NCBI GenBank assembly: GCA_029267335.1
Contig: JAJUJC010000004.1
Location: 1 to 64,000 of the forward strand
Direction: 5' to 3'
Length of the DNA: 64,000 bases
Source of the DNA: Intestinibacillus massiliensis
GTDB lineage: Bacteria; Bacillota; Clostridia; Oscillospirales; Butyricicoccaceae
The notes under the pieces are model-generated. The model made no database searches, was not told where the DNA came from, and saw nothing but the letters and a program-made list of their open reading frames with translations. Shown here in pieces: positions 1 to 64,000 of the stretch; the stretch's first letter is position 1; every line of letters starts with the position of its first letter. Both the position numbers and the translations under genes were made by a program.

Positions 1-154
1 CGCGATCATGGAGACCCTGTACCGCGAGACCGGCGACCCGAAGTATCGCCCGCATCCGCTCATGCGCAAAATGGTTCGCGCCGGCTGGCTCGGTGTCAAG
101 ACCGGCAAGGGCTTCTTTAACTACGACGAAAACGGCAAGGAAATCGTAGGCTGA
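1..154 (+). CDS. hbd: 3-hydroxybutyryl-CoA dehydrogenase, C-terminal end (partial)
   Basis: The last 50 codons of a gene that begins before the window; the reading frame starts at base 2 and stops with TGA at 152-154. The C-terminal stretch with [20 protein letters not shown] followed by FFNYDENGK is typical of the C-terminal domain of NAD-dependent 3-hydroxybutyryl-CoA dehydrogenase, which reduces acetoacetyl-CoA to 3-hydroxybutyryl-CoA in the butyrate pathway. A strong terminator follows 20 bases after the stop, so this is the end of its operon. A long-chain 3-hydroxyacyl-CoA dehydrogenase is the only close alternative. Confidence 0.85.
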
Positions 155-173
155 TCCCTACTCCCAATGAATC

Positions 174-213
174 AAAGAGGACAAAATGTATGTTACATTT
201 TGTCCTCTTTTCT
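174..213 (+). terminator. Intrinsic terminator after hbd
   Basis: A perfect 17-bp stem (174-190 with 194-210) closes a 3-base loop and runs into T-rich sequence. It ends the hbd operon. The AT-rich stretch 215-403 between it and spmB holds no gene I can support. Confidence 0.9.
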
Positions 214-403
214 GTTACATTAAGACTATCTTAATAGATGTTTCAAAAATTTTAAAACGCGCTCCCTTTTTCTGCAAAATATATCCTGTTTATGCTAAAA
301 TAAGTATGTTTTTTATTAGGTCTTTTGAATAAAACAGCCAAACTTAGACATTGCAGAGAAAAATCGTTGGTTTTTAAACAAAAATCGTGTATAATGTAAT
401 AGT

Positions 404-919
404 TCATGATGGGAACAGTAGTCGCACAAACCATGCGGCTGCCGTAAAAGCTACCAAATCACCTACTAACGCGGCAGGGATGACATAGCGGGTCTCTCGC
501 AGACCCAGATGACCGCTGTATACGCTGATCGTATACAGACTGGTCTCCGATGCGCCCAACATGACTGCCGCTACACGACCGACATAGCTGTTCACCCCCG
601 ATAGCTTCATGATCTCACTGCCGAGCGCCAGTCCCCCACTCCCGCTGATCGGTTTGAGCAGGACAAGCGCGGCACATTCTTTGGGAATGCCCAGACAGGT
701 GAACAGCGGTGCGAGCGCGTTGCCCGCAAGGTCAATAAATCCAGAAGCACGCAGCATATATACTGCTGTCAGTAGCCCTGCCAGCGTCGGAAACAGTCGA
801 ATCGCCATATGCAGCCCACTTTCCGCGCCGCGCAGAAAGGTCGGGAATACCGGTATTCGCCTATACAATGCGTAAACCCCAATCCCGCTGAGCAGCAACG
901 GCACCAGAAAAGATAACAT
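404..919 (-). CDS. spmB: Spore maturation protein B
   Basis: A 171-residue hydrophobic protein, close to the usual SpmB length of about 178. It carries the nucleoside-recognition (Gate) type membrane domain with the conserved stretch LLKPISGSGGLALG and, later, MLGASETSLYTISVYSG. Together with SpmA it is needed for spore core dehydration and heat resistance (known for Bacillus). It lies downstream of spmA on the same strand, separated by 172 AT-rich bases, whereas the two genes usually abut or overlap; an independent promoter or a small insertion in the gap is possible. The ATG at 919 is the only plausible start. Confidence 0.93.
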   Translation of the reverse strand: MLSFLVPLLLSGIGVYALYRRIPVFPTFLRGAESGLHMAIRLFPTLAGLLTAVYMLRASGFIDLAGNALAPLFTCLGIPKECAALVLLKPISGSGGLALGSEIMKLSGVNSYVGRVAAVMLGASETSLYTISVYSGHLGLRETRYVIPAALVGDLVAFTAAAWFVRLLFPS

Positions 920-1091
920 CCACTTTGCTCCTCTCCATTGGTTTCATTAGGCTCCTCTATGTCATATTACCGTATTTATTTTGATTTTTTTGAATTTTAT
1001 AGAAATCGCGACAGCCTTCGACAAAATTTGTATGTAAAAAGGTGGATAATACATTCTGTTAAGAGAAGTTACAGTATTTCCCATTTTTCTG

Positions 1092-1688
1092 TTAAATGTC
1101 TGTGATCTCGCGATCCGGAAAGAACCGCCGCAGCGCGCGTGCCGTCAGCAGCGCTGCGGCGACCGACAGCAGCGACGCGCCCCAAATCGCGGGCATGATG
1201 TCAAACGGAGCGACCGCTCCATACCCTGCGCGCACCGCGGCAACGGTTGACGGAATGATCTGGATGGAAGAGGCATTGAGCACCATTAAGGTGAGAACGG
1301 CATCCGGCGCACCGCGCCGTCCACACACGGCATAAAGGCGGTCTGCCGCCCGCAGTCCGATTGGAGTCGCGGCGTTGGACAGTCCCAATAAATTCGCCGT
1401 CACGTTCGCGCTCACGGTTTGCATGGCTTCCGCATCGTGCGATGTCTTCCCGAAAAGCGGCCGCAAAACAGGATGCAAAATGCGCTCGATATGGCGTGCC
1501 AGTCCGGATGCAGAAACCAATTCCATCATGCCCGACCACAGTGCCATAATGCCTGTGATACCGAGCAGGAGGGTGACCGCTTCCGCGGCGCCTGCCGTCG
1601 CGGCGGCACTCACCGCGTCCATGCGTCCGGTGAGCAGACCGCACAGCACGCTGAGCACCAGCATTCCCACCCAAAGCCATGAAATCAT
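1092..1688 (-). CDS. spmA: Spore maturation protein A
   Basis: A 198-residue membrane protein matching SpmA in length and sequence: an N-terminal hydrophobic segment, then ALWSGMMELVSASGL and the conserved NLLGLSNAATPIGL motif of the Gate domain. SpmA acts with SpmB in the sporulation membrane. Upstream on its strand (about 1710-1735) an ATAT-N14-CATCGTTA arrangement resembles a mother-cell sigma-E promoter, which fits known control of spmAB, but this is only a pattern match. It is divergent from abrB. Confidence 0.93.
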   Translation of the reverse strand: MISWLWVGMLVLSVLCGLLTGRMDAVSAAATAGAAEAVTLLLGITGIMALWSGMMELVSASGLARHIERILHPVLRPLFGKTSHDAEAMQTVSANVTANLLGLSNAATPIGLRAADRLYAVCGRRGAPDAVLTLMVLNASSIQIIPSTVAAVRAGYGAVAPFDIMPAIWGASLLSVAAALLTARALRRFFPDREITDI

Positions 1689-1796
1689 GAAAATATATCC
1701 CCCTTAACGATGCGTCAGACGCAGCTATATTGTTTGTGATCCGCCTCGTGCGGTTTCGCATAAAGGAATTGTATTGTGAGAAGGAGTTGTCAACAA

Positions 1797-2045
1797 ATGA
1801 AATCGACAGGTATTGTGAGGAAGGTAGATGAACTCGGCCGCATCGTTCTGCCCATCGAACTTCGCAGAACCCTTGATATCGACGTCAAGGATGCGCTCGA
1901 AATTTATGTGGATGGTTCGCAGATCGTGCTCAAAAAATACGAGCCCGCATGCATCTTCTGCGGCAACGCAAAGGACATCATCCACTACAAGGGCAAAAAT
2001 ATTTGCCGTAACTGCATGACCGAAATGATGAACACCGTGAAGTAA
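1797..2045 (+). CDS. abrB: AbrB-family transition-state regulator
   Basis: An 82-residue DNA-binding protein. The N-terminal half (STGIVRKVDELGRIVLPIEL onward) is almost the AbrB/SpoVT swapped-hairpin fold. The C-terminal half differs from Bacillus AbrB: it has CIFCG and CRNC pairs, so it probably binds zinc. I chose the ATG at 1797 because AGGAG sits 9 bases upstream; a GTG at 1776 lies before that site. AbrB homologues repress stationary-phase genes. It converges on the C-terminal half of spoIIID and shares a terminator region with it. Confidence 0.9.
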   Translation: MKSTGIVRKVDELGRIVLPIELRRTLDIDVKDALEIYVDGSQIVLKKYEPACIFCGNAKDIIHYKGKNICRNCMTEMMNTVK

Positions 2046-2070
2046 TTACATACTTTGCGCCACCCGCTGA

Positions 2071-2104
2071 AAGCGGCGTCCCGGAAACGGGACGCCGCTT
2101 TTTT
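2071..2104 (+). terminator. Intrinsic terminator after abrB
   Basis: A perfect 13-bp stem (2071-2083 with 2088-2100), GAAA tetraloop and TTTT tail. The spoIIID C-terminal half ends at 2103, so the hairpin may also serve that strand. Confidence 0.9.
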
Positions 2105-2285
2105 AGTGATCGTGGGCAGCCGTCTCCTCTTCCGCGCGGTGCGCGCGCACCTCCCGATATTTTTCCCGTGTCGCCAGTCCCCCGCGAATGTGGCGCTCAC
2201 ACTTGTTTTTGCTAAGTACTGCCTGCACCTGCATGTACAGGGTACGGTTGAGATGCTCCAAACGGTCTGTAATGTCTTTGTGCAC
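2103..2285 (-). pseudogene. spoIIID: C-terminal half of split spoIIID
   Basis: From the His codon at 2280-2282 onward the frame encodes HKDITDRL, then a helical stretch, then CERHIRGGLATREKYR, matching the second half of SpoIIID (HKDxTERL ... RHIRGGxATKxKY). SpoIIID is the mother-cell DNA-binding regulator between SigE and SigK. No ribosome site precedes the GTG at 2285, and the sequence stops resembling SpoIIID exactly at that codon. The missing first 38 residues lie at 10760-10870 on the same strand. It is therefore half a gene, silent unless the 8.5-kb element between the halves leaves. Fusing the halves gives 96 residues, against 93 in Bacillus. Confidence 0.88.
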
Positions 2286-2304
2286 GGCAGAGGGGATTTG
2301 GAAC
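2259..2304. other. Left attachment junction of element 1
   Basis: spoIIID coding sequence ends on the left of TG 2281-2282. The element-side arm 2283-2304 ends in GGGGATTTGGAAC, the inverted partner of GTTCCTTTTCCC at the other end of the element. In the circular form these arms are symmetric about the TG. Confidence 0.75.
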
Positions 2305-2325
2305 GCATGCCCTCTGCGTTTTTTT
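2287..2325 (+). terminator. Intrinsic terminator just inside element 1
   Basis: An 8-bp stem GCAGAGGG/CCCTCTGC (2287-2294 with 2310-2317) followed by a run of seven T. It would stop plus-strand transcripts entering the element from the abrB side. It overlaps the element-side arm of the attachment site. Confidence 0.6.
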
Positions 2326-2395
2326 GCAATCTTTTCACAAAAAAATTCGCTTTCTTACGGTTTTCTTAATAAACTATTACAATTTGGAAACCACA

Positions 2396-2424
2396 TTGCG
2401 GCGCACGCCCCTATGCGGTACAAT
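2396..2424 (+). promoter_or_regulatory. Putative sigma-A promoter for the efflux operon
   Basis: TTGCGG (2396-2401), a 17-base spacer and TACAAT (2419-2424) lie about 100 bases before the MacA-like gene. A moderate match to the housekeeping consensus. Confidence 0.45.
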
Positions 2425-2528
2425 AGATTTACGCCATTGTGTAGATTTTGTGAACCGCAGCGATCAAACCGCGCACTTCAAACGTCTATCAAATATGAGG
2501 TAAATCAAATCAACCGGAGGAAATGAAC

Positions 2529-4358
2529 ATGACCCACAACACGCCACACACCCCCCCCACCGAGGAGCTGCCGACCGCGCCGAACGCCGCGGAAAAACCC
2601 GCTCTCGTACGCAATAAATATGCGGACACCATGAATAAGCGCAAACGGAAGATGCCTAAAAAATTCAAGATCGGTCTGACGCTCATTATTCTGGCGCTGC
2701 TGATCGGGGGCTCTGTCTGGCTCGTCAAAAAAGCACAATCTGCCGGCAAAGAACAGCAGACCATGCAGCAGACAGCGTTTGCGACGCGCGGCGCGCTCGA
2801 AACCTTCGTCGAGGGCAACGGCCGCACCGCGGCTAAGAGCAAATACGATCTCGGCAAGGAGCTTAAGGGCATCGTCACCGAGGTCAAGGTCACGAGCGGC
2901 GACGCGGTGCACAAGGGCGATGTGCTGTTCATCGTAGACCCGAAGGACACCCGCAAGGATCTCGATACCGCCATCAGTGAGCTTGACGATGCGCAGCGCG
3001 CAGTCGATGAAGCTGCTTCCGCGCTGCAAAAGGCGCAGAAAAACGTATCCAATCTGACGATCACCGCACCGTTTTCCGGCAAGGTGATCCCCAATGTAGA
3101 CGATAAGGGCGTCTCCAAGACCTATAAGATCGGTCAGTCCATCAATACCGGCGACGTCATCGGCACGATGGTGGACGATACGACGATGCGTCTGCCGCTG
3201 TACTTCAACTATTCCTACCTAAATCAGGTCAAGGTCGGCGCGACCGCCTCTGTTTCCATTCCCGCAAGCATGTCTACGGTCACCGGCAAGGTATCGGAGA
3301 TCGAAAAAACACAGCGCATTTCCGATGACGGCGTGATGCTGTTCCGCGCGATCATCACCCTCACTAACCCCGGAACGCTCAAAAAAGATATGCTCGCGAC
3401 CGCGTCGATCACGACTGCGCACGGTGTGCTCATGCCTGCAGAAGCCGGTAAACTCGCCTATACCCGCGAAGAAGAGATCACCGCCAAGAGTGCGGGCACG
3501 ATCAGCGCGATCAACAACCTCGACTATTACCGCTACAGCGCGGGTGCTGTGCTGTGCAAGCTGCAAAGCGACGACACTGTGACCGCGGTGGGCACGGCGC
3601 AGCGCTCGCTTGAAACCGCGCGGAAGACGGTGGAAAGCAAGCAGACGCGCGTTGCGGAGCTGCAAAAGCTGCTCACCGATTCGACTGTAATCTCTCCCAT
3701 CGACGGCATTGTGCTCAATATGTCCGCCGCCGTAGGCGACAAGCTTGAGGGCAACGCCGCGCCGTGCACCGTTGCAGACCTCAGCTCCCTCATCGTCAAA
3801 GCGGATATATCCGAGCTGGATGTCGGCAAGGTCAAGGTCGGCATGGAGGTGCGCCTGACGCTCGATAACGAAGCGGCGACCGCTTATACCGGCAAGGTCG
3901 AAACCGTCAGCCTGCAATCGAGCAGCAACAGCTCCGGCGGCGGCAACTCTGGCGGCGGCAACGGTCAGGGGAGCACGCTGTCCTTCCCCGCAGTCATTCA
4001 CCTCGACTCGATCGAAAATCTGCGTCCGGAGCAGAGTATCTCGTACAAGATCGTTACCGCATCCAAGGCGGACTGCATCACCGTTCCGTCGTCTGCCATC
4101 GTCTATTCGGATAGCGGCGCGGCAGTCTACATGAAGCCCGCTGAGGGTCAGACGCCGGAAAACGTGCTCCCCTCGCCCGAGGGCAGCAACGTGCCGGAAG
4201 GCTTTGTACTGGTTCCGGTCACGACCGGTCTCTTTGATGATACGAACACCGAGATCGTCTCTGGTATCGACGAGGGTACGGAAGTCTATCTGTCCGGTCC
4301 GCAGGATCCGTTTGCGCAGCAGAACGCTACCGGCGACGCGGCAGTCGCGGCAGGTTAA
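2529..4358 (+). CDS. MacA/HlyD-type efflux adaptor protein
   Basis: A 609-residue membrane-fusion (periplasmic adaptor) homologue. A basic cytoplasmic N-terminus precedes one membrane helix at about residues 45-66. The exterior part has two lipoyl/barrel-sandwich regions (around GKELKGIVTEVKVTSGDAVHKG and ISPIDGIVLNMSAAVGDKL) split by a coiled-coil, then a Gly/Ser-rich linker and a beta-barrel/membrane-proximal domain. In Gram-positives such proteins link a MacB-type ABC transporter to peptide or drug export. I prefer ATG 2529 because GGAGG at 2516-2520 is 8 bases away; ATG 2523 is only 2 bases from it. First gene of a three-gene efflux operon carried inside element 1. Substrate unknown. Confidence 0.88.
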   Translation: MTHNTPHTPPTEELPTAPNAAEKPALVRNKYADTMNKRKRKMPKKFKIGLTLIILALLIGGSVWLVKKAQSAGKEQQTMQQTAFATRGALETFVEGNGRTAAKSKYDLGKELKGIVTEVKVTSGDAVHKGDVLFIVDPKDTRKDLDTAISELDDAQRAVDEAASALQKAQKNVSNLTITAPFSGKVIPNVDDKGVSKTYKIGQSINTGDVIGTMVDDTTMRLPLYFNYSYLNQVKVGATASVSIPASMSTVTGKVSEIEKTQRISDDGVMLFRAIITLTNPGTLKKDMLATASITTAHGVLMPAEAGKLAYTREEEITAKSAGTISAINNLDYYRYSAGAVLCKLQSDDTVTAVGTAQRSLETARKTVESKQTRVAELQKLLTDSTVISPIDGIVLNMSAAVGDKLEGNAAPCTVADLSSLIVKADISELDVGKVKVGMEVRLTLDNEAATAYTGKVETVSLQSSSNSSGGGNSGGGNGQGSTLSFPAVIHLDSIENLRPEQSISYKIVTASKADCITVPSSAIVYSDSGAAVYMKPAEGQTPENVLPSPEGSNVPEGFVLVPVTTGLFDDTNTEIVSGIDEGTEVYLSGPQDPFAQQNATGDAAVAAG

Positions 4359-4370
4359 GGGAGGCGCAGC

Positions 4371-5117
4371 ATGAAACAACACACCGCCCCACCCTCCGTC
4401 AGCGGCCCCCATCATCTGATCGAGCTTGACCGCATCAGCAAGATCTATAACGAGGGCAAGGAAAACGAGGTGCGCGCGCTTGAGGACATCAATCTGACGA
4501 TCGACCACGGCGAGTTCGTGTGCTTTCTCGGACAGTCCGGCTCGGGCAAATCGACGCTGATGAACATCCTCGGCTGCCTCGATCTGCCGACCTACGGACG
4601 CTATGTGCTCAACGGCACCCCGGTCAGCGAGATCAAACCCTCGGTGCTGTCCCAGATCCGCAACCGCGAGATTGGCTTCATTTTTCAGGGCTTCAACCTG
4701 ATCCCTGCGCTGAGCGCACTGGAAAATGTCGAACTGCCGCTCATCTATCGCGGCACGCCCCGCGCCGAGCGCTATGAGCTTGCGTGCGCCGCACTGGAGG
4801 AGGTCGGACTGGGCAACCGTATGCACCACCTGCCGACTGAGATGTCTGGCGGTCAGCAGCAGCGTGTCGCGATCGCCCGCGCGATGGCAGCCCGCCCGCC
4901 GATCATCATGGCGGATGAACCGACGGGCAACCTGGACTCCAAGTCCGGTCATGAGATCATGAACCGCTTGCGCGCGCTGAACGACGAGACCGGTACGACC
5001 GTCATCCTCATCACCCATGACAGTCATCTCGCCACGATGGGCAAACGCATCGTGACCATCACCGACGGGCATGTCGTAAACGACGAACTCTACACAGGAG
5101 GAAAGCTCGAGGCATGA
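4371..5117 (+). CDS. MacB/LolD-type ABC transporter ATPase
   Basis: A 248-residue nucleotide-binding subunit. Walker [10 protein letters not shown] is at residues 54-62, the Q-loop FIFQGFNL at about 103-110, the ABC signature MSGGQ at 158-162 and Walker B IIMADEP at 178-184, followed by the NLDSKSG sequence typical of the MacB/LolD/FtsE branch. It powers the exporter formed with the adaptor before it (12-base gap) and the permease after it (ATGA overlap at 5114-5117). Confidence 0.95.
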
Positions 5118-6331
5118 GTATTATACAAACGCTGACTATGGCGTTCAAATCCATCCTAAATAACAAGATCCGCTCCATCCTGACCATGCTCGGCATCATC
5201 ATCGGCGTTGCATCGGTCATCACGCTCGTCGCCTCGATCCAGGGCTTGCAACAGGTCGAAAAACTCGCGTCAGAAGCGATGGGCGTCAACCGCATCGACA
5301 TGTATATGTCCATTAACAGCTCGAAAACGCGTAAAGCGATTATCGAATACTGCGAAAAAGAAATGGGAAAAGAACTGCTCGGCATGACACCGAACGTCAA
5401 CGCCTCGATGCCCGTCAGCTACCGCACCAAGAACATGAAGGACATTCGTCTGAACTTCGGCAACGAACAGTATACGACCTGTGCTTCGCAGTCCATTGCG
5501 GCAGGCCGCGGTCTCACCAAGGCAGACCTGAAAAACCGTTCGCGCGTGTGTGTCATCGGTGAAGCGGTGCGCAAGAACTTTTTCGGTGCTATGAGCCCGC
5601 TTGATAAGGAAATCAAGATTAACGGACAGTCCTATCGTGTCATCGGCGTATACAAGGGCAAATTCGGCGGCAAACTCAACACCGACGACGCGATGGTACT
5701 GCTTCCCTTTACCTTGCAGCAGCGCGTCACCGGTTGGGAGGACAACTCCTCCTACATTCTCCGCGGTCGGGACACCAAGACCGTGAAGGCGTTTATTGAA
5801 TCGCTGACGGCATTTGCCAATGCGCGCATCAACCCGAACCGGGAATCCTTCAATATCTATTCCAACGACCAGTATCAGGAGCAGAGTCAGCAGCAATATA
5901 CCATGATGAGTCTGGTCGCAGGCGGCGTCGCGGGCATTTCCCTGCTTGTCGGCGGCATCGGCATTATGAACATCATGCTGGTCTCGGTCACCGAGCGTAC
6001 CCGTGAAATCGGCATCCGTATGGCGATCGGCGCGCGCCGGCGCGACATTATCGGTCAGTTTTTGATCGAGGCAGGCGCGGTTTCCGCCTTCGGTGGACTG
6101 CTCGGCATCGCATTCGGCTTTCTTGGCTCGGCGGCCCTCGGCAGTCTCATCATCGGGCAAGTCGCAAGCAGCCCCTGGATGCCGGAGCTGCCGTCTTTGA
6201 CCATTCTGCCGTCCGCGCCGCTCGTACTCGGCGCATTCCTGTTTTCCGCACTGCTCGGCATCATCTTCGGTCTGTATCCTGCGAATAAGGCTTCCAAGAT
6301 GCAGCCGGTCGATGCACTTCGCACACAATAA
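5114..6331 (+). CDS. MacB-type ABC transporter permease (FtsX family)
   Basis: A 405-residue permease with the MacB layout: a first membrane helix at about residues 20-42 (RSILTMLGIIIGVASVITLV), a large exterior MacB_PCD domain, and three C-terminal helices, the first beginning GGVAGISLLVGGIGIMNIML. The cytoplasmic motif TERTREIGIRMAIGARRRDI is diagnostic for FtsX-family permeases. The start overlaps the stop of the ATPase gene, implying translational coupling. Confidence 0.95.
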   Translation: MSIIQTLTMAFKSILNNKIRSILTMLGIIIGVASVITLVASIQGLQQVEKLASEAMGVNRIDMYMSINSSKTRKAIIEYCEKEMGKELLGMTPNVNASMPVSYRTKNMKDIRLNFGNEQYTTCASQSIAAGRGLTKADLKNRSRVCVIGEAVRKNFFGAMSPLDKEIKINGQSYRVIGVYKGKFGGKLNTDDAMVLLPFTLQQRVTGWEDNSSYILRGRDTKTVKAFIESLTAFANARINPNRESFNIYSNDQYQEQSQQQYTMMSLVAGGVAGISLLVGGIGIMNIMLVSVTERTREIGIRMAIGARRRDIIGQFLIEAGAVSAFGGLLGIAFGFLGSAALGSLIIGQVASSPWMPELPSLTILPSAPLVLGAFLFSALLGIIFGLYPANKASKMQPVDALRTQ

Positions 6332-6367
6332 CGCGTGCTACACCCAATCAGGGAGGTTTAAACGATC

Positions 6368-8626
6368 ATGATAAAGAAACGAATTTTATGCGGTGCGCTG
6401 TCCGCTACGCTGCTGCTTGGCAGCGCCGCCGCATCCTTTACCGACATTTCCTCACCCAATGTCAAGCAGGCAGCCGCCGTTTTGGACGCGTTGCAGATCA
6501 TGCAGGGCGAGGGCGCGGGACGCTTTAACCCGGGCGGTCAGCTCACGCGCGCGCAGTTCTGCAAGCTTGCGGTCACCGCGCTCGGCGTCAGCGATGTTTC
6601 CGCCTACAAAAACTATTCGGTATTCCCCGATGTACCCGCTTCGCACTGGGCATCCGGCTATATCAATGCCGCGCTCAAGCAGACCGACATCGCGGAAAAG
6701 AAAATCATTCGCGGGTTTGCCAACGGTACCTTCGGACCGGATAAAACCATCACCTACGGCGAAGCATGCACGATGCTGCTGCGCATGCTTGGCTACACGG
6801 TCGACGACGTGGGACCGTTCTGGCCCACCGACTACATCGGCAAAGCAGAAGGCTTAGGGCTGAACCGCGGTATCCCCCACTACGGTACCAACGAGATCGT
6901 AAAGCGCGGCGACGCTGCTGTGATGTTGCTCAACACCTTGCAGGCTGCTCCGAAAAAGGACGGTACCAAGCTGCTCATGAATACCGTTGCAACCAGTACG
7001 GTGGAGGACAGCATCCTGCTCGCGACCTCGGAAACAGACAGCGATCTGCGCAAGGGGCAGGCGCGCTTTTATGAGAGCGGCGCAATCCAGATCCGCTCGC
7101 TTGCGGATACGCTTGACCGCGCGCTCATCGGCACACGCGGCACAGTGCTGTTCGACAAGCTGACGACGAACAAGGTGCGTGCTTTCGTGCCGAAAAGCTC
7201 GGACTCCGAGACCATCACCGTCAAGCAGGCCTATGCCGACCGCATCGAAACCGCCGACCAGAAACTCAAGGTGCCCACCAAGACACCGGTCGTGCTCAAT
7301 GGTACGCTCGTCGAATACGGCACGGCGTGGCCGGATCTGACGCCCGATTACGCGCTCAATATCTTTTACGACAGCGGCCGCCAGATCGAGCTGATCTCCG
7401 CTGCAACACCGACCGCAGGCGCTTCTTCGTTTGTTTATGGCATGATTTCGTCCGTCAAGATTCCCGCGGACTACAAAATCATGAAAAACGGCGTTGAGAT
7501 CGAGCGTGGTGCGCTGCAACAATACGATCTGGTCTCGCTGAATGCAGAGAGCAAAACCGCTGTCGCTTCCGACCGCCGCATCACGGGCTATCTGCGCAGC
7601 GCGGCACCCTCGTACACCCGTCCGAGCCGCGTGACCGTTCTTGGACACGAGTTCCCCATTTCGGACAATGTGGCATCGTATTTCACGGGCATGAAGTTCA
7701 ATGACAAGGTGACGCTGCTGCTTGACAGCTTCGGCACGGTGCAGGCGGCGTATCCCGCGAGCACGGTATCGACCGAAAATATCGGCGTGTTTACCGCGTC
7801 CGCAAGCGGCAAGGCAACCGTGCAGATGCTCGCCGGTGTCAGCGCCTCGGGTGAACTGTCCTCGAGCGACAGCGCGTGTCTGCTGGGTCAGCTTGTGCGC
7901 GTCTCCGCGGATTCCAACGGTAAGCTGCTGCTGACCGGCTACACCGCTCTCAGTGCCGCGGATGGCAGTTGGTCTGTCTCGTCCCGAACCTTGGGCAAGC
8001 GCAAGGTCGCCCCGAATGTCAAGATCTACGAAACGGTCGCTGACCGTGCCCCGATCGCTTTGATCAGTGACCGCGATCTGAATCTGACGACGGTCGCCGC
8101 TGCTGATATTCGTGGCGTGCTGCTCGATTCCGCCGGCTCGGTGACCTCGATCTTCCTGCGCGATGTGACCGGTCTGGGCTGGCAGTACGGCATCGCCTAC
8201 GGCAATCGTGTCAAGACCGGCTCGGATGAGGATGCGTCCTACATCAACTCCATCGTCTTTAAGACCCGTGTCAACGGCGAAATGGTCACGCGTACCTATC
8301 AGGTTGATCATTTGCCGAGCGGTCTCAGCGGTTCGCCTATAGGGCTTCCTAAGGGCATGGACGGTGTGGAAGGTATGCTGTACAACCTGCCTGTCAAAAA
8401 GCTCACCACGGTCGGTTCTGTCGGCGTCAACGCGTTTGACGGTGTGGACGGCGTCAAGACCCCGTCCGGCTACCTGACGCTGCCCGAGGACATCAGCGTC
8501 TATGCAAGCGATACCGAAAAACTGATCTCGCTGCGTGAAGCAAAGCTCAACTATCAGGAGTTCACGCTTTACGGTGACACTTCCTCTTCAAACGGCGCAC
8601 GCGTCTATATGATTCGCGCCAAGTAA
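6368..8626 (+). CDS. Secreted S-layer-homology (SLH) protein
   Basis: A 752-residue exported protein. A signal peptide (about residues 1-22, ending LLLGSAAA) is followed directly by three SLH modules (about 24-80, 85-140 and 150-195; recognisable pieces are FNPGGQLTRAQFCKLAV, FPDVPASHWASGYI and FGPDKTITYGEA). These bind secondary cell-wall polymers and hold the protein on the cell surface. The remaining 550 residues are beta-rich and not assigned. The gene follows the efflux operon by 36 bases and ends at a shared terminator, so it may be the fourth gene of that operon. Confidence 0.88.
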   Translation: MIKKRILCGALSATLLLGSAAASFTDISSPNVKQAAAVLDALQIMQGEGAGRFNPGGQLTRAQFCKLAVTALGVSDVSAYKNYSVFPDVPASHWASGYINAALKQTDIAEKKIIRGFANGTFGPDKTITYGEACTMLLRMLGYTVDDVGPFWPTDYIGKAEGLGLNRGIPHYGTNEIVKRGDAAVMLLNTLQAAPKKDGTKLLMNTVATSTVEDSILLATSETDSDLRKGQARFYESGAIQIRSLADTLDRALIGTRGTVLFDKLTTNKVRAFVPKSSDSETITVKQAYADRIETADQKLKVPTKTPVVLNGTLVEYGTAWPDLTPDYALNIFYDSGRQIELISAATPTAGASSFVYGMISSVKIPADYKIMKNGVEIERGALQQYDLVSLNAESKTAVASDRRITGYLRSAAPSYTRPSRVTVLGHEFPISDNVASYFTGMKFNDKVTLLLDSFGTVQAAYPASTVSTENIGVFTASASGKATVQMLAGVSASGELSSSDSACLLGQLVRVSADSNGKLLLTGYTALSAADGSWSVSSRTLGKRKVAPNVKIYETVADRAPIALISDRDLNLTTVAAADIRGVLLDSAGSVTSIFLRDVTGLGWQYGIAYGNRVKTGSDEDASYINSIVFKTRVNGEMVTRTYQVDHLPSGLSGSPIGLPKGMDGVEGMLYNLPVKKLTTVGSVGVNAFDGVDGVKTPSGYLTLPEDISVYASDTEKLISLREAKLNYQEFTLYGDTSSSNGARVYMIRAK

Positions 8627-8639
8627 GCCTTTGCAGCAA

Positions 8640-8675
8640 AAATCCCGCCATTTACCCAAATGGCGGGATTTTTAT
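8640..8675. terminator. Bidirectional terminator between SLH gene and recombinase
   Basis: A perfect 14-bp stem (8640-8653 with 8658-8671) with A-rich and T-rich flanks, placed between two convergent genes ending at 8626 and 8672. Confidence 0.9.
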
Positions 8676-10129
8676 ATGCTCCGGCACAGATTACGGAACA
8701 GAATCGCGATATGACCGTCCGCGTGTACCTCGATGCGCTCCAGCAGCGCATGCAGCAGCGCGCTGTCGAGCAGAGACAGCGCAAGCGGATCTTCCGGCGG
8801 CGCGCTACCCGGATCGCTCTGCGACTGCTCGCACAGCGTCCGTGTGCGCTCTGCTTCCTCCTGCAGACGGCGCAGCCGTGTCCGGCAATCCTCCAAGGAC
8901 AACCCACCCGATTCATAGAGTGCGAGCAGCCGCTCACGCGCCTGTTCACTGCGTTTGAGTGCACGCTGTGCCTGTTCCCGCCCCTGCGCAGGAGGCTGCA
9001 AACGCCGGTAGGCGCGTACGGTCTCCTGTACGAGCACGCCGTCCCGTCCCACCGTGCGCAAATATGCTGCCAGCGTACCGAGCAGCTCGTTCTCGTCGAT
9101 GCTTGTACGGTTTTCGCAAAAATCCGTACCGTTGGCATTGCGCCCCGCACACACCCATCGCACGCGTTCCCCCGCCTGTGTATGCCGCACCACACGCCGA
9201 AAACCGCTGCCGCAGCAGGTGCAGCGCAGCAGTCCGCTCAGCGGGTACTGTCGATGCCGTGCACCGCCGCCAAATGCCTGCGTGCGTCCCGCCAACATGC
9301 GCTGCACGCAGTCAAACTGCTCGCGCGGGACGATCGCGAGTGCAGGGTTGTCCCGCACAAGCCACTGTGTCTCCTCCGTCTGCCCCCGCCGTCCGGTTAG
9401 ATAATCCGCGATATACTCCCGTCCGTTGACGACCTCACCTATGTAAATGCGATGGGACAGCAGCCTGCGCACAGCAGCCTGCGTAAAGGCACAGCCGCGC
9501 TTGGTTTGCTCGCCGCGTGCCGTCAGCAGCGCTGCGATCCGGTTCGTGCCATATGCGCCCGATGCATACCAGTCAAAAATCTGCCGCACGACTGCCGCTT
9601 CCCGCTCATTGATCCGCAGCGTGAAATACTCCCCGGGCACTTTGTCATATCCGTAGATCAGATTGGGTACGCGCCCCTGTGTAGCATTTTTACGCTTGCC
9701 GAATTTCACACGACCGGACAGATTCGCACTTTCCTCCTGCGCGACCGCCGCCAGAATCGTGAGCGTCAGTTCGCCATCCGACAGCGACATCCCCGAGGTG
9801 ATAAACTGGCAATCCACGCCCATTGCGCGCAAACGACGCACGCTCTGCAAAAAATCGACCACGTTGCGCGCCATACGCGATACATCTTTGACGAGCACCC
9901 GTCCAAACAGTCCGCGCTCGGCGTCCCGCATCAAATCGGCAAATGCACGGCGGTTTTTCAGCCGCGTACCGCTCAAGCCTTCGTCCGCATACACCCCGAC
10001 CAGCGTTAAGCCTTGTTTTTGGGCATACTCCTCAAAAAATGCTTTTTGATGGGCTAGGCTGACGAGCTGTTCGTCCTTTTCGGTCGATACACGGCAATAC
10101 GCCGCGACGCGTGATGCATCAGCGTGCAT
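8672..10129 (-). CDS. Large serine recombinase of element 1
   Basis: A 485-residue large serine recombinase, the length of SpoIVCA. The resolvase domain (about 7-150) begins AAYCRVSTEKDEQ, with the catalytic serine at residue 15, and contains the DVSRMARN motif. A recombinase domain follows (GKRKNATQGRVPNLIYGY to about 270), then a zinc ribbon (CTCC ... CAGRNANGTDFC) and a coiled-coil rich in Arg, Glu and Gln. I start at ATG 10129, which overlaps a 36-codon ORF, because the 26 residues upstream do not fit the family. It lies near the right end of the element and points inward, away from spoIIID. Predicted to recombine the two junctions and rebuild spoIIID. Confidence 0.94.
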   Translation of the reverse strand: MHADASRVAAYCRVSTEKDEQLVSLAHQKAFFEEYAQKQGLTLVGVYADEGLSGTRLKNRRAFADLMRDAERGLFGRVLVKDVSRMARNVVDFLQSVRRLRAMGVDCQFITSGMSLSDGELTLTILAAVAQEESANLSGRVKFGKRKNATQGRVPNLIYGYDKVPGEYFTLRINEREAAVVRQIFDWYASGAYGTNRIAALLTARGEQTKRGCAFTQAAVRRLLSHRIYIGEVVNGREYIADYLTGRRGQTEETQWLVRDNPALAIVPREQFDCVQRMLAGRTQAFGGGARHRQYPLSGLLRCTCCGSGFRRVVRHTQAGERVRWVCAGRNANGTDFCENRTSIDENELLGTLAAYLRTVGRDGVLVQETVRAYRRLQPPAQGREQAQRALKRSEQARERLLALYESGGLSLEDCRTRLRRLQEEAERTRTLCEQSQSDPGSAPPEDPLALSLLDSALLHALLERIEVHADGHIAILFRNLCRSI

Positions 10130-10229
10130 TGTCCTGCTGTCGCAGTGCCGCGCGTGCGAGCAGCTCAGGCAGCGCGCGACGCAGCGCTTCTGCCGCATTC
10201 GGGTCAATGATCTCCACTTGGATCGTCAC
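10119..10229 (-). CDS. 36-residue ORF translationally coupled to recombinase 1
   Basis: A GTG start at 10229 has AAAGGAGGGA just upstream, a far better ribosome site than the recombinase itself has. The product begins VTIQVEIIDPNAAEALRR and ends NAR; its stop TGA overlaps the recombinase ATG in the other frame, so translation of the recombinase probably depends on it. No family recognised. Possible roles are a leader peptide or a directionality factor. A similar tiny ORF precedes the second recombinase at 25114. Confidence 0.7.
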   Translation of the reverse strand: MTIQVEIIDPNAAEALRRALPELLARAALRQQDNAR

Positions 10230-10259
10230 AGTCTGTCCCTCCTTTCCGTTCGGAATGGT

Positions 10260-10288
10260 ATAGCCTATGCGCGCCGGCGCGATTGCAT
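10260..10288 (-). promoter_or_regulatory. Mother-cell-type promoter motif upstream of recombinase 1
   Basis: On the minus strand: ATGC, 13 bases, CGCATAG, 2 bases, TAT. CATAGGCTA fits the CATAnnnT(A) -10 pattern of sigma-E/sigma-K; the -35 side is not a clear match. The same motif with identical spacing precedes recombinase 2 (25032-25060). The implied transcript would start about 24 bases before the GTG of the small ORF. Confidence 0.45.
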
Positions 10289-10293
10289 GCATG

Positions 10294-10322
10294 AAAAAAT
10301 CCGTCCCCGAAGGAACGGATTA
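10294..10322 (-). terminator. Terminator after the XRE regulator
   Basis: On the minus strand, ATCCGT and ACGGAT pair across an eight-to-ten-base loop and a run of six T follows. It separates the XRE gene from the recombinase unit, which therefore needs its own promoter. Confidence 0.65.
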
Positions 10323-10331
10323 CGCAGTGCG

Positions 10332-10535
10332 TCAGCTGTAAAATTGTGTCCAGTCCAGATCCAAAACCTGCGCAACCTGTTTCGCAGTCGCCACGGGCAC
10401 CTTATGGTCTCCGTTTTCGATACGAGTATAGTAGCTGCGTGCAATGCCGGCGGCCTCCGCTACCTGTTCCTGCGTCATTCCCATCGCCTTACGCTTCTCC
10501 AATAGCCATCCCCGTACATTCTCTTTGTTTTTCAT
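10332..10535 (-). CDS. XRE-family helix-turn-helix regulator
   Basis: A 67-residue single-domain regulator. The helix-turn-helix GMTQEQVAEAAGIARSYYTRIENG covers about residues 18-41; there is no other domain. ATG 10535 is chosen because GAGGAG lies 8 bases upstream; a GTG 9 bases earlier overlaps that site. It resembles the small repressors that keep integrated elements quiet. Upstream, in AT-rich sequence, a TATAAT (10649-10654) and several AGAAC half-sites suggest it controls its own promoter. Whether it also controls the recombinase is unknown. Confidence 0.88.
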   Translation of the reverse strand: MKNKENVRGWLLEKRKAMGMTQEQVAEAAGIARSYYTRIENGDHKVPVATAKQVAQVLDLDWTQFYS

Positions 10536-10550
10536 GATGTCCACTCCTCA

Positions 10551-10722
10551 TTCTGCAAAATTCAGAACTTTTTGATGTATTTTAGCTAAATAAATAAATA
10601 TATATAAATGTTACAATTTATCACCAAAATACTTCTATATTCACCATAATTATACCACACAAAATGTGATTTTGCAGAACAAAAAGATATTTTTTAAATT
10701 AAAAAATGTTCTATTTTAGAAC
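10551..10722 (-). promoter_or_regulatory. AT-rich control region with repeated AGAAC half-sites
   Basis: It contains TTCTG-N7-CAGAA (10551-10567), a CAGAAC half-site (10675-10680) overlapping the -35 position of a TATAAT box (10649-10654), and the palindrome GTTCT-N5-AGAAC (10708-10722). These are probable operator sites for the adjacent XRE regulator. The last palindrome lies just beyond the stop of the spoIIID N-terminal half and, followed by T-rich sequence, could also act as a weak terminator. Confidence 0.5.
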
Positions 10723-10726
10723 TTTT

Positions 10727-10870
10727 TTAGGTTATGTTCCTTTTCCCATCATCTGTATGTACCGTTGACTTTGATATTCCAAACTGCGCGGCAGCCTGCC
10801 GCACCGTCGCCTCCTGCTCAATGATGTACTGCGCCAGGCGAATCGCCCGCTCTTCCGGTAAGCCTTTCAC
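10727..10870 (-). pseudogene. spoIIID: N-terminal half of split spoIIID
   Basis: A GTG at 10870, with GGAGGG upstream, opens VKGLPEERAIRLAQYIIEQE, then ATVRQAAAQFGISKSTVH: the complete N-terminal part of SpoIIID including its helix-turn-helix. After STVH the frame leaves homology, adds nine element-encoded residues (TDDGKRNIT) and stops. The rest of the protein is at 2103-2282. As it stands the gene could make a 47-residue truncated protein lacking the C-terminal basic helix used for DNA binding. A CATAGAAA box at 10909-10916 resembles a sigma-E -10 element, as expected for spoIIID, but is only a partial match. Confidence 0.88.
10736..10781. other. Right attachment junction of element 1
   Basis: SpoIIID coding sequence resumes to the right of TG 10758-10759. 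The element-side arm 10736-10757 starts GTTCCTTTTCCC. With the left-end arm 2283-2304 it gives a 46-bp site in which 14 of 22 mirrored positions match and the centre falls exactly on the shared TG. Confidence 0.75.
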
Positions 10871-10940
10871 AAGCGCTCTCCCTCCGATTTCTGTTATGAT
10901 ATATCGTATTTCTATGCCGCAGCACTGCATAGTAGACATA

Positions 10941-10976
10941 AAAAGCCCCGCATTCTTTCGGGAATGCGGGGCTTTT
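10941..10976 (-). terminator. Terminator after the TSCPD gene
   Basis: A 15-bp stem (10941-10955 with 10962-10976) ending in TTTT on the minus strand. It separates the TSCPD operon from the spoIIID promoter. Confidence 0.9.
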
Positions 10977-10992
10977 CTCCAGATTACGGAGG

Positions 10993-11247
10993 TCAGGTCG
11001 TTTCCTCAATCTTCTGCCGCACCGCGCGGGCAAGCTGATCGGCGCACGAAGTGCCGCGTCCGTTGCAGCTGATACCTTGAAAGTAATTTTCGAGTTGTTC
11101 CACGGTCATACCCTCGACCACCCTGCTGATCGCCTGCAGGTTGCCGTTGCAGCCGCCGGTGAAGGATACATTATATACCACATCTCCCTCCAAATCGAAG
11201 GAAATGCGAGAAGGGCATACGCCCTGCGGTTTGATTTCATGTCGCAT
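10993..11247 (-). CDS. TSCPD-domain protein (TIGR03905 family)
   Basis: An 84-residue protein with the sequence plan of the small TIGR03905 family: VCPSRISFDLEGDVVYNVSF, GGCNGNLQAISRVVEGM, and the C-terminal Cys-containing GTSCADQLARA that names the TSCPD domain. The domain also occurs at the end of B12-dependent ribonucleotide reductases; the function of the free protein is unknown. Last gene of a compact three-gene operon; 9 bases separate it from the HAD gene. Confidence 0.88.
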   Translation of the reverse strand: MRHEIKPQGVCPSRISFDLEGDVVYNVSFTGGCNGNLQAISRVVEGMTVEQLENYFQGISCNGRGTSCADQLARAVRQKIEETT

Positions 11248-11256
11248 ATTGTGAAA

Positions 11257-11979
11257 TTACTCCTCTTCCTGTGTCAGTAAGGCGCGCAAAGCTTCCGCCG
11301 CTTCGTGCATGGACGGGGCAATCCAATCCGGTGCGGGCTGTCCGTCCGGCACCCCCGCGCCTGTGCGATCGAGCCACAGTCCGCGCACCCCTGCGCCGCG
11401 CGCCGCGACCATGTCGTGTGCATAGGTATCCCCGACAAAGACCGCTTCCTCCGGTGTGCAGCCGACTTTGGACAGGGTGTATGCCACAATCGCGGGATCA
11501 GGCTTATCCATGCCCGCTTCCTCGCTCGTCACGATGCAGTCAATGCTGTCCGCTACGCCAAGCCGCACGAGTTTACGCATCTGCACCCCTGCCATCATAT
11601 TCGTGCACACCGCGATACGCACCCCCGCCGCGTGCAGATCTTGCAGCAGCGCAGGCAGCGCAGGCTCGAGCACCATCGTATCGAGCAGCGTATCCCAGTA
11701 AGCGTCGTGCATCGCCTCGCAGTGCGCAATCGGATGGATGCCAAGCTCTTCCAATCCGAACTGCGCGAACAGCGCACGGTCATGCGCGGCGCCGACCGGT
11801 CCAAGCTGCTCCTGTGCACGCCGACGACCGGCGCGGAACGCGCGCGCCGCAGTCTCCGCGGATAAGCCCAGCTTTGTCTGCGCATATGCCGCGACTGCTG
11901 CTGTACCCGCATCGTCGCAGGTGCGCCAATCGGTATACAACGTATCGTCTAAATCAAAAATAACCGTTTTTAACTGCAT
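11257..11979 (-). CDS. HAD-family hydrolase
   Basis: A 240-residue haloacid-dehalogenase hydrolase. Motif I is DLDDTLYTDW at about residues 9-18 with the nucleophilic Asp, motif II VCTNMMAG near 127, motif III Lys in MDKPDPAIVAY, motif IV VFVGDTYAHDM. The helical cap between motifs I and II and the overall length fit the YjjG/pyrimidine 5'-nucleotidase-like group, which remove phosphate from small metabolites. The substrate cannot be read from sequence. AGGAG precedes ATG 11979. Confidence 0.9.
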   Translation of the reverse strand: MQLKTVIFDLDDTLYTDWRTCDDAGTAAVAAYAQTKLGLSAETAARAFRAGRRRAQEQLGPVGAAHDRALFAQFGLEELGIHPIAHCEAMHDAYWDTLLDTMVLEPALPALLQDLHAAGVRIAVCTNMMAGVQMRKLVRLGVADSIDCIVTSEEAGMDKPDPAIVAYTLSKVGCTPEEAVFVGDTYAHDMVAARGAGVRGLWLDRTGAGVPDGQPAPDWIAPSMHEAAEALRALLTQEEE

Positions 11980-11988
11980 GAATTCTCC

Positions 11989-12552
11989 TCACATAAGTGT
12001 TTCGTCATAGTGCGCACGCGCACCCCCGACAAATTTCAGCCGAGACCGTGCGCACAGCACGATCGCCTGTCCGATATGCCCCACTGCAAGCCGTACTGGT
12101 ACAACGACCGGCTTGACATGCATGCCGATCAGTGTGCCGCCGATGTCCATGCCTGCCTTTGCCTGTGCGCGCACGCTCTCGACCGCAACGGGATCGGCAA
12201 AGCCCTGATAAGCCGAGGTCGCAAACGAGCCGCCTGCCTTGGGCTGCGGGACGACATTGACCATTTCCAGTCCAAACTGCATCGCGGTGTCGCGCTCCAC
12301 GATGAGCGCGCGGTTGAGATGCTCGCAGCACTGCGCAGCAAGTGCAATCCCGCGTGCGCGCAGCACACCGTCGATTGCTCCAAAAACCGCCTGTGCCGTC
12401 TCAAAATTAGAGTCCGTACCGATGCGTTCTCCCAATATTTCACTGGATGAGCAGCCAACGACCATCAGATCGCCTACCGTCAGTTTAGCGGCATCGCAAA
12501 GCGCCTCTGTCGCCTGCCGTGCCTGCTGTGCATATTCCTCCAGTTGTGTCAT
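11989..12552 (-). CDS. TIGR01440 family protein (YwlG-like, DUF436)
   Basis: A 187-residue protein matching the conserved YwlG family of Firmicutes: VGCSSSEILGERIGTDSN near residue 33, CCEHLNRALIVER, VVPQPKAGGSFATSAY and a C-terminal HIGQAIVLCARSRLKFVGG. Role unknown. It is first in the operon with the HAD and TSCPD genes (gap 9 bases), with a strong AAGGAGG site before the ATG. A TATACT box about 40 bases upstream may be its promoter. Confidence 0.9.
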   Translation of the reverse strand: MTQLEEYAQQARQATEALCDAAKLTVGDLMVVGCSSSEILGERIGTDSNFETAQAVFGAIDGVLRARGIALAAQCCEHLNRALIVERDTAMQFGLEMVNVVPQPKAGGSFATSAYQGFADPVAVESVRAQAKAGMDIGGTLIGMHVKPVVVPVRLAVGHIGQAIVLCARSRLKFVGGARAHYDETLM

Positions 12553-12705
12553 AATGACAGCCTCCTTTTTACAGCATTCCTGTATGGAATATAGTATACC
12601 ATAAAATGTACATTTGTGTAGACAGGCGCACGCCGAAATTTCGGGGCATAGAATGCATTGCGGCAGTCAGTCTGCCGAAACAACCGAAACAAGGAGCTTG
12701 CGCTT

Positions 12706-12975
12706 ATGGATATGAAACAGATCCTGCCCGTGCCGCTGTGTACGGATGATGCAGGTTGCCGTCCGGGTCTGACCCCGCCGACGCAAGGCGGAGAAACGCC
12801 GATGCCGTCGGACAGCATCGACCCGGCTCTGCTGTCGCTTGCGATGGCATTTGTCCCCTACCAGACGTGGGAAAAGGCGTATGAGCCTGATGTCGCACTG
12901 GAGCGCGGCACACTGTTCCCCGCGCTCGACAAGCCGTTTCTCGGAAAGGAGGCGCTGAACCATGACAGAACGTGA
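12706..12975 (+). CDS. cotJA: Spore coat protein CotJA
   Basis: An 89-residue coat-associated protein. The C-terminal part holds the CotJA signature AFVPYQTWEKAYEPDVALERG followed by TLFPALDKPFLG; the N-terminal part is variable. AAGGAG lies 9 bases before ATG 12706. First gene of cotJABC, made in the mother cell and assembled into the inner coat (known in Bacillus and Clostridioides). A CATAGAAT box at 12647-12654 fits the -10 of a sigma-E-type promoter. It overlaps cotJB by 14 bases. Confidence 0.93.
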   Translation: MDMKQILPVPLCTDDAGCRPGLTPPTQGGETPMPSDSIDPALLSLAMAFVPYQTWEKAYEPDVALERGTLFPALDKPFLGKEALNHDRT

Positions 12976-13216
12976 AAATGCGCTGCAAAATGTGCGCATG
13001 CATGATTTTGCGCTGTTTGAAACCGCGCTCTATCTCGACGCGCATCCCGAGGATCCCGCTGCGCTTGCCTACTATCAAAAAATGCGTGCTGCGCTTGCAA
13101 AGGTACAGGCTGCGTATGAGACCACCTATGGTCCGCTGACGCATGCGGGCGTCAACAGTCAAACCGAATGGACCTGGGTCAATGATCCGTGGCCGTGGGA
13201 AGGAGCGGACAACTAA
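12962..13216 (+). CDS. cotJB: Spore coat protein CotJB
   Basis: An 84-residue protein with the CotJB pattern: FALFETALYLDAHPEDPAAL, then YYQKMRAAL and a C-terminal WTWVNDPWPWE. It starts inside the end of cotJA and its stop TAA overlaps the ATG of cotJC, so the three genes are translationally coupled. It acts with CotJA and CotJC in coat assembly. Confidence 0.93.
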   Translation: MTERENALQNVRMHDFALFETALYLDAHPEDPAALAYYQKMRAALAKVQAAYETTYGPLTHAGVNSQTEWTWVNDPWPWEGADN

Positions 13217-13596
13217 TGTGGGAATATCAGAAAAAGTTACAATATCCTGTTAAAATTTCCAGAGCGAACCCCGCAATGGCAAAATTGGTGATCTCACAAC
13301 TCGGCGGTCCTGACGGTGAGCTCGGCGCCTCAATGCGCTACCTCAACCAGCGCTACACCATGCCGTACAAAGAGACCAAGGGCGTGCTGACCGACATCGG
13401 CACAGAGGAACTGGCCCATCTGGAGATCGTTGCGGCGATCGTCTACCAGTTGACGCGCAACCTGACGCCCGAGCAGATCAAGCAGGGCGGCTACGACGCT
13501 TACTTTATCGATCACACGACCGGCGTCTATCCCCAGTCTGCGGGCGGTGTACCGTGGTCTGCACTGACGATACAGTCCAAGGGCGACGCCATCACC

Positions 13597-13645
13597 GATT
13601 TGTTTGAAGATCTTGCAGCAGATGGTGCGTTCGCGCAAACACAAC
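13597..13645. other. Left attachment junction of element 2
   Basis: Core TGCAGCAGA at 13614-13622. The element-side arm 13623-13645 ends CGCGCAAACACAAC, the inverted partner of the GTTGTTCCTGTGCGCG arm at the right end. In the reconstructed circular site 15 of 23 mirrored positions agree about the GA at 13621-13622. Confidence 0.8.
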
Positions 13646-13671
13646 CGATCACGCCGCGCGGCACACATGGA

Positions 13672-13713
13672 AAAGCGGCGGAGAAAGCACCTCATTGCTC
13701 TCTCCGCCGCTTT
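13672..13713. terminator. Bidirectional terminator just inside element 2
   Basis: A perfect 13-bp stem (13672-13684 with 13701-13713). It stops the interrupted cotJ transcript and the opposing kbaZ gene. It lies 50 bases inside the left junction and leaves with the element. Confidence 0.9.
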
Positions 13714-13739
13714 GTGCTGCAAAAATGCGCTATTTCGGA

Positions 13740-15062
13740 CTACAACAGTTCTCTCTGATGCGTCGCGTGCAGATACTCATCGATCGTGTTCATGATACGA
13801 TCCTCAATGAGCGCGACCGGATCATTTTCCAGCACGCCCTCGCGCACCTTGGTATACTGAATCGGCATGAACTGGCTGAGCAGGTTGAGCGGAATGCCGA
13901 GCGTGCGCAGATTTTCGATCAGGCGCTCCTTTGCTGCTTCGACCGCAGGCGTCCGCATATAATACCGGCAGCGATCCGAGAAAGAATACTTGCGCTTGAG
14001 ACGCAGCTCAAGATCGGTGCCCCGATAATGCTTGCGCCAATATTTACCGTCCGACAGCATCGCTTCGTCCAAAATTTCGATCAGGCGGCTAGGTGCGACC
14101 GCCGTGCCGTAGAGCATCTCCTCTTCAATGCGTGCCAGAGCAAACAGACCCTCGCGCATGGCAAACGTCAGACCGGGGCCGACCTTGAGGATTCCCACGC
14201 CGTCCTCGACCAGTTCGCGCAGCTTGATCTTGGTCTGATAGTCGGTCGAATGCCCCTCGAACACCAGATTCGGGAAATCTGAGATCGACGCCATGAGTTC
14301 GCGTGCCTTCGCGCGGTCATATTCGGTGCACCCGCTGTCCTTTTCCTCGACACCGGGCTGTACGACGACACCGATGACATTATTCCACGCCTCGTCCAGA
14401 CCCTCCTGACGGAATGCCGCCTCGAACGCCCTGACCGTGTTTTTAAAGTCCTCGACTCGTGTGACCTGTACCCCCTGCTCTGCGCTGCCGACTGCGCCGC
14501 CCGGGATCGGCACCTCACTGCCGACAATGTATACCGGTGCGATCGCATGCGGGTCGCTTTCGAGCAGCTTGTGATAGGTGTCCTCTGCAACGCGTGCCAA
14601 ACGCGCGCCGCGTCGCGCGATGATCTCATCGCTCAAACAGGTATTCGCATCATCATCCGCGACCTTCATACTGGTATCAATGTGGATCTTGGTAAAGCCC
14701 GCACCCACATAGTGGCGGATCAGCTCTTCTGCATCCGCCATGGCTTCGCTTTCGTTTTTGCCCGCAAAGGTCAGCGGCCCCAGATGGTCGCCGCCCAGAA
14801 ACAACTTCTTCGTATCAAAACCGACCTTTGCTGCAACATCGAGCACAAAATTCTTAAAATCAAGCGGCTTCATACCCGTATAGCCGCCGTTCTGATCGCA
14901 CTGGTTCGCCGTGCTTTCAATGAGGACACACGAACCGTCCGACAGACCGCGCTTGAGCGCCGCCTCGATCACATATCCGTTCGCGCTGCAAACCGAATAA
15001 ATACCGACGCTTTTCCCCTGCTTTTGCAGCTTGACCAATTCCTTGAGCGGATTATCATTCAT
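13740..15062 (-). CDS. kbaZ: Tagatose-bisphosphate aldolase, non-catalytic subunit (KbaZ/GatZ)
   Basis: A 440-residue protein of the GatZ/KbaZ family. Landmarks are GIYSVCSANGYVIEAAL near residue 20, CVLIESTANQCDQNGGYTGM, FLGGDHLGPLTF, IHIDTSMKVADD and VYIVGSEVPIPGGA. The subunit stabilises and activates the class II aldolase that splits tagatose 1,6-bisphosphate in galactitol or N-acetylgalactosamine breakdown. I place the start at ATG 15062, preceded by GGAAGGAG, instead of the longer frame. It is divergent from the catalytic subunit gene; the control region between them is 142 bases. Confidence 0.92.
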   Translation of the reverse strand: MNDNPLKELVKLQKQGKSVGIYSVCSANGYVIEAALKRGLSDGSCVLIESTANQCDQNGGYTGMKPLDFKNFVLDVAAKVGFDTKKLFLGGDHLGPLTFAGKNESEAMADAEELIRHYVGAGFTKIHIDTSMKVADDDANTCLSDEIIARRGARLARVAEDTYHKLLESDPHAIAPVYIVGSEVPIPGGAVGSAEQGVQVTRVEDFKNTVRAFEAAFRQEGLDEAWNNVIGVVVQPGVEEKDSGCTEYDRAKARELMASISDFPNLVFEGHSTDYQTKIKLRELVEDGVGILKVGPGLTFAMREGLFALARIEEEMLYGTAVAPSRLIEILDEAMLSDGKYWRKHYRGTDLELRLKRKYSFSDRCRYYMRTPAVEAAKERLIENLRTLGIPLNLLSQFMPIQYTKVREGVLENDPVALIEDRIMNTIDEYLHATHQRELL

Positions 15063-15128
15063 GACTGCTTCTCCTTCCAATCGTCCGTTACGCGGTGTAA
15101 ACATCTCTATCGCTCTGCTCTTCGGGGT

Positions 15129-15156
15129 TTCAACGCAAGACAAGCTGTGTTATACT
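15129..15156 (+). promoter_or_regulatory. Putative sigma-A promoter for the aldolase gene
   Basis: TTCAAC (15129-15134), a 16-base spacer and TATACT (15151-15156), followed by the ATG at 15205 with AGAGG before it. Confidence 0.6.
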
Positions 15157-15204
15157 GAAAGCATAGCAGCTTGCTCGAAACCAAGAAAAGAAAGAGGTAT
15201 CACT

Positions 15205-16056
15205 ATGCCATTGGTAACCACCACACAAATGCTCCGAGACGCACAAAGCGGTCACTACGCCGTGGGCGCGTTCAACGTGGAAAATCTCGAAATGGTAATG
15301 GCGGTCATTCGTGCGGCAGAAGAGGCACATGCCCCTGTCATCATGCAGACCACCCCCTCCACCATCAAATATGCAGGGCTTGATTACTATCTCGCCATGG
15401 TCGCGACCGCGGCAGCCCGCGCCTGCGTGCCCGTTGCGATGCACCTCGATCACGGCGACAGCCTTGCCGTCGCCATGCAGGCACTGCGCACCGGCTATAC
15501 GTCCATCATGATCGACGGCTCGCACGGCTCGTTTGAGGACAATATCGCACTGACACGCCGCGTCGTCGACGCTTGTGCCCCCTCCGGGATCAGCGTAGAA
15601 GCCGAGCTTGGCAAGGTCGGCGGCAAGGAGGACAACCTCGACGGCGGCAGCGGCAACCCCTTCACCGACCCGCAGGAAGCAGCGGAGTTTGTTGCACGCA
15701 CAGACGTCAACTCGCTTGCCGTTGCGATCGGCACGGCGCATGGTGTGTACTCCGGCACGCCCAAGCTCGATTTCGAGCGTCTGAGCGCGATCCGAGCGCT
15801 TGTTTCCATCCCGCTCGTGCTGCACGGCGCTTCCGGTGTACCGGATGAGGCAGTGCGCGAGTCCATCACGCGCGGCATCTGCAAGGTCAATTTTGCCACC
15901 GAGCTGCGCATCGCATACAGCGACGGCATCAAGGCATATCTTGCCAAGGATCCTGCGGTATTCGACCCCAAAAAATACGGCAAGCCCGCAATGGACAATG
16001 TCGTTGCGGTCGTCAAGGACAAGATGGCTGTTTGCGGCTGTGCCGGCAAGGCATAA
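15205..16056 (+). CDS. kbaY: Class II tagatose/fructose-bisphosphate aldolase (catalytic subunit)
   Basis: A 283-residue zinc-dependent aldolase. The N-terminus has GAFNVENLEMVMAVI; HLDHGDS (about residue 80) supplies the catalytic Asp and a zinc His; MIDGSHGSFEDNI, AELGKVGGKED and HGASGVPDE are conserved in the class II family. Length and the AELGKVGGKED form fit KbaY/GatY, and the divergent kbaZ supports tagatose 1,6-bisphosphate as substrate, giving DHAP and glyceraldehyde 3-phosphate. A fructose-bisphosphate aldolase is the alternative. Confidence 0.9.
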   Translation: MPLVTTTQMLRDAQSGHYAVGAFNVENLEMVMAVIRAAEEAHAPVIMQTTPSTIKYAGLDYYLAMVATAAARACVPVAMHLDHGDSLAVAMQALRTGYTSIMIDGSHGSFEDNIALTRRVVDACAPSGISVEAELGKVGGKEDNLDGGSGNPFTDPQEAAEFVARTDVNSLAVAIGTAHGVYSGTPKLDFERLSAIRALVSIPLVLHGASGVPDEAVRESITRGICKVNFATELRIAYSDGIKAYLAKDPAVFDPKKYGKPAMDNVVAVVKDKMAVCGCAGKA

Positions 16057-16068
16057 CCGCATTGTCAG

Positions 16069-16107
16069 CAGAAAGCCCCATCGTTTTTCGATGGGGCTTT
16101 CTGTTTT
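16069..16107 (+). terminator. Terminator after the aldolase gene
   Basis: A perfect 15-bp stem (16069-16083 with 16089-16103) followed by TTTT; probably also serves the convergent membrane-protein gene ending at 16106. Confidence 0.9.
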
Positions 16108-16636
16108 ACTGCATTTTGGTCAGCGCGACAACGTGAAGTGCGCAGCAGTAGAGACCCAGAACCGCCAGACACACACTGAGCACGTTCAGCCCCATCGAAT
16201 AATTTTCCATGTAAGCATTGAGCAGAACGAGCAGGGAAAACAGCGGATACAGCACCGCAAGTGCCAATACGCGTCCTCTGCTTTTATGATAGAGGATGGA
16301 TTGCAGCGGCGATACGCGCTTGTGGAAATCCACCTCATCCGTGGTCGACAGTTTTTTAAAGACCGACACACGATAGTACACCTCGGTGACGGCGAACAAA
16401 ATCACGCCTGCCAGTACCGCCTGTTTCCATGTCAGGAAGGTACCGGCGCACAAAATCGCTGTGAACAGGATAATCACAAGGCGGTTTTGATAAAACGCCA
16501 TTTTGTTTTCATCCTTTTTTTCTACCATATAGCCGCGCTTGCTCCAAAAATCGTAAAAGATCGTACGATTTTTCTTGTCGGTATAAATATTATGTCCGGC
16601 AAGCCGCAGTGCGGGTTTCTGCTGTTTCTTACTCAT
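16106..16636 (-). CDS. Four-helix membrane protein of unknown function
   Basis: A 176-residue protein with a charged N-terminal 45 residues (KKQQKPALRLAGHNIYTDKK), then four hydrophobic segments at about 50-68, 72-90, 122-143 and 147-170. No family recognised. Its ATG overlaps the last codons of the deacetylase gene, so it is co-translated with it; a link to amino-sugar use is suggested only by that position. Confidence 0.75.
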   Translation of the reverse strand: MSKKQQKPALRLAGHNIYTDKKNRTIFYDFWSKRGYMVEKKDENKMAFYQNRLVIILFTAILCAGTFLTWKQAVLAGVILFAVTEVYYRVSVFKKLSTTDEVDFHKRVSPLQSILYHKSRGRVLALAVLYPLFSLLVLLNAYMENYSMGLNVLSVCLAVLGLYCCALHVVALTKMQ

Positions 16637-17774
16637 GGATCATTTCTTTCCCCTTGCAATAGGTTTGCAGCACCTGATAATCGCGGTCGAGCACCACAAT
16701 ATCCGCGTCCAGACCGACCTTGATCGAGCCTTTTCGGTCGGATAGATGCAGGCACGCCGCCGGATTCTTCGTGCACGAGTTGATTGCGGTCGCGACCGGA
16801 ACGAGTGCTTCCTCGATCAGGATGCGCAAGCCCTCGTTCAGGCGCAGGGTCGAACCTGCCAGCGTCTTGGTCGAAGTCAGATGTGCGCTGCCGTCCGGAT
16901 AGATCTCGATCTCGTTGCCGCCGAACAGGAACTTCGAGCCGATCGGCTTGCCCTTTGCCATAAGCCCATCGCTGACCATGATGCCGTGATCCGCACCCTT
17001 TTCATTGAAAAACAGATTGAGTGCCGCCGGCGTCGAGTGATTGCCGTCGCAAATGACCTCGCCGTACATGCTCCTGATGCGGTAAGCCGCACCCACCAGA
17101 CCGTTCGCGCGGTGATTAAACGGTGTCATGCCGTTGTAAACGTGGGTCATTGAGCGCGCGCCGTGCGCAAACGCCATGACCGCCTGCTCATACGTTGCGG
17201 CGGAATGACCGATGCTGACCACGATGCCGTGCTCCGCGCAGTAGCGCGTCAGCGCGAAATCCTCGTCGCGCTCGGTCGCAAGCGTGATGTAGCGGATCAG
17301 ACCGTTTGCCGCCTTCTGGAAACGCTCAAACCGCTCGATCGCAGGGGACACGATGTACTGCTCGGGCTGTGCGCCCTTGTAGACCATGTCGAGGTACGGA
17401 CCCTCAAAATGTACACCGAGAATCTCCGCGCCTTCGCAGCCATCCTTCTCGACCTTTGCAACGTTTTCCAACGCAGCAGTCAGCACCGCATCGCTTTGCG
17501 TGATGGTCGTCGGCAGCAGACCGGTCACGCCCTCCTCGACGATGTTACGCAGCCAGTAACGCAGGCCTTCCTCTTCCCCGTCATTCGTGTCGAATCCGTA
17601 TGCGCCGTGGCAATGTACGTCGATAAAGCCGGGCAGAATGCGATCGCTGCCATAATCCTGATCGACTTTGTGCGTGCCGTATGCATAAATATCAGTGATC
17701 TTTCCATCGTTCATCTCGACCTGCGCCGGAACGAACTGATCCGCAAGCCAAACTTTTTTGCTTTGAATAATCAT
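16629..17774 (-). CDS. nagA: N-acetylglucosamine/galactosamine-6-phosphate deacetylase
   Basis: A 381-residue amidohydrolase. The metal-binding HxH pair is at residues 54 and 56 (PGFIDVHCHGAYG), the conserved Glu at 124 (GVHFEGPYLD), and GHSAATYEQA plus THVYNGMTPFNHR carry the further His ligands; DGNHSTPAAL and SDGLMAKG follow. It removes acetate from GlcNAc-6-P or GalNAc-6-P. With AgaS and the tagatose-bisphosphate aldolase nearby, GalNAc-6-P (AgaA activity) is the more likely substrate. ATG 17774 has AGGAGG upstream, so the longer frame is discarded. Divergent from the AraC-type regulator. Confidence 0.92.
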   Translation of the reverse strand: MIIQSKKVWLADQFVPAQVEMNDGKITDIYAYGTHKVDQDYGSDRILPGFIDVHCHGAYGFDTNDGEEEGLRYWLRNIVEEGVTGLLPTTITQSDAVLTAALENVAKVEKDGCEGAEILGVHFEGPYLDMVYKGAQPEQYIVSPAIERFERFQKAANGLIRYITLATERDEDFALTRYCAEHGIVVSIGHSAATYEQAVMAFAHGARSMTHVYNGMTPFNHRANGLVGAAYRIRSMYGEVICDGNHSTPAALNLFFNEKGADHGIMVSDGLMAKGKPIGSKFLFGGNEIEIYPDGSAHLTSTKTLAGSTLRLNEGLRILIEEALVPVATAINSCTKNPAACLHLSDRKGSIKVGLDADIVVLDRDYQVLQTYCKGKEMIHE

Positions 17775-17953
17775 TTTATACCTCCTGCTGTCATAGTAAT
17801 CCACCCGCCGACAGGCTTGCCTTGGGGCAATGGAAGATGCTTCCTCCGCGATGACAACGCGGCAGTCTTGCAATTTATACGAAAATGCACTAGAATATAG
17901 AGAAAGGTTTTACGCATAAACACAAGCCGCGACAAATACGGAGAGGATGTGCC

Positions 17954-19132
17954 ATGATAGATACGATTATAAGGGACAATTTTCCGGAATTCGGTTCCGT
18001 ATACTATCAGCCGGTGGATATCGAAGCGCAGCCCCTGTACCGCTTACGTCTGCTGACCCATGCACGCTCCGTGCGCGAGCTGTTTCGTCTGCCCTGCGAA
18101 GCATGCATCGAGGTGACCAGCGGCATCGCCGCGATCGTACTCGGCATGGAGCCTGATACGGAGCACCTGCAAGTATTTCCCATTCATCAGCATCTGCGCC
18201 TCAAACCGGGGGTTTACTTCAATCTGATCGCACTTTCCGACCGTGTGGCATACGATCTGCTCGCGCCGGAAAGCCGGTTGGTGCGCGCACAACTGACCGC
18301 GCCCTTTGTGCCGCAGCCCGCACCCGAGCAGCCACAGGTGACGAAAGTGCTAGATTCTTGCTACATTGACGCGGGATCGGCCCACTGCTTCCAAAAGGCA
18401 TTGCACAGCTATTATGAACTGCTGTATGTCAGCAGCGGTACGCTGCAGGTTGCACACGCGGCAGCGACCTTCTCCTTAACGTCGGGAGAGGTGCTTTTGT
18501 GCTCACCGGACAGCGAACGCGCCAAGCTGCTTGCAAAGAATGCGGACTGCGCCTATTTGTCGGTTATTTTTGAAATGCAGTGCACGGCGTCACACGAGCT
18601 GCTCGATCGCGCCTTTTTCTGCACGAACGGGCTGCGTGAGGCGCTGCAAAAGCTCATTGAGGACTGCACGACCCCCTCGCCTTATGCGAACACCCTTATC
18701 GTGTGCCGCTTGCAGGAAGTGGTTGTGCGGCTCGTGCAGCTATGCGACCGCCTGCGCAGCGAGGGAATGCTCGATGCCGGCGTAGGCATGAACTGCCAAA
18801 ACGAACTGTTGCAGCACGTTGTGCACTACATGAACGCACGCGTCACCGAACCGATCTCGATCGAGGAGATCTGCCGCAAATTCTTCATTTCTCGCTCGTC
18901 TCTGCAAGCGCTGTTCAAATTGTATCTGCATACCTCGCCGAAGAGTTATCTCATCGACATCAAGCTGCAAAAAAGCAAGGATCTTATTTTGGAAAACCAG
19001 TATACCATCAGCCAGATCGCGGATATGCTGGGCTTCAGTTCCATCCACTACTTTTCACGGCTCTTCAAGAAACACTTTGACGTATCTCCCAGTCAGTATA
19101 CAAAAACGCTCGCAGACAGCGAGAACACCTGA
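17954..19132 (+). CDS. AraC-family transcriptional regulator
   Basis: A 392-residue regulator. The C-terminal 100 residues form the double helix-turn-helix (SIEEICRKFFISRSSLQALF and YTISQIADMLGFSSIHYFSR). A cupin-like sensor occupies about residues 140-215 (YYELLYVSSGTLQVA, LTSGEVLLCSPDSE). The first 120 residues are an extra domain I do not recognise. It lies between, and divergent to, the deacetylase gene, and convergent with yajC; the natural inference is that it controls the amino-sugar genes of the element. GAGGATG precedes the ATG. Confidence 0.9.
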   Translation: MIDTIIRDNFPEFGSVYYQPVDIEAQPLYRLRLLTHARSVRELFRLPCEACIEVTSGIAAIVLGMEPDTEHLQVFPIHQHLRLKPGVYFNLIALSDRVAYDLLAPESRLVRAQLTAPFVPQPAPEQPQVTKVLDSCYIDAGSAHCFQKALHSYYELLYVSSGTLQVAHAAATFSLTSGEVLLCSPDSERAKLLAKNADCAYLSVIFEMQCTASHELLDRAFFCTNGLREALQKLIEDCTTPSPYANTLIVCRLQEVVVRLVQLCDRLRSEGMLDAGVGMNCQNELLQHVVHYMNARVTEPISIEEICRKFFISRSSLQALFKLYLHTSPKSYLIDIKLQKSKDLILENQYTISQIADMLGFSSIHYFSRLFKKHFDVSPSQYTKTLADSENT

Positions 19133-19139
19133 CTGCGGT

Positions 19140-19415
19140 TTACTCCACGGTCTGGATGCTGTAGCGGGAAATCTGAATGACGACACCCTTGCTGATTTCA
19201 ACATCAATCAGATCATTCTTGATTTTCACGATCTTGCCGTAAATGCCACCGCCAAACAGGACGGTTGCGCCGACCTTGATGTTATTTTGCAGCTCCGCCA
19301 TACGTTCCCGGCTCTTTTTCATGTTAAGCGCCGAGAGGATGGATACGACGATTGCACCGATGCCAAGCAAAACAGCGACGGTGATGCAGGTCCACAGGAC
19401 GACTCCCCAATTCAT
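19140..19415 (-). CDS. yajC: YajC-like membrane protein
   Basis: A 91-residue protein with one N-terminal membrane helix (about residues 8-32) and the small beta domain of YajC (MAELQNNIKVGATVLFGGGIYGKIVKI). YajC is an accessory of the Sec translocase, but yajC-like genes are also found inside mannose-family PTS operons of Firmicutes, as here. AAGGAG lies 9 bases before ATG 19415; the longer frame start is rejected. Last gene of the leftward PTS group, beyond a hairpin at about 19493-19508. Confidence 0.85.
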   Translation of the reverse strand: MNWGVVLWTCITVAVLLGIGAIVVSILSALNMKKSRERMAELQNNIKVGATVLFGGGIYGKIVKIKNDLIDVEISKGVVIQISRYSIQTVE

Positions 19416-19488
19416 AAACACGAACTCCTTATGCTTCATTGTGCGCCGGCGCTGCGAAATCCCCTCGCCATGCCCGCCGACGCAAGAA

Positions 19489-19515
19489 AAGAGGTGGCTG
19501 CGGCCACCGCTTTTT
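19489..19515. terminator. Possible attenuating hairpin between agaS and yajC
   Basis: GGTGGC (19493-19498) pairs with GCCACC (19503-19508) over a 4-base loop, with a T run on either strand. In the minus direction it lies between agaS and yajC and may lower yajC expression. Confidence 0.5.
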
Positions 19516-19593
19516 GCTGCGGCGAGGGGGGAAGTTTCAGCATGATCGCCGCCTGAGCGCCGGTCATGCTCTTTTTTATTTTACAGATGTCCC

Positions 19594-20775
19594 TTACGCT
19601 CTGGTGTAGGGATAGAGCGTAACACCCTTGACCACGCGGTTGACTTCGCCGGTCGGGCACGGATTATCCGGCGTGATGCCGAGCGACAGCGATTTAAGGA
19701 CTGCGAGGGACTGTGCAAACAGAATATCATCCAGACCGAGCAGTGCGCTCTCCTGCGCCTGCGTCAGATCGTAAACGACCGTGTAATCGACCAGTGCCGC
19801 GACGGTCTCGTCCGCCTTCGACATGACGGCAGCGATCTTGTTGCCTTTGCGCTGGCCACTCATCTCCTTGATGAGGTCTACCTCATAGGGTCTGGTGTAC
19901 GCGTCATCGCTCAGGTAAACGACCGTGAGGGTGTTGTCGTCGATGATGGACTTCGGGCCGTGGCGGAAGCCAAGCGGCGTGTCATACATCGTGACCACAC
20001 GACCGGCGGACAGCTCGAGCATCTTGAGTGCGGACTCCTGCGCGATGCCCTTCAGGCAGTTGCTGCCCAGATAAACGATGCGGTTAAAGTCGTATGCGTC
20101 TACGATGCTCTGCGCGACCGTGTACTTCTGATCGAGGAAGTTCTGACCTGCCTCCATGATCTTTTCGATCTTTGCAATCTCCTCATCAAGGTGATCGAGA
20201 TGGAAACACAGATAGGTCGCGAGGTACATATTCGAGAAACTCGACGTCATCGCAAAGCTCTGATCGTGCGTCTCATCGGTCAGATTGATCGCATAGCTGT
20301 TGTCCGCAGTCTCCGCGCGCTTGGAAAGTGCGCCGTTCTTGTTGCAGGTGACAAACAGATGATGCAGGTTGTCGCAGACTGCCTCCGCCACGTCGATCGC
20401 CCCGATGGACTCCGGCGAGTTACCCGAACGGCCAAAGCTGATGAGCAGCGTGGGCTTGGTTCTGGACAGGTATGCCTCCGGCGTTGCGACCAGATCGGTC
20501 GTGCCGTAGGACTTGACCTTGTGGTTCAGCAGACGGGTCAGGCACGGAAACAGTGCGTTGCCGACGAACTCGCTCGTGCCCGCACCGGTCAGGATGACAT
20601 CAAAATCCTCGCAGGTGATGACCTGATCAATGAACTTTTTCAGCTCATCCTTATGCTGCGCGATCTGTGCGCAGGTCTTTTTCCACGTTGCAGGCTGCTG
20701 ATAGATCTCCGTCAGCGTAAACGCAGAGGAGGTCTGCTGCATCTTATCTGCACAAATATCAAAAATCTTACCCAT
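19594..20775 (-). CDS. agaS: AgaS-type SIS-domain sugar isomerase/deaminase
   Basis: A 393-residue protein with two SIS domains. The first carries ILTGAGTSEFVGNAL and ISFGRSGNSPESI; the second YLGSNCLKGIAQESALKMLELSAGRV, with FRHGPKSIIDD, the family signature. AgaS converts galactosamine 6-phosphate to tagatose 6-phosphate with release of ammonia; GlcN-6-P deaminase activity is the alternative. AAAGGAGAAC precedes ATG 20775. It follows the PTS IIA gene in the leftward operon. Confidence 0.92.
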   Translation of the reverse strand: MGKIFDICADKMQQTSSAFTLTEIYQQPATWKKTCAQIAQHKDELKKFIDQVITCEDFDVILTGAGTSEFVGNALFPCLTRLLNHKVKSYGTTDLVATPEAYLSRTKPTLLISFGRSGNSPESIGAIDVAEAVCDNLHHLFVTCNKNGALSKRAETADNSYAINLTDETHDQSFAMTSSFSNMYLATYLCFHLDHLDEEIAKIEKIMEAGQNFLDQKYTVAQSIVDAYDFNRIVYLGSNCLKGIAQESALKMLELSAGRVVTMYDTPLGFRHGPKSIIDDNTLTVVYLSDDAYTRPYEVDLIKEMSGQRKGNKIAAVMSKADETVAALVDYTVVYDLTQAQESALLGLDDILFAQSLAVLKSLSLGITPDNPCPTGEVNRVVKGVTLYPYTRA

Positions 20776-20872
20776 TTTCTGTTCTCCTTTCGGCTCTCCG
20801 GCGCACTTGTCCATCCGCACGGGAAGTCTGTCCCGAAATGCTTCTATCGTACAAGGTGAGACCGGACCGCTC

Positions 20873-21301
20873 TTAAATGCCGTCCTCAGATTCCTGCTGC
20901 TCCACCTTGGTGAATTCGTATCTTACGACCTGTTCCTTGCCAGTCTCCATCGCAGACTGAGTCAGCGCCTCGAGATCGTCCTCGAACTTGCGCTCCATTG
21001 CGATTTCAGCCAGCATCGGCAGGTTTGTGCCCGCGATCACGTTGACATTGCCGCGCGGAAAACCGACCTCGACCGCCGTACGGAACGGCGTACCGCCCAG
21101 TAAATCGGAAAATACCAGAATGCCTTCGCAATCCTTGAGTGCATCCATCGCCTTCGTCATCTCGCGCGACAGATCCTCCAGATTGTATTCGGGCAGAAAG
21201 TCTACATATTGATAGCACTCCTGCTCTCCAGCAATCAAATTCAGCGAACTTGTCAAGCCGGAGCCAAAATTCGCATGTCCCGTAACCAGTAATCCGATCA
21301 T
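20873..21301 (-). CDS. PTS system IIA component, mannose/GalNAc family
   Basis: A 142-residue EIIA-Man domain. MIGLLVTGHANFGSGL has the phosphorylated His at residue 9; FSDLLGGTPFRTA is the second conserved motif. It takes phosphate from HPr and passes it to the IIB component encoded at the start of the same operon. It lies between the tetratricopeptide-like gene and agaS. Confidence 0.94.
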   Translation of the reverse strand: MIGLLVTGHANFGSGLTSSLNLIAGEQECYQYVDFLPEYNLEDLSREMTKAMDALKDCEGILVFSDLLGGTPFRTAVEVGFPRGNVNVIAGTNLPMLAEIAMERKFEDDLEALTQSAMETGKEQVVRYEFTKVEQQESEDGI

Positions 21302-21341
21302 TGTTTTCTCCTATTCCAGTTGTATTGCGCAAAGAGCCTAC

Positions 21342-22028
21342 TCACGTTTCATCTTGTACAGCTTGTGGCTCTTTATCCGGTTGACCCAGACGTTTTAAGC
21401 TTTCCTCGATGTGCGGCACATAAAGCGCCTTCGGATGAAAGCATATTTTGGCATTTTGATAATAGAGCACGGCATTTTCCGTGTCTTGCAGCGCTTCATA
21501 TTGCTTTGCAATCATGAAGAGAAGGACCCCGAGGGAGAATCCATAATACTGCTTGGAGTTGATTTGTTCGTTCATTGTCTCGATCAGGTCGGTGCGATGC
21601 AGGGCCATGACCGCGTAGGACTGCTCAGTGCAGCGTGTCAACGCTTGCTCACCCATTGCGCGGATGGACTGCAAGATCCAGTCCGCATATTCCGCATTTC
21701 CTTTGAGCAGAAATGTGTGAAAATACTGCTCCAGAAAGCTTTTCTTATCCTCCGGATTCGGATACGTCGTATCGAGCATATGCCGCAGCATCTGTTCAAA
21801 TTTCGAGCGATCCTTTTCCAGATACAGTGCGCGAAGCTGATAGAGATCGCAGGTATATGCACCCAGGATCTTTTTCGACAGCGGCATTTCCGCCAGCTTT
21901 TGCACGGTTTCAAAGTCCCTGCCCGCAAGGCTTGCATTCAGGTTGCGCAGCTGAAAATTTTTCAGCGCCTGAACACCGATGTAGCAGGCAAACGCGGCAA
22001 ATATGATGGACGCCGTTATGATACTCAC
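21342..22028 (-). CDS. Membrane-anchored helical-repeat protein in the PTS operon
   Basis: A 228-residue protein. One N-terminal membrane helix (about 3-22) is followed by alpha-helical repeats reminiscent of tetratricopeptide folds (SLAGRDFETVQKLAEMPL, then GNAEYADWILQSIRAMGE, and DTENAVLYYQNAKICFHP near the end). No named family recognised. It is encoded between IID and IIA, so it may scaffold or regulate the permease; that is inferred from position only. Confidence 0.75.
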   Translation of the reverse strand: MSIITASIIFAAFACYIGVQALKNFQLRNLNASLAGRDFETVQKLAEMPLSKKILGAYTCDLYQLRALYLEKDRSKFEQMLRHMLDTTYPNPEDKKSFLEQYFHTFLLKGNAEYADWILQSIRAMGEQALTRCTEQSYAVMALHRTDLIETMNEQINSKQYYGFSLGVLLFMIAKQYEALQDTENAVLYYQNAKICFHPKALYVPHIEESLKRLGQPDKEPQAVQDET

Positions 22029-22140
22029 TCAAACACCTTTTTCCACTATTTCAATAGAGGGGGAAATGAACGTATGTCATCTCCCCCCTATTGCGTTACA
22101 AAATGTGCAAAGAATACACGGTTTTCACGAAGCGTTTGCC

Positions 22141-23142
22141 TTAGCTCGGCATTGCAACCTGAGAACCTTCCTTCTGCAGACCGTCAACGACCGACTGCAG
22201 CGCATCCCATGCCTGCTGACCGGACTTTTCAGCCGGAGCCGGTTCGGGATACTGATACCACTCGACCACCGGCTTGTAGCCGCCGGGGATGGTGTTGCCA
22301 TCTGCGTCCATCGCCTTGGAGTTACCGGACCAGATACCGAATGCACAGCCGACGATACCGACTACGAGGATGAGCATGATGCACTTGACCGGCGTCCAGC
22401 CCTTCTTGATGAGGACGTACAGACCCAGTGTGATCAGCAGCGGAATCAGCTTGGGCAGGATGCCATCAAGCAGACTCTGGATGTTGATCTGCGTGCTGCC
22501 GACGACCATACGGACCGTCGTGCCGCCGTAGTTTGCGATCAGACCACCGACGACGAAAACGCCGAGGATGCTCGCCGCACGGGTGAACTCCTTCGCGCTC
22601 GCGGTCAGCAGCGTTACTGCCTTGGTGCCCAGGCCGTAAGACCAGTACATCAGACCGAAACGGATTGCAAACTGTGCTGCGTTGAAAATAAGTAGGAACA
22701 GAATTGCGCCGGCAATGTTGCCCTGCAACGCGATATTTGCAGTCAGACCTGCGGTGATCGGAACGAGCGTCAGCCAGAACAGTGCGTCGCCGATGCCGCC
22801 GAGCGGGCCTGCAGCCGAAATACGTACGGAACGGATCGTCTGGGTATCAGCCTTGTTCTGCTCGAGTGAAAGCACGATGCCCATAACGAATGTAACAAGG
22901 AACGGATGCGTGTTGAGGAAGTCGAGGTTGTGTGCCATGGACGCCTTCAGATCTTCCTTATTGGTATGGATCTTCTGCAGACCGGGAAGCATGGACCACA
23001 GCCAGCCGCACGCCTGCATTCTTTCGTAGTTGAAGGATGCCTGCAAGAAGCAGGACAGCCACACCATTTTGTTCAGGGTCTTTTTATCCAGCTTCGGAGC
23101 CGGCGTCAGATCCTGATACTTTTCAGGAATATTATATGCCAT
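22141..23142 (-). CDS. PTS system IID component, mannose family
   Basis: A 333-residue IID membrane subunit. Landmarks: FLQASFNYERMQACGWLWSM, HPFLVTFVMGIVLSLEQ, AAGPLGGIGDALFWLTLVPI, typical of EIID-Man. The C-terminal 40 residues extend beyond the last membrane segment (YPEPAPAEKSGQQAWDA). The correct start is ATG 23142, with GGGAGG upstream, inside the end of the IIC gene (11-base overlap). Confidence 0.94.
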   Translation of the reverse strand: MAYNIPEKYQDLTPAPKLDKKTLNKMVWLSCFLQASFNYERMQACGWLWSMLPGLQKIHTNKEDLKASMAHNLDFLNTHPFLVTFVMGIVLSLEQNKADTQTIRSVRISAAGPLGGIGDALFWLTLVPITAGLTANIALQGNIAGAILFLLIFNAAQFAIRFGLMYWSYGLGTKAVTLLTASAKEFTRAASILGVFVVGGLIANYGGTTVRMVVGSTQINIQSLLDGILPKLIPLLITLGLYVLIKKGWTPVKCIMLILVVGIVGCAFGIWSGNSKAMDADGNTIPGGYKPVVEWYQYPEPAPAEKSGQQAWDALQSVVDGLQKEGSQVAMPS

Positions 23143-23965
23143 CCGAGTCACCTCCCATGTTGCCTGCGCCCGCGCCTGCGTTCGCCTTGATCTTGGTGTT
23201 GATCGAGAAGTCATAGATTGCAATCGCCGCACCGACGAATGCGCACAGGAGCAGCGTTGCGCCTGCGGTGGTCGCGTTTGCACTGCACAGCAGCGCCATT
23301 GCGAAGCCTGCGAGCAGGAAGCCCCACATCTCGTTGGACATCATGACCTTCATCAGGATCGCGAAGCCGACAAATCTCATTGCGCCGCCGGCTGCGTCAA
23401 GACCAGCCATGACCCAAGAGAACTGATAGGACAGGTTCTTGAGCGTTTCGCCCAGCGCGCTGCCGCCGTACAGACCGGCAACTGCAAGCAGACCGAACAA
23501 CGTGCCCAAGATCGCCATTTCCATGAAGTTGATGTTACGAATGCCCTTGGCATCTGCGTTCTCAGCGCACTTATCCGCCTTTGCCATCATGCCGGACATG
23601 ATGGTGAAGGTCAGCGTAACTGCGTACTGACCGAATACCGCGAACGGGATCGCAAGACCCATTGCAGCGCCGACGCCCTCCGCCGTGGCATCCATGCCGA
23701 GAGAAACCGCGAATACGGTTGCCATGATACCACCGAGGATTGCGTTAGGCGGCTGTGCGCCGCCGATCGGCATGCTGCCGATCTGAATCAGCTGATATGC
23801 ACCGCCGACTACAACGCCAAGCTCGAAGTTACCGAGGATCGCGCCAATGATCGGGCAGGTGACGATCGGTTGATAGAGAGACTCCAGGAAGCTGAACTGA
23901 TCGATGCCCATGATAAATGCGACAACGAAGACCAGTATTGCCTGGATAATGGTGATTTCGCCCAT
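23132..23965 (-). CDS. PTS system IIC component, mannose family
   Basis: A 277-residue EIIC-Man permease with many membrane segments. GQYAVTLTFTI, GGAYQLIQIGSMPIGGAQPP and FLLAGFAMAL are recognisable family pieces. With IID it forms the sugar channel; the presence of KbaY/Z, AgaS and a deacetylase nearby points to N-acetylgalactosamine or galactosamine. Second gene of the operon. Confidence 0.94.
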   Translation of the reverse strand: MGEITIIQAILVFVVAFIMGIDQFSFLESLYQPIVTCPIIGAILGNFELGVVVGGAYQLIQIGSMPIGGAQPPNAILGGIMATVFAVSLGMDATAEGVGAAMGLAIPFAVFGQYAVTLTFTIMSGMMAKADKCAENADAKGIRNINFMEMAILGTLFGLLAVAGLYGGSALGETLKNLSYQFSWVMAGLDAAGGAMRFVGFAILMKVMMSNEMWGFLLAGFAMALLCSANATTAGATLLLCAFVGAAIAIYDFSINTKIKANAGAGAGNMGGDSDGI

Positions 23966-24001
23966 TTTTTACTCCTTTCCAGATGCGTACAGGTTCAAAA
24001 C

Positions 24002-24478
24002 TTACCGAAACAGCTTTTCAATGTTTTCTGCCGGCGTATCCGGAACGCGCTTGATCTCGAGCTCAACGCCGAGCTGCTGCAACTTTCTGAAGGTTGCTAC
24101 ATCATCATCATTTACCGCGACTGAGGTTGCAACCTGACGTTTCCCATCCGCCATGTGCATGTTCCCGATATTCACTTTTTTGATCGGCACCCCGCCCTCA
24201 ACCAGCTTCAGAACATCTTGCGGTGTTTCGCAGATGATCGCGATATGCTGATTAGGCGAAGCCTTTCCAATGATGTTGATCGTCTTCTCGATCGAGAAGA
24301 AGCGCGTCTGCGCGTAGGACGGCGCAGCCATGTTCATAAGCCCCTGGCGGAACTCATCGGTCGAGACTGCATCGTTTGCAACGAGCAGCAGATTCGCGCC
24401 GACAACGCCGCACCACTGTGTTGCGACCTGTCCGTGAATCATACGATTGTCAATACGAGTTAATACAATATCTGGCAT
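24002..24478 (-). CDS. PTS system IIB component, mannose family
   Basis: A 158-residue EIIB-Man/Sor domain. RIDNRMIHGQV carries the phosphorylated His at residue 15; VNIGNMHMADGKRQVA is the conserved second motif. First gene of the leftward operon IIB-IIC-IID-(helical-repeat protein)-IIA-agaS-yajC; AGAAAGGGG lies ahead of the ATG. Confidence 0.94.
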   Translation of the reverse strand: MPDIVLTRIDNRMIHGQVATQWCGVVGANLLLVANDAVSTDEFRQGLMNMAAPSYAQTRFFSIEKTINIIGKASPNQHIAIICETPQDVLKLVEGGVPIKKVNIGNMHMADGKRQVATSVAVNDDDVATFRKLQQLGVELEIKRVPDTPAENIEKLFR

Positions 24479-25031
24479 TCTTTAACCCCTTTCTGCAGTT
24501 TTGCGTGGAATAGAATACTGTTACCCCCCTCTTTGTTTTGAAGGCATTCCATCTGGGAATAATGAAATATTACCCTCTAACTTATGTGCTTCATTCTACC
24601 AGAAAAATGTTTTAAATAATTTGTACTTTTTGTTGCGTTGTTTGCACTTTTAGTTTGGGTGTTTTCGCCAAAGCGCGTAGTCTGTATATGCATTTTGCAT
24701 AGTTTTTGCGGTAATTTTTTTGTATTTCAAGAAATATCACGAAAAATGACAAAGTTTTTAAAAATTCTAATAACACTATTTTCTTGTCAAAATTCGTTTT
24801 AAATTTTAGTGAAAATTTATTTACTCATGTTTTTCACCGCAAAAAGTGAAATATGTCATATTATTAGTGTCTTTCTTCTTGCTTTTGTGCGTAACTGCGT
24901 ATGGATGCACGGTTCGCAATGACAGCTTATCCTGCCTGTTTTGCTGTATTGTATGTTTTTTTCATGTGGGTATTCCTGTTTTATCCAATCGTTTTGTGCA
25001 AATCCGGACGGACACACGCTCTGTTTCCGCC
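24479..25031. other. AT-rich intergenic region of element 2
   Basis: About 550 bases between the PTS operon and the recombinase unit, far more AT-rich than the flanks around 24540-24860. It must hold the promoter of the leftward PTS operon, but I cannot single out one. No convincing gene: a 69-codon frame at 24846 has a hydrophobic start but no ribosome site. Confidence 0.6.
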
Positions 25032-25060
25032 ATGCGGACAAGCCCGACCGCATAGAGTAT
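25032..25060 (+). promoter_or_regulatory. Mother-cell-type promoter motif upstream of recombinase 2
   Basis: ATGC, 13 bases, CGCATAG, 2 bases, TAT: the same layout as upstream of recombinase 1 (10260-10288, minus strand). CATAGAGTA fits a CATAnnnT(A) sigma-E/sigma-K -10 element. Confidence 0.45.
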
Positions 25061-25113
25061 GCTAGGACGCACCCGTGCGCCCCACTCATTTTCTCAAAGG
25101 CGGTGTGACAACT

Positions 25114-25242
25114 ATGGCGAACAAACAAACCGAGATTTTATGCACAAACCATTTTCAAAGTACGGAACAAGCGCGCAAAGCCGCGTTTACCGAACTGTGT
25201 GCGCGCATGATCCAAGCGTCGGAATGCGCGCGCACGCGTTGA
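25114..25242 (+). CDS. 42-residue ORF upstream of recombinase 2
   Basis: An ATG at 25114 with AAAGGCGG upstream opens MANKQTEILCTNHFQSTEQA, then RKAAFTELCARMIQASECARTR and a stop 11 bases before the recombinase ATG. The helix-forming second half and the position suggest a small partner protein of the recombinase, for example a directionality factor, or a leader ORF. No family assigned. The first element has a 36-codon ORF in the same place. Confidence 0.7.
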   Translation: MANKQTEILCTNHFQSTEQARKAAFTELCARMIQASECARTR

Positions 25243-25253
25243 CGCGGTGCGCC

Positions 25254-26825
25254 ATGTCCACGGAAAATCGCGATCGGGTAGGCATCTACTGTCGTTTATC
25301 CGAAGAGGATCATGGAAAACGTGACCCCACGGACGATAGCGACAGTATCCGAAACCAAAAAGCCATGCTGCTGCAATATGCGCACGAACAGGGTTGGAGC
25401 GTCTGCCGGATCTATAGCGACGACGACTATACGGGCGCCGACCGTAACCGTCCTGCGTTCCGGCAGCTGCTTGAAGATGCGCGTGCGCGCAAATTCGACA
25501 TCGTGCTGTGCAAATCGCAGTCGCGCTTTACACGTGAATTGGAGCTGGTCGAAAAGTATCTGCACGGATTGTTTCCGTTGTGGGGCATCCGGTTTGTCAG
25601 CGTGGTGGACAATGCGGACACCGAAAACAAAGGCAATAAAAAATCGCGGCAGATCAACGGCCTTGTCAACGAGTGGTATCTGGAGGATCTGTCGGACAAT
25701 ATCCGCAGCGTGCTCATAAATCGGCGGCAAAACGGACTGCATATCGGCTCGTTTGCGCTGTACGGCTATCGCAAAGACCCCGACCGCAAGGGACATCTGC
25801 TCATCGACGAGGATGCCGCGACCGTCGTGCACGAAGTGTTTACGCTGTTTGCCGCAGGATACGGCAAAACCGCGATCGCACGCATGCTCAACGATCGGTG
25901 CATCCCCAATCCGACGGCGTATAAACGGCTGCACGGGCTGCGTTATCAGCCGCCCGCGGAAAGAACCGGTACGCTGTGGACCTATGCGGCGATCTCCTCC
26001 ATGCTGCACAATGAAATGTATCGCGGCAACATGATACAAGGGAAATACGGTAGCATTTCCTATAAGACCAAGCGCAATCGGGCGCGTCCGCCCTGCGACT
26101 GGTACGTTGTGGAGGGGACACACGAGCCGATCATCGAGCGCGCGCTGTGGGATCAGGTGCAGACGCTGCTGACACAAAACGCAAAGCCGTTCACGGCGGG
26201 TACGATCGGTCTGTTCACCGGAAAAGCGCGCTGTGCGCACTGTGGCGGTGCGATGCGCTCGACCACAAACCGCGGCAGGCGCTATCTGCAATGCGCTCGT
26301 CACGCTGCCGCGCCGGAGGCATGCATCGGCAGCTTTATTGCGGTCGACCGTCTGGAGGACATGGTTTTGAAGCAGCTTGCGCAGTTTTGCACGGACTATC
26401 TGGACATCGACGCGCTTGCAGCACAAATCAAGCCGCAGCCGGATGTGCAGCATCATATCGGCCGCTTGCGCACCCGTCTTGCGCACTGTGAAGCGCGCTG
26501 CGCCCAGGATACCGCCGCGCTGCGATCGCTTTATCTGGATAAGGTAGACGGGTTGGTCTCCGAGCAGGATTTTCGCACGCTTTCCCTCGACTTCTCCAAC
26601 GAGAAGGCGCGCTTATCGCGTGAACTTGACGCGCTGCGCGCGCAGCTGCGCACCTTAGAAGAATCCCGTGCGCAAGGGGACGACATGTCCGCATGCATCG
26701 CACAAACCCTTCCGCCTACGCAGTTGACCCGGGAAGCAGTCGACCGTTTCCTGTCCTCAATCGAGATTGGGAAACGCATTTCCGGCACGCGGCAGGTACC
26801 GGTCGCGCTGCACTGGAACTTCTAA
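25254..26825 (+). CDS. Large serine recombinase of element 2
   Basis: A 523-residue large serine recombinase. The resolvase domain begins VGIYCRLSEEDH with the catalytic Ser at residue 16, and includes SDSIRNQKAML and KSQSRFTRELELVEKYL. The recombinase domain contains FALYGYRKDP, the zinc ribbon CAHCGGAMRST ... CARHAAAPEACIGSF, and a coiled-coil follows (about 410-470). ATG 25254 is preferred over the longer frame, which overlaps the small ORF. Clearly different from recombinase 1, so each element has its own enzyme. Its stop lies 20 bases from the right junction. Confidence 0.94.
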   Translation: MSTENRDRVGIYCRLSEEDHGKRDPTDDSDSIRNQKAMLLQYAHEQGWSVCRIYSDDDYTGADRNRPAFRQLLEDARARKFDIVLCKSQSRFTRELELVEKYLHGLFPLWGIRFVSVVDNADTENKGNKKSRQINGLVNEWYLEDLSDNIRSVLINRRQNGLHIGSFALYGYRKDPDRKGHLLIDEDAATVVHEVFTLFAAGYGKTAIARMLNDRCIPNPTAYKRLHGLRYQPPAERTGTLWTYAAISSMLHNEMYRGNMIQGKYGSISYKTKRNRARPPCDWYVVEGTHEPIIERALWDQVQTLLTQNAKPFTAGTIGLFTGKARCAHCGGAMRSTTNRGRRYLQCARHAAAPEACIGSFIAVDRLEDMVLKQLAQFCTDYLDIDALAAQIKPQPDVQHHIGRLRTRLAHCEARCAQDTAALRSLYLDKVDGLVSEQDFRTLSLDFSNEKARLSRELDALRAQLRTLEESRAQGDDMSACIAQTLPPTQLTREAVDRFLSSIEIGKRISGTRQVPVALHWNF

Positions 26826-26828
26826 TAA

Positions 26829-26871
26829 GTTGTTCCTGTGCGCGTGCAGCAGAACAAAAAGCACGCACAAC
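26829..26871. other. Right attachment junction of element 2
   Basis: Core TGCAGCAGA at 26845-26853. The element-side arm starts GTTGTTCCTGTGCGCG at 26829; on the other side ACAAC at 26867-26871 belongs to cotJC. Any exchange within the core gives the same cotJC sequence. Confidence 0.8.
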
Positions 26872-27091
26872 CTATGATAATCTGCTGCGTCTGATCGACG
26901 ATCCCGATGTACGCGACCCGCTGAAATTCCTGCGGGAGCGCGAAATCGTACACTTCCAGCGCTTTGGTGACGCGCTGCGTGTCGTACAGGAAAATCTGGA
27001 TGCACGCAACTACTACGCTTATAACCCCGAATTTGACACGCGTCCGCCCGAAACTACAAAACCGCTTCCGCCTATTCAGCCCCGCAGCTAA
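26845..27091 (+). pseudogene. cotJC: C-terminal part of split cotJC
   Basis: From GAA at 26852 the frame reads EQKARTTYDNLLRLIDDPDV, DPLKFLREREIVHFQRFGDAL and ends in a Pro-rich tail (TKPLPPIQPRS). These are the last 79 residues of CotJC, with the ligand-bearing REREIVHFQRFG helix of manganese catalases. It has no start codon or ribosome site of its own. Joined to 13216-13620 it gives 214 residues, slightly longer than the usual 190 because of the Pro-rich tail. Confidence 0.9.
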
Positions 27092-27130
27092 ATAAGCTCT
27101 CTCTTTCTTTCCCTCCGACACGCAGCGTAC

Positions 27131-27175
27131 AAAAGCAGAGGACACCGCCGAACGAGCGGTGTCCTCTGCTTTTTG
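27131..27175 (+). terminator. Terminator of the cotJ operon
   Basis: A perfect 18-bp stem (27131-27148 with 27156-27173) with a T run, after the cotJC C-terminal half. It confirms that this was the end of cotJABC before the insertion. Confidence 0.92.
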
Positions 27176-27210
27176 ATCGCATTTTTAAAAATTTTATCTT
27201 TTTTCTTCCG

Positions 27211-27253
27211 CGTAACATATGTTACGGATTTGCCGTACATCTTTTGTTATGAT
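27211..27253 (+). promoter_or_regulatory. Crp/Fnr-type operator and promoter of hcp
   Basis: CGTAACATATGTTACG (27211-27226) is a perfect 16-bp palindrome of the GTAAC-N4-GTTAC type that I recall being proposed for HcpR, the Crp/Fnr-family nitrosative-stress activator. TATGAT at 27248-27253 gives a start near 27260, which puts the palindrome centre at about -41.5, the position for class II activation. There is no good -35 box, as expected for an activated promoter. Confidence 0.7.
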
Positions 27254-27325
27254 GATTGCAGTTCAGAAAAGCACACGAACCGCTCTAAGCGGCAACGTTT
27301 GAGCCCGTAACAGGAGGAAAAGAAT

Positions 27326-28969
27326 ATGGAAAACAAAATGTTTTGCTATCAGTGTCAGGAAACCGCCGGCTGCACCGGCTGCACGATGTCCGGTGTGTGC
27401 GGCAAGAATCCGTCGGTCGCTGCAATGCAGGATCTGCTCGTCTATGTGACTAAGGGTCTGTCCGCCGTCACCACCGCGCTGCGCGCGGAGGGCAAGCCGG
27501 TTTCCCGTGAAGTCAATCACCTTGCCACCCTCAACCTGTTTGTCACGATCACGAACGCGAACTTCGACGAAGAAGCCATCACCGCACGCATCGTAGACAC
27601 GCTTGCGGTCAAGCGCGATCTGCTGAAGCAGGTCTCCTCCCCCGCTGCGCTGCCCGAGGCGGCACACTGGGACGCGCCGCGCGGCGAATTTTCCACCAAG
27701 GCCGCAACGGTCGGCGTGCTGTCCACCAAGGATGAGGATGTCCGCTCCCTGCGCGAGCTGATCACCTACGGTCTGAAGGGTCTGTCCGCGTACTCCAAGC
27801 ACGCGAACGCGCTGTTGCAGGATGATGCAGAGGTCGACGCATTCCTGCAGCGCGCACTCGCCGCAACGCTCGACGACACCCTCAGCGTCAACGATCTGAT
27901 CGCGCTCACGCTCGAGACCGGCAAGTACGGCGTCGACGGCATGGCGCTGCTCGACAAGGCGAACACGACCGCTTACGGCAACCCCGAGGTGACCAAGGTC
28001 AATATCGGCGTCGGCAAAAACCCCGGCATCCTGGTCTCCGGTCACGACCTGCGCGACATCGAGATGCTGCTTGAGCAGACTGCGGGCACGGGTGTCGACG
28101 TCTACACCCACTCCGAGATGCTGCCTGCGCACTACTATCCGGCGTTTAAGAAGTATCCGCACTTCGTCGGCAACTACGGCAACGCATGGTGGAAGCAGAA
28201 GGAAGAGTTTGAGTCCTTCAACGGCCCCATCCTCATGACCACCAACTGCATCGTGCCGCCCAAGGATAGCTACAAGGATCGCATGTACACCACGGGTGCG
28301 GCGGGTTATCCGGGCTGCAAGCACATTCCGGGCACAACGGGCGAGTCGAAGGACTTCTCCGAGATCATCACGCACGCCAAGCGCTGCGCCGCTCCGACCG
28401 AGATTGAGACCGGCGAGATCATCGGCGGCTTCGCACACGCACAGGTGCTTGCGCTCGCAGACAAGGTCGTCGACGCCGTCAAGTCTGGTGCAATCAAGAA
28501 GTTCGTCGTCATGGCGGGCTGCGACGGCCGCGCGAAGTCGAGAAACTACTACACCGATTTTGCCAAGGCGCTGCCCAAGGATGCGGTCATCCTGACGGCG
28601 GGCTGCGCGAAGTATAAGTACAACAAGCTCGATCTGGGCGACATCGGCGGCATCCCGCGCGTACTCGACGCAGGTCAGTGCAACGATTCCTACTCGCTTG
28701 CGGTCATTGCGCTCAAGCTCAAAGAAGTATTCGGCCTGGATGACATCAACGATCTGCCGATCGTTTACAACATTGCGTGGTATGAGCAGAAAGCCGTCAT
28801 CGTGCTGCTGGCGCTGCTGTACCTCGGCGTGAAGAACATCCACCTCGGGCCGACGCTGCCGGCGTTCCTGTCTCCCAACGTCGCCAAGGTGCTTGTGGAA
28901 AACTTCGGCATCGCGGGCATCGGCACGGTCGAGGACGACATGGCGCTCTTCTTTGGCGAAAACGCATAA
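27326..28969 (+). CDS. hcp: Hydroxylamine reductase (hybrid-cluster protein)
   Basis: A 547-residue Hcp. The N-terminal Cys set C7, C10, C19, C25 (CxxC-N8-C-N5-C, in [15 protein letters not shown]) binds the proximal Fe-S cluster; [34 protein letters not shown] (seen at about residues 236-270) and the Cys-containing [24 protein letters not shown] and [11 protein letters not shown] bind the hybrid cluster. It reduces nitric oxide or hydroxylamine in the cytoplasm of anaerobes. AGGAGG precedes the ATG. Single gene with its own terminator; regulation by an HcpR-like factor is inferred from the upstream palindrome. Confidence 0.96.
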
Positions 28970-28978
28970 AATTGCATC

Positions 28979-29016
28979 AAAAAGGCTCTCTGCTTCCGCG
29001 GAGAGCCTTTTTGATA
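28979..29016 (+). terminator. Terminator after hcp
   Basis: AAAAAGGCTCTC pairs with GAGAGCCTTTTT, 10 bases past the hcp stop. Confidence 0.92.
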
Positions 29017-29049
29017 GTCATGCTTCTTTTTTGTCGCGTAGCGCAACCT

Positions 29050-29720
29050 ATTCGATCCGTGCGTCGATCTGCACGCCCGCGGCATGCATGCATTTCATCA
29101 GCTCGATCCAGCGGCAGAAATCCTCATCATAATTACCCTGTACTTATATTTGGCATCCGTTTTTTGCAGCCCCGCAGCATAGCTCTGCAAGACGCGATAC
29201 CAGCTTTCCGAGGCTTCGTAGTCCATGCACATTGCCGTGAGCATGCTCATGCCGCACATCAGCGCGGGCGAGCGTAAAATCTCCTCCTACGGCAGTGCAA
29301 AATAGTAATGCTCCCTTTCGCGGTAATGTCCGACGCCGATGGGCGGATCGCCGCTGACCATTTTGGCAAGCTCGAGTTCAAAGCTTTCAAATGGCGCAAT
29401 GCATACGAGTAGCTTGGGCAGCTGAAGATCGAACCGCCGGGAGACCGCGTCCTCATAACAAACGAACCGTTCGCGTTTCGCGGCGACGTATACCGTTTCA
29501 CTATAGGGTGTGCCGTTCTCCAGTTTGCGGTACAGCAGATTCATTGCGACCGGATAGCCTGTGAAATCGCGTTGTATCATACTCATTTCGCGCGGTGTAA
29601 CCGTGATACCGTGCGCTTCGAGCATATTTTTCGAGGTCGTACGGTCAAACAAACAGCATCGGCGTGTCGATCGTCACGAGCAGTCCCCCAAACCGGAGCG
29701 GCATGGGCCATCCGGGGACA
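29050..29720 (-). pseudogene. Decayed LuxR/MalT-type regulator
   Basis: Pieces of one protein appear in order on the minus strand in changing frames: GLLVTIDTPMLFV then a stop; an open 121-codon frame at 29287-29652 (FTGYPVAMNLLYRKLENG, FELELAKMVSGDPP); then, past a TAG, EEILRSPALMCGMSMLTAMC and SWYRVLQSYAAGLQK; a frameshift follows. The order and wording match the central ATPase-linker and helical repeats of MalT-like LuxR regulators. The C-terminal helix-turn-helix and the N-terminal ATP-binding region are absent. A remnant of a longer gene. Confidence 0.6.
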
Positions 29721-29821
29721 CGCCCGCGCGCATGCCTCTATTGATACTTAGTATACCAGAGACTTTTTCTTCTTTCATCCATTCAAAGTATGAGTACACA
29801 TTTTTTTGCATGCGACTTCAT

Positions 29822-29856
29822 AAAAAAGCCACCTATTAAATAGGTGGCTTTTTTAT
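29822..29856. terminator. Terminator after the spermidine-synthase-like gene
   Basis: A perfect 14-bp stem (29822-29835 with 29841-29854) with T runs on both sides. Confidence 0.92.
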
Positions 29857-29861
29857 AGGTT

Positions 29862-31469
29862 TTATACATTCATCTCCCGCAGCAGACCGGAAAGTCCTTC
29901 CTCACGGAATAGTTGCCGATAACGGGCAAGCTCTGCGCCGATATAAGTGTCCAGTGTGCGCATGCCGAGCATTTCGACCGGTGCACGGTCATCCGTCATC
30001 ACATGTCCCCCGGCTGTGGGGCGTGTCAACCCTTGCACCACCGCGTCCATCATCGCTTGCAGATCCTGATCGGTCTGCCGCGCCAGATTGGTTTCCAGTG
30101 CCACCGCCAGATCAATGCCGTTTGCCGCAAACAGCTCGCGGTTGGTCGTATTCGGCACATCTGCGGTGTAGACCGTGTCAAACACCTGTGAGACCGTATC
30201 CGTGAGCGCCTGATTGATGCTGCCCTCGCCGTCCGCGTGCAGATTCATATTGACCACCATCACGCCATCCGGCTTTAAATGGTCACGCACGAGCGAAAAG
30301 AACTCGACTGATGACATTTGGAACGGGATCGTGATATCCTGATAGGCATCGACCAGAATGACGTCATATTGCGTATCGACTGCCTGCAAAAATGCACGGC
30401 CGTCGTAGGTCGTGACCGAGACCTGCTCCGGCAGATCAAAATATTCGCTTGCAAGGTGTGTGATCTGCTCGTCGATCTCCACGCCCTCAACGGTCGCATC
30501 GGGGAAGTAGGTTTTGCACTGGGTCGCATACGTTCCCGTGCCGTTGCCGAGAATGAGCACGCGCGCATCCTTGCGGTGCGACAGATCCGCCATGACCGGC
30601 GCGGCGAGCGCATAGTCATAATACATGCCGGTCAGCCCATCGCGGTTCATCTTGACCGACTGCACACCAAACAGCACATTGGTGGAAAGCACCGTGCGGT
30701 CGTCCCATTTTTTGACCTGCAAATAGTTATAAACCGACTCGCCCTCGTAGCTCAGATCCTTTTCCCAGAACGCAAAGCTGCTCGTATGCCCGAAAATGCT
30801 GCACAGCAGAAACAGCACAAGCGATATGGCACACGCTTTGCCGCCCCGCCTGCCGCTGATGAAATACACCAGACCGATGACGAGCAGAATGCCCGAAAAA
30901 ATCAAAAAGGTGATTGACGTGCCGACCGCCGGAATCGTGACAAAGGTGGGAACGAAGGTGCCTAGGATGCTGCCAATCGTGTTCGCCGCGCCGAGCGCAC
31001 CGACCGTTTTGCCATTGTCATCGAGCGACTCGACCGTATATTTCACGAGCGAGGGTGTCACCGTACCCAGCAGAAAGAGCGGAAACACAAAAATCGCCAT
31101 ACACGATAAAAACGCCGCATAAATCAGCAGGTTCGTGCTCACCGTGACAACGAGCAGACCGGAAATGCCCAAAATCACATATTTCCCTGCGAGTGGGATC
31201 GCCGCGATCCACACCGCTGCGAGCAGGATACGCTTGTACAGGCGGTCGGGGTCGGGATTCTTGTCCGCGCTGCGCCCGCCCCATAGATTACCGAGCGCCA
31301 TGGCGATCATGATCGTGCCGATGATGATCGTCCAAACGATCTGGGACGAACTGAAATAAGGTGCAAGCAGTCTGCTCGCCCCCAGCTCGACCGCCATGAC
31401 CGACACGCCCGAAAAAAACTCTGTCAGATACAGATAAAACTTATTTTGCAGGATCTTCCGATTGTTCAT
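29862..31469 (-). CDS. Membrane-fused spermidine-synthase-like protein
   Basis: A 535-residue fusion. The first 225 residues hold six or seven membrane helices (ELGASRLLAPYFSSSQIVWT opens the second). The C-terminal half is an aminopropyltransferase-like Rossmann domain: LILGNGTGTYATQC, VEGVEIDEQITHLASEYF, YDGRAFL, YDVILVDAYQD. Such fusions are common in bacteria and are usually annotated as spermidine synthases; the true substrate is seldom known. A minus-strand TTGACA/TATTCT pair at 31525-31555, with a long 19-base spacer, may be the promoter. Confidence 0.88.
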   Translation of the reverse strand: MNNRKILQNKFYLYLTEFFSGVSVMAVELGASRLLAPYFSSSQIVWTIIIGTIMIAMALGNLWGGRSADKNPDPDRLYKRILLAAVWIAAIPLAGKYVILGISGLLVVTVSTNLLIYAAFLSCMAIFVFPLFLLGTVTPSLVKYTVESLDDNGKTVGALGAANTIGSILGTFVPTFVTIPAVGTSITFLIFSGILLVIGLVYFISGRRGGKACAISLVLFLLCSIFGHTSSFAFWEKDLSYEGESVYNYLQVKKWDDRTVLSTNVLFGVQSVKMNRDGLTGMYYDYALAAPVMADLSHRKDARVLILGNGTGTYATQCKTYFPDATVEGVEIDEQITHLASEYFDLPEQVSVTTYDGRAFLQAVDTQYDVILVDAYQDITIPFQMSSVEFFSLVRDHLKPDGVMVVNMNLHADGEGSINQALTDTVSQVFDTVYTADVPNTTNRELFAANGIDLAVALETNLARQTDQDLQAMMDAVVQGLTRPTAGGHVMTDDRAPVEMLGMRTLDTYIGAELARYRQLFREEGLSGLLREMNV

Positions 31470-31835
31470 GCCGTCCCTCTCTCCGCCGGCTGCGGCATCC
31501 GATGTGATTCGATTCCTTTTTTATAGAATAGCACATGTACCGTACCGGATGTCAAGGGGGTTTCCGGTCTTTTACCATGTTTGCAGCAAATCGGCAAGAG
31601 AGGTGTGCATCGTCACGCAGGATTGCCGCAAGCAACACAGCCCCGATTCTCCGTATCACCGAGAACGCAAACCGTTTTTGTTGCATGACCCTCATCGCCT
31701 TTCTGCATCGCACACGCATAGCATGCCCGCTTCGCGTGATTTTGCATGCGAAGCGGCGCTGCCAAAAGTAAGCGTACTTATCCGAATAGACATTTCAGCC
31801 TGTACAAAAGTTCTATCATTTTGTCAGAGAAAGAA
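31470..31835. other. Intergenic region without a supported gene
   Basis: It holds the upstream region of the spermidine-synthase-like gene and an imperfect inverted repeat around 31728-31755 (CGCTTCGC ... GCGAAGCG). The open frames here show no ribosome site or family resemblance. Confidence 0.5.
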
Positions 31836-31861
31836 AAAAGCGACAGGATTTCCTGTCGCTC
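31836..31861 (-). terminator. Terminator after the NifX-like gene
   Basis: AGCGACAGG and CCTGTCGCT pair over a short loop, followed on the minus strand by six T. Confidence 0.88.
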
Positions 31862-31868
31862 TGCTCCT

Positions 31869-32276
31869 TTAGTGGTGTCCGCCGCAGCCGTGTGAGCCGC
31901 AGGAGGCACCATGTGCATGCTCCCCGTGGTGATGCTCGCCCTCATGGTGGCTGCACTTCACATTGGGATCAAAAGTCAGCTTGCCTGCCAAAAGCGCCGC
32001 GACCGCATCGTCCGCTTCACCGGACACGCCGCCGTACAGGCGGATGCCCGCTTCCCCCAGTGCCTGCTGCGCGCCGGCGCCGATGCCGCCGCAGATCAGC
32101 GTGTCGACCGCCAAGCCGCGCAGAAAGCCCGCGAGCGCGCCGTGACCACTGCCATTCGTATCGACAACGCGGACTGCGGTCATCTGCCCGTTGTCAATAT
32201 CGTAAATTTTAAAGTGCTCCGTATGTCCAAAATGCTGAAAAATCTGTCCGTTTTCATAGGTAACTGCAATTTTCAT
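31869..32276 (-). CDS. NifX/NifB-family (dinitrogenase Fe-Mo cofactor) domain protein
   Basis: A 135-residue protein. The first 105 residues form the Nitro_FeMo-Co domain (MKIAVTYENGQIFQHFGHTE, LICGGIGAGAQQALGEAGI). The last 25 are a metal-binding tail crowded with His, Cys and Gly (HHEGEHHHGEHAHG). Relatives carry Fe-S or Fe-Mo clusters; without nif genes here, an iron-sulfur or metal-handling role is more likely than nitrogen fixation. Its ATG overlaps the stop of the DUF134 gene (ATGA). Confidence 0.88.
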   Translation of the reverse strand: MKIAVTYENGQIFQHFGHTEHFKIYDIDNGQMTAVRVVDTNGSGHGALAGFLRGLAVDTLICGGIGAGAQQALGEAGIRLYGGVSGEADDAVAALLAGKLTFDPNVKCSHHEGEHHHGEHAHGASCGSHGCGGHH

Positions 32277-32671
32277 GAGTGCTTCTCCTGTTCTTCGTTG
32301 GTGGATGTGTCTTGTCCGCACACGCTGCCTCGCATGCGTCCGCAGGACTTGCCGCAGCCGCAGCCCACAGGGCTGCCATCACACAGCACATAATCGCCGC
32401 CTTCGATGCGCAGCTCTTTCTGGTTGACGACACATTCCGCGAGCTTAACGCGCGCGCTGTTGTAGATCGCCTGCGCGGTCGTGCGCGCAACGTTCATCTG
32501 CCCCGCGCATTGCTCCTGCGTCATGCCGCCGAGGTCGATCAGACGAATGGCTTCGAATTCATCCAGCGTCATCGTGATCGTCTGCCGTTCGGTGGTGCCG
32601 TCCTCCTTCGGGCCGAAACGCTCACACGCAGGCAAACCGCAAATGCGGCGTCGTTTGCACGGTCTTGGCAT
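32273..32671 (-). CDS. DUF134-family DNA-binding protein
   Basis: A 132-residue protein beginning MPRPCKRRRIC, the DUF134 signature, then MTLDEFEAIRLIDLGGMTQE and QMNVARTTAQAIYNSAR, a sigma-70 region 4-like helix-turn-helix. The C-terminus adds CDGSPVGCGCGKSCG, probably a metal or Fe-S site. DUF134 genes commonly sit beside NifX-like and ferredoxin genes, as here, and probably regulate them. I prefer ATG 32671 to the longer frame because the family starts there. Confidence 0.88.
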   Translation of the reverse strand: MPRPCKRRRICGLPACERFGPKEDGTTERQTITMTLDEFEAIRLIDLGGMTQEQCAGQMNVARTTAQAIYNSARVKLAECVVNQKELRIEGGDYVLCDGSPVGCGCGKSCGRMRGSVCGQDTSTNEEQEKHS

Positions 32672-32728
32672 GCTGTCTCTCCTTCCATAAATAGCATATG
32701 CCATTTACTCTTTTATTATACTGCAAAA

Positions 32729-32764
32729 AAGGCATATGTCAATTATATAATTGACATATGCCTT
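32729..32764 (-). terminator. Perfect 36-bp palindrome: terminator and possible operator
   Basis: Both halves (32729-32746 and 32747-32764) are exact reverse complements, containing GGCATATGTC and GACATATGCC; on the minus strand six T follow, so it terminates the Fe-S protein gene. GCATATGCC also occurs at 32695-32703 at the front of the DUF134 gene, so the repeated GGCATATG may be a regulator site. Confidence 0.75.
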
Positions 32765-32767
32765 AAA

Positions 32768-33373
32768 TTATTTGATGCACTCTTTGGAACGCGAGCACGC
32801 GGCGACAGAGGTTTTCGCCTGAGAGACCAGTTGCGTCATTGTGCCCATTGGACAATAAACGCACCATGAGCGCGGCTTAAACAGAACCATCGTGACCAAC
32901 CCGAGCACGGTCGAGGTGAGCATAAGACTGTAAAAACCAAATGCAAACTGCACGATCCACGGAGAGACTGCCGTACCGTGATACGCCCAGTGCCACGGCA
33001 CACGGAAAGTCCACAACAGCTTTACAAACTGTCCGAGCGTGTGGGTGCCCTCGAGCACGAGCCAAGTGCTCCAGACCATCTGCGCAAACATGATGAGAAA
33101 AAAGAGCAGAAATCCATACCGAAACCAACGGCTGCGCAGGAATTTTGGGATATCCTTGCGGCGCGACAGCCCAAACCGACCGCCGAGCATGCTCAATAAC
33201 TGCCCTCTGCCGCAAAAGCGGTTGCAGTAGGTTTTACCGCCGCCTGCGAGCGAGATCAGCAGCGGAATCATAAAGCACAGCAGACCGAACCACGCGAACA
33301 GGATGTTGAAAAATCCGAGCAGCAGATAGATGGTCGATACGATCCACAAATAATCATACCACTGTTTTTTCAT
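32768..33373 (-). CDS. Membrane 4Fe-4S protein (NapH/YccM-like)
   Basis: A 201-residue protein with membrane helices at about 8-48, 88-112 and 140-165, and two Cys clusters facing the cytoplasm: KTYCNRFCGRGQ near residue 50 and SWCVYCPMGTMTQ near 170, ending in CSRSKEC. Such proteins pass electrons through the membrane. It overlaps the ferredoxin gene upstream by ATGA. Redox partner unknown. Confidence 0.85.
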   Translation of the reverse strand: MKKQWYDYLWIVSTIYLLLGFFNILFAWFGLLCFMIPLLISLAGGGKTYCNRFCGRGQLLSMLGGRFGLSRRKDIPKFLRSRWFRYGFLLFFLIMFAQMVWSTWLVLEGTHTLGQFVKLLWTFRVPWHWAYHGTAVSPWIVQFAFGFYSLMLTSTVLGLVTMVLFKPRSWCVYCPMGTMTQLVSQAKTSVAACSRSKECIK

Positions 33374-33582
33374 GTCGGCACCTCCGCCATCTCGATTACG
33401 GACGCGGGGCATTCCTTGGCACATTTGCCGCAGCCGACACACGCGGCACGATCTACCACCGCACAAATACCGCGGTCTATGGTGATCGCATCACGCGGAC
33501 AAACCTTGACGCAGCAGCCGCACGCGACACACGCGCTTTGTATGACCTGCGCTTTTTTTCTTTTGGGACGCATTTCCTGCAT
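33370..33582 (-). CDS. 2[4Fe-4S] ferredoxin
   Basis: A 70-residue ferredoxin with two classical clusters, CVACGCCVKVCP and CVGCGKCAKECP, after a basic N-terminus. It carries electrons for the membrane Fe-S protein encoded next, with which it overlaps. AGGAGG lies upstream of the ATG. Confidence 0.93.
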   Translation of the reverse strand: MQEMRPKRKKAQVIQSACVACGCCVKVCPRDAITIDRGICAVVDRAACVGCGKCAKECPASVIEMAEVPT

Positions 33583-33654
33583 GAGTATTCCTCCTGAATG
33601 TGTTGCACTCAGTATACCGGAAATGCGGATTTACGACCGTGACAAAATCACGGC

Positions 33655-33692
33655 ACAAAAAAAGAGAACCTTTGCCGCGCAAAAGTTCTCAA
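33655..33692 (-). terminator. Terminator after tRNA-Gly
   Basis: GAGAAC...GTTCTC hairpin with a T run on the minus strand, directly after the tRNA 3' end. Confidence 0.85.
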
Positions 33693-33696
33693 AAAA

Positions 33697-33770
33697 TGGA
33701 GCGGATGATGGGAATCGAACCCACATAGCCAGCTTGGGAAGCTGGAGTTTTGCCACTAAACTACACCCGC
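33697..33770 (-). tRNA. tRNA-Gly (anticodon CCC)
   Basis: A 74-nt cloverleaf on the minus strand with encoded CCA. Acceptor GCGGGTG pairs with CATCCGC; anticodon stem CCAGC/GCTGG encloses TTCCCAA, giving CCC; T-arm GTGGG-TTCGATT-CCCAT. Confidence 0.95.
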
Positions 33771-33828
33771 AAAGTATTTTTATTATACTTCTCCGGTGCG
33801 CTTTTGTCAAGGGCGGTTTGGAAAAGAA

Positions 33829-33852
33829 AGGGCGGGATTGCTCCCGCCCTGC
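33829..33852 (-). terminator. Terminator after the Gfo/Idh gene
   Basis: GGGCGGGA pairs with TCCCGCCC over a four-base loop, followed by TTTCTTTT on the minus strand. Confidence 0.88.
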
Positions 33853-33856
33853 ACGC

Positions 33857-34876
33857 TTAATAAGTGACCTGAACCGGTTTGCCGGTGTGGAACGAGTCCG
33901 TGATGGCATAGGTGACGAGCGTCGCCTTCGTGCCGTCATAGACTGTGATCTCAGGCTTGCGGCCTGTGCGGATGCAGTCGATAAAGTCGACCATTTCGAG
34001 CAGATATGCTTCCGCGAAGCGCTGCGGGAAGTTCTCGATGATGGGCTGCACCGCGCCGTTCGCATCAAAGAGCATCGCGCGGTTTTTCCACGGAATGCCC
34101 GCAACACGAATGTGCGCGTCCGTGCCGACGATCTCAGTCTCGGTGTGATAGCCGTGCGGCGCAGTACGTCCGACATGCAGGAACGCGACGGTTCCGTTGT
34201 CAAACTTGAGCATCGCCATGCCGGTCTCGGTATCGCCGCCCTCTGCGAACTCCGGATGCTTGAAGGTTGTGCCTGCGGCATAGACCTCCGTCACCTCGCC
34301 GCCCAGATACCAACGCATCAGGTCGACGTCATGCGATGCAGCGTCGATAAAAATACCGCCCGAGGTCTTGCAGAACTGGATGCAGCTTTCCACGCACGCT
34401 TCGGGGTCCAGTCCGGTCGCCTTGACCAGATAAGGCTTGCCCACCTTGCCCGCGTCGATCTGCGCCTTTGCGTCGGCATAGGACGGATCGTAACGGCGCA
34501 TGAAGCCCAGGAAGAACAGCTTATCCGGATGACGCTCTACCGCCGCCTCCGCGCGCTTGCACTCCTCGAGCGAGCAGCCAAGGGGTTTGTCGGTGAACAC
34601 ATGCTTGCCCGCATCGAGCGCATACTCGATCATCCAGCAGTGCTCCGGCGAGGACGACACGATGACGACCGCTTCAATGTCCGCCTGATCGACCATTTCC
34701 TTATAATCGAGATAGGTCTGTGCAACGCCCAGTTCGCTTTCCGCCCAATCCAGCTCGCTTTGTACGAGCGAGCACGCCGCAACAAGCGTACAGCCCGGAA
34801 TTTTATACGCAAGATTGCGCGCATGTACCGCGCCTAAGCGACCCAGACCAACAATACCAACTTTAATCTGATTCAT
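33857..34876 (-). CDS. Gfo/Idh-family dehydrogenase (inositol 2-dehydrogenase-like)
   Basis: A 339-residue NAD(P)-dependent sugar or inositol dehydrogenase. The Rossmann motif GIVGLGRLGAVHARN is at residues 8-22; FTDKPLGCSLEE holds the conserved Lys-Pro; SHDVDLMRWYLGGE is the active-site His-Asp motif. Similar to IolG, which oxidises myo-inositol, but no other iol gene is present. Two LacI-type regulators lie upstream on the same strand, so all three may be one regulon. ATG 34876 has GAGGTG upstream. Confidence 0.9.
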   Translation of the reverse strand: MNQIKVGIVGLGRLGAVHARNLAYKIPGCTLVAACSLVQSELDWAESELGVAQTYLDYKEMVDQADIEAVVIVSSSPEHCWMIEYALDAGKHVFTDKPLGCSLEECKRAEAAVERHPDKLFFLGFMRRYDPSYADAKAQIDAGKVGKPYLVKATGLDPEACVESCIQFCKTSGGIFIDAASHDVDLMRWYLGGEVTEVYAAGTTFKHPEFAEGGDTETGMAMLKFDNGTVAFLHVGRTAPHGYHTETEIVGTDAHIRVAGIPWKNRAMLFDANGAVQPIIENFPQRFAEAYLLEMVDFIDCIRTGRKPEITVYDGTKATLVTYAITDSFHTGKPVQVTY

Positions 34877-35109
34877 AAAAGCACACCTCTTCTTCGTGGG
34901 TTTGCGCCGCAAAGGCGCCTTCGGTTGTATTGATTTTACGAAACTCCCGCTTTGAAATCAAGATGTGTCCATGAAATGAGTAGCATTGCACAGATTTTGA
35001 GTAGCCTTATCTTGCAGGTTGCATAAACGCAATCCCATGGGGACCGCTGTATGATTTGTGCGTTGTGCGTGCATATGCACAGTGCACAAATTGAGTGTTC
35101 CAATATCAG

Positions 35110-36135
35110 CTAAAGCAGCTCGCGCGAAATGATAAAGCTGTCTGTGAACAGCTTCTCCCGCTTGGGGCGGACGCCGTGCCGCAGCAGTTGATAGAGCGTC
35201 ACGATGGATTTATACGCCTTTTGGGTAAAGGTTTGCCCAATGATAAAGTCGATCTCACCGTTTTGCAGATATTTTTTGGCGGAGGGTGTGAGGTCGTTAC
35301 AAATGATGCGCACCGGGTGATTGACCTGCGCTTTGCGCACCCCGTCGACACAGCCTGCAATGCTTTCGTTTGCCATATAGATGTAGCGCAGATTGCGGCG
35401 CTCCCGCAGCGCGTTGCGCACCGCTTCGCTTGTCCGGTCAAAGCGCTCGTGGCACTCCGCGATCGTATAGCAATCCGAGGAAAAGCCCTGCGCGAGCAGA
35501 CATCGCACGAAACCGTCGACGCGCCCCTTGCTCGATTCGAAATCCATACGGCCTGTGACGATGAGCACCTCGTCGCGCGGACGCATAAAGCGCGCCATCA
35601 GCCCCGCTGCGATTTCGCCCGACTGATAAATATCCTGCCCGATAAAGCACAGTCGCTTGGAGCGCGGCACATCCGCATCATAAGTGATGACCGCAATATT
35701 GCGCGCGGCAAGTTCGTCAATGATCGTTTCGATGACCGGCGACTGCGCCGCGTTCAGGATAATGCCGTCGACGCCGTCGTTTGCCAGTGCGCGCAGCAGC
35801 GCCACATACTCCTCAAGCGAACGCGAGGACAGCTCGTGCGCCACCACGCGAAAACTTGGGTCGTTGATCGCGTGCTCCGCCTGATTGATACCCGCATAGG
35901 TCTGCTGTGCAAAATAGTTGTCTGTCCACTTTGGCAGCAGAATCGCGACCGTGATCGCCGGGGTGCTTTCCCCGCGCTTTGCCGCGCGCGGCGGCATATA
36001 TCCGCTCTCGCGCAGAGCGGCTTCGATGCGCTCGCGCAACTCGGGCTTGACATGCGGTCTGCCGTGCACCACGCGGTCGACCGTGCCGCGCGACACACCG
36101 CACGCGCGTGCGATCTCTGCAATGGTCGGTTTCAT
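35110..36135 (-). CDS. LacI-family regulator (second of a tandem pair)
   Basis: A 341-residue LacI-type protein. The helix-turn-helix IAEIARACGVSRGTVDRVVHG is at about residues 4-24; the rest is a periplasmic-binding-like ligand domain with ILLPKWTDNYFAQQTYAG and DGIILNAA. The sequence SRGTVDRV marks the branch that includes sugar/inositol regulators. Its ATG overlaps the stop of the other LacI gene (ATGA). Probably controls the dehydrogenase gene downstream. Confidence 0.92.
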   Translation of the reverse strand: MKPTIAEIARACGVSRGTVDRVVHGRPHVKPELRERIEAALRESGYMPPRAAKRGESTPAITVAILLPKWTDNYFAQQTYAGINQAEHAINDPSFRVVAHELSSRSLEEYVALLRALANDGVDGIILNAAQSPVIETIIDELAARNIAVITYDADVPRSKRLCFIGQDIYQSGEIAAGLMARFMRPRDEVLIVTGRMDFESSKGRVDGFVRCLLAQGFSSDCYTIAECHERFDRTSEAVRNALRERRNLRYIYMANESIAGCVDGVRKAQVNHPVRIICNDLTPSAKKYLQNGEIDFIIGQTFTQKAYKSIVTLYQLLRHGVRPKREKLFTDSFIISRELL

Positions 36136-37166
36136 CGCTCTCCCCCCTTGGCGTGCAGCATCTGCTTGGTATAAATCGTCAGCTCGCTGTACAGCTTATG
36201 CGTGCGCGGCACGGCATCCAGACATACCATCTTATACAGCGTCTCGACCGCCTGACATGCCACCTGCGATGCGCTCTGCCCAATGACAAAATCGATCGCG
36301 CCGCTCTCGAGCAGTTCACGCGCGGCGGTCGTCGTATCGTTACAGATGACCGTAACGCGGTACGGCAGCTTTGCGCGCCGAATGCCCTCCATGCAGCCGG
36401 GCACGCTTTGCGTCGCCATGTAGATATAACGCACGCGCTCATCGCGCACAAGCTGTTGCTGCACGATCTGCGCGGTCGCTTCAAAGGTTTCCTGCGCGCA
36501 CACGATCTCGACCAGTCCGGATTGACCGGTCAGTTCCTGCAAATGATGGGCAAAGCTGTAGACTCGCCCGCGGTGCGAGTGAAACCGTAGGTCGCCGGTC
36601 ACAGCCAGCACACGTTCTCCGAGACGCAGATACTTCGCCATGAGACCCGCCGCTACGCGACCCGCGCGCACCACATCCGGTCCGACGTAGTAGGTATCCG
36701 GACATTGCGGCAATTCATCAAAATAAGTGACGACGCGCACGCCGCGCGCGGTCGCGCGATTGACCCGCTCAATGACCGCGTGATCCATCGGCGCATTGAG
36801 TAGGATTCCCTTGACACCCTCGTCCAGTGCGCGATCCAGTGCCGCAAGCAGTTCCTCGCGCGAGCATCCGTCAAGCTGCTCGACCTGCAGCGTGAACCGC
36901 GCGCTTTCCAGACGGTCGATCGCCGTCTGAATCCCGCGCCGCGAACGCGTTACGAAATATTTTTCCGACCAGCCGGGCAGGATCGCTACCAGCCGGCGCG
37001 GCTGCGCACCGGTCAGCGCAGGCATGCGGTAGCCCGTCTGCTCAATGACGTGCAGAACATTCTGCCGAATCTTGGGATGCACGTTGGGACGATTGTGCAG
37101 CACCCGATCAACCGTGCCGCGCGATACATTGCATAAGTCCGCGATTTGCTGCATCGTGACCTTCAT
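36132..37166 (-). CDS. LacI-family regulator (first of a tandem pair)
   Basis: A 344-residue paralogue of the next gene: TMQQIADLCNVSRGTVDRVL in the DNA-binding domain, then LVAILPGWSEKYFVTRSRRG and GVKGILLNAP in the ligand domain. The two proteins share domain order and many motifs, so they came from a duplication and then specialised, possibly for different ligands. A coupled pair of LacI repressors is unusual. Confidence 0.92.
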   Translation of the reverse strand: MKVTMQQIADLCNVSRGTVDRVLHNRPNVHPKIRQNVLHVIEQTGYRMPALTGAQPRRLVAILPGWSEKYFVTRSRRGIQTAIDRLESARFTLQVEQLDGCSREELLAALDRALDEGVKGILLNAPMDHAVIERVNRATARGVRVVTYFDELPQCPDTYYVGPDVVRAGRVAAGLMAKYLRLGERVLAVTGDLRFHSHRGRVYSFAHHLQELTGQSGLVEIVCAQETFEATAQIVQQQLVRDERVRYIYMATQSVPGCMEGIRRAKLPYRVTVICNDTTTAARELLESGAIDFVIGQSASQVACQAVETLYKMVCLDAVPRTHKLYSELTIYTKQMLHAKGGER

Positions 37167-37287
37167 CGTTTGTTCGCCCCCCTGTATTTGCTTGCTTCTT
37201 TATGCTCCAGTATAGCACAAATAGGTTTAAAGTGCAATCTTTGTGCCAATTTCAATGCTTTTTCTCGTACTTATTTCATAAAAACGC

Positions 37288-37318
37288 AAAAAAGCTCCGA
37301 CCAAAGTCGGAGCTTTTG
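37288..37318 (-). terminator. Terminator after the purine permease
   Basis: A perfect 12-bp stem (37290-37301 with 37306-37317) with a T run on the minus strand. Confidence 0.92.
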
Positions 37319-37341
37319 CGAGATCGAAAGATACTGCGCAA

Positions 37342-38673
37342 TCAGCCCGCAAGCAGCTTGAGCAGGAACAGGAAGCCAATGATGACGATGACCGGATTGA
37401 GTTCCTTCGCGCGACCGGACAGAGCCTTGAGCAGGACGTAGGACAGCACGCCGAAAACCAGACCCTCGGAGATCGAGTATGCAACGATCATCATGAGGAT
37501 GGTCATGAATGCCGGGAAGCCCTCAGTGTAGTCTGAAAATTCGATATTGGTGACGTTCTCAAGCATGAACAGACCGACGACGATGAGCGCCGGAGCGGTT
37601 GCAAAGGACGGGATCGTACCGATCAGCGGAGAGAATACCAGTGCGACGAGGAACAGGATGCCTGCGGTCATGGAGGTCAGACCGGTGCGGCCGCCATCGG
37701 CAACGCCGGAAGCGGACTCGACAAAGGTCGTGATGGTGGACGTACCACAGATCGCGCCCGCAGTCGTACCGACGGCGTCTGCAAGCAGCGCGCCCTTGAT
37801 GTGCGGCAGTCTGTCGTCCTTATCGAGGAAACCCGCCTTGGTGGAAACGCCGATCAGCGTGCCCAGTGTGTCGAACAGGTCGACGAACAGGAACGAGAAC
37901 ACAACGACCAGGAAGTCGAGAATGTGCAGACCGGAGAAGCTCATCTTCGCGAATACCGGCATGATAGAGGGGGGAGCCGATACGATCGCGGTTGGGATCA
38001 GCGAATACATGCCCGCATCCGGATTGATCACATACAGACCGGTGAGCTGGCAGATCATGCCAAGCACCCAGGTCGCGAGGATGCCCCAGAGCAGCGCGCC
38101 GCGCACCTTGCGGATGACGAGTGCGATCGTGATGACCGTACCGATCAGCGCGAGCGCGACCGGAACGCTCTTGACGTTGCCCAGCGCGACCAGCGTTGCG
38201 TCATCGTTGACGATAATGTGCGCATTCTGCAGACCGATGAACGCGATAAACAGACCGATACCGACCGAGGTCGCTGCCTTGAGGTTCTTCGGGATCGCGT
38301 TGAAGATCGCCTCACGCACATTGATGAGCGACAGGATGATGAAGATGATACCCTCGACAAGGACGGCGGCAAGCGCGGTCTGCCAGGTGTAGCCCTTTTG
38401 CAGAACGACGGTGAACGCGAAATAGGCATTCAGACCCATGCCGGGCGCCAGTGCGAACGGATAGTTGGAAAACAGGGCCATGCACGCCGTGCCGATGAAC
38501 GACGCGATGCACGTCGCGGTGAGCAGCGCACCCTTGTCCATGCCAGTCGCGCTCAGGATCGACGGGTTGACGATGAGGATATAAGCCATCGTCATAAACG
38601 TCGTGAGACCGGCGAGGATCTCGGTTTTTGCCGTTGTGTTGTTTTCCTTCAGTTTGAACATCTTTTCAAGCAT
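37342..38673 (-). CDS. NCS2/AzgA-family purine permease
   Basis: A 443-residue transporter with about 12-14 membrane segments. It has GLTTFMTMAYILIVNP near the N-terminus, APGMGLNAYFAF, FVDLFDTLGTLIGVS and TTFVESASGVADGGRTGLTS, the AzgA/PbuG signature for adenine, guanine or hypoxanthine uptake by proton symport. I looked for a purine riboswitch in the 200-base AT-rich leader and found none. Confidence 0.93.
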   Translation of the reverse strand: MLEKMFKLKENNTTAKTEILAGLTTFMTMAYILIVNPSILSATGMDKGALLTATCIASFIGTACMALFSNYPFALAPGMGLNAYFAFTVVLQKGYTWQTALAAVLVEGIIFIILSLINVREAIFNAIPKNLKAATSVGIGLFIAFIGLQNAHIIVNDDATLVALGNVKSVPVALALIGTVITIALVIRKVRGALLWGILATWVLGMICQLTGLYVINPDAGMYSLIPTAIVSAPPSIMPVFAKMSFSGLHILDFLVVVFSFLFVDLFDTLGTLIGVSTKAGFLDKDDRLPHIKGALLADAVGTTAGAICGTSTITTFVESASGVADGGRTGLTSMTAGILFLVALVFSPLIGTIPSFATAPALIVVGLFMLENVTNIEFSDYTEGFPAFMTILMMIVAYSISEGLVFGVLSYVLLKALSGRAKELNPVIVIIGFLFLLKLLAG

Positions 38674-38834
38674 GATTTGAAAACTCCCCCTCTACAAAAT
38701 TTTAAACTTACCATTGATATATTAACAATTTATTCACACTTTTGCAACTACTATTTGTTGAATTATGCATTTTTGTGCGGTTGCTCTGCAAATCCGCTGG
38801 AAATCTGCTCCTATCTTCATTCTTTTCACTAAAG

Positions 38835-38873
38835 AAAGCCGCTCTTCGTGCAAATGACGAAGAGCGGCTTTGG
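38835..38873 (-). terminator. Terminator after sigE
   Basis: A perfect 15-bp stem (38835-38849 with 38858-38872), four bases downstream of the sigE stop. Confidence 0.9.
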
Positions 38874-38876
38874 AAA

Positions 38877-39587
38877 TCATACCCACTTCAGGATCTCCTT
38901 ACGCATGCGGGAAATGATACGCTTTTCCAAGCGCGAAATATAGGATTGTGAAATGCCCAACTCGTCTGCGACCTCCTTTTGGGTTTTGCCCTCGCCGCCG
39001 CCCAGACCGAAGCGCATGGAGATGATATGCTTTTCGCGTGCGGGCAGATGGGACAGCGCGCGCAGCAAAAGCTGCCGATCAACATCATCCTCAATGGGGC
39101 GCATGACACTGTCCGGCTCCGTGCCCAGAATATCGGACAGCAGCAGTTCATTACCGTCCCAGTCCGAGGACAGCGGTTCATCAAACGACACCTCCGCGCG
39201 CTGTCCGGACACCTTACGCAGATGCATCAGGATCTCGTTTTCGATGCAGCGCGACGCATAGGTCGCGAGCTTGGTATTCTTGTCGCTTTTATAGGTACCG
39301 ACTGCCTTGATAAGCCCGATCGTGCCGATGGAGATCAGGTCCTCCGCACCCACGCCTGTGTTTTCAAACTTGCGTGCGATGTAAACGACCAAACGCAGAT
39401 TGTGCTCGATGAGCGTATCACGCGCCGCAGGATCGCCCGCCCGCCACGCCGCGATCGCGCGCGCTTCTGCTTGCGCCTCCAGCGGCGGGGGCAGCACCTC
39501 CGAGCCGCCGATATATTGCACCGGCATGCGCCGCCGCAAGCGCGCAAGCACAAGCCGCAGCAGATTGGTGATCCATAAGGTTGTCAT
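38877..39587 (-). CDS. sigE: RNA polymerase sporulation sigma factor SigE
   Basis: A 236-residue sigma-70 factor. The N-terminal 25 residues are the hydrophobic/basic pro-sequence removed by Spo[18 protein letters not shown] is typical of SigE just beyond the cleavage region. Region 2 contains [18 protein letters not shown]-like sequence (here [18 protein letters not shown]), [31 protein letters not shown]; region 4 [21 protein letters not shown]. It directs early mother-cell transcription, including spoIIID and cotJ genes elsewhere in this window. ATG 39587 with AGAAAGGGG upstream fits better than the longer frame. Confidence 0.96.
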
Positions 39588-39630
39588 TTTTGTCCCCTTT
39601 CTCCGTCGGCTTTTGAGCCGTTCCGCGATT

Positions 39631-40485
39631 TTACAAACCAATCAGACCCTCATATCGTCCGCCCGCAATTTTTTGCGGACTGATCGCGGCATACCCGTCG
39701 AACCGTGTACCGTCCGCACGCACGGCATATTCCAGACGGAACATGAGCAGCAATCCCCCCTCCGTACCCACCGCCTGGAACGGGAGCAGCCGAAACGAAG
39801 CGCAATGCGATGCGGGAATCTTGGGAAACAGACTCGCCGCATTTTGACCGGACAGCGCCGTGCATACAAATCGTACATCCGGCGGCAACAAACGCGCCGC
39901 AGCGCTGCGTTCGAGCACGAGCACCGGTCTGCCGCTCACCGGATCGGTCAGGTCGCACCCGCTGTCGAGCAGCAGCATGCAGCGTGTCGTGCGTCCAAAC
40001 GCGGTCAGTGTGACTTCCTCGGTCGTGCGGTGCACCGTGCCGTGCTTTGCACTGCCGCGAAACAGCATCCCTGTGACCACATAAGCGATTGCAGCGGCGG
40101 CAAACACCACGCGCAGCGGTACATTGAAGTAATACACGCCGCCCGACCCGAGCGAAACGCCTGTTGCCAGATACAGCGCCACCGCCATCCCCGCAAGCGC
40201 GCACGAGACCGTGAGGAACACCGCGTACAGCCTGCCGAGCGGCGCATACCGTCCGAACGTCAGCGCGACCAGACCGAAGCCGACCCCAAACCGCACCGGC
40301 AGCGCGTTCAGCACGGGTGGCACAGGAAACACCGTCAGTGCGGCATAGAGCGCGCCTGCGAGCGCACCCAGTACAAGCCGCACCCGCGGTACATGCACGC
40401 CCGCAAGCTGCGCCGTCAACGTGAGCAGCATGAGATCCACCGCTCCGTTGAGTGCCATCAGCACATCCAGATAGATGACTTCCAC
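39631..40485 (-). CDS. spoIIGA: Sigma-E processing protease SpoIIGA
   Basis: A 284-residue protein with five N-terminal membrane helices (about 1-145) starting [20 protein letters not shown], and a C-terminal aspartic-protease-like domain with [18 protein letters not shown], which corresponds to the DTG/DSG active-site motif. It cleaves pro-SigE at the septum once SpoIIR signals from the forespore. Located 43 bases upstream of sigE, the standard arrangement. Confidence 0.95.
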
Positions 40486-40618
40486 ATGACGCCCCCTTCC
40501 TGTCCCCTTATTATAGGGCAGTCTACCGGATTATTTTGTCAATCTGAACCGATGCTTTTTGCCCGTCGTATGTGCGAAAGTGACAACCCGTCCCATGGAC
40601 AAGCCCCGTATGCATACA

Positions 40619-40648
40619 AAAAAGCCGCCCATACAGGGCGGCTTTTAA
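40619..40648 (-). terminator. Terminator after the large SLH protein
   Basis: AAAAGCCGCCC and GGGCGGCTTTT stem with T run on the minus strand. Confidence 0.9.
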
Positions 40649-40659
40649 AATACGATCTG

Positions 40660-43263
40660 TTATGTTTTTGCGAGTTGAATACGTTGTGTAATCGTTTGGT
40701 TGACCGAAAGCGGCTGGCTGACGGTATTGTATCCGCTGCACGATACACGCGCGGTGTAATCGCCGCGTTTGATCTGGAAGCTCGCGAGACCATCCTTACC
40801 GGTCGTGACGGACTTGCCGCCCAATGCGACCGCTGCATCGGCAAGGTTCGCACCGTTCTGATCGGTCACATAGATGTTGACTGTCTCCATGATCGCCGCC
40901 GTAAAGCTGACCGACTGGCTGCCCGAAACGCTGATCGAGCGCGTCAGCGTCTCCGCAAAGCGGCTGTGCTTTGCCGTCAGGGTGTAGCTGCCGCGCTTGA
41001 CGTATGCGGTCGCGATGCCCTCGCTGTTCGTAGTCAGCGTCTGCGCAGGTGTTGCACCATCGGTCGTGCTACCGCTCGGCGCGATCGTGACTTCTACGCC
41101 CTCGAGCGCCTTGCCGAGATCATCGACGACCGTGGTCTTAATCGCATAGGTCGTGACATAATTGACACGCAGCACAGGATCGGTCCCCGTGGACATATCA
41201 AAGACTAAATCGACATAACCTGTGGACTTGCTGGGGGCAAGATCGGACAGCGCAGTCTTACTCAGCACAATCTGGTTGCCGGAAACTTTATACTGCCAAT
41301 TTTCCTGTAGTGTTTTATCGCCACAGGTGATCTTGCTCAGGGTTGCGCCGTCGACGCGGTTCAGCGTCACGGTGACGTCCTGATAGCCGCCGCTCGAGGT
41401 GTTGGCGTCAAAATCGACCGAGGTCGGCTTGACCTCATTTTTCGGTGAGCTGTCCTCGATGGTCAGCGACATGGTCGGGTTATTGCCCGCACTGACCTCA
41501 AACGTCACGGTATACACACCGGTCGAGCGCTTTTCGAGCGTTGTACGCTGCAAAATGACCGCGCCCGTCGCGCCGTTATAGGTGTAGTCCGTGCCGCGCT
41601 CAAGCGTTGTGCCCGCAAGCTTGATATTGTTGAAGGTCGCGCCCTTGGCAAGCTGCAGCGTCGCGGTCAGATTGGCATAGTTTGCCGCGTTGTGATACTT
41701 ATCGAACGTCGCGGAGGTAATATCCACAAAATTCTTTGCGGAATTTGTGATCGTGACGGGCAGCGTGCCGCGCGCCCCGTCCTCAAAATTGACTACGATT
41801 GCGTAATTACCCTCTTTCAGTGAGGCGATGTAGCTTTTGTAAAGACGAAAGCCCTGATCGGTCAGGCGGTAGTCAGTTCCATCCGTGAGCGTGGTTGTCC
41901 CGTTTGTCAGCTTTGTCACTTTTTTCGGGTCAGCGCTCATGGTGTAGTCCGTATAGGTATTGAGCGCATTTGTGTTGCCGATATCGAAGCTTGCGCTATT
42001 CGGCGTAATGACGACGCTGTTCGAGGATGCGGTGTTTTCCCCTGCGATCGTTGCGGTCACGCCGCTTGCAAGTGAGAGATTCGCAGGCTGCATCGCGAGC
42101 GAACAACCGGAGACATTGAGTGTTGCTTTGTGGATCGAACCGGTGCCCGTGACCGCGGTCACGGCGTTTGCGGTCAGCGCATTGATCGTGGAGGAGGAGG
42201 TCGTCGTGACGGACGACGCGCCGCTCGTGGTCAAACTCCACAGTGAGCCGTCGAGGGCGACGGTAGGCTTTTTATCGCCCGTGATCGTCACATCGGAAAA
42301 TCCGCCCGCGCTCACATCGAGCGACTGCTCACCGAGCGAGCAGCTCGTCTGCACCTCGGTCTTGCCGATGTTCGTCTTGCCGGTGGCAACGATGTCGATC
42401 GAACGCGACAGCGGTGTGGATACAACGAGCTTGGGCGCGGTCACACCATCGAGAGTGACCGCACCTCCGGATACGATGATCTTACCGTCGACCTGCACGT
42501 TGGACAGCGTGACCGCTTCGCTCAGCGTGCCCTCGGTGATATACAGATCGCCCTTGATCTCCACATTCGACAGCGTGCTGCCCGCAGAGATCGTCGCGTT
42601 CTTCACATCGCTGCGCAAATTCGCAGCGGTGTAGTTCACACCCTTTTTCTCCATGGAGGTACCCATGTAGTTATACAGAATTTTGGCAAACTCCGCGCGG
42701 GTGATCGTGTTTTTCGGCTTGAACGTGCCGTCGGTATAGCCGACGATATAGCCCGCCTCCACCGCCTCGGCGATATAGCCCGCGCTCCACGAGCTGATCT
42801 GCGCCTTGTCCTTAAAGGTGATGGAGGATGTGTTGCTCTCGGGCACGACCTTGTGCAGACGGCCGATAATGGTCGCTGCCTGCTCGCGCGTGATGCTGCC
42901 AAACGGGTCCATCTTGTTGTTGCCCACGCCTGTAATGTAGCCGTGTGCGACCGCAATCTGGATCGGCTCATAATACCAGCCCTGTGCGCCGGTCGAATCG
43001 AGCTTCGGCACATCGCTGAAGCTGATTTGCGCCTTTTCGGTAAAATTGAACGCACGGTTGAGATAACGCATGAACTCGGCGCGTGTGACTGTCTGCGCCG
43101 GCTTGTAGCTGCCGTCGGAGGACGGCTTCATCACCTCAAGCTCGCTGAGATATGTAATGTATTGCTTTGCCCAGTGGTTGGTCAGATCATTTGCCGCCAG
43201 TGCCATGGGACTCGCTGTCAGCAGCATGGTACCCGCCAGAACCGCGGATAAGAATTTCTTCAA
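40660..43263 (-). CDS. Large secreted SLH protein with regulatory-like Ig repeats
   Basis: An 867-residue surface protein. Signal peptide 1-23 (ending ASPMALA), then three SLH modules (about 25-80, 85-145, 150-205; WAKQYITYLSELEVM, FGSITREQAATIIGR, FKPKNTITRAEFAKIL). The middle has short beta repeats (NVEIKGDLYITEG, NVQVDGKIIVSGG) like a beta-solenoid, then Ig-like units. The last 160 residues contain two carboxypeptidase-regulatory-like domains (GKALEGVEVTIAPSG and GANLADAAVALGG). A cell-wall-anchored structural protein or adhesin; no enzyme domain seen. Strongly distinct from the element-borne SLH gene at 6368. Confidence 0.9.
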   Translation of the reverse strand: MKKFLSAVLAGTMLLTASPMALAANDLTNHWAKQYITYLSELEVMKPSSDGSYKPAQTVTRAEFMRYLNRAFNFTEKAQISFSDVPKLDSTGAQGWYYEPIQIAVAHGYITGVGNNKMDPFGSITREQAATIIGRLHKVVPESNTSSITFKDKAQISSWSAGYIAEAVEAGYIVGYTDGTFKPKNTITRAEFAKILYNYMGTSMEKKGVNYTAANLRSDVKNATISAGSTLSNVEIKGDLYITEGTLSEAVTLSNVQVDGKIIVSGGAVTLDGVTAPKLVVSTPLSRSIDIVATGKTNIGKTEVQTSCSLGEQSLDVSAGGFSDVTITGDKKPTVALDGSLWSLTTSGASSVTTTSSSTINALTANAVTAVTGTGSIHKATLNVSGCSLAMQPANLSLASGVTATIAGENTASSNSVVITPNSASFDIGNTNALNTYTDYTMSADPKKVTKLTNGTTTLTDGTDYRLTDQGFRLYKSYIASLKEGNYAIVVNFEDGARGTLPVTITNSAKNFVDITSATFDKYHNAANYANLTATLQLAKGATFNNIKLAGTTLERGTDYTYNGATGAVILQRTTLEKRSTGVYTVTFEVSAGNNPTMSLTIEDSSPKNEVKPTSVDFDANTSSGGYQDVTVTLNRVDGATLSKITCGDKTLQENWQYKVSGNQIVLSKTALSDLAPSKSTGYVDLVFDMSTGTDPVLRVNYVTTYAIKTTVVDDLGKALEGVEVTIAPSGSTTDGATPAQTLTTNSEGIATAYVKRGSYTLTAKHSRFAETLTRSISVSGSQSVSFTAAIMETVNIYVTDQNGANLADAAVALGGKSVTTGKDGLASFQIKRGDYTARVSCSGYNTVSQPLSVNQTITQRIQLAKT

Positions 43264-43370
43264 AGCAGCTCACCTCTTTCGCATGATTGGTTGCATGTAT
43301 CAGTAGTCTCTTTTATTTTAACATCTTTTGTTCGTTTTGTGTACTGTTATTTGTCGATATTCCGCCGCAT

Positions 43371-44174
43371 TCAGACGGAGCGCACAAAGCGCACGAACTG
43401 CCGCCCCTTGCGGCTGACGCCGGTAAACTCGAGCACGCGCGCCCGTCCTTTGCCGCGCACGGTGATGCGGTCGCCCGCCTCGATTTCCTTCTCCGCCTTC
43501 TCGCAGGCAAGCTGATTGACAAAAACGCGCCCGCAGGCGATCTCGCTCTGCGCTTCGGTACGCGACAGTCCAAAGGTCAGCGCAACGATGCTGTCGAGCC
43601 GCGCGGACGCGACGCTGCCCTCGTGCGCTTCGCTCTCCTCCTGCACAAGGTGCAGCGCGGCGAGCGGCAGTTCCTCGAGCGACAGTCGCTTGCGCCCAGC
43701 CTGTGCAAAGTGCAGCCGCACGAACTCCGCGACCTCGCGCAGCACCAAAATATCCGCGCCCTGTTCGTTCACCAGAATATCTCCCACGCTGTCGCGGCGC
43801 AGCCCCAGCCCCATGAGCGAGCCGAGGTAATCGCGGTGCGTCAGCGTATCCGCCGCGTGCTTGTGCACACGCAGCAGCGCAATGGGGGTATTATCCTCAT
43901 TTTGCGCGTCCTCTGCGGTCAGATAGTCGGGATAAAACACGGCGCAGGCGCGCTCCGCATCCGTATATCCGCCGGCAAAGACCATCTGCCCCTCGCCGCC
44001 CGCAAGGCGCACCGCCTGCGCGACCAGTGAACGCTCCCGCAGATCGAGAAAACGCGTGCTTGTCAGGTAAGCACGCTCGTGACACGTCGCGAGTTTATCC
44101 AGCGCATTTGCAAGCAGCATGCGGTCGTCGTCCGAACGTGCGAGCGCACGCAAAATTTCTTCCTTACTTTTCAT
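43371..44174 (-). CDS. ylmH: YlmH-type S4-domain RNA-binding protein
   Basis: A 267-residue protein. The N-terminal two thirds match YlmH (FLDLRERSLVAQAVRLAGG, SLMGLGLRRDSVGDILV), and the C-terminal S4 RNA-binding domain covers about 185-250 (ARLDSIVALTFGLSRTEAQ, GRVFVNQLACEKAEKEIEAGD). YlmH binds stalled ribosomal complexes and lies with the division genes in many Firmicutes. Here it stands alone between an SLH gene and birA. Confidence 0.92.
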   Translation of the reverse strand: MKSKEEILRALARSDDDRMLLANALDKLATCHERAYLTSTRFLDLRERSLVAQAVRLAGGEGQMVFAGGYTDAERACAVFYPDYLTAEDAQNEDNTPIALLRVHKHAADTLTHRDYLGSLMGLGLRRDSVGDILVNEQGADILVLREVAEFVRLHFAQAGRKRLSLEELPLAALHLVQEESEAHEGSVASARLDSIVALTFGLSRTEAQSEIACGRVFVNQLACEKAEKEIEAGDRITVRGKGRARVLEFTGVSRKGRQFVRFVRSV

Positions 44175-44265
44175 AGTGCCTCCTTTGATGCTATCTTTTA
44201 TTGTACAGGAAGCAAAAATCGTTTACAATATAAGCAGCAACGAATTTACAGGGAGGTCACATTTT

Positions 44266-45240
44266 ATGGTACGCGACGAAGTTTTGCGCGCGCTTGAAGC
44301 GCAGCGCGGACAGTGCATCAGCGGCGCCGCACTCGCACAAACGCTCGGCGTGTCGCGCGCAGCGGTCTGGAAAGCAATCGAAAAACTGCGTGCAGACGGT
44401 CTGGCGATCGACGCGCTCGCGGGGGAGGGCTATGCGCTGCGTGCGGACGACGACACACTGACGGAAGAAGCGGTGCACGCCGCACGCCATGCGCACACGC
44501 TCGGCAGCGCCCTTACGGTCCTCCCCGAGACCGATTCGACCAATTCGCTCATGAAGCGCGCCTACGCAGATGCACCGCATGGCTTCACCCTTATTGCGTG
44601 CAGACAGACTGCGGGACGCGGCAGACTGGGGCGCACCTTCTGTTCACCCGACGGCGGGCTGTATCTGAGCGTGCTGCTCCGCCCCAAGCTGCCGCTTGCG
44701 CAGCTCAATCTGGTCACGCTCGCCGCGGCGGTCGCGGTATGCCGCGCCCTCGAACGGCTGACACCGCTTGCGCCTGCCATCAAGTGGGTCAACGATGTGC
44801 TTGTGGATGAGCGCAAGCTGTGCGGCATCCTGACCGAAGCGGCAATCGAGGGTGAAACCGGCGCGATCGACTTCGTCGTGGTCGGCATCGGCGTCAATCT
44901 GCGTCTGGATCGCAATGCGCTGCCTCCCGATGTACAGTCCATCGCGTGCGCGCTTGCCGATCTGACGCGCGAGGTGCCGCGCCGCGCGGTACTCGCCGCC
45001 GCGATTCTGGACGAGCTCGACGCGCTTTATGCGTTGCTGGAACATGGACAGTCCGATCTGCTGCTTGCGGAATATCGCACGCGGCTGTGTGTGCTCGGAC
45101 GCACGGTACGCGTGTGCGCGCCGCAGGGCGTCTATGATGCGCGCGTGCAGGATCTCGACGCAAACGGACATTTACTGGTGTGCACGCCGGACGGCGCGCA
45201 GCACACGCTGTCCTCGGGGGAGATCAGCATCCGCCTGTAG
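44266..45240 (+). CDS. birA: Biotin operon repressor / biotin-protein ligase BirA
   Basis: A 324-residue two-domain protein. N-terminal winged helix (CISGAALAQTLGVSRAAVWKAIEKL), then the ligase domain with the biotinyl-AMP loop GRGRLGRTFCSPDGGLYLS, KWVNDVLV and KLCGILTE, and an SH3-like C-terminal domain. It attaches biotin to carboxylases and, through the helix-turn-helix, represses biotin genes. ATG 44266 with GGGAGG upstream is chosen over the longer frame. Confidence 0.95.
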   Translation: MVRDEVLRALEAQRGQCISGAALAQTLGVSRAAVWKAIEKLRADGLAIDALAGEGYALRADDDTLTEEAVHAARHAHTLGSALTVLPETDSTNSLMKRAYADAPHGFTLIACRQTAGRGRLGRTFCSPDGGLYLSVLLRPKLPLAQLNLVTLAAAVAVCRALERLTPLAPAIKWVNDVLVDERKLCGILTEAAIEGETGAIDFVVVGIGVNLRLDRNALPPDVQSIACALADLTREVPRRAVLAAAILDELDALYALLEHGQSDLLLAEYRTRLCVLGRTVRVCAPQGVYDARVQDLDANGHLLVCTPDGAQHTLSSGEISIRL

Positions 45241-45281
45241 CATAGACGATACATTTTTTCCATTTGTTCCGGAAATCTACA

Positions 45282-45317
45282 AAAAAAGGCGACCTGCCTG
45301 CGCAGGTCGCCTTTTTT
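45282..45317. terminator. Bidirectional terminator between birA and rnj
   Basis: A perfect 16-bp stem (45282-45297 with 45302-45317) with A and T runs on the two sides. Confidence 0.92.
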
Positions 45318-45326
45318 GATGCCGTT

Positions 45327-46985
45327 TTAGATTTCCATGATGACCGGAAGGATCATCGGGCTTCTCGCGGTCTTTTGGAACAAATACTCACCGAGTACGT
45401 TTTTCAGTTCGCTCTTGATACCGTTCCAGTCGCGGATATGCTCTCCGGCGCACTTGTCGAGCGCCTTCTGCGACATGCGGCGCAGCTCTTCCATGAGTGC
45501 GTCCGCTTCCTTGACATAGATAAAGCCGCGCGATACGATGTCGGGTCCCGCAATGACGACACCGCTTTCGCGATCCATCGTGACGACGACGACGAGCAGA
45601 CCGTCCTCTGCGAGGTGTCTGCGGTCGCGCAGCACCGCGGTGCCGACGTCGCCGATGCCCAGACCGTCAACGAGCACACGGCCCGACGGCACCGGATTTG
45701 CCAGACGCACCGTCTTTTCTGTGATCTCGATCGGTCTGCCAACCTCGGAAATAATGACGTTTTTCTCGTTCACACCCATCTGGCGTGCAAGCTGACCGTG
45801 CATCTCGAGGTGGCGGTGCTCACCGTGCACCGGAATGAAATATTTGGGCTTGCACAAAGCAAGCATGAGCTTTTGCTCTTCCTGACACGCGTGCCCGGAG
45901 ACATGAATCATCGCGCTGCGGTCGTAAATAATCTCCGCGCCCTTTTTGGACAGCTCGTTGACCATTGTATAAACCGCTTTTTCGTTGCCGGGGATCGCAG
46001 ATGCCGCAATCAGGATGCGGTCTCCATGACCGACCTCGACCTGCTTATGTGAGGAATAGGCCATGCGATAGAGCGCAGACATCGTCTCGCCCTGTGAACC
46101 GGTGGATACGATGACGATCTTGTTCTGTGGGTATTTATTGATCGTGTTGAGATCAATCAGCACCTTCTTGTCGTCGTGCAGATACCCCAGCTCCATTGCC
46201 ACCGCGGAAATGTTCTCCATGCTGCGTCCGCAGATCGCAACCTTGCGCCCATGACGCGCCGCAAGATCAAAAATCTGCTGCAAGCGGTAGATGTTCGACG
46301 CGAATGTCGCGATGATGATACGCTGGTCGCAGTCCTTGAAGTATTTTTCAAAGGATGCGCCGACCACCTGCTCGCTCGGCGTGAAGCCCGAACGCTCGAC
46401 ATTGGTCGAATCGCTCATCAGCGCAAGCACGCCTTCCTTGCCCAGTTCGCCAAAGCGTGCAAGGTCGATCATTTCGCCCGAAACCGGCGTCAGGTCGATC
46501 TTAAAGTCGCCTGTATGCACCAGTGTGCCAAGCGGCGTGCGAATCGCTAACGCAACCGAATCCGCGATGGAGTGGTTCGTGTGAATGAACTCAATCTCAA
46601 AGCAGCCCAGTTTGATACGGTCGCCCGCCTTGACACGCATGAGCTTGACCTTATCGAGCATACGGTGTTCCGTCAGCTTGTGCTCCACAATACCGCAGGT
46701 CAGGCGCGTCGCGTAGACCGGAACATTGAGCTCGCGCAGAACATAGGGGATCGCACCAATGTGATCCTCGTGTCCGTGCGTGATAACAAAGCCGCGCACC
46801 TTGCTGCGGTGGCGCTTGAGATAGGTGATGTCCGGAATGACCAGATCGACGCCCAGCATGTCGTCATCCGGAAATGCCAGACCGCAGTCGATGACAATAA
46901 TGTCGCTGCCGTATTCGATCGCGGTCATGTTCTTGCCGATCTCATCAAGACCACCCAACGGTACAATCTTCAGTTTTTCCTTCAT
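45327..46985 (-). CDS. rnj: Ribonuclease J
   Basis: A 552-residue metallo-beta-lactamase nuclease. HGHEDHIGAIPYV is the zinc motif at about residues 70-82; TGDFKIDLTPV, SDSTNVERSGFTPSE, STGSQGETMSALYRMA and HVSGHACQEEQKLML are RNase J landmarks; the C-terminal domain includes SRGFIYVKEAD. It has 5'-exo and endonuclease activity in mRNA decay and rRNA processing. A minus-strand promoter lies at 47155-47183. Confidence 0.96.
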   Translation of the reverse strand: MKEKLKIVPLGGLDEIGKNMTAIEYGSDIIVIDCGLAFPDDDMLGVDLVIPDITYLKRHRSKVRGFVITHGHEDHIGAIPYVLRELNVPVYATRLTCGIVEHKLTEHRMLDKVKLMRVKAGDRIKLGCFEIEFIHTNHSIADSVALAIRTPLGTLVHTGDFKIDLTPVSGEMIDLARFGELGKEGVLALMSDSTNVERSGFTPSEQVVGASFEKYFKDCDQRIIIATFASNIYRLQQIFDLAARHGRKVAICGRSMENISAVAMELGYLHDDKKVLIDLNTINKYPQNKIVIVSTGSQGETMSALYRMAYSSHKQVEVGHGDRILIAASAIPGNEKAVYTMVNELSKKGAEIIYDRSAMIHVSGHACQEEQKLMLALCKPKYFIPVHGEHRHLEMHGQLARQMGVNEKNVIISEVGRPIEITEKTVRLANPVPSGRVLVDGLGIGDVGTAVLRDRRHLAEDGLLVVVVTMDRESGVVIAGPDIVSRGFIYVKEADALMEELRRMSQKALDKCAGEHIRDWNGIKSELKNVLGEYLFQKTARSPMILPVIMEI

Positions 46986-47154
46986 AATCGTTTATCACTT
47001 TCCTTTTCAGCGTAAATTCAGTTGTAAAAACGGCTTTTGCCGCTCATGAAGGGAAAGGCGGCGCGAGCATGCGCGCTGCATCCCTGTTTTCCAAATTTTG
47101 ATTGCACTGCGATGGCAAACAGCCGTCCAGCAATGTACAAATTTATGCAAGATT

Positions 47155-47183
47155 ATTATAGCATGTTCCCACCCCCTTGTACA
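47155..47183 (-). promoter_or_regulatory. Sigma-A promoter for rnj
   Basis: On the minus strand: TGTACA (47178-47183), 17 bases, TATAAT (47155-47160). The leader would be about 160 nt. Confidence 0.6.
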
Positions 47184-47353
47184 GCCCAAATTCCGTATCT
47201 GGTATCAAAGCACGCGGAGAACGCAGCGGAAACGCGTGCCGAACAAGGTTACACGTTGGTAAAAACGTGTTGTTTTATCGCATATTTACGCAGGTTATAC
47301 GGTTTATTTAGATTATAAAAGTATTCTCTTTCCCGGCGTCTGCAAAAAAATGT

Positions 47354-47382
47354 TTGACAAACTGCCGTGTGCCGTGTATTAT
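47354..47382 (+). promoter_or_regulatory. Sigma-A promoter for the 3D-domain gene
   Basis: TTGACA (47354-47359), exactly 17 bases, TATTAT (47377-47382). The leader of about 100 bases contains two copies of GGTAACAAT (47395 and 47418 regions). I do not see a ydaO-type riboswitch. Confidence 0.85.
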
Positions 47383-47489
47383 AAATTACAAGTTGGTAAC
47401 AATCCGAAAGCAAAACGGTAACAATTCGGTTGCCGCGGCGCAGCCCCCTTTCGGGCGCGTCTTTCCGAACGAGACCAAGGAGAAGATTT

Positions 47490-48104
47490 ATGTTTTTCAG
47501 TTCTAAGAACACGATTCGCGGCATCATCGCCGCTACAGTATGTGCATGTGCAATGACGATTTCCGCTTTCGCGGCGGACATTGCCGCCATCGCGCCGGTC
47601 GGTGCTTCCGCTGCGGAAGGCACGGTGCTGAGCGCACAGCAGGTCGATACCGCTGCACAGGCACAGGCGCAAGCCGAAGCAGAACGCGCGGCTGCCGCAC
47701 AGGCGGCTGCGGAAGCTGCACGCCGTACACTGCTCAACTATCAGCCGGTTTACGGCGGTATGGTTCGTTTCTCTACCGCAAAGAGCGCGAGCGAGGTCAT
47801 CACCGCGAACGGTCGCGCACTCGGCAGCTATAAGCTGAGCTTTTACTGCCCGTGTGAGCAGTGCTCCGGTCACTGGGGCGGACGAACCAGCTCGGGCGCA
47901 CGCGCGACCGAGGGCCGTACGATCGCTGTTGACCCTCGCAAGATTCCGATCGGCAGCCGTGTGTTTATTGAAGGCTTTGGCGATTTCATCGCAGAGGATG
48001 TCGGCGGCGCGATCAAGGGCAACCGCATTGATATTTACGTCGGCGGTCACAGCCGCGCGCAGCAGCTCGGTATCCAGTATGCCAACGTCTATATTATGAA
48101 CTAA
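47490..48104 (+). CDS. Secreted 3D-domain protein
   Basis: A 204-residue exported protein. Signal peptide 1-29, an Ala/Gln-rich linker (about 45-78) that is probably helical, then the 3D domain (about 108-204): LSFYCPCEQCSGHWGG, TIAVDPRKIPIGS, FIAEDVGGAIKGNRIDIYVGG, carrying the three Asp. This double-psi beta-barrel occurs in MltA-like and YocH/YabE-type wall enzymes. AAGGAG lies 7 bases before the ATG. Confidence 0.9.
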   Translation: MFFSSKNTIRGIIAATVCACAMTISAFAADIAAIAPVGASAAEGTVLSAQQVDTAAQAQAQAEAERAAAAQAAAEAARRTLLNYQPVYGGMVRFSTAKSASEVITANGRALGSYKLSFYCPCEQCSGHWGGRTSSGARATEGRTIAVDPRKIPIGSRVFIEGFGDFIAEDVGGAIKGNRIDIYVGGHSRAQQLGIQYANVYIMN

Positions 48105-48121
48105 AGAGTCGTCTTTTTCTC

Positions 48122-48149
48122 GCGGCGAAGCAGTGCTTCGCCGCTTTTT
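48122..48149 (+). terminator. Terminator after the 3D-domain gene
   Basis: GCGGCGAAGCA/TGCTTCGCCGC stem (48122-48132 with 48134-48144) and a T run. Confidence 0.88.
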
Positions 48150-48204
48150 CTTGTATTTTATCCATAATTCTGCTATAGTAACAGCAAACGAGGTGATTTT
48201 TTTG

Positions 48205-48726
48205 ATGAACACAGCCAAACGTCGGGAGGAGATCACGCGGGTGCTCGCGGAAAGCAATACGCCGCTGAGTGCAACCGCACTTGCAGCCCGTTTTTCGGTC
48301 AGCCGCCAGATCGTCGTCGGAGATATCGCGCTGCTGCGCGCGAGCGGGCTTGCGGTGCTTGCCACGCCGCGCGGATATATTCTTGAAACACCGGCAAATG
48401 AACCACAAACCTTTGAAAAAACCATCGTTTGCGCACATGATGACGCGCAAATGGCAGAGGAATTGTACACCATTGTGGACTTGGGCGGCGGCGTGCTTGA
48501 TGTGACGGTCGAGCATTCGGTCTACGGCGAGCTTTGTGCCCCGCTGCGCATCTTTTCACGCTATGACGCGGATCTCTTCCTCGAGAAAATTCACGTCCCC
48601 GGCGTGCGTCCGCTGTGCGATCTGACCGGCGGCGTGCACCTGCACCGGATCCGCTGTGCAGATGAATCCACCTTTACACGCATTGAGCGCGCACTGCTGG
48701 ACAAAAAACTGCTCCTGCCGCGCTGA
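48205..48726 (+). CDS. niaR: Niacin-responsive repressor NiaR
   Basis: A 173-residue regulator: N-terminal helix-turn-helix (SATALAARFSVSRQIVVGDIALLRASG) and C-terminal 3H domain (TIVCAHDDAQMAEELYTIVDLGGG, DVTVEHSVYGEL, TGGVHLHRI with the metal-binding His). It represses NAD-salvage and niacin-uptake genes when nicotinic acid is present. The transporter gene niaX lies next, behind a near-ideal NiaR operator. GAGGTG precedes ATG 48205. Confidence 0.94.
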   Translation: MNTAKRREEITRVLAESNTPLSATALAARFSVSRQIVVGDIALLRASGLAVLATPRGYILETPANEPQTFEKTIVCAHDDAQMAEELYTIVDLGGGVLDVTVEHSVYGELCAPLRIFSRYDADLFLEKIHVPGVRPLCDLTGGVHLHRIRCADESTFTRIERALLDKKLLLPR

Positions 48727-48746
48727 TTTTTTAGGCAAAGCTTTGG

Positions 48747-48810
48747 TTGACAATTTTGCAGAACGTGTTATAATAGCCTAGACATGTGTCAAGACACATG
48801 TCTAGGCTAT
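48747..48810 (+). promoter_or_regulatory. niaX promoter with NiaR operator
   Basis: TTGACA (48747-48752), 16 bases, TATAAT (48769-48774). A 38-bp inverted repeat (48773-48790 with 48793-48810) overlaps the -10 and start site; its core GACATGTGTC-AA-GACACATGTC matches the TGTC-N2-GACA centre known for NiaR sites. Binding would block transcription. The hairpin is not followed by a T run. Confidence 0.88.
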
Positions 48811-48845
48811 TCGTTTCACTTCACAAAACAAAGGAGCGCTTTACT

Positions 48846-49412
48846 ATGACTTCTGCTTCCAGCCAAAAGCTGTACCGCATGGTGCTTGCCGCACTGCTGT
48901 GCGCGGTCGGCATCGTCATCCCCATGTTTATGCCGCGTATCACGGTCGGTCCGATGTCGTTCACGCTTGCGAGCCACGTCGCGATCTTCCTCGGCATGTT
49001 CATCTCCCCTGCGGTCGCGATCTCCGTCTGCCTGGGCACAACGCTCGGCTTTTTCATCACCGCACCGTTCGTCATTGCACTGCGTGCGGCGTCGCATATT
49101 ATTTTCGCGACCATCGGCGCGTTCATCCTGCAAAAGAATCCCGACATTATCCGCCGTCCCGCGTCGAGTGCGCTGTTCAACCTCGGTCTGGCGGCAGTCC
49201 ACGGTCTCGCAGAAGCGATGATTGTCACACCGCTGTTCCTGCGCGGGGGCATGGCAGCGAACCTGACCGACCTCGGCTTTTTCACCGCAGTCGTGCTGCT
49301 CGTCGGCGTGGGCACGATGGTACATTCTATGGTCGACTATTCGATCTCCATCGTGCTGTGGAAGCCGCTGCAATCCGTGCTGCGCCCTGCAACGCAGCAA
49401 ATCGCTCAATAA
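48846..49412 (+). CDS. niaX: Niacin transporter substrate-binding subunit (ECF S component)
   Basis: A 188-residue membrane protein of the NiaX family with about six helices: LAALLCAVGIVIPMFMPRI, GPMSFTLASHVAIFLGMFI, ISVCLGTTLGFFI, then FNLGLAAVHGLAEAMI. As an ECF S component it captures niacin and works with a shared energising module encoded elsewhere. Regulated by the adjacent NiaR operator. AAGGAG precedes ATG 48846. Confidence 0.9.
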   Translation: MTSASSQKLYRMVLAALLCAVGIVIPMFMPRITVGPMSFTLASHVAIFLGMFISPAVAISVCLGTTLGFFITAPFVIALRAASHIIFATIGAFILQKNPDIIRRPASSALFNLGLAAVHGLAEAMIVTPLFLRGGMAANLTDLGFFTAVVLLVGVGTMVHSMVDYSISIVLWKPLQSVLRPATQQIAQ

Positions 49413-49425
49413 CTCATTTGCACAG

Positions 49426-49464
49426 AAAAAAGCACCAGAAACATTGGTTTCCGGTGCTTTTTCC
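49426..49464. terminator. Terminator between niaX and metH
   Basis: A 16-bp stem with one A-C mismatch (AAAGCACC ... GGTGCTTT) serving convergent genes. Confidence 0.88.
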
Positions 49465-49466
49465 AT

Positions 49467-51833
49467 TTATGCGAGCACTTTCTGTGCGAAATGGATGGAA
49501 CCCATCGCGTCCTTGGAGTAGCAGTCCGCGCCGATGCGATCCGCGTATTCCTGTGTCAGAACCGCGCCGCCGACCATGATCTTGCAATCCGGCTTGTCCT
49601 GGCGCAGCCGACGGATGGTCTCCGCCATACTGGGTACCGTTGTGGTCATGAGCGCGCTCAGACCTACAAGATGCACATCCTCGCGCAGCGCGGTGTCCAC
49701 GATGAGCTGCGGATCGACATCCTTACCCAGGTCGACCACATCGAAACTGTAGTTTTCGAGCAGCACTTTGACGATGTTCTTGCCGATGTCGTGCACATCG
49801 CCCTTGACCGTCGCGAGGATGACCTTGCCGCGCTTTTGCTGCGCACCGCCGTGCTGCGCCAGATGCAGCTTGATGACCTCAAACGCCGCCTTCGCCGCCT
49901 CCGCGCTCATGAGAAGCTGCGGTAGGAACAGCTCGCCCGTTTCAAAGCGTTTGCCCACGCGGTCGAGCGCGGGGATCAGTTCGCCGTCGATGATCGCGAG
50001 CGGCTGCTGCGTGGCGAGCAGCGCGGTAGCAGCGGTATGCGCACGCTCCTGCAAGCCCTTTTCGATCGCCTCACCGAGCGTCATATCCGCTTTTTCGATG
50101 ACGGCAGCGCTCTTGGGCGCATTGCCGTACTGCGCAATGTAGTCCGCACAGTTCTCGTCGATGCCCGCGAGCGCGCGATAGCCGTGATAGGCGCGCATCA
50201 TATCCTCGGAATTAGGGTTGATGATACCGAAATCCAGTCCGTTTTGCAGCGCCATCGTATAGAACGTTGCATTGATCTGCGGACGCTGCGGCAGACCAAA
50301 CGAAATATTGGACACGCCGAGAATGGTCTTGACGCCCAGTTCTTCGCGCACGCGGCGCAGCGCCTCGAGCGTCGTGACCGCGCCGTAGCGATCCGCACTG
50401 ACCGTCATGCACAACACGTCGATGACGATGTCCTTTTTATCGATACCGTAGGTCGCAGCGGTGTCGACGATCTTTTTTGCGACCGCAAAACGTCCCTCTG
50501 CGGTTTCCGGAATGCCGCCCTCATCGAGCGCGAGCCCGACGACCACGCCGCCGTACTTCGCGACGAGCGGAAACACCGCTTCCATATTTTCGCGCTTGCC
50601 GTTGACCGAGTTGACCATGGCTTTACCATTATAATAGCGCAGCGCGCGCTCCATTGCGACGGTATTTGAGGTGTCGATCTGAAGCGGCAGGTCGATGACC
50701 GCCTGCACCTCGCGCATGACACGAACCATCATGTCCGGCTCGTCAATTTCGGGCAGACCGACGTTCACGTCGAGGATGTGCGCGCCGCTGTCCTGCTGTG
50801 CAAAACCCTCGCCGAGGATATAATCGATGTCGCCGTCGCGCAGTGCCTGCTTGAAACGCGATTTGCCGGTCGGATTGATGCGCTCACCGATGATGAGAGG
50901 ACTGTCGCCCGCAACGACTGCGCGCGCGTACGAGGTCACAATGGTATCGTGCCTGGGGACGATCGGTTGGGGCGCAAGGTCTGCGCATGCGGCATGCAGC
51001 GCACGGATATGCTCGGGCGTCGTGCCGCAACACCCGCCGAGCACCCACGCGCCCTGCGCCGCAAAGCCCCGCATGGTCGCGGCAAAGGTGTCCGCGTCGA
51101 TATCATAGGTCGTTTGACCGTTTTCAAACTTGGGCAAACCTGCATTGGGGTTCACGATGACCGGTACGCTCGCATAGCGCAGCAGCTCGGTGACAAACGG
51201 GGTCATCTGCACCGGTCCCAGACCGCAGTTGACGCCGAGTGCATCCACGCCCAGACCCTCGAGCAGCGCGACGACGCCGGGCACATTGCCGCCGGTCAGC
51301 AACTTGCCCTTTTCATCGAATACGACGGTCGCAAACACAGGCAGCTCACAGTGCTCCTTCGCGGCGAGCACCGCGGCTTTTAGCTCGTACGCATCCGACA
51401 TGGTTTCAATGAGCACGAGATCCGCGCCCGCCGCCGCGCCTGCCTCGACCATGTCCGCAAACGCCGCATACGCGTCGTCAAACGACAGATCTCCGAGCGG
51501 CTGCAACAGCTTGCCCGTCGGCCCGATGTCGAGTGCGACCAGCCCGTCCTCCCCCGTCGCGGCGCGGGCGTTCGCGATTGCTGCGGCGATGAGTGCTGCC
51601 GCGTCGTGTCCACTGCCCGCGAGCTTGATCCGGTTCGCGCCGAAGGTGTTCGCGGTCGCGATGTCCGCGCCCGCTTCCCGATATGCGCGGTGGATCTCGG
51701 TCAGCACCTCTGGGTGCTCGGTATTCCACAGCTCGGGAAGTCCGCCGGGCTCCAGACCGCGCTCCTGTAGCAGTGTGCCCATGCCGCCGTCAAAAAAGAC
51801 CACGCGGGTCCCTAATAATTTTCTGATATCCAT
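49467..51833 (-). CDS. metH: Cobalamin-dependent methionine synthase MetH (without reactivation domain)
   Basis: A 788-residue protein. The homocysteine-binding domain spans about 1-290 (FFDGGMGTLLQERGL; zinc Cys in VNCGLGPVQM and GGCCGTTPEHI); the pterin-binding domain about 310-570 (IGERINPTGKSRFKQAL); the cobalamin module about 585-788 (VKGDVHDIGKNIV holds the His ligand of cobalt). The usual C-terminal SAM-binding reactivation domain is missing but is encoded as a separate gene just upstream, the normal arrangement in many Clostridia. ATG 51833 is chosen over the longer frame. Confidence 0.96.
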   Translation of the reverse strand: MDIRKLLGTRVVFFDGGMGTLLQERGLEPGGLPELWNTEHPEVLTEIHRAYREAGADIATANTFGANRIKLAGSGHDAAALIAAAIANARAATGEDGLVALDIGPTGKLLQPLGDLSFDDAYAAFADMVEAGAAAGADLVLIETMSDAYELKAAVLAAKEHCELPVFATVVFDEKGKLLTGGNVPGVVALLEGLGVDALGVNCGLGPVQMTPFVTELLRYASVPVIVNPNAGLPKFENGQTTYDIDADTFAATMRGFAAQGAWVLGGCCGTTPEHIRALHAACADLAPQPIVPRHDTIVTSYARAVVAGDSPLIIGERINPTGKSRFKQALRDGDIDYILGEGFAQQDSGAHILDVNVGLPEIDEPDMMVRVMREVQAVIDLPLQIDTSNTVAMERALRYYNGKAMVNSVNGKRENMEAVFPLVAKYGGVVVGLALDEGGIPETAEGRFAVAKKIVDTAATYGIDKKDIVIDVLCMTVSADRYGAVTTLEALRRVREELGVKTILGVSNISFGLPQRPQINATFYTMALQNGLDFGIINPNSEDMMRAYHGYRALAGIDENCADYIAQYGNAPKSAAVIEKADMTLGEAIEKGLQERAHTAATALLATQQPLAIIDGELIPALDRVGKRFETGELFLPQLLMSAEAAKAAFEVIKLHLAQHGGAQQKRGKVILATVKGDVHDIGKNIVKVLLENYSFDVVDLGKDVDPQLIVDTALREDVHLVGLSALMTTTVPSMAETIRRLRQDKPDCKIMVGGAVLTQEYADRIGADCYSKDAMGSIHFAQKVLA

Positions 51834-51834
51834 A

Positions 51835-52476
51835 TTAACTCCTTCTGAACGCACAATCCAGCTTTGCGCAGGCTTCACAGCCCGCGATATGGCATTTTTC
51901 GTCTGTGGGAGACAACCCCATGATCGCGGTCACGGATTTGCCCGGCACGAGTGCCATCCCTTCCGTCACGGTCAGACCGATGCGGCGCGGCGTATCGAGT
52001 ACGCGCGTGAGCGCGGGCTGATATTCAATAGAAAAATCGCCGTAGCCCGGGCTGAAGCGCGGACGCACGAACAAGCCGCGCGCGTGCGCCTGCGCGGTGA
52101 TCTCGAGCTGACAGGTGTCGCAGTATTCCTCGATATATGCGGCGGCAGCCGCCTGCATTACCGCAGCGCGACTCATTTGCATGTGCGAATAGCGCGCGAT
52201 GAGCCGATCGACCGCAGGGCCGAGCGTCGCGGCGAACAGCACGATCTCGCTGCATCCGCGCAGGTTTTTGCCGAGGTTGCGGCTTGTGACGGTCAGCCCG
52301 CCGAAATACAGCGTGTCCTCCTCCCGCGTGAGCGGAAAGATGCGGTGCACGCTCTTACATGCGGCGTGCTGCTCCAAATCGCGCAGGCACTGCTCCGCAA
52401 GCTGTGCGGTCGCCTCGTCGGGCGGCGTCGCACCGTAACCGAGATAACGAAAAATTTCGCGCCGATTGATCTCCAT
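51835..52476 (-). CDS. Methionine synthase reactivation-domain protein
   Basis: A 213-residue stand-alone homologue of the SAM-binding activation domain of MetH (RFSPGYGDFSIEYQPAL; LTVTEGMALVPGKSVTAIMG; C-terminal CHIAGCEACAKLDCAFR). It re-methylates cob(II)alamin so that inactive MetH can be rescued. It sits between metF and metH; its ATG overlaps the metF stop (TGATG) and one base separates it from metH. Confidence 0.92.
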   Translation of the reverse strand: MEINRREIFRYLGYGATPPDEATAQLAEQCLRDLEQHAACKSVHRIFPLTREEDTLYFGGLTVTSRNLGKNLRGCSEIVLFAATLGPAVDRLIARYSHMQMSRAAVMQAAAAAYIEEYCDTCQLEITAQAHARGLFVRPRFSPGYGDFSIEYQPALTRVLDTPRRIGLTVTEGMALVPGKSVTAIMGLSPTDEKCHIAGCEACAKLDCAFRRS

Positions 52477-53351
52477 CACTGCTTGTCCCCGATGATATAC
52501 GACAGGTTCTCTACGATCGCCGCCGCGACCTCCGGACGGTTCATCGAGTAAATATGGATCGCACGCACACCGTTTGCGATGAGGTCGATGATCTGCTCAG
52601 TGGCATAGGCGATGCCCGCCTGCCGCATTGCGTCGGGCTTATCGCTCCACTTGTCGACGATCATCTTAAAACGCGTGGGCAGGTAGGTACCCGACAGCTC
52701 ACACGCGCGTGCGATCTGCTTGCCGTTGATGACCGGCATGATGCCCGCCACGACAGGCACCGTAATGCCGCGCTCGCGGATGCGATACAGGAAGTTATAC
52801 AGGACATTGTTGTCAAAGAACATCTGCGTCGTCAGAAAATCCACGCCGCAGTCGACCTTATGCTTGAGGTGCGCGATGTCATCCTCTTTGTGCTCACATT
52901 CGGTGTGTCCCTCCGGGTAGCACGCCGCACCGATACAGAAATCGCCGCGCGATTTGATCTCGCTGACTAGCTCGCTCGCGTAGCGGTACTGCTCGGGGAG
53001 CGGAAACGCCGCATCCTTTGGGATGTCCCCGCGCAGCGCAAGCACGTTTTCGATGCCGCATGCGCGCATCGCGTCGAGCTGATGCGCGACCTCCTCGCGG
53101 GTCGATGACACACAGGTCAAGTGTGCGAGCGCGGTCATGCCCAGATCGTTCTGCACATGGGATGCGATCTTGACTGTATTTTTACTGGTGCCGCCGCCCG
53201 CACCGTAAGTCACGCTCATAAAATCAGGACGCAGACCGGACATTCGATCGACCGCGTTGATGACCGTATCAAACGCGGAATCGTTCTTCGGTGGAAAGGC
53301 TTCGAGAGACAGGGTCACGCGATCCTGCTTCAGAATGTCGATAATTTTCAT
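52476..53351 (-). CDS. metF: 5,10-Methylenetetrahydrofolate reductase MetF
   Basis: A 291-residue FAD-dependent TIM barrel. SLEAFPPKND has the catalytic Glu; SVTYGAGGGTSKNT and LALRGDIPKDA, QMFFDNNVLYNF and PVVAGIMPVINGKQ are family motifs. It supplies methyl-THF to MetH in the same operon. The minus-strand promoter TTGCAT-N18-TATACT is at 53411-53440. No SAM riboswitch or S-box is visible in the leader. Confidence 0.96.
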   Translation of the reverse strand: MKIIDILKQDRVTLSLEAFPPKNDSAFDTVINAVDRMSGLRPDFMSVTYGAGGGTSKNTVKIASHVQNDLGMTALAHLTCVSSTREEVAHQLDAMRACGIENVLALRGDIPKDAAFPLPEQYRYASELVSEIKSRGDFCIGAACYPEGHTECEHKEDDIAHLKHKVDCGVDFLTTQMFFDNNVLYNFLYRIRERGITVPVVAGIMPVINGKQIARACELSGTYLPTRFKMIVDKWSDKPDAMRQAGIAYATEQIIDLIANGVRAIHIYSMNRPEVAAAIVENLSYIIGDKQ

Positions 53352-53410
53352 GTTGTTCCCTCTTTCCGGTCTTTCGTACTGTAGCAGCCTGAATTATGGC
53401 TATGATTTAT

Positions 53411-53440
53411 AGTATATCACGCGCGCGCATCGTCATGCAA
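53411..53440 (-). promoter_or_regulatory. Promoter of the metF-metH operon
   Basis: TTGCAT (53435-53440), 18 bases, TATACT (53411-53416) on the minus strand. Confidence 0.55.
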
Positions 53441-53494
53441 CCGTCAGATTGACCGCAAAAGCACACGAAGAGGCGTGAATTTTTGCTGTATTTC

Positions 53495-53523
53495 TTGCAT
53501 TCGGTTTTTTCATGTGATATGAT
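53495..53523 (+). promoter_or_regulatory. Promoter of the alanine symporter gene
   Basis: TTGCAT (53495-53500), 17 bases, TATGAT (53518-53523), 46 bases before the ATG. Confidence 0.7.
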
Positions 53524-53569
53524 TGCAAGTGGCTTTATGAAAGCCTATGCGGCAAAAGGGAGATCATCT

Positions 53570-54922
53570 ATGGATTTGTTTTTTAAAATCAACGAAACCA
53601 TCAATCGCTTTGTTTGGGGACCGGTCATGATCGTGCTTTTGATGGGCACGGGACTGTTCTTCACCCTGCGCAGCCACGGGCTGCAATTTCGGCGCTTCGG
53701 CTACATTATGAAGGAAAAGGTCGGCCGTCTGTTCACGGGCGGCGCGGGCAAGGACATCGCGGACGGCGCGGTCTCCCCGTTTCAGGCGCTGACCACCGCG
53801 CTCGCGGGCACGATCGGCACGGGTAACATCGTCGGCGTCGCGACCGCGATCACGACCGGCGGCCCCGGCGCGATCTTTTGGATGTGGATATCCGCAGTTG
53901 TCGGCATGATGACAAAATACGCCGAAATCGTACTTTCGGTGCACTTTCGTGAACGCAACAGCAAAAACGAGTGGCGCGGCGGTCCGATGTACTATATTGA
54001 GCGTGGTCTGAACCTCAAATGGCTCGCCACGATCTTTGCGGCGTTTGCATTCTGCGCGACGCTCGGCACGGGCAACCTGACACAGATCAACGCGATCGCG
54101 ACCTCGATGAAATCCACCTTCCACATTCCGCCCCTCGTGACGGGCATCGTGGTCGCCGTGCTCATCGCGGTCGTCATTCTGGGCGGTGTCAAGCGCATCG
54201 GCAGCATTTCGGAAAAGGTCGTGCCGTTCATGTCGCTGTTCTATGTGATGGGTGCGATCGCGGTACTGTTCATCAACCGTGCCGCTCTGGTGCCCTCGCT
54301 CGCGCTCATCTTCCGCTCCGCGTTTACCCCGACCGCTGCGGTTGGCGGCTTCCTCGGTGCAGGCGTCATGAAGGCGATCCAGATGGGTATGGCGCGCGGC
54401 ATCTTCTCGAACGAAGCCGGTCTGGGCACCGCGCCCATTGCGCATGCCGCTGCAGATACCGAGCAGCCGGTCGAGCAGGGTATGTGGGGCGTGTTCGAGG
54501 TGTTTATGGACACCATTCTCGTGTGCACCTGCACCGCGCTCATCATCCTGACGAGTGGTCTGTGGTCCTCCGGTATCGACGGCGCAAACCTGACCATGGC
54601 GGCATTTTCGCAGGCGCTGCCGCACGTCGGCGCATTCATCATCACGATCTCGCTATTTTTCTTTGCGTTGTCCACGATGCTCGGCTGGTCGTATTACGGC
54701 GAAAAATGCTTCGAGTATCTGTTTGGCGAGCGCTTTGTCAACGTGTACCGCATCGCATTCGTGCTCGTCACGGTGCTCGGCTCGGTCGTCGAGCTGCGCG
54801 TCGTGTGGGCTGTCTCGGACACGCTCAACGGCTTAATGGCGATCCCGAACCTCATCGGTCTGCTCGGTCTGTCCGGCGTCGTGCTGCGGCTGACCAAGGG
54901 CTACTTCGGGGAGAAAATGTAA
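53570..54922 (+). CDS. Sodium:alanine symporter (AlsT/AGCS family)
   Basis: A 450-residue transporter with 10-11 membrane segments. INETINRFVWGPVMIVLLMG, TALAGTIGTGNIVGVATAIT, WRGGPMYYIERGL and GMARGIFSNEAGLGTAPIAH are the AGCS signature. It imports alanine or glycine, possibly glutamine, with sodium. GGGAG precedes ATG 53570. Confidence 0.94.
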   Translation: MDLFFKINETINRFVWGPVMIVLLMGTGLFFTLRSHGLQFRRFGYIMKEKVGRLFTGGAGKDIADGAVSPFQALTTALAGTIGTGNIVGVATAITTGGPGAIFWMWISAVVGMMTKYAEIVLSVHFRERNSKNEWRGGPMYYIERGLNLKWLATIFAAFAFCATLGTGNLTQINAIATSMKSTFHIPPLVTGIVVAVLIAVVILGGVKRIGSISEKVVPFMSLFYVMGAIAVLFINRAALVPSLALIFRSAFTPTAAVGGFLGAGVMKAIQMGMARGIFSNEAGLGTAPIAHAAADTEQPVEQGMWGVFEVFMDTILVCTCTALIILTSGLWSSGIDGANLTMAAFSQALPHVGAFIITISLFFFALSTMLGWSYYGEKCFEYLFGERFVNVYRIAFVLVTVLGSVVELRVVWAVSDTLNGLMAIPNLIGLLGLSGVVLRLTKGYFGEKM

Positions 54923-54930
54923 TTTTACAT

Positions 54931-54970
54931 GCAAAAAGGCGGCTGGCCAATCGGACAGCCGCCTTTTTGC
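54931..54970 (+). terminator. Terminator after the alanine symporter
   Basis: A perfect 15-bp stem (54931-54945 with 54956-54970) with a T run. Confidence 0.92.
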
Positions 54971-55270
54971 AACGTGCTGTTACAGGCCCGGCATATTGCC
55001 CATGGCACTGTGCATCTCGGGACTGAGCATGCCGAAGATCATCGCAATATAGGGGACGACGGATAGATCGCTACGATCACCATATAAATTCCACCAAAAA
55101 TACCAGCGAATTTACCCAGCGCCCCCACGCCCCAGATCTCGGACGAGCAATTATGCCATGCGTGTAAACGCACGCGCGACCACGCGAGAACTCGAAGCAT
55201 TATCGCTTGCGGTCAATCAGATGGCGGGCACACTGGAGCAGCTGCGCTGCCGGTCGGCGCATCGGGCAGG
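54971..55270. pseudogene. Decayed gene fragments
   Basis: Minus strand near 54984-55060 reads VVPYIAMIFGMLSPEMHSAM then GNMPGL and a stop, the tail of an unidentified membrane protein with no start. Plus strand near 55153-55270 reads MRVNARATTRELEALSLAVN, QMAGTLEQLR, reminiscent of a HAMP segment from a sensor kinase. Both are short and broken. Remnants of lost genes; identities uncertain. Confidence 0.4.
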
Positions 55271-55301
55271 TGCTTGACCGTGCCCCCGCCCCATTGACGG
55301 T

Positions 55302-55670
55302 TCAGCGCAGCCATCGTTTGAGCAGCAAACCGAGCACAAGCAGCCAAAACAATACGATCGGCACGGCAAAATACCATTTTTTCGGTCTGCCGTCCGCCCA
55401 TAGCCCGCGCGCCTGTTCATGGCACCGTTTCCACACGGCACGCGGGATCAGCTTGACCGTTAAAACGATGAGGACAGGCAGCACAAGCACATCATCCAAG
55501 TACCCGAGCACCGGAATAAAATCTGGAATGAGGTCGATCGGCGAGAGCGCATACGCGAGTGTCAGCCCCGCGAGCAGCTTCGCCGACAGCGGCGTATCCG
55601 GCTGCCGCAGGCACAAATACAGTGCGGGCAGCTCGGTTTTTAACTGTTTTACCCGCTGTGTCCAACGCAT
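55302..55670 (-). CDS. YkvA-like DUF1232 membrane protein
   Basis: A 122-residue protein. The DUF1232 core YALSPIDLIPDFIPVLGYLDD lies at about residues 38-58, followed by a hydrophobic stretch and a second C-terminal membrane helix (VPIVLFWLLVLGLLL). Function unknown; widespread in bacteria. GAGGGGAGG precedes ATG 55670. Confidence 0.88.
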   Translation of the reverse strand: MRWTQRVKQLKTELPALYLCLRQPDTPLSAKLLAGLTLAYALSPIDLIPDFIPVLGYLDDVLVLPVLIVLTVKLIPRAVWKRCHEQARGLWADGRPKKWYFAVPIVLFWLLVLGLLLKRWLR

Positions 55671-55711
55671 CACTGCACGCCTCCCCTCGATTTCAATACC
55701 CATAAAAAGCA

Positions 55712-55743
55712 AAAAAGACTTGTTTTTTCAAACAAGTCTTTTT
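55712..55743 (-). terminator. Terminator after tRNA-Ala
   Basis: A 14-bp stem (55712-55725 with 55730-55743), T run on the minus strand, six bases from the tRNA end. Confidence 0.9.
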
Positions 55744-55748
55744 CTCTT

Positions 55749-55824
55749 TGGTGGAGATAAGCGGGATCGAACCGCTGACCTCCTGCATGCCATGCAGGCG
55801 CTCTCCCAGCTGAGCTATACCCCC
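55749..55824 (-). tRNA. tRNA-Ala (anticodon GGC)
   Basis: A 76-nt cloverleaf on the minus strand with encoded CCA. Acceptor GGGGGTA/TATCTCC includes G-U pairs; anticodon stem CCTGC/GCAGG encloses ATGGCAT, giving GGC; T-arm contains GGTTCGATCCC. Confidence 0.95.
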
Positions 55825-55918
55825 AAGGATACGGTCGATTGGAACACCGTTCCTGTCGACGTTCCTTATTATATCGTATGCCAATGGGGGCTGTCAATCG
55901 TTTTATCACAAATTTCGT

Positions 55919-57238
55919 TTATTCCTCGGTAAAAAGCTGACGCCCAGTCAGGTGCAAAATAAGCTGCTGCGCGGTACGGCCGGACACACCGCCGTGGCGC
56001 ACTGCCCACTTATTCGCCTCGCGGTCAAGCTCGGCTTCGGAGAGCGTGATGGACGGCTCGCGCGCGGCAAGTTCACGCACGATGTGGAAGTATTCCTTCT
56101 GGCTCGGCGCAGAATAGTTGATTGCGACGCCAAAACGCGCGGCGAGCGACAGCTTTTCCTGCATCGTGTCCGAGCGGTGCAGCTCATCCTGCGACATATC
56201 TGAGCGATCCGACCAGGTCTCGCGGATGAGATGGCGGCGGTTCGAGGTCGCATAGATGAGCACATTGTCCGGTCGGGTCTCCAGTCCGCCCTCGATGACC
56301 GCCTTGAGATACTTGTACTCGATCTCAAACTCTTCAAACGACAGGTCATCCATATAGATAATAAAGCGATAATTGCGGTGTTTGATGCGCGCGATCACCG
56401 CAGACAGATCCTTGAACTGGTGCTTATAAATTTCGATCATGCGCAGCCCCTGCGGATAATACGCGTTGAGGATCGCTTTGATACTGGTCGACTTGCCTGT
56501 GCCCGCATCACCGAAGAGCAGACAGTTATTCGCCTTACCGCCCGCGACAAACGCTTCGGTGTTTTCGATGAGCATCTGCTTTTGAATTTGATAGCCGACC
56601 AGATCGTCGAGCCGCACATCGTCGGTGTTCTTGATCGCCTCAAGACACAGCTCCGCGTCATCCTCGTGCAGGATGCGAAACGCCTTGTTCAGCCCAAACA
56701 TGCCCACGCCGTGTTCTCGGTAAAAGTCCGTAACGACCGTGAACACCTCATTTTCGTCCTGTGCCGCGTCGATCTCCCGCGCAAGCAGTTTGACCTTATC
56801 GCTCACGCTTTTATTATAGCGCTGCTCCTTTTTGGGAATGGCGTGATAGTGCCGCACGACCGAGAAGCAGTCGATGCCGAGCGCGTGTTCGAGCGCAGAA
56901 AAATCGTATTCAAATAGGTTCTTAAAAATGCGGAAATCCGATTTGGCAAAGGCGTTGACCGAGCCGTCAGTCGCGCCGGATTTTTCGCAGGTGATGGAAA
57001 ACGGATTTTCATTCGTCGCGAGCAGATACGCCAGATAACAGTGCCACAGATTGTTGTCAAAGCCGTACTGTGTGGACAGGTCGAGCAGCTTATTGATCTC
57101 ACCGTAAATCCGGCTGACGAGTGCTTCCCGCTGATAATCGCCGTGATCGAGTGCCTCGCAGCAGTCTGCAAGTGCGCGCAGAATGGAATGTTCCCCGAGA
57201 TTGCGATAAATGACCAGTCGGGAGATGTCGCGATACAT
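55919..57238 (-). CDS. DUF815-family AAA ATPase
   Basis: A 439-residue ATPase. Walker [16 protein letters not shown] is at about residues 248-262; [14 protein letters not shown] is Walker [16 protein letters not shown] is the sensor-like motif typical of DUF815. The N-terminal 190 residues are helical. Cellular role undefined. AT-rich upstream sequence contains no regulator site I recognise. Confidence 0.9.
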
Positions 57239-57304
57239 ATTCCAAAACCCCTTTGCATCGAATGTTTTTTTCCATTATACACCCGTATTCCTGCCACCGC
57301 AAAG

Positions 57305-57344
57305 TAAAAAACAGAGACCGCCTGCCAATAGACGGTCTCTGTTT
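57305..57344 (-). terminator. Terminator after the metal ATPase
   Basis: A perfect 12-bp stem (57309-57320 with 57333-57344) and six T on the minus strand. Confidence 0.9.
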
Positions 57345-57350
57345 GCCGAA

Positions 57351-59246
57351 TTATTTGTCGTTTTCCACATGCAGTGCGCGCATGGCGTTTAAAATCGCGA
57401 TGATGGCGACGCCGACATCGGCAAATACCGCTTCCCACATGTTCGCAACTCCCGCTGCGCCGAGCAGCAGCACGAGTGCCTTCACACCAAGTGCAAACGC
57501 AATGTTTTGCTTGGCGATACACAGTGTTTTGCGCGAAATGCGCATCGCAGTCGCGATTTTCGAGGGCTGATCGTCCATGAGCACGATGTCTGCCGCTTCG
57601 ATCGCCGCGTCCGAGCCCATGCCGCCCATCGCGATGCCGACATCCGCACGCGACAGCACAGGTGCGTCGTTGATACCGTCCCCGACGAACGCGAGCCGTC
57701 CGGACGTATGTGTCAGCAGCTCTTCGACCGCAGTGACCTTGTCCGCAGGCAGCAGCTCCGCGCGGAACTCGTCAAGTCCCAGCTCGCCCGCGACCGCCTG
57801 TGCGACCGCCTTGCTGTCGCCGGTCAGCATGACCGTCTTGCGCACGCCTGCCGCCTTGAGTGCGCCGATTGCACGCGCGGCATCGGGCTTGACTTCGTCG
57901 GAAATGATGATATGACCCGCATAGAATCCTTCGATCGTCACATGAACGCTCGTGCCGGGCAGATCGCACGCATGCCACGACGCGCCCTCACGCTCCATCA
58001 GGCGGCTGTTGCCTGCGCACACCACGCGCCCGTCGACCTTGGCACGCACGCCGTGCCCTGCGATCTCCTCGACGGCAGAAAGACGCGCCGCGTCGATCGG
58101 TTTCCCGTATGCCTGCTTGAGCGAAAGCGAGATCGGATGATCGGAGTAGCTTTCCGCGAGCGCCGCGCATTCGAGCAGCTCTTCGGGCGATACGCCCTCG
58201 GTCGGATGAATCGCGGACACGCGGAACGAGCCTTGCGTCAGCGTGCCGGTCTTGTCAAACACGATGGTATCGGTCTGGGCAAGCGTTTCCATATACGCCG
58301 CGCCCTTGACCAGAATACCGCACTTGGATGCGCCGCCGATGCCGCCGAAGAAGCTGAGCGGCACGGAAATCACAAGTGCGCACGGGCACGAAATAACGAG
58401 GAAGATGAGCGCACGGTGCAGCCAGTCGGTCCACACCGTACCCGCGAGGAATGCAGGCTGCGCTGCCGCGGGCACGAACGCCAATGCAAGAGACGGCAGC
58501 AGCGTGAGCACCACCGCTGCAATGACGACCGCAGGGGTATAATACCGCGCAAAACGCGTGATGAAATTCTCGGTCTTTGCCTTCTTTTCGCTCGCATTTT
58601 CGACCAGATCGAGGATCTTCGCCACGGTCGACTGTCCAAATTCCTTGGTCGTGCGCACGCGCAGCAGACCGGATAGGTTGACACAGCCGCTGATGATCGT
58701 GTCACCCGCGGACACATCACGCGGTGCGGATTCGCCCGTCAGGGCCGCGGTATCGAGCGCGCTTGCGCCCTCCACGATCACGCCGTCGATCGGCACGCGC
58801 TCGCCCGCCTTGATCACGATGACATCCCCGATCGCGACCTCCTCGGGGTCGACCTCAGCGAGCTGTCCATCGACCTCAATATTCGCATAATCGGGACGGA
58901 TGTCCATGAGCGCCGCAATGGAGCGGCGGGATTTGCCGACCGCATAGCTCTGAAACAGCTCACCCACCTGATAAAACAGCATGACTGCGACACCCTCAGG
59001 ATATTCGCCGGTCGCAAACGCCCCCACAGTTGCAAGCGCCATCAGGAACTTTTCGTCAAATATCTGCCTGTTCGCGATACCGTGCACCGCGCCCCACAGT
59101 ACATCCCAGCCAATGACCACATAGGGCACCAGATAGGCGAGCATCGTGACGAGCGGGGACAAGTGCGGCGTCAGCACGCGAATGAGCACATAGAGCACTG
59201 CTGCCATGAGGATACGCCGCAGCATCTTTTTCTGCTTTTTCGTCAT
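57351..59246 (-). CDS. Zn/Cd/Pb-exporting P1B-type ATPase
   Basis: A 631-residue heavy-metal P-type ATPase without an N-terminal metal-binding domain. ALTGESAPRDV is the actuator motif; SCPCALVISVPLSF has the transmembrane CPC metal site; DKTGTLTQG carries the phosphorylated Asp; VGDGINDAPVLSRADVGIAMG is the hinge. The last helices contain DVGVAIIAILNAMRAL, which fits the ZntA/CadA group. The missing metal-binding domain is the separate small protein encoded upstream (24 bases). I use ATG 59246; the frame also extends to a TTG. Confidence 0.93.
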   Translation of the reverse strand: MTKKQKKMLRRILMAAVLYVLIRVLTPHLSPLVTMLAYLVPYVVIGWDVLWGAVHGIANRQIFDEKFLMALATVGAFATGEYPEGVAVMLFYQVGELFQSYAVGKSRRSIAALMDIRPDYANIEVDGQLAEVDPEEVAIGDVIVIKAGERVPIDGVIVEGASALDTAALTGESAPRDVSAGDTIISGCVNLSGLLRVRTTKEFGQSTVAKILDLVENASEKKAKTENFITRFARYYTPAVVIAAVVLTLLPSLALAFVPAAAQPAFLAGTVWTDWLHRALIFLVISCPCALVISVPLSFFGGIGGASKCGILVKGAAYMETLAQTDTIVFDKTGTLTQGSFRVSAIHPTEGVSPEELLECAALAESYSDHPISLSLKQAYGKPIDAARLSAVEEIAGHGVRAKVDGRVVCAGNSRLMEREGASWHACDLPGTSVHVTIEGFYAGHIIISDEVKPDAARAIGALKAAGVRKTVMLTGDSKAVAQAVAGELGLDEFRAELLPADKVTAVEELLTHTSGRLAFVGDGINDAPVLSRADVGIAMGGMGSDAAIEAADIVLMDDQPSKIATAMRISRKTLCIAKQNIAFALGVKALVLLLGAAGVANMWEAVFADVGVAIIAILNAMRALHVENDK

Positions 59247-59270
59247 CGGAAACCTGTCTTTCAATCGGGT

Positions 59271-59489
59271 TTAAAATTCTACGTCGCAGCCGGAATCGAT
59301 CTTCTTCACCGCCTTGACGATCTCCTTCTGAATCGCGTCCATACGCGCGTCGTCGGCATCAAGGGTCAACTTCTGTGACAGAAAATTGACCTGCGCACTC
59401 TTGACGCCGTCGATCTTTTTAATCGCTTCTTCCATCTTGGCGGCGCAGTTGGCGCAGTCCAGATCCACCATATCGTAACGCTTTTTCAT
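59271..59489 (-). CDS. Heavy-metal-associated (HMA) domain protein
   Basis: A 72-residue ferredoxin-like HMA protein. DLDCANCAAKMEEAIKKIDG bears the CxxC metal-binding loop at residues about 13-16; an acidic C-terminus (DSGCDVEF) adds another Cys. It likely delivers or senses metal for the adjacent ATPase. GGAGGG precedes ATG 59489. Confidence 0.92.
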   Translation of the reverse strand: MKKRYDMVDLDCANCAAKMEEAIKKIDGVKSAQVNFLSQKLTLDADDARMDAIQKEIVKAVKKIDSGCDVEF

Positions 59490-59519
59490 GATAATACCCT
59501 CCAAAAATATAAATTCAGC

Positions 59520-59882
59520 TTATTCTGCAACGTGCTCGAGTCCCTGGTCGATGATGGTGCGAACGTGTCCGTCCGCGAGGGAATAAAACACGGTCTTGCC
59601 CTCCCTGCGGGATTTGACCAGCTTTGCCGCCTTGAGCGCGCGCAGCTGATGCGAGATCGCGGACTGTGTCAGCCCGAGCAGCTGCGCGATGTCGCACACG
59701 CACATTTCCGATGCAAACAGTACATACAGAATACGAATACGCGTAGAATCTCCAAAAATACGGAATAATTCTGTCAGATCGTACAGCAGATCCTCATCTG
59801 GCATTTCCTGCTGCACCTTCGCAACGATATCCTCGTGCGCACACATAAATTCACAGCACTCCGCATCAAGACGCTCCGCCAT
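59520..59882 (-). CDS. ArsR/CadC-type metal-sensing repressor
   Basis: A 120-residue winged-helix repressor. FGDSTRIRILYVLFASEMCVCDIAQLLGL (two Cys in the recognition-region metal site MCVCD, as in CadC) followed by TQSAISHQLRALKAAKLV. The N-terminal ECCEFMCAHE adds Cys as in CadC's second metal site. It most likely represses this arsR-HMA-ATPase operon until cadmium, lead or zinc binds. AAAGGATG precedes the ATG. Confidence 0.93.
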   Translation of the reverse strand: MAERLDAECCEFMCAHEDIVAKVQQEMPDEDLLYDLTELFRIFGDSTRIRILYVLFASEMCVCDIAQLLGLTQSAISHQLRALKAAKLVKSRREGKTVFYSLADGHVRTIIDQGLEHVAE

Positions 59883-59894
59883 AGTATCACATCC

Positions 59895-59925
59895 TTTCAT
59901 ATGATCAATCGTTCATGTGTTTAGA
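59895..59925 (-). promoter_or_regulatory. Probable ArsR/CadC operator
   Basis: An imperfect inverted repeat ATGA-N8-TCAT with AT-rich flanks just upstream of the repressor ATG. It fits the general layout of ArsR-family sites; I cannot assign the promoter boxes. Confidence 0.45.
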
Positions 59926-60040
59926 ATACTACCCTGCTGCGTATCTGTCAAGAGGGTTTGTGAAAAAATGCACACTTGCCCGCGCGGCACAAAACGAGTA
60001 CAATAAAAAGCAGCAATCAAACTGGCGTGGAGGACAGACA

Positions 60041-62191
60041 ATGGAAGCAAATATCGCAATTTTAGCGCAGGAACTACAGGTGCGTCCCGAGCACGCCGAA
60101 GCGGTTGTGCGGCTGCTGGACGAGGGTAACACTGTGCCGTTCATCGCGCGCTATCGCAAGGAGCAGCACGGCACGATGGACGATCAGACCATCCGTGCGC
60201 TTGCGGATCGCCTGACCTATCTGCGCGGACTGGACGCGCGGCGTGCCGAGGTCAAAGCGCAGATCGAGGGCCAGGGCAAGCTGACGGACGAGCTAACCGC
60301 AGCGATCGACCGCGCGGCAACGCTTGCGGAGGTCGACGACCTCTACCGCCCCTATCGCCCCAAGCGGCGCACGCGTGCGAGCATGGCACGGGAACGCGGT
60401 CTTGCGCCGCTTGCAGACATGTTGTGGACAGGAAGAGCGCCATCGAACGATCCACTTGTGCTCGCGGCGGACTTCATGGCGCCCGACAAGGACGTTCCCG
60501 ATGCTGCAAGTGCGCTCGCGGGCGCACGCGACATCCTCGCGGAAACGCTGTCCGACGACGCAGCACTGCGCAAAACGCTGCGCGCGCATGTGCAGCGCAC
60601 GGGCGTACTGCGCACGACGGGCGCGACCGAAGAGGACACGGTCTACCGTCTATATTATGACTTTAAAGCCCCGCTGGGCCGCGTGCAAAGCCACCAGATT
60701 CTGGCGATCGACCGCGGCGAGCGCGAGGGTGCGCTCAAAGTTGCGGTCGTGTGCGACGACGCGGGCGCGCAGGTCGCAATTCTGCGAGCGGTGCTCCACC
60801 CGCGCAATCCTTTTGGTGAGGTTATTCGCGAGGTTGCACGCGATGCATGGGATCGGCTGATCTTTCCGTCGCTCGAGCGCGAGGTGCGCGGCGATTTAAC
60901 CACACAAGCGGCGGAACAGGCGATCCACACCTTCGCGCTCAATTTGCGTCCGCTTTTGCTCCAGCCGCCGGTTAAAAACAAGGTGACACTGGGCTTCGAC
61001 CCTGCGTACCGCACGGGCTGCAAGCTCGCAGTCGTCGACGGCACGGGGCGTGTGCTTGAGACTTCGGTCATCTACCCCACCCCGCCGCATAGCAAGACCG
61101 AGCAGGCAAAGCGCGAGTTGCGCCGCCTGTGCGACCGCCACAAAATCAAGTGCATCGCGATCGGTAACGGCACTGCGTCGCGCGAATCCGAGATTTTTAT
61201 CAGCGAATTTATCCAGGAATACGGCGACGGGCTGTCCTATATGGTCGTGTCCGAAGCGGGCGCGTCGGTTTATTCCGCCTCCAAGTTGGGGGCGGAGGAA
61301 TTTCCGGAGTTTGATGTTTCGCTGCGCTCTGCGATATCCATCGCGCGCCGGCTGCAAGACCCGCTGGCAGAACTGGTCAAGATCGACCCCAAGGCGATCG
61401 GTGTCGGGCAGTATCAGCACGACATGCCGCAGGCGCGGTTGGGCGAAGCCCTCGACGGCGTGGTCGAGGACTGTGTAAGTGCAGTCGGTGTTGACCTCAA
61501 CACCGCGTCGCCCGCGCTGCTCGGACGGGTGGCGGGCATCAGCACGACGGTCTCCAAGAACATCACCGCTTATCGCGAGCAAAACGGACGCTTTCGCACG
61601 CGCCGCGAACTGCTCAAGGTCGCAAAACTCGGCCCAAAGGCGTTCGAGCAGTGCGCGGGCTTTTTGCGCGTGCCGGAGAGCAAGAACGTGCTCGACCGCA
61701 CCGCAGTGCATCCGGAATCCTACGCCGCGGCGCAGACGCTGCTCACGCTGTGCGGTTACACCGACCGCGACATCGGGGATCTGGGCGAACTTGACGCGCG
61801 GCTGACCGCCTATGGCGCAGAAAACGCGGCAGCGCAGTGCGGCGTCGGCGTACCGACGCTGCGCGACATTGTGAAAGAGCTGCAAAAGCCCGGACGTGAC
61901 CCGCGTGACGAGCTGCCGCCCCCGCTGCTGCGCACCGACGTGCTCGATCTTGCCGATCTCCAACCCGGTATGATGCTTACAGGCACCGTGCGCAATGTGG
62001 TCGATTTCGGCGCTTTTGTCGACATCGGCGTGCATCAGGACGGTTTGGTGCATATTTCCGAACTTGCCACACGCCGTGTGCGTCACCCCTCCGAGGTGGT
62101 GCAGGTCGGTGATGTGGTCGACGTCATCGTGCTCGAGGTAGACGCCAAAAAGAAGCGTATCGCGTTGTCCATGAAACAAGCAAAACGCTGA
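60041..62191 (+). CDS. tex: Tex-family transcription accessory protein
   Basis: A 716-residue RNA-binding protein. The N-terminal Tex domain starts NTVPFIARYRKEQHGTMDDQ; a YqgF-like domain (LGFDPAYRTGCKLAVVDGTG) lies near 325; helix-hairpin-helix repeats (VGVDLNTASPALLGRVAGIS) near 480; the C-terminal S1 domain (MLTGTVRNVVDFGAFVDIGV) ends at about 710. It binds nucleic acid and affects transcription. Start set at ATG 60041 with GGAGG upstream. Confidence 0.95.
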   Translation: MEANIAILAQELQVRPEHAEAVVRLLDEGNTVPFIARYRKEQHGTMDDQTIRALADRLTYLRGLDARRAEVKAQIEGQGKLTDELTAAIDRAATLAEVDDLYRPYRPKRRTRASMARERGLAPLADMLWTGRAPSNDPLVLAADFMAPDKDVPDAASALAGARDILAETLSDDAALRKTLRAHVQRTGVLRTTGATEEDTVYRLYYDFKAPLGRVQSHQILAIDRGEREGALKVAVVCDDAGAQVAILRAVLHPRNPFGEVIREVARDAWDRLIFPSLEREVRGDLTTQAAEQAIHTFALNLRPLLLQPPVKNKVTLGFDPAYRTGCKLAVVDGTGRVLETSVIYPTPPHSKTEQAKRELRRLCDRHKIKCIAIGNGTASRESEIFISEFIQEYGDGLSYMVVSEAGASVYSASKLGAEEFPEFDVSLRSAISIARRLQDPLAELVKIDPKAIGVGQYQHDMPQARLGEALDGVVEDCVSAVGVDLNTASPALLGRVAGISTTVSKNITAYREQNGRFRTRRELLKVAKLGPKAFEQCAGFLRVPESKNVLDRTAVHPESYAAAQTLLTLCGYTDRDIGDLGELDARLTAYGAENAAAQCGVGVPTLRDIVKELQKPGRDPRDELPPPLLRTDVLDLADLQPGMMLTGTVRNVVDFGAFVDIGVHQDGLVHISELATRRVRHPSEVVQVGDVVDVIVLEVDAKKKRIALSMKQAKR

Positions 62192-62257
62192 GCATGCTCA
62201 TAAAAAGCCGCGGCTCTATCTCAGAGTCGCGGCTTGTTTTTTGAGCATGCTCAGCGT
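62185..62257. repeat. Nested inverted repeat with terminator between tex and the LacI gene
   Basis: The 16-bp arms ACGCTGAGCATGCTCA (62185-62200) and their exact reverse complement (62242-62257) flank an inner hairpin (AAGCCGCG ... CGCGGCTT) with T runs. Each outer arm contains the stop codon of one of the two convergent genes. Confidence 0.85.
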
Positions 62258-63273
62258 GCGCGGCACGAGTGCCGCTCAATAAGCGTGGGCGGGACAAGGC
62301 ACTTGTGGTATTGCTGCTGTTCGGGCTGCGCGATGGTGTCGAGCAGGATGCGCACGGCGGTGTCCGCAAGCAGTGCCTTGCGTTGGTCGATCGTCGAGAG
62401 CGTGATACGCGGCAGCGCGGAATAGCTGATGTTGTCAAAGCCGAGCAGCGACAGCTCCCCCGGAATGGACACGCCGCACTCCTCCGCCGCTTGCATCAGA
62501 CCGAGCGCGAGCGTATCGGTCGCCGCAAAGATCGCAGTATAGTCGCGTGTTTGTGCGAAAAGCTGCTTCCCTAGCTCGTAGCCGTGCTCGATGCTTGAAC
62601 TGCCGCCCGGGTTCTCCGCAATTTTCGCACATAACCCCGCGTGCTCCATCGCGTCGCGGTAGCCCTGTGCACGAAGCTGATGTGTGATGCTGTTCGGTCG
62701 TACGCCTGCATAGAGGATCTCGGTATGCCCGAGCCGCTGCAAGTATTCCGTCCCCATGCGTCCACCCGCACGGTTGTCAATGGAGACCGTACCCAGTCGG
62801 TCGGCTTCGGGCGTGCCGCCCGTCACCGCGTCTCCCAACAGCACCGTTGGGATCGTACGCAGGTAGCGCGAAGCCCAGTCACACGCTTCGTTGCGCGAAT
62901 TGGCGAGGATGATGCCGTCGACCTGATGCCCGACCAGAAAATCAAACAACTCGTCCACATGCGCATCCTCATAGCCGCTGTTGCACAGCATGACGTTATA
63001 GCCCCGTTCGCGGGCGGAACGTTCGATGCCGAACGCGATCTCGGCATAATAGGGGTTTGTCACCTCGGGGATGATGAGTCCGATGACGTTTGTTTTGTTG
63101 CAAATCAAGCTGCGTGCGAGCGTGTTGGCGCGATAGCCTTCCCGCCGGCAGATCTCGACGATACGGATGCGCGTTTCCTCACTGATCTCCGGCGAGCCGC
63201 TCAGCGCACGCGACACGGTGGCATAGGATACCCCCGCGATCTTTGCGATGTCTTTGATCGTCACTCTGCGCAT
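62251..63273 (-). CDS. LacI-family regulator
   Basis: A 340-residue LacI/GalR repressor. TIKDIAKIAGVSYATVSRAL at residues 4-23 is the helix-turn-helix; the ligand domain has VIGLIIPEVTNPYYAEIAFG, DGIILANSRNEA, SIDNRAGGRMGTEYL and LGFDNISYSALP. It is separated by 74 bases from the PfkB sugar kinase gene upstream, which it probably controls. ATG 63273 has AAAGGAG ahead of it. Confidence 0.92.
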   Translation of the reverse strand: MRRVTIKDIAKIAGVSYATVSRALSGSPEISEETRIRIVEICRREGYRANTLARSLICNKTNVIGLIIPEVTNPYYAEIAFGIERSARERGYNVMLCNSGYEDAHVDELFDFLVGHQVDGIILANSRNEACDWASRYLRTIPTVLLGDAVTGGTPEADRLGTVSIDNRAGGRMGTEYLQRLGHTEILYAGVRPNSITHQLRAQGYRDAMEHAGLCAKIAENPGGSSSIEHGYELGKQLFAQTRDYTAIFAATDTLALGLMQAAEECGVSIPGELSLLGFDNISYSALPRITLSTIDQRKALLADTAVRILLDTIAQPEQQQYHKCLVPPTLIERHSCRAR

Positions 63274-63310
63274 GGGTCTTTTGCTCCTTTCCACCGCACA
63301 CGCGGCGTCA

Positions 63311-63337
63311 AAAGAGTGCCGCAAAGCGGCACTCTTT
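63311..63337 (-). terminator. Terminator after the PfkB kinase
   Basis: A perfect 12-bp stem (63311-63322 with 63326-63337) with a short T run. Confidence 0.85.
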
Positions 63338-63347
63338 CTCAGAAAAC

Positions 63348-64000
63348 TTACTTGTAAAATTCGTCGATGTACGCAAGCACATCCGCGCGCGTGCCGCGGA
63401 ACGGACCGGGGGTCTCCATCTTGAGCGAAACGAGCGCGGTCGCATAGAGCAGCGCATCGGGGATGGAGGCATGCAGACGCTCCGTCAGGTAACCGGCAAA
63501 CGTCGTGTCGCCGCGTCCCGTGCGTCCGGACAGGTTGCGCGCCTTGATTGGGCAGGTGTAGAACTCCTTGCCGTCATAGATCATGACCTCGGTGTTGTGG
63601 GTGATCATAATTTCCTTTGCGCCCCACGCGGAAAGCTGCATCGCGGCAAGACGGCGATCCGCCACCCCGGTCAGAATCTCCGCCTCAGCGGTATCGGTCT
63701 TGAGGAAATCAACATGGGGCAGATAGGTCTGCTTGTCCGCCCAATCATGGAACATCATGCTCTTGTCGTCCTCGACATGACGCAGCAGGCACTGCACATC
63801 GACTGCGACCTTGCCCTTTTTGCCGACCGCGCGGAACAGCTCGCCGTCAAAATCGCCGTATACCAGACCGGCAAAGTGGTAGATCGAGGTCTCGACATCA
63901 GGCAGCTCGTCCGCCGTGAAGGGATCGCACTTGCCCATAGAGCGGCACTCGCGCCGCTCTTTATCTGCGGTAAAGTACTGGTTACGGATGGAGCAGGTCT
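63348..64000 (-). CDS. PfkB-family carbohydrate kinase (partial)
   Basis: The C-terminal 217 residues of a ribokinase-like enzyme; the frame is open to the end of the window and its start lies beyond. LKTDTAEAEILTG, ITHNTEVMIYDG and the catalytic GRTGRGDTTFAGYL (Asp base in GRGD) are PfkB motifs. It phosphorylates a sugar or nucleoside. The next gene downstream is a LacI regulator. Confidence 0.88.
   Translation of the reverse strand, partial: TCSIRNQYFTADKERRECRSMGKCDPFTADELPDVETSIYHFAGLVYGDFDGELFRAVGKKGKVAVDVQCLLRHVEDDKSMMFHDWADKQTYLPHVDFLKTDTAEAEILTGVADRRLAAMQLSAWGAKEIMITHNTEVMIYDGKEFYTCPIKARNLSGRTGRGDTTFAGYLTERLHASIPDALLYATALVSLKMETPGPFRGTRADVLAYIDEFYK

Follow-up and report, generated by a model that had tools for sequence, protein, structure and literature searches.

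A large serine recombinase element with a near-palindromic predicted attP site splits the sporulation gene spoIIID in Intestinibacillus massiliensis

Introduction

Sporulation genes known to be interrupted by elements include sigK, spsM, spoVFB, gerE and yabG, as listed in the part of PMC10747680 that was available. The skin element of C. difficile needs a directionality factor under the control of sigma-E and SpoIIID (PMC5025042, available in part), and this factor is 53 aa long (PMC10747680, within the same part). The accessible portion of PMC5595907 describes gin, located in gerE of B. cereus ATCC10987, as an element without phage genes in a small transcription-factor gene, with a serine recombinase, a small factor and an imperfect inverted repeat at its att sites. 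In the literature searched, whose scope left out most subscription journals, no report of an interrupted spoIIID was found. The main text of a survey of large serine recombinases (LSRs; PMC10083194) was not found to name spoIIID in the part available, and the accessible part of PMC3533761 names the gene without an interruption. We read the element described here as a sporulation intervening element of the skin-like kind, whose target, spoIIID, is not named in the literature searched.

Here we analysed a stretch of 64,000 nucleotides of I. massiliensis (contig JAJUJC010000004.1, positions 1 to 64,000), hereafter the window. Its element 1 sits within the coding sequence of the sporulation gene spoIIID and carries a site-specific recombinase for its own ends; the assignment of the recombinase to these ends is by association and not by biochemistry.

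Results

The only spoIIID gene of the genome is split

Element 1 splits the only spoIIID of the genome (2.2 Mb, rated 100% complete), as the SpoIIID matches consist of two halves alone. The features of the locus are as follows.

2103..2282, minus strand: spoIIID 3′ segment (HKDITDRL...RHIRGG...), PF12116 profile 36-80, open frame once joined
2281..2282, plus strand: core TG, left junction, placed by the mirror centre, the shared dinucleotide of relatives and alignment to intact spoIIID
2283..10757, no strand: element 1 body, 8,477 bp with one TG counted (core to core), empty site aligned in G051 and G001
2283..2304, plus strand: predicted attP arm 2 (element left end), from the sequence at these coordinates
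2523..4358, plus strand: HlyD/MacA-like membrane fusion protein (cargo), profile match
4371..5117, plus strand: ABC transporter ATPase (cargo), profile match
5114..6331, plus strand: MacB/FtsX-type permease (cargo), profile match
6368..8626, plus strand: S-layer homology protein (cargo), PF00395
8672..10129, minus strand: LSR, 485 aa from ATG at 10129 (longest frame from TTG at 10207); Resolvase, Recombinase and Zn_ribbon_recom above cut-off
10119..10229, minus strand: 36-aa frame VTIQVEIIDPNAAEALRRALPELLARAALRQQDNAR, short form of the 'DPN' protein (our own label), candidate recombination directionality factor (function inferred), from the IIDPN motif and position
10262..10290, minus strand: weak sigma-E-like promoter GCATGCA-N14-CATAGGCT ahead of the DPN frame, score 11.5 of 16.2
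10298..10321, minus strand: terminator-like hairpin between the HTH gene and the DPN-LSR pair, 1 found against 0.9 expected
10332..10544, minus strand: HTH_3 (XRE-type) regulator, PF01381, E 8.7e-16
10736..10757, plus strand: predicted attP arm 1 (element right end), from the sequence at these coordinates
10758..10759, plus strand: core TG, right junction, placed by the same three lines as the left one
10758..10939, minus strand: spoIIID 5′ segment (HTH half), PF12116 match, profile 5-42

The 5′ segment likely starts at a GTG near 10870, as judged by eye from a comparison with G002, and its frame continues for 31 bases beyond the core into element 1 until a stop at 10727. The rejoined frame reads ISKSTVHKDITDRL...ERHIRGG, and precise removal of element 1 restores the reading frame in silico. 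The insertion is in spoIIID and not in sigK, the gene that defines a skin element. Phage structural or replication genes were not found among the six frames searched (2523-10544, smaller frames excluded), which belong to transporter, SLH, LSR and HTH families.

The two halves might also act as a two-piece SpoIIID without rejoining, as a GTG at 2283-2285 could start the 3′ half. This is barely conceivable, since the split cuts the helix-turn-helix and, in relatives, the codons ahead of HKD in the 3′ half come from the element and vary.

Split spoIIID genes recur at the same codon

PF12116 profile searches covered 87 genomes of the family, of which 78 had a match, and 394 genomes of the order, of which 336 had one. 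Among the latter, 23 genomes (the window's own included) had weak, partial best SpoIIID matches only; positions were searched again in the other 22 and in G057 from the family search. Both halves were found on one contig and one strand in 14 of the 23 genomes. The halves lie on two contigs in G170 and G278, one half was seen in G102, G103, G161, G244 and G288, G382 is cut by a contig end, and G274 has two abutting matches that look like a frameshift. These nine genomes, and G057 with its contig end, were set aside before the count of 14, which also leaves out genomes with a strong SpoIIID match and a second weak one. A second spoIIID 5′ half was seen in G178 at contig C23:82140-82256 (L091), besides the split copy on C10.

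In all 14 full cases the break is at the identical codon, STV-H-KD, and the elements, of 6.7-34.9 kb, occur in six families of the order. In both halves, pN was compared with pS between split genomes (G216/G355: pN 0.06, pS 0.34-0.36; G262/G368: pN 0.045, pS 0.46-0.74). Since both halves are little changed in amino acids, these comparisons suggest that the rejoined spoIIID is used, with the reservation that the record may partly predate the insertions.

The sample of the class adds split spoIIID genes in G716 and G495 (each on two contigs), G663 (3′ half only) and the closed genome G570, where the halves are 64.7 kb apart. Clostridia bacterium RGIG7186 (L092) and MT838016.1 from human faeces likewise have an LSR beside a spoIIID 3′ half. 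The latter record (L146, 3605-3790) is named 'Bacteriophage sp.'; as it has an LSR and a spoIIID 3′ half, it holds an element end with host DNA.

A dead insertion, in which the element broke spoIIID and the strain became asporogenous or SpoIIID-independent, has to be weighed here. No excision was seen, as no reads or circle junction of the window genome were examined. Moreover, 58/394 genomes of the order (32/315 among the better assemblies) have no SpoIIID match, and therefore loss of spoIIID may be tolerated in places. On the other hand, the same codon is hit in the 14 full cases, the halves are in frame with few amino-acid changes, and an LSR frame, att sites and SpoIVA are present in the window's genome. 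We thus regard a dead insertion as improbable.

The predicted attP is symmetric about the core dinucleotide

Joining the ends of element 1 gives the arms GTTCCTTTTCCCATCATCTGTA and CACGGCAGAGGGGATTTGGAAC, which flank TG and are equal at 14/22 mirrored positions, including GTTCC-N3-TCCC. An earlier note on this DNA had described the site as a 46-bp near-palindrome with exactly these matches, and its numbers and coordinates were reproduced without change. With the same arms, at least 14 matches occurred by chance at 36/63,954 window positions (P = 0.00056); when two TG flanks were joined at random 200,000 times, 0.036% of the joins did as well as the 14/22. When 27-base arms were used, TG was the single best centre within 40 bases on either side (15/27; next 12). 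With 22-base arms and centres from -378 to +377 in the joined 802 bases, another centre, at +155, scored 15/22, and therefore the TG centre is good but not unique in element 1 alone.

As attL and attR of element 1 share only this crossover dinucleotide, homology to intact spoIIID is a fair test of its position. When aligned with the intact spoIIID of G051 (same genus) or of G001 (same family), window positions 2281-2282 and 10758-10759 fall on a single pair of bases. The flanks are collinear on both sides in G051; in G001 the alignment covers the left flank and, on the right, 126 bases. The claim that the symmetry centre coincides with the TG found independently from SpoIIID homology thus holds. 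A longer direct repeat at the element ends was rejected for the window, where TG alone is shared, and a GT core three bases away was rejected, as attL and attR do not share it in G164, G216 and G355.

In the 14 elements, the mirror test was performed with 27-base arms at centres from -40 to +40. The shared CA, which is TG on the plus strand of the window, was the single best centre in 14/14 (scores 13-23, no ties), and the summed score was 244 at CA against a mean of 99. The elements are related, and therefore the 14 results are not independent draws. Five pairs not used earlier (G570, G495, G716, G170 and G278) had their centre at 0 in 5/5. In G278 (L082/L083) the attP arms are of different sequence, mirrored at 20/27 positions, at the same codon; perhaps another recombinase found the same site.

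The common attP form is AAACCGTTC-N18-CA-N18-GAACGGTTT, of which the window retains GTTC-N18-CA-N18-GAAC. The attP is quasi-symmetric about its central dinucleotide, as is typical of LSR sites; the attB in spoIIID is not palindromic (5-9/20 matches). Because attL and attR share 3 to 12 bases in most relatives, one such element alone does not fix the crossover, which might be displaced from TG to a shared base pair nearby, for instance a GT three bases off. However, CA is the only dinucleotide common to attL and attR in all 14 elements, with the mirror centre on it in all, which makes such a shift very improbable.

The recombinase and its distribution

The window LSR has Resolvase, Recombinase and zinc ribbon domains, and R-V-S-T, with the serine of the catalytic motif, is invariant in the LSR alignment, as required of an LSR. 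A homologous LSR is carried by 14/14 elements. The window LSR is 39-44% identical to seven LSRs of other spoIIID elements and is found on a long branch of the tree. The LSR of each of the 13 other elements reaches the spoIIID 3′ half or stops no more than about 20 bases away from it, whereas the window LSR is at the opposite end. A named NCBIfam equivalog was rejected for this protein, the best matches, CcrB and XisF, being far below cut-off. A second LSR of the window (25059-26825, plus strand) lies between sorbose-type PTS genes (22141-24478) and a prismane-family gene (27326-28969), and a further LSR of the genome (G000:C8:109668-109994) shows about 35% identity to the element 1 LSR across 357 residues.

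LSR profile searches, which scored at most three first-look candidates per genome, gave 22 matches at the set limit in 388 genomes of the order. All 15 matches above 735 bits belong to the split set; eight of these were profile rows and seven were not. The seven weaker genomes (374-552 bits) comprise six with full-length spoIIID and one (G132) without a SpoIIID match. G433 has an LSR yet is absent from the match list of the 388 genomes, sampled or not. In 391 genomes of the class, 10 matches reached the set limit, including G716, G663, G495 and G570 with split spoIIID; G484 and G560 were weaker matches in this search and are outside the split/intact tally.

The tree places very similar recombinases in different families (G164/G355 and G102/G508), and because of this closeness we read them as a sign of transfer, as far as sequences alone can tell. 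G508, a closed genome without a SpoIIID match, has an LSR almost identical to that of G102. Its element of 10,395 bp, with an attP mirrored at 18/27 positions about CA, is located in a methyltransferase-like frame (identified by eye), and therefore spoIIID is not an absolute target. This element, at about 1,178,290-1,188,680 (L139/L140), occupies a secondary site of the same element family.

Integration is predicted to change the recombinase C-terminus in most relatives

The LSR frame runs through attR in 11/13 other elements, and 10 of these 11 stop at a TAA that spoIIID helps form; the frame of G355 reads on past attR. In G355 (L081) the core is CAC instead of CAT in spoIIID, and the LSR frame enters spoIIID for some 40 codons.

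In the relatives, the LSR frame continues across the predicted circle junction, and a tail of 12-14 codons was found in 13 of the 21 elements whose 5′ end was read; no 5′ end was obtained for the second G178 copy. These 13 tails were chosen as frames stopping at 11-16 codons, so that the stop position is partly a selection. The set leaves out G000, G237 and G433 (recombinase does not cross the core), G398 and G410 (frame runs on), and G103, G278 and G570. The conserved form is Y-x-S-N-K-x-E-R-F-I-W-x-I/V-x-stop, with E and R at codons 7 and 8 in 12/13 each and W at codon 11 in 11/13. The first stop is codon 15 in 11/13, and stops of all three kinds occur (TAA 5, TAG 5, TGA 3). Part of the tail conservation follows from the attP DNA itself, but the 27-base arm does not extend to the W, the hydrophobic residue and the stop.

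The LSR of phage L155, whose attP is unbroken, ends in the same kind of tail, ...AYSSNNLERFIWLIS. Because the frame continues over the circle junction and the phage LSR ends in such a tail, integration is predicted to swap the recombinase C-terminus in most relatives. Having its LSR at the other end, the window element has no such swap.

A phage contig carries an unbroken attP

Viral contigs were scanned with the LSR alignment, and 80 loci were kept among the at least 600 matching stretches, of which 600 were listed. Phage contig IMGVR_UViG_3300028833_003189 (L155; 62,399 bases, of which 21,488 were examined) carries, within the 3′ end of the LSR gene, an attP that is unbroken. This site is mirrored at 18/27 positions about CA, with one other centre (+122) that ties within 200 bases, and its neighbours are DNA polymerase III alpha, a RecD-like helicase, DNA ligase and tail-type proteins. 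Judged by sequence, it is the free form of the site that the earlier note had rebuilt from two ends. The idea that the palindrome is the attP of an LSR element with TG as the crossover thus gains support from the relatives and the phage site, all of it comparative; recombination, and an effect of changing the TG, have not been shown.

L155 was the one good attP in the 80 kept viral loci together with L092 and MT838016.1, among the matches listed. A spacing-pattern match in L194, some 8 kb from its LSR match, was taken as chance. No SpoIIID half was found in the stretch examined of any of the 80 viral loci kept among the matches listed.

A small protein gene with a sigma-E-like promoter accompanies the recombinase

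A small frame with the motif FH[DN]PN is present in 13/13 other elements. It lies at most 300 bases upstream of the LSR in nine, at 0.8-1.6 kb in G262, G368 and G178, and at 5.3 kb in G410. The DPN frame of the window is shorter, has IIDPN and overlaps the LSR start; similar short forms are found beside the LSRs of G495 and G120. PHROGs and NCBIfam gave no match of weight, and assignment of DPN to a known family was rejected. We propose the DPN protein as a candidate directionality factor, by its position and by analogy with the 53-aa CD1234; the function is inferred, without a sequence comparison with CD1234.

Promoters were scored with an assumed sigma-E consensus and assumed weights. The controls were mechanical ORFs, many of which are not genes, and the DPN start was set at the nearest start codon before the motif. 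A score of at least 12 was reached before DPN in 8/14 elements compared to 25/491 control frames (p 3e-7), or to 14/258 controls of like G+C (p 7e-7). In tests with shuffled sequence, 8/14 DPN promoters had p <=0.05 for the nearest 95 bases (Fisher 2e-10), and only 5/14 had p <=0.02 for the 200 bases upstream. The window promoter (11.5) had p 0.23 with the 200 bases upstream and p 0.03 with the 95 bases next to the gene. As the elements are related, these tests across elements are not independent. Six of 11 further loci have a recognisable DPN frame. The four loci with spoIIID-type LSRs (G102, G495, G508 and L155) score 12.5-14.5; of the two from the other LSR clade, phage L157 scores 12.5 and G120 8.2.

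The promoter bears on a plain integration of the prophage or ICE type without a developmental role, in which the site is used as conserved DNA and excision is confined to movement of the element. In favour of it, one of the contigs with an LSR and attP of this type is a phage, G508 carries its element in a non-sporulation gene, cargo varies between elements, and the sigma-E-like site is also present before the DPN frame of a phage with an LSR of the other clade (L157). Against it stand a sigma-E-like promoter ahead of the DPN gene in most elements and halves that are little changed in the hosts keeping the element. We consider it unlikely, but it is the most serious of the rivals.

The host has a split sigK-like gene

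In the window genome (G000) a sigK-like gene is split too, at C1:194044-194379 (model 4-115) and C1:272465-272815 (109-225), 78 kb apart, and another LSR adjoins its 3′ half (match C1:271339-271737). No match in G000 reached the cut-off of the sigma-K model. From the two complementary halves and the place of the break, which is that of skin, the split gene appears to be sigK and the element skin-like. At 250 bits, still under cut-off, the highest score in the genome against the spore sigma-K model is that of a sigma-70 family gene in the window (38877-39641, minus strand). If both elements are excised, the organism would rejoin two mother-cell regulators in turn.

Discussion

The split, its boundaries, the core, the symmetry, the recombinase, the conservation of both halves and the recurrence are read from DNA sequence. 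Beyond this, element 1 is very likely a sporulation intervening element in the HTH part of spoIIID, whose LSR and partner excise it in the mother cell and restore the gene; excision, mother-cell timing and the role of DPN are inferred. The LSR would once have joined attP, the 46-base near-palindrome, to the asymmetric attB in spoIIID at TG. In the sporulating mother cell, sigma-E would turn on the spoIIID promoter and the DPN small protein, and the LSR with its DPN partner would recombine attL with attR, releasing a circle. Restoration of the spoIIID frame would let SpoIIID act in the mother cell, which dies, while the forespore line would keep the element. Carrier cells must then probably cut their DNA to make a spore regulator, although excision was not observed. 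The short DPN frame, the weak promoter and an LSR on a long branch and at the opposite end from the 13 others weigh against this explanation, as does the G508 element outside spoIIID.

A broader reading, which we hold only tentatively and which may well be wrong, is that spoIIID is a recurrent, horizontally shared landing site, and that the elements make SpoIIID, the second of the mother-cell regulators, a gate of DNA rearrangement. In most relatives, but not in the window, attP would lie inside the LSR 3′ end, so that integration trims the conserved C-terminal tail and excision or circularisation restores it; the form of the LSR would change with the state of the element, as a built-in direction switch. 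With the second element of ~78 kb in the host's sigK-like gene, the organism would need two excisions in succession. Provided that it is functional, the tail swap would be a simple account of how an integrase tells whether its element is integrated.

SpoIIID controls sigK and, in C. difficile, the skin directionality factor as well. Should excision prove real, recombination would in turn gate SpoIIID in 14 to 21 of the 336 SpoIIID-matching genomes in the order sample. Genomes with a split spoIIID could also be wrongly scored as lacking the gene. With the att pairs, a phage with an unbroken attP and a conserved small protein at hand, the question could be put to a direct test in E. coli.

Compared with known systems, element 1 resembles skin in sigK (B. 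subtilis; C. difficile CD1231/CD1234) in that it splits a mother-cell regulator gene and carries its own LSR. In contrast to skin, its target is spoIIID, which acts before sigK. Since spoIIID is split until excision, a directionality factor of element 1 could not depend on SpoIIID beforehand, which fits with a promoter of a type that needs sigma-E only. The L155 phage has an LSR of the same clade, a DPN protein and an attP of the same form, but differs from element 1 in its nearby phage genes and unbroken attP. As far as the available parts of the sources go, vfbin (spoVFB), SPbeta (spsM) and yin (yabG) likewise interrupt a sporulation gene and bear a recombinase (PMC10747680); they differ in their targets, and yin has been reported for one strain alone, in contrast to the recurrence of the spoIIID site across several families. 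Gin, on the partial account available, is like element 1 in having no phage genes, a transcription-factor target, a serine recombinase with a small factor and an inverted repeat at att; it differs in its 28.6 kb, three recombinases and 9-bp shared sequence in gerE, compared to one LSR and a 2-bp identity in element 1.
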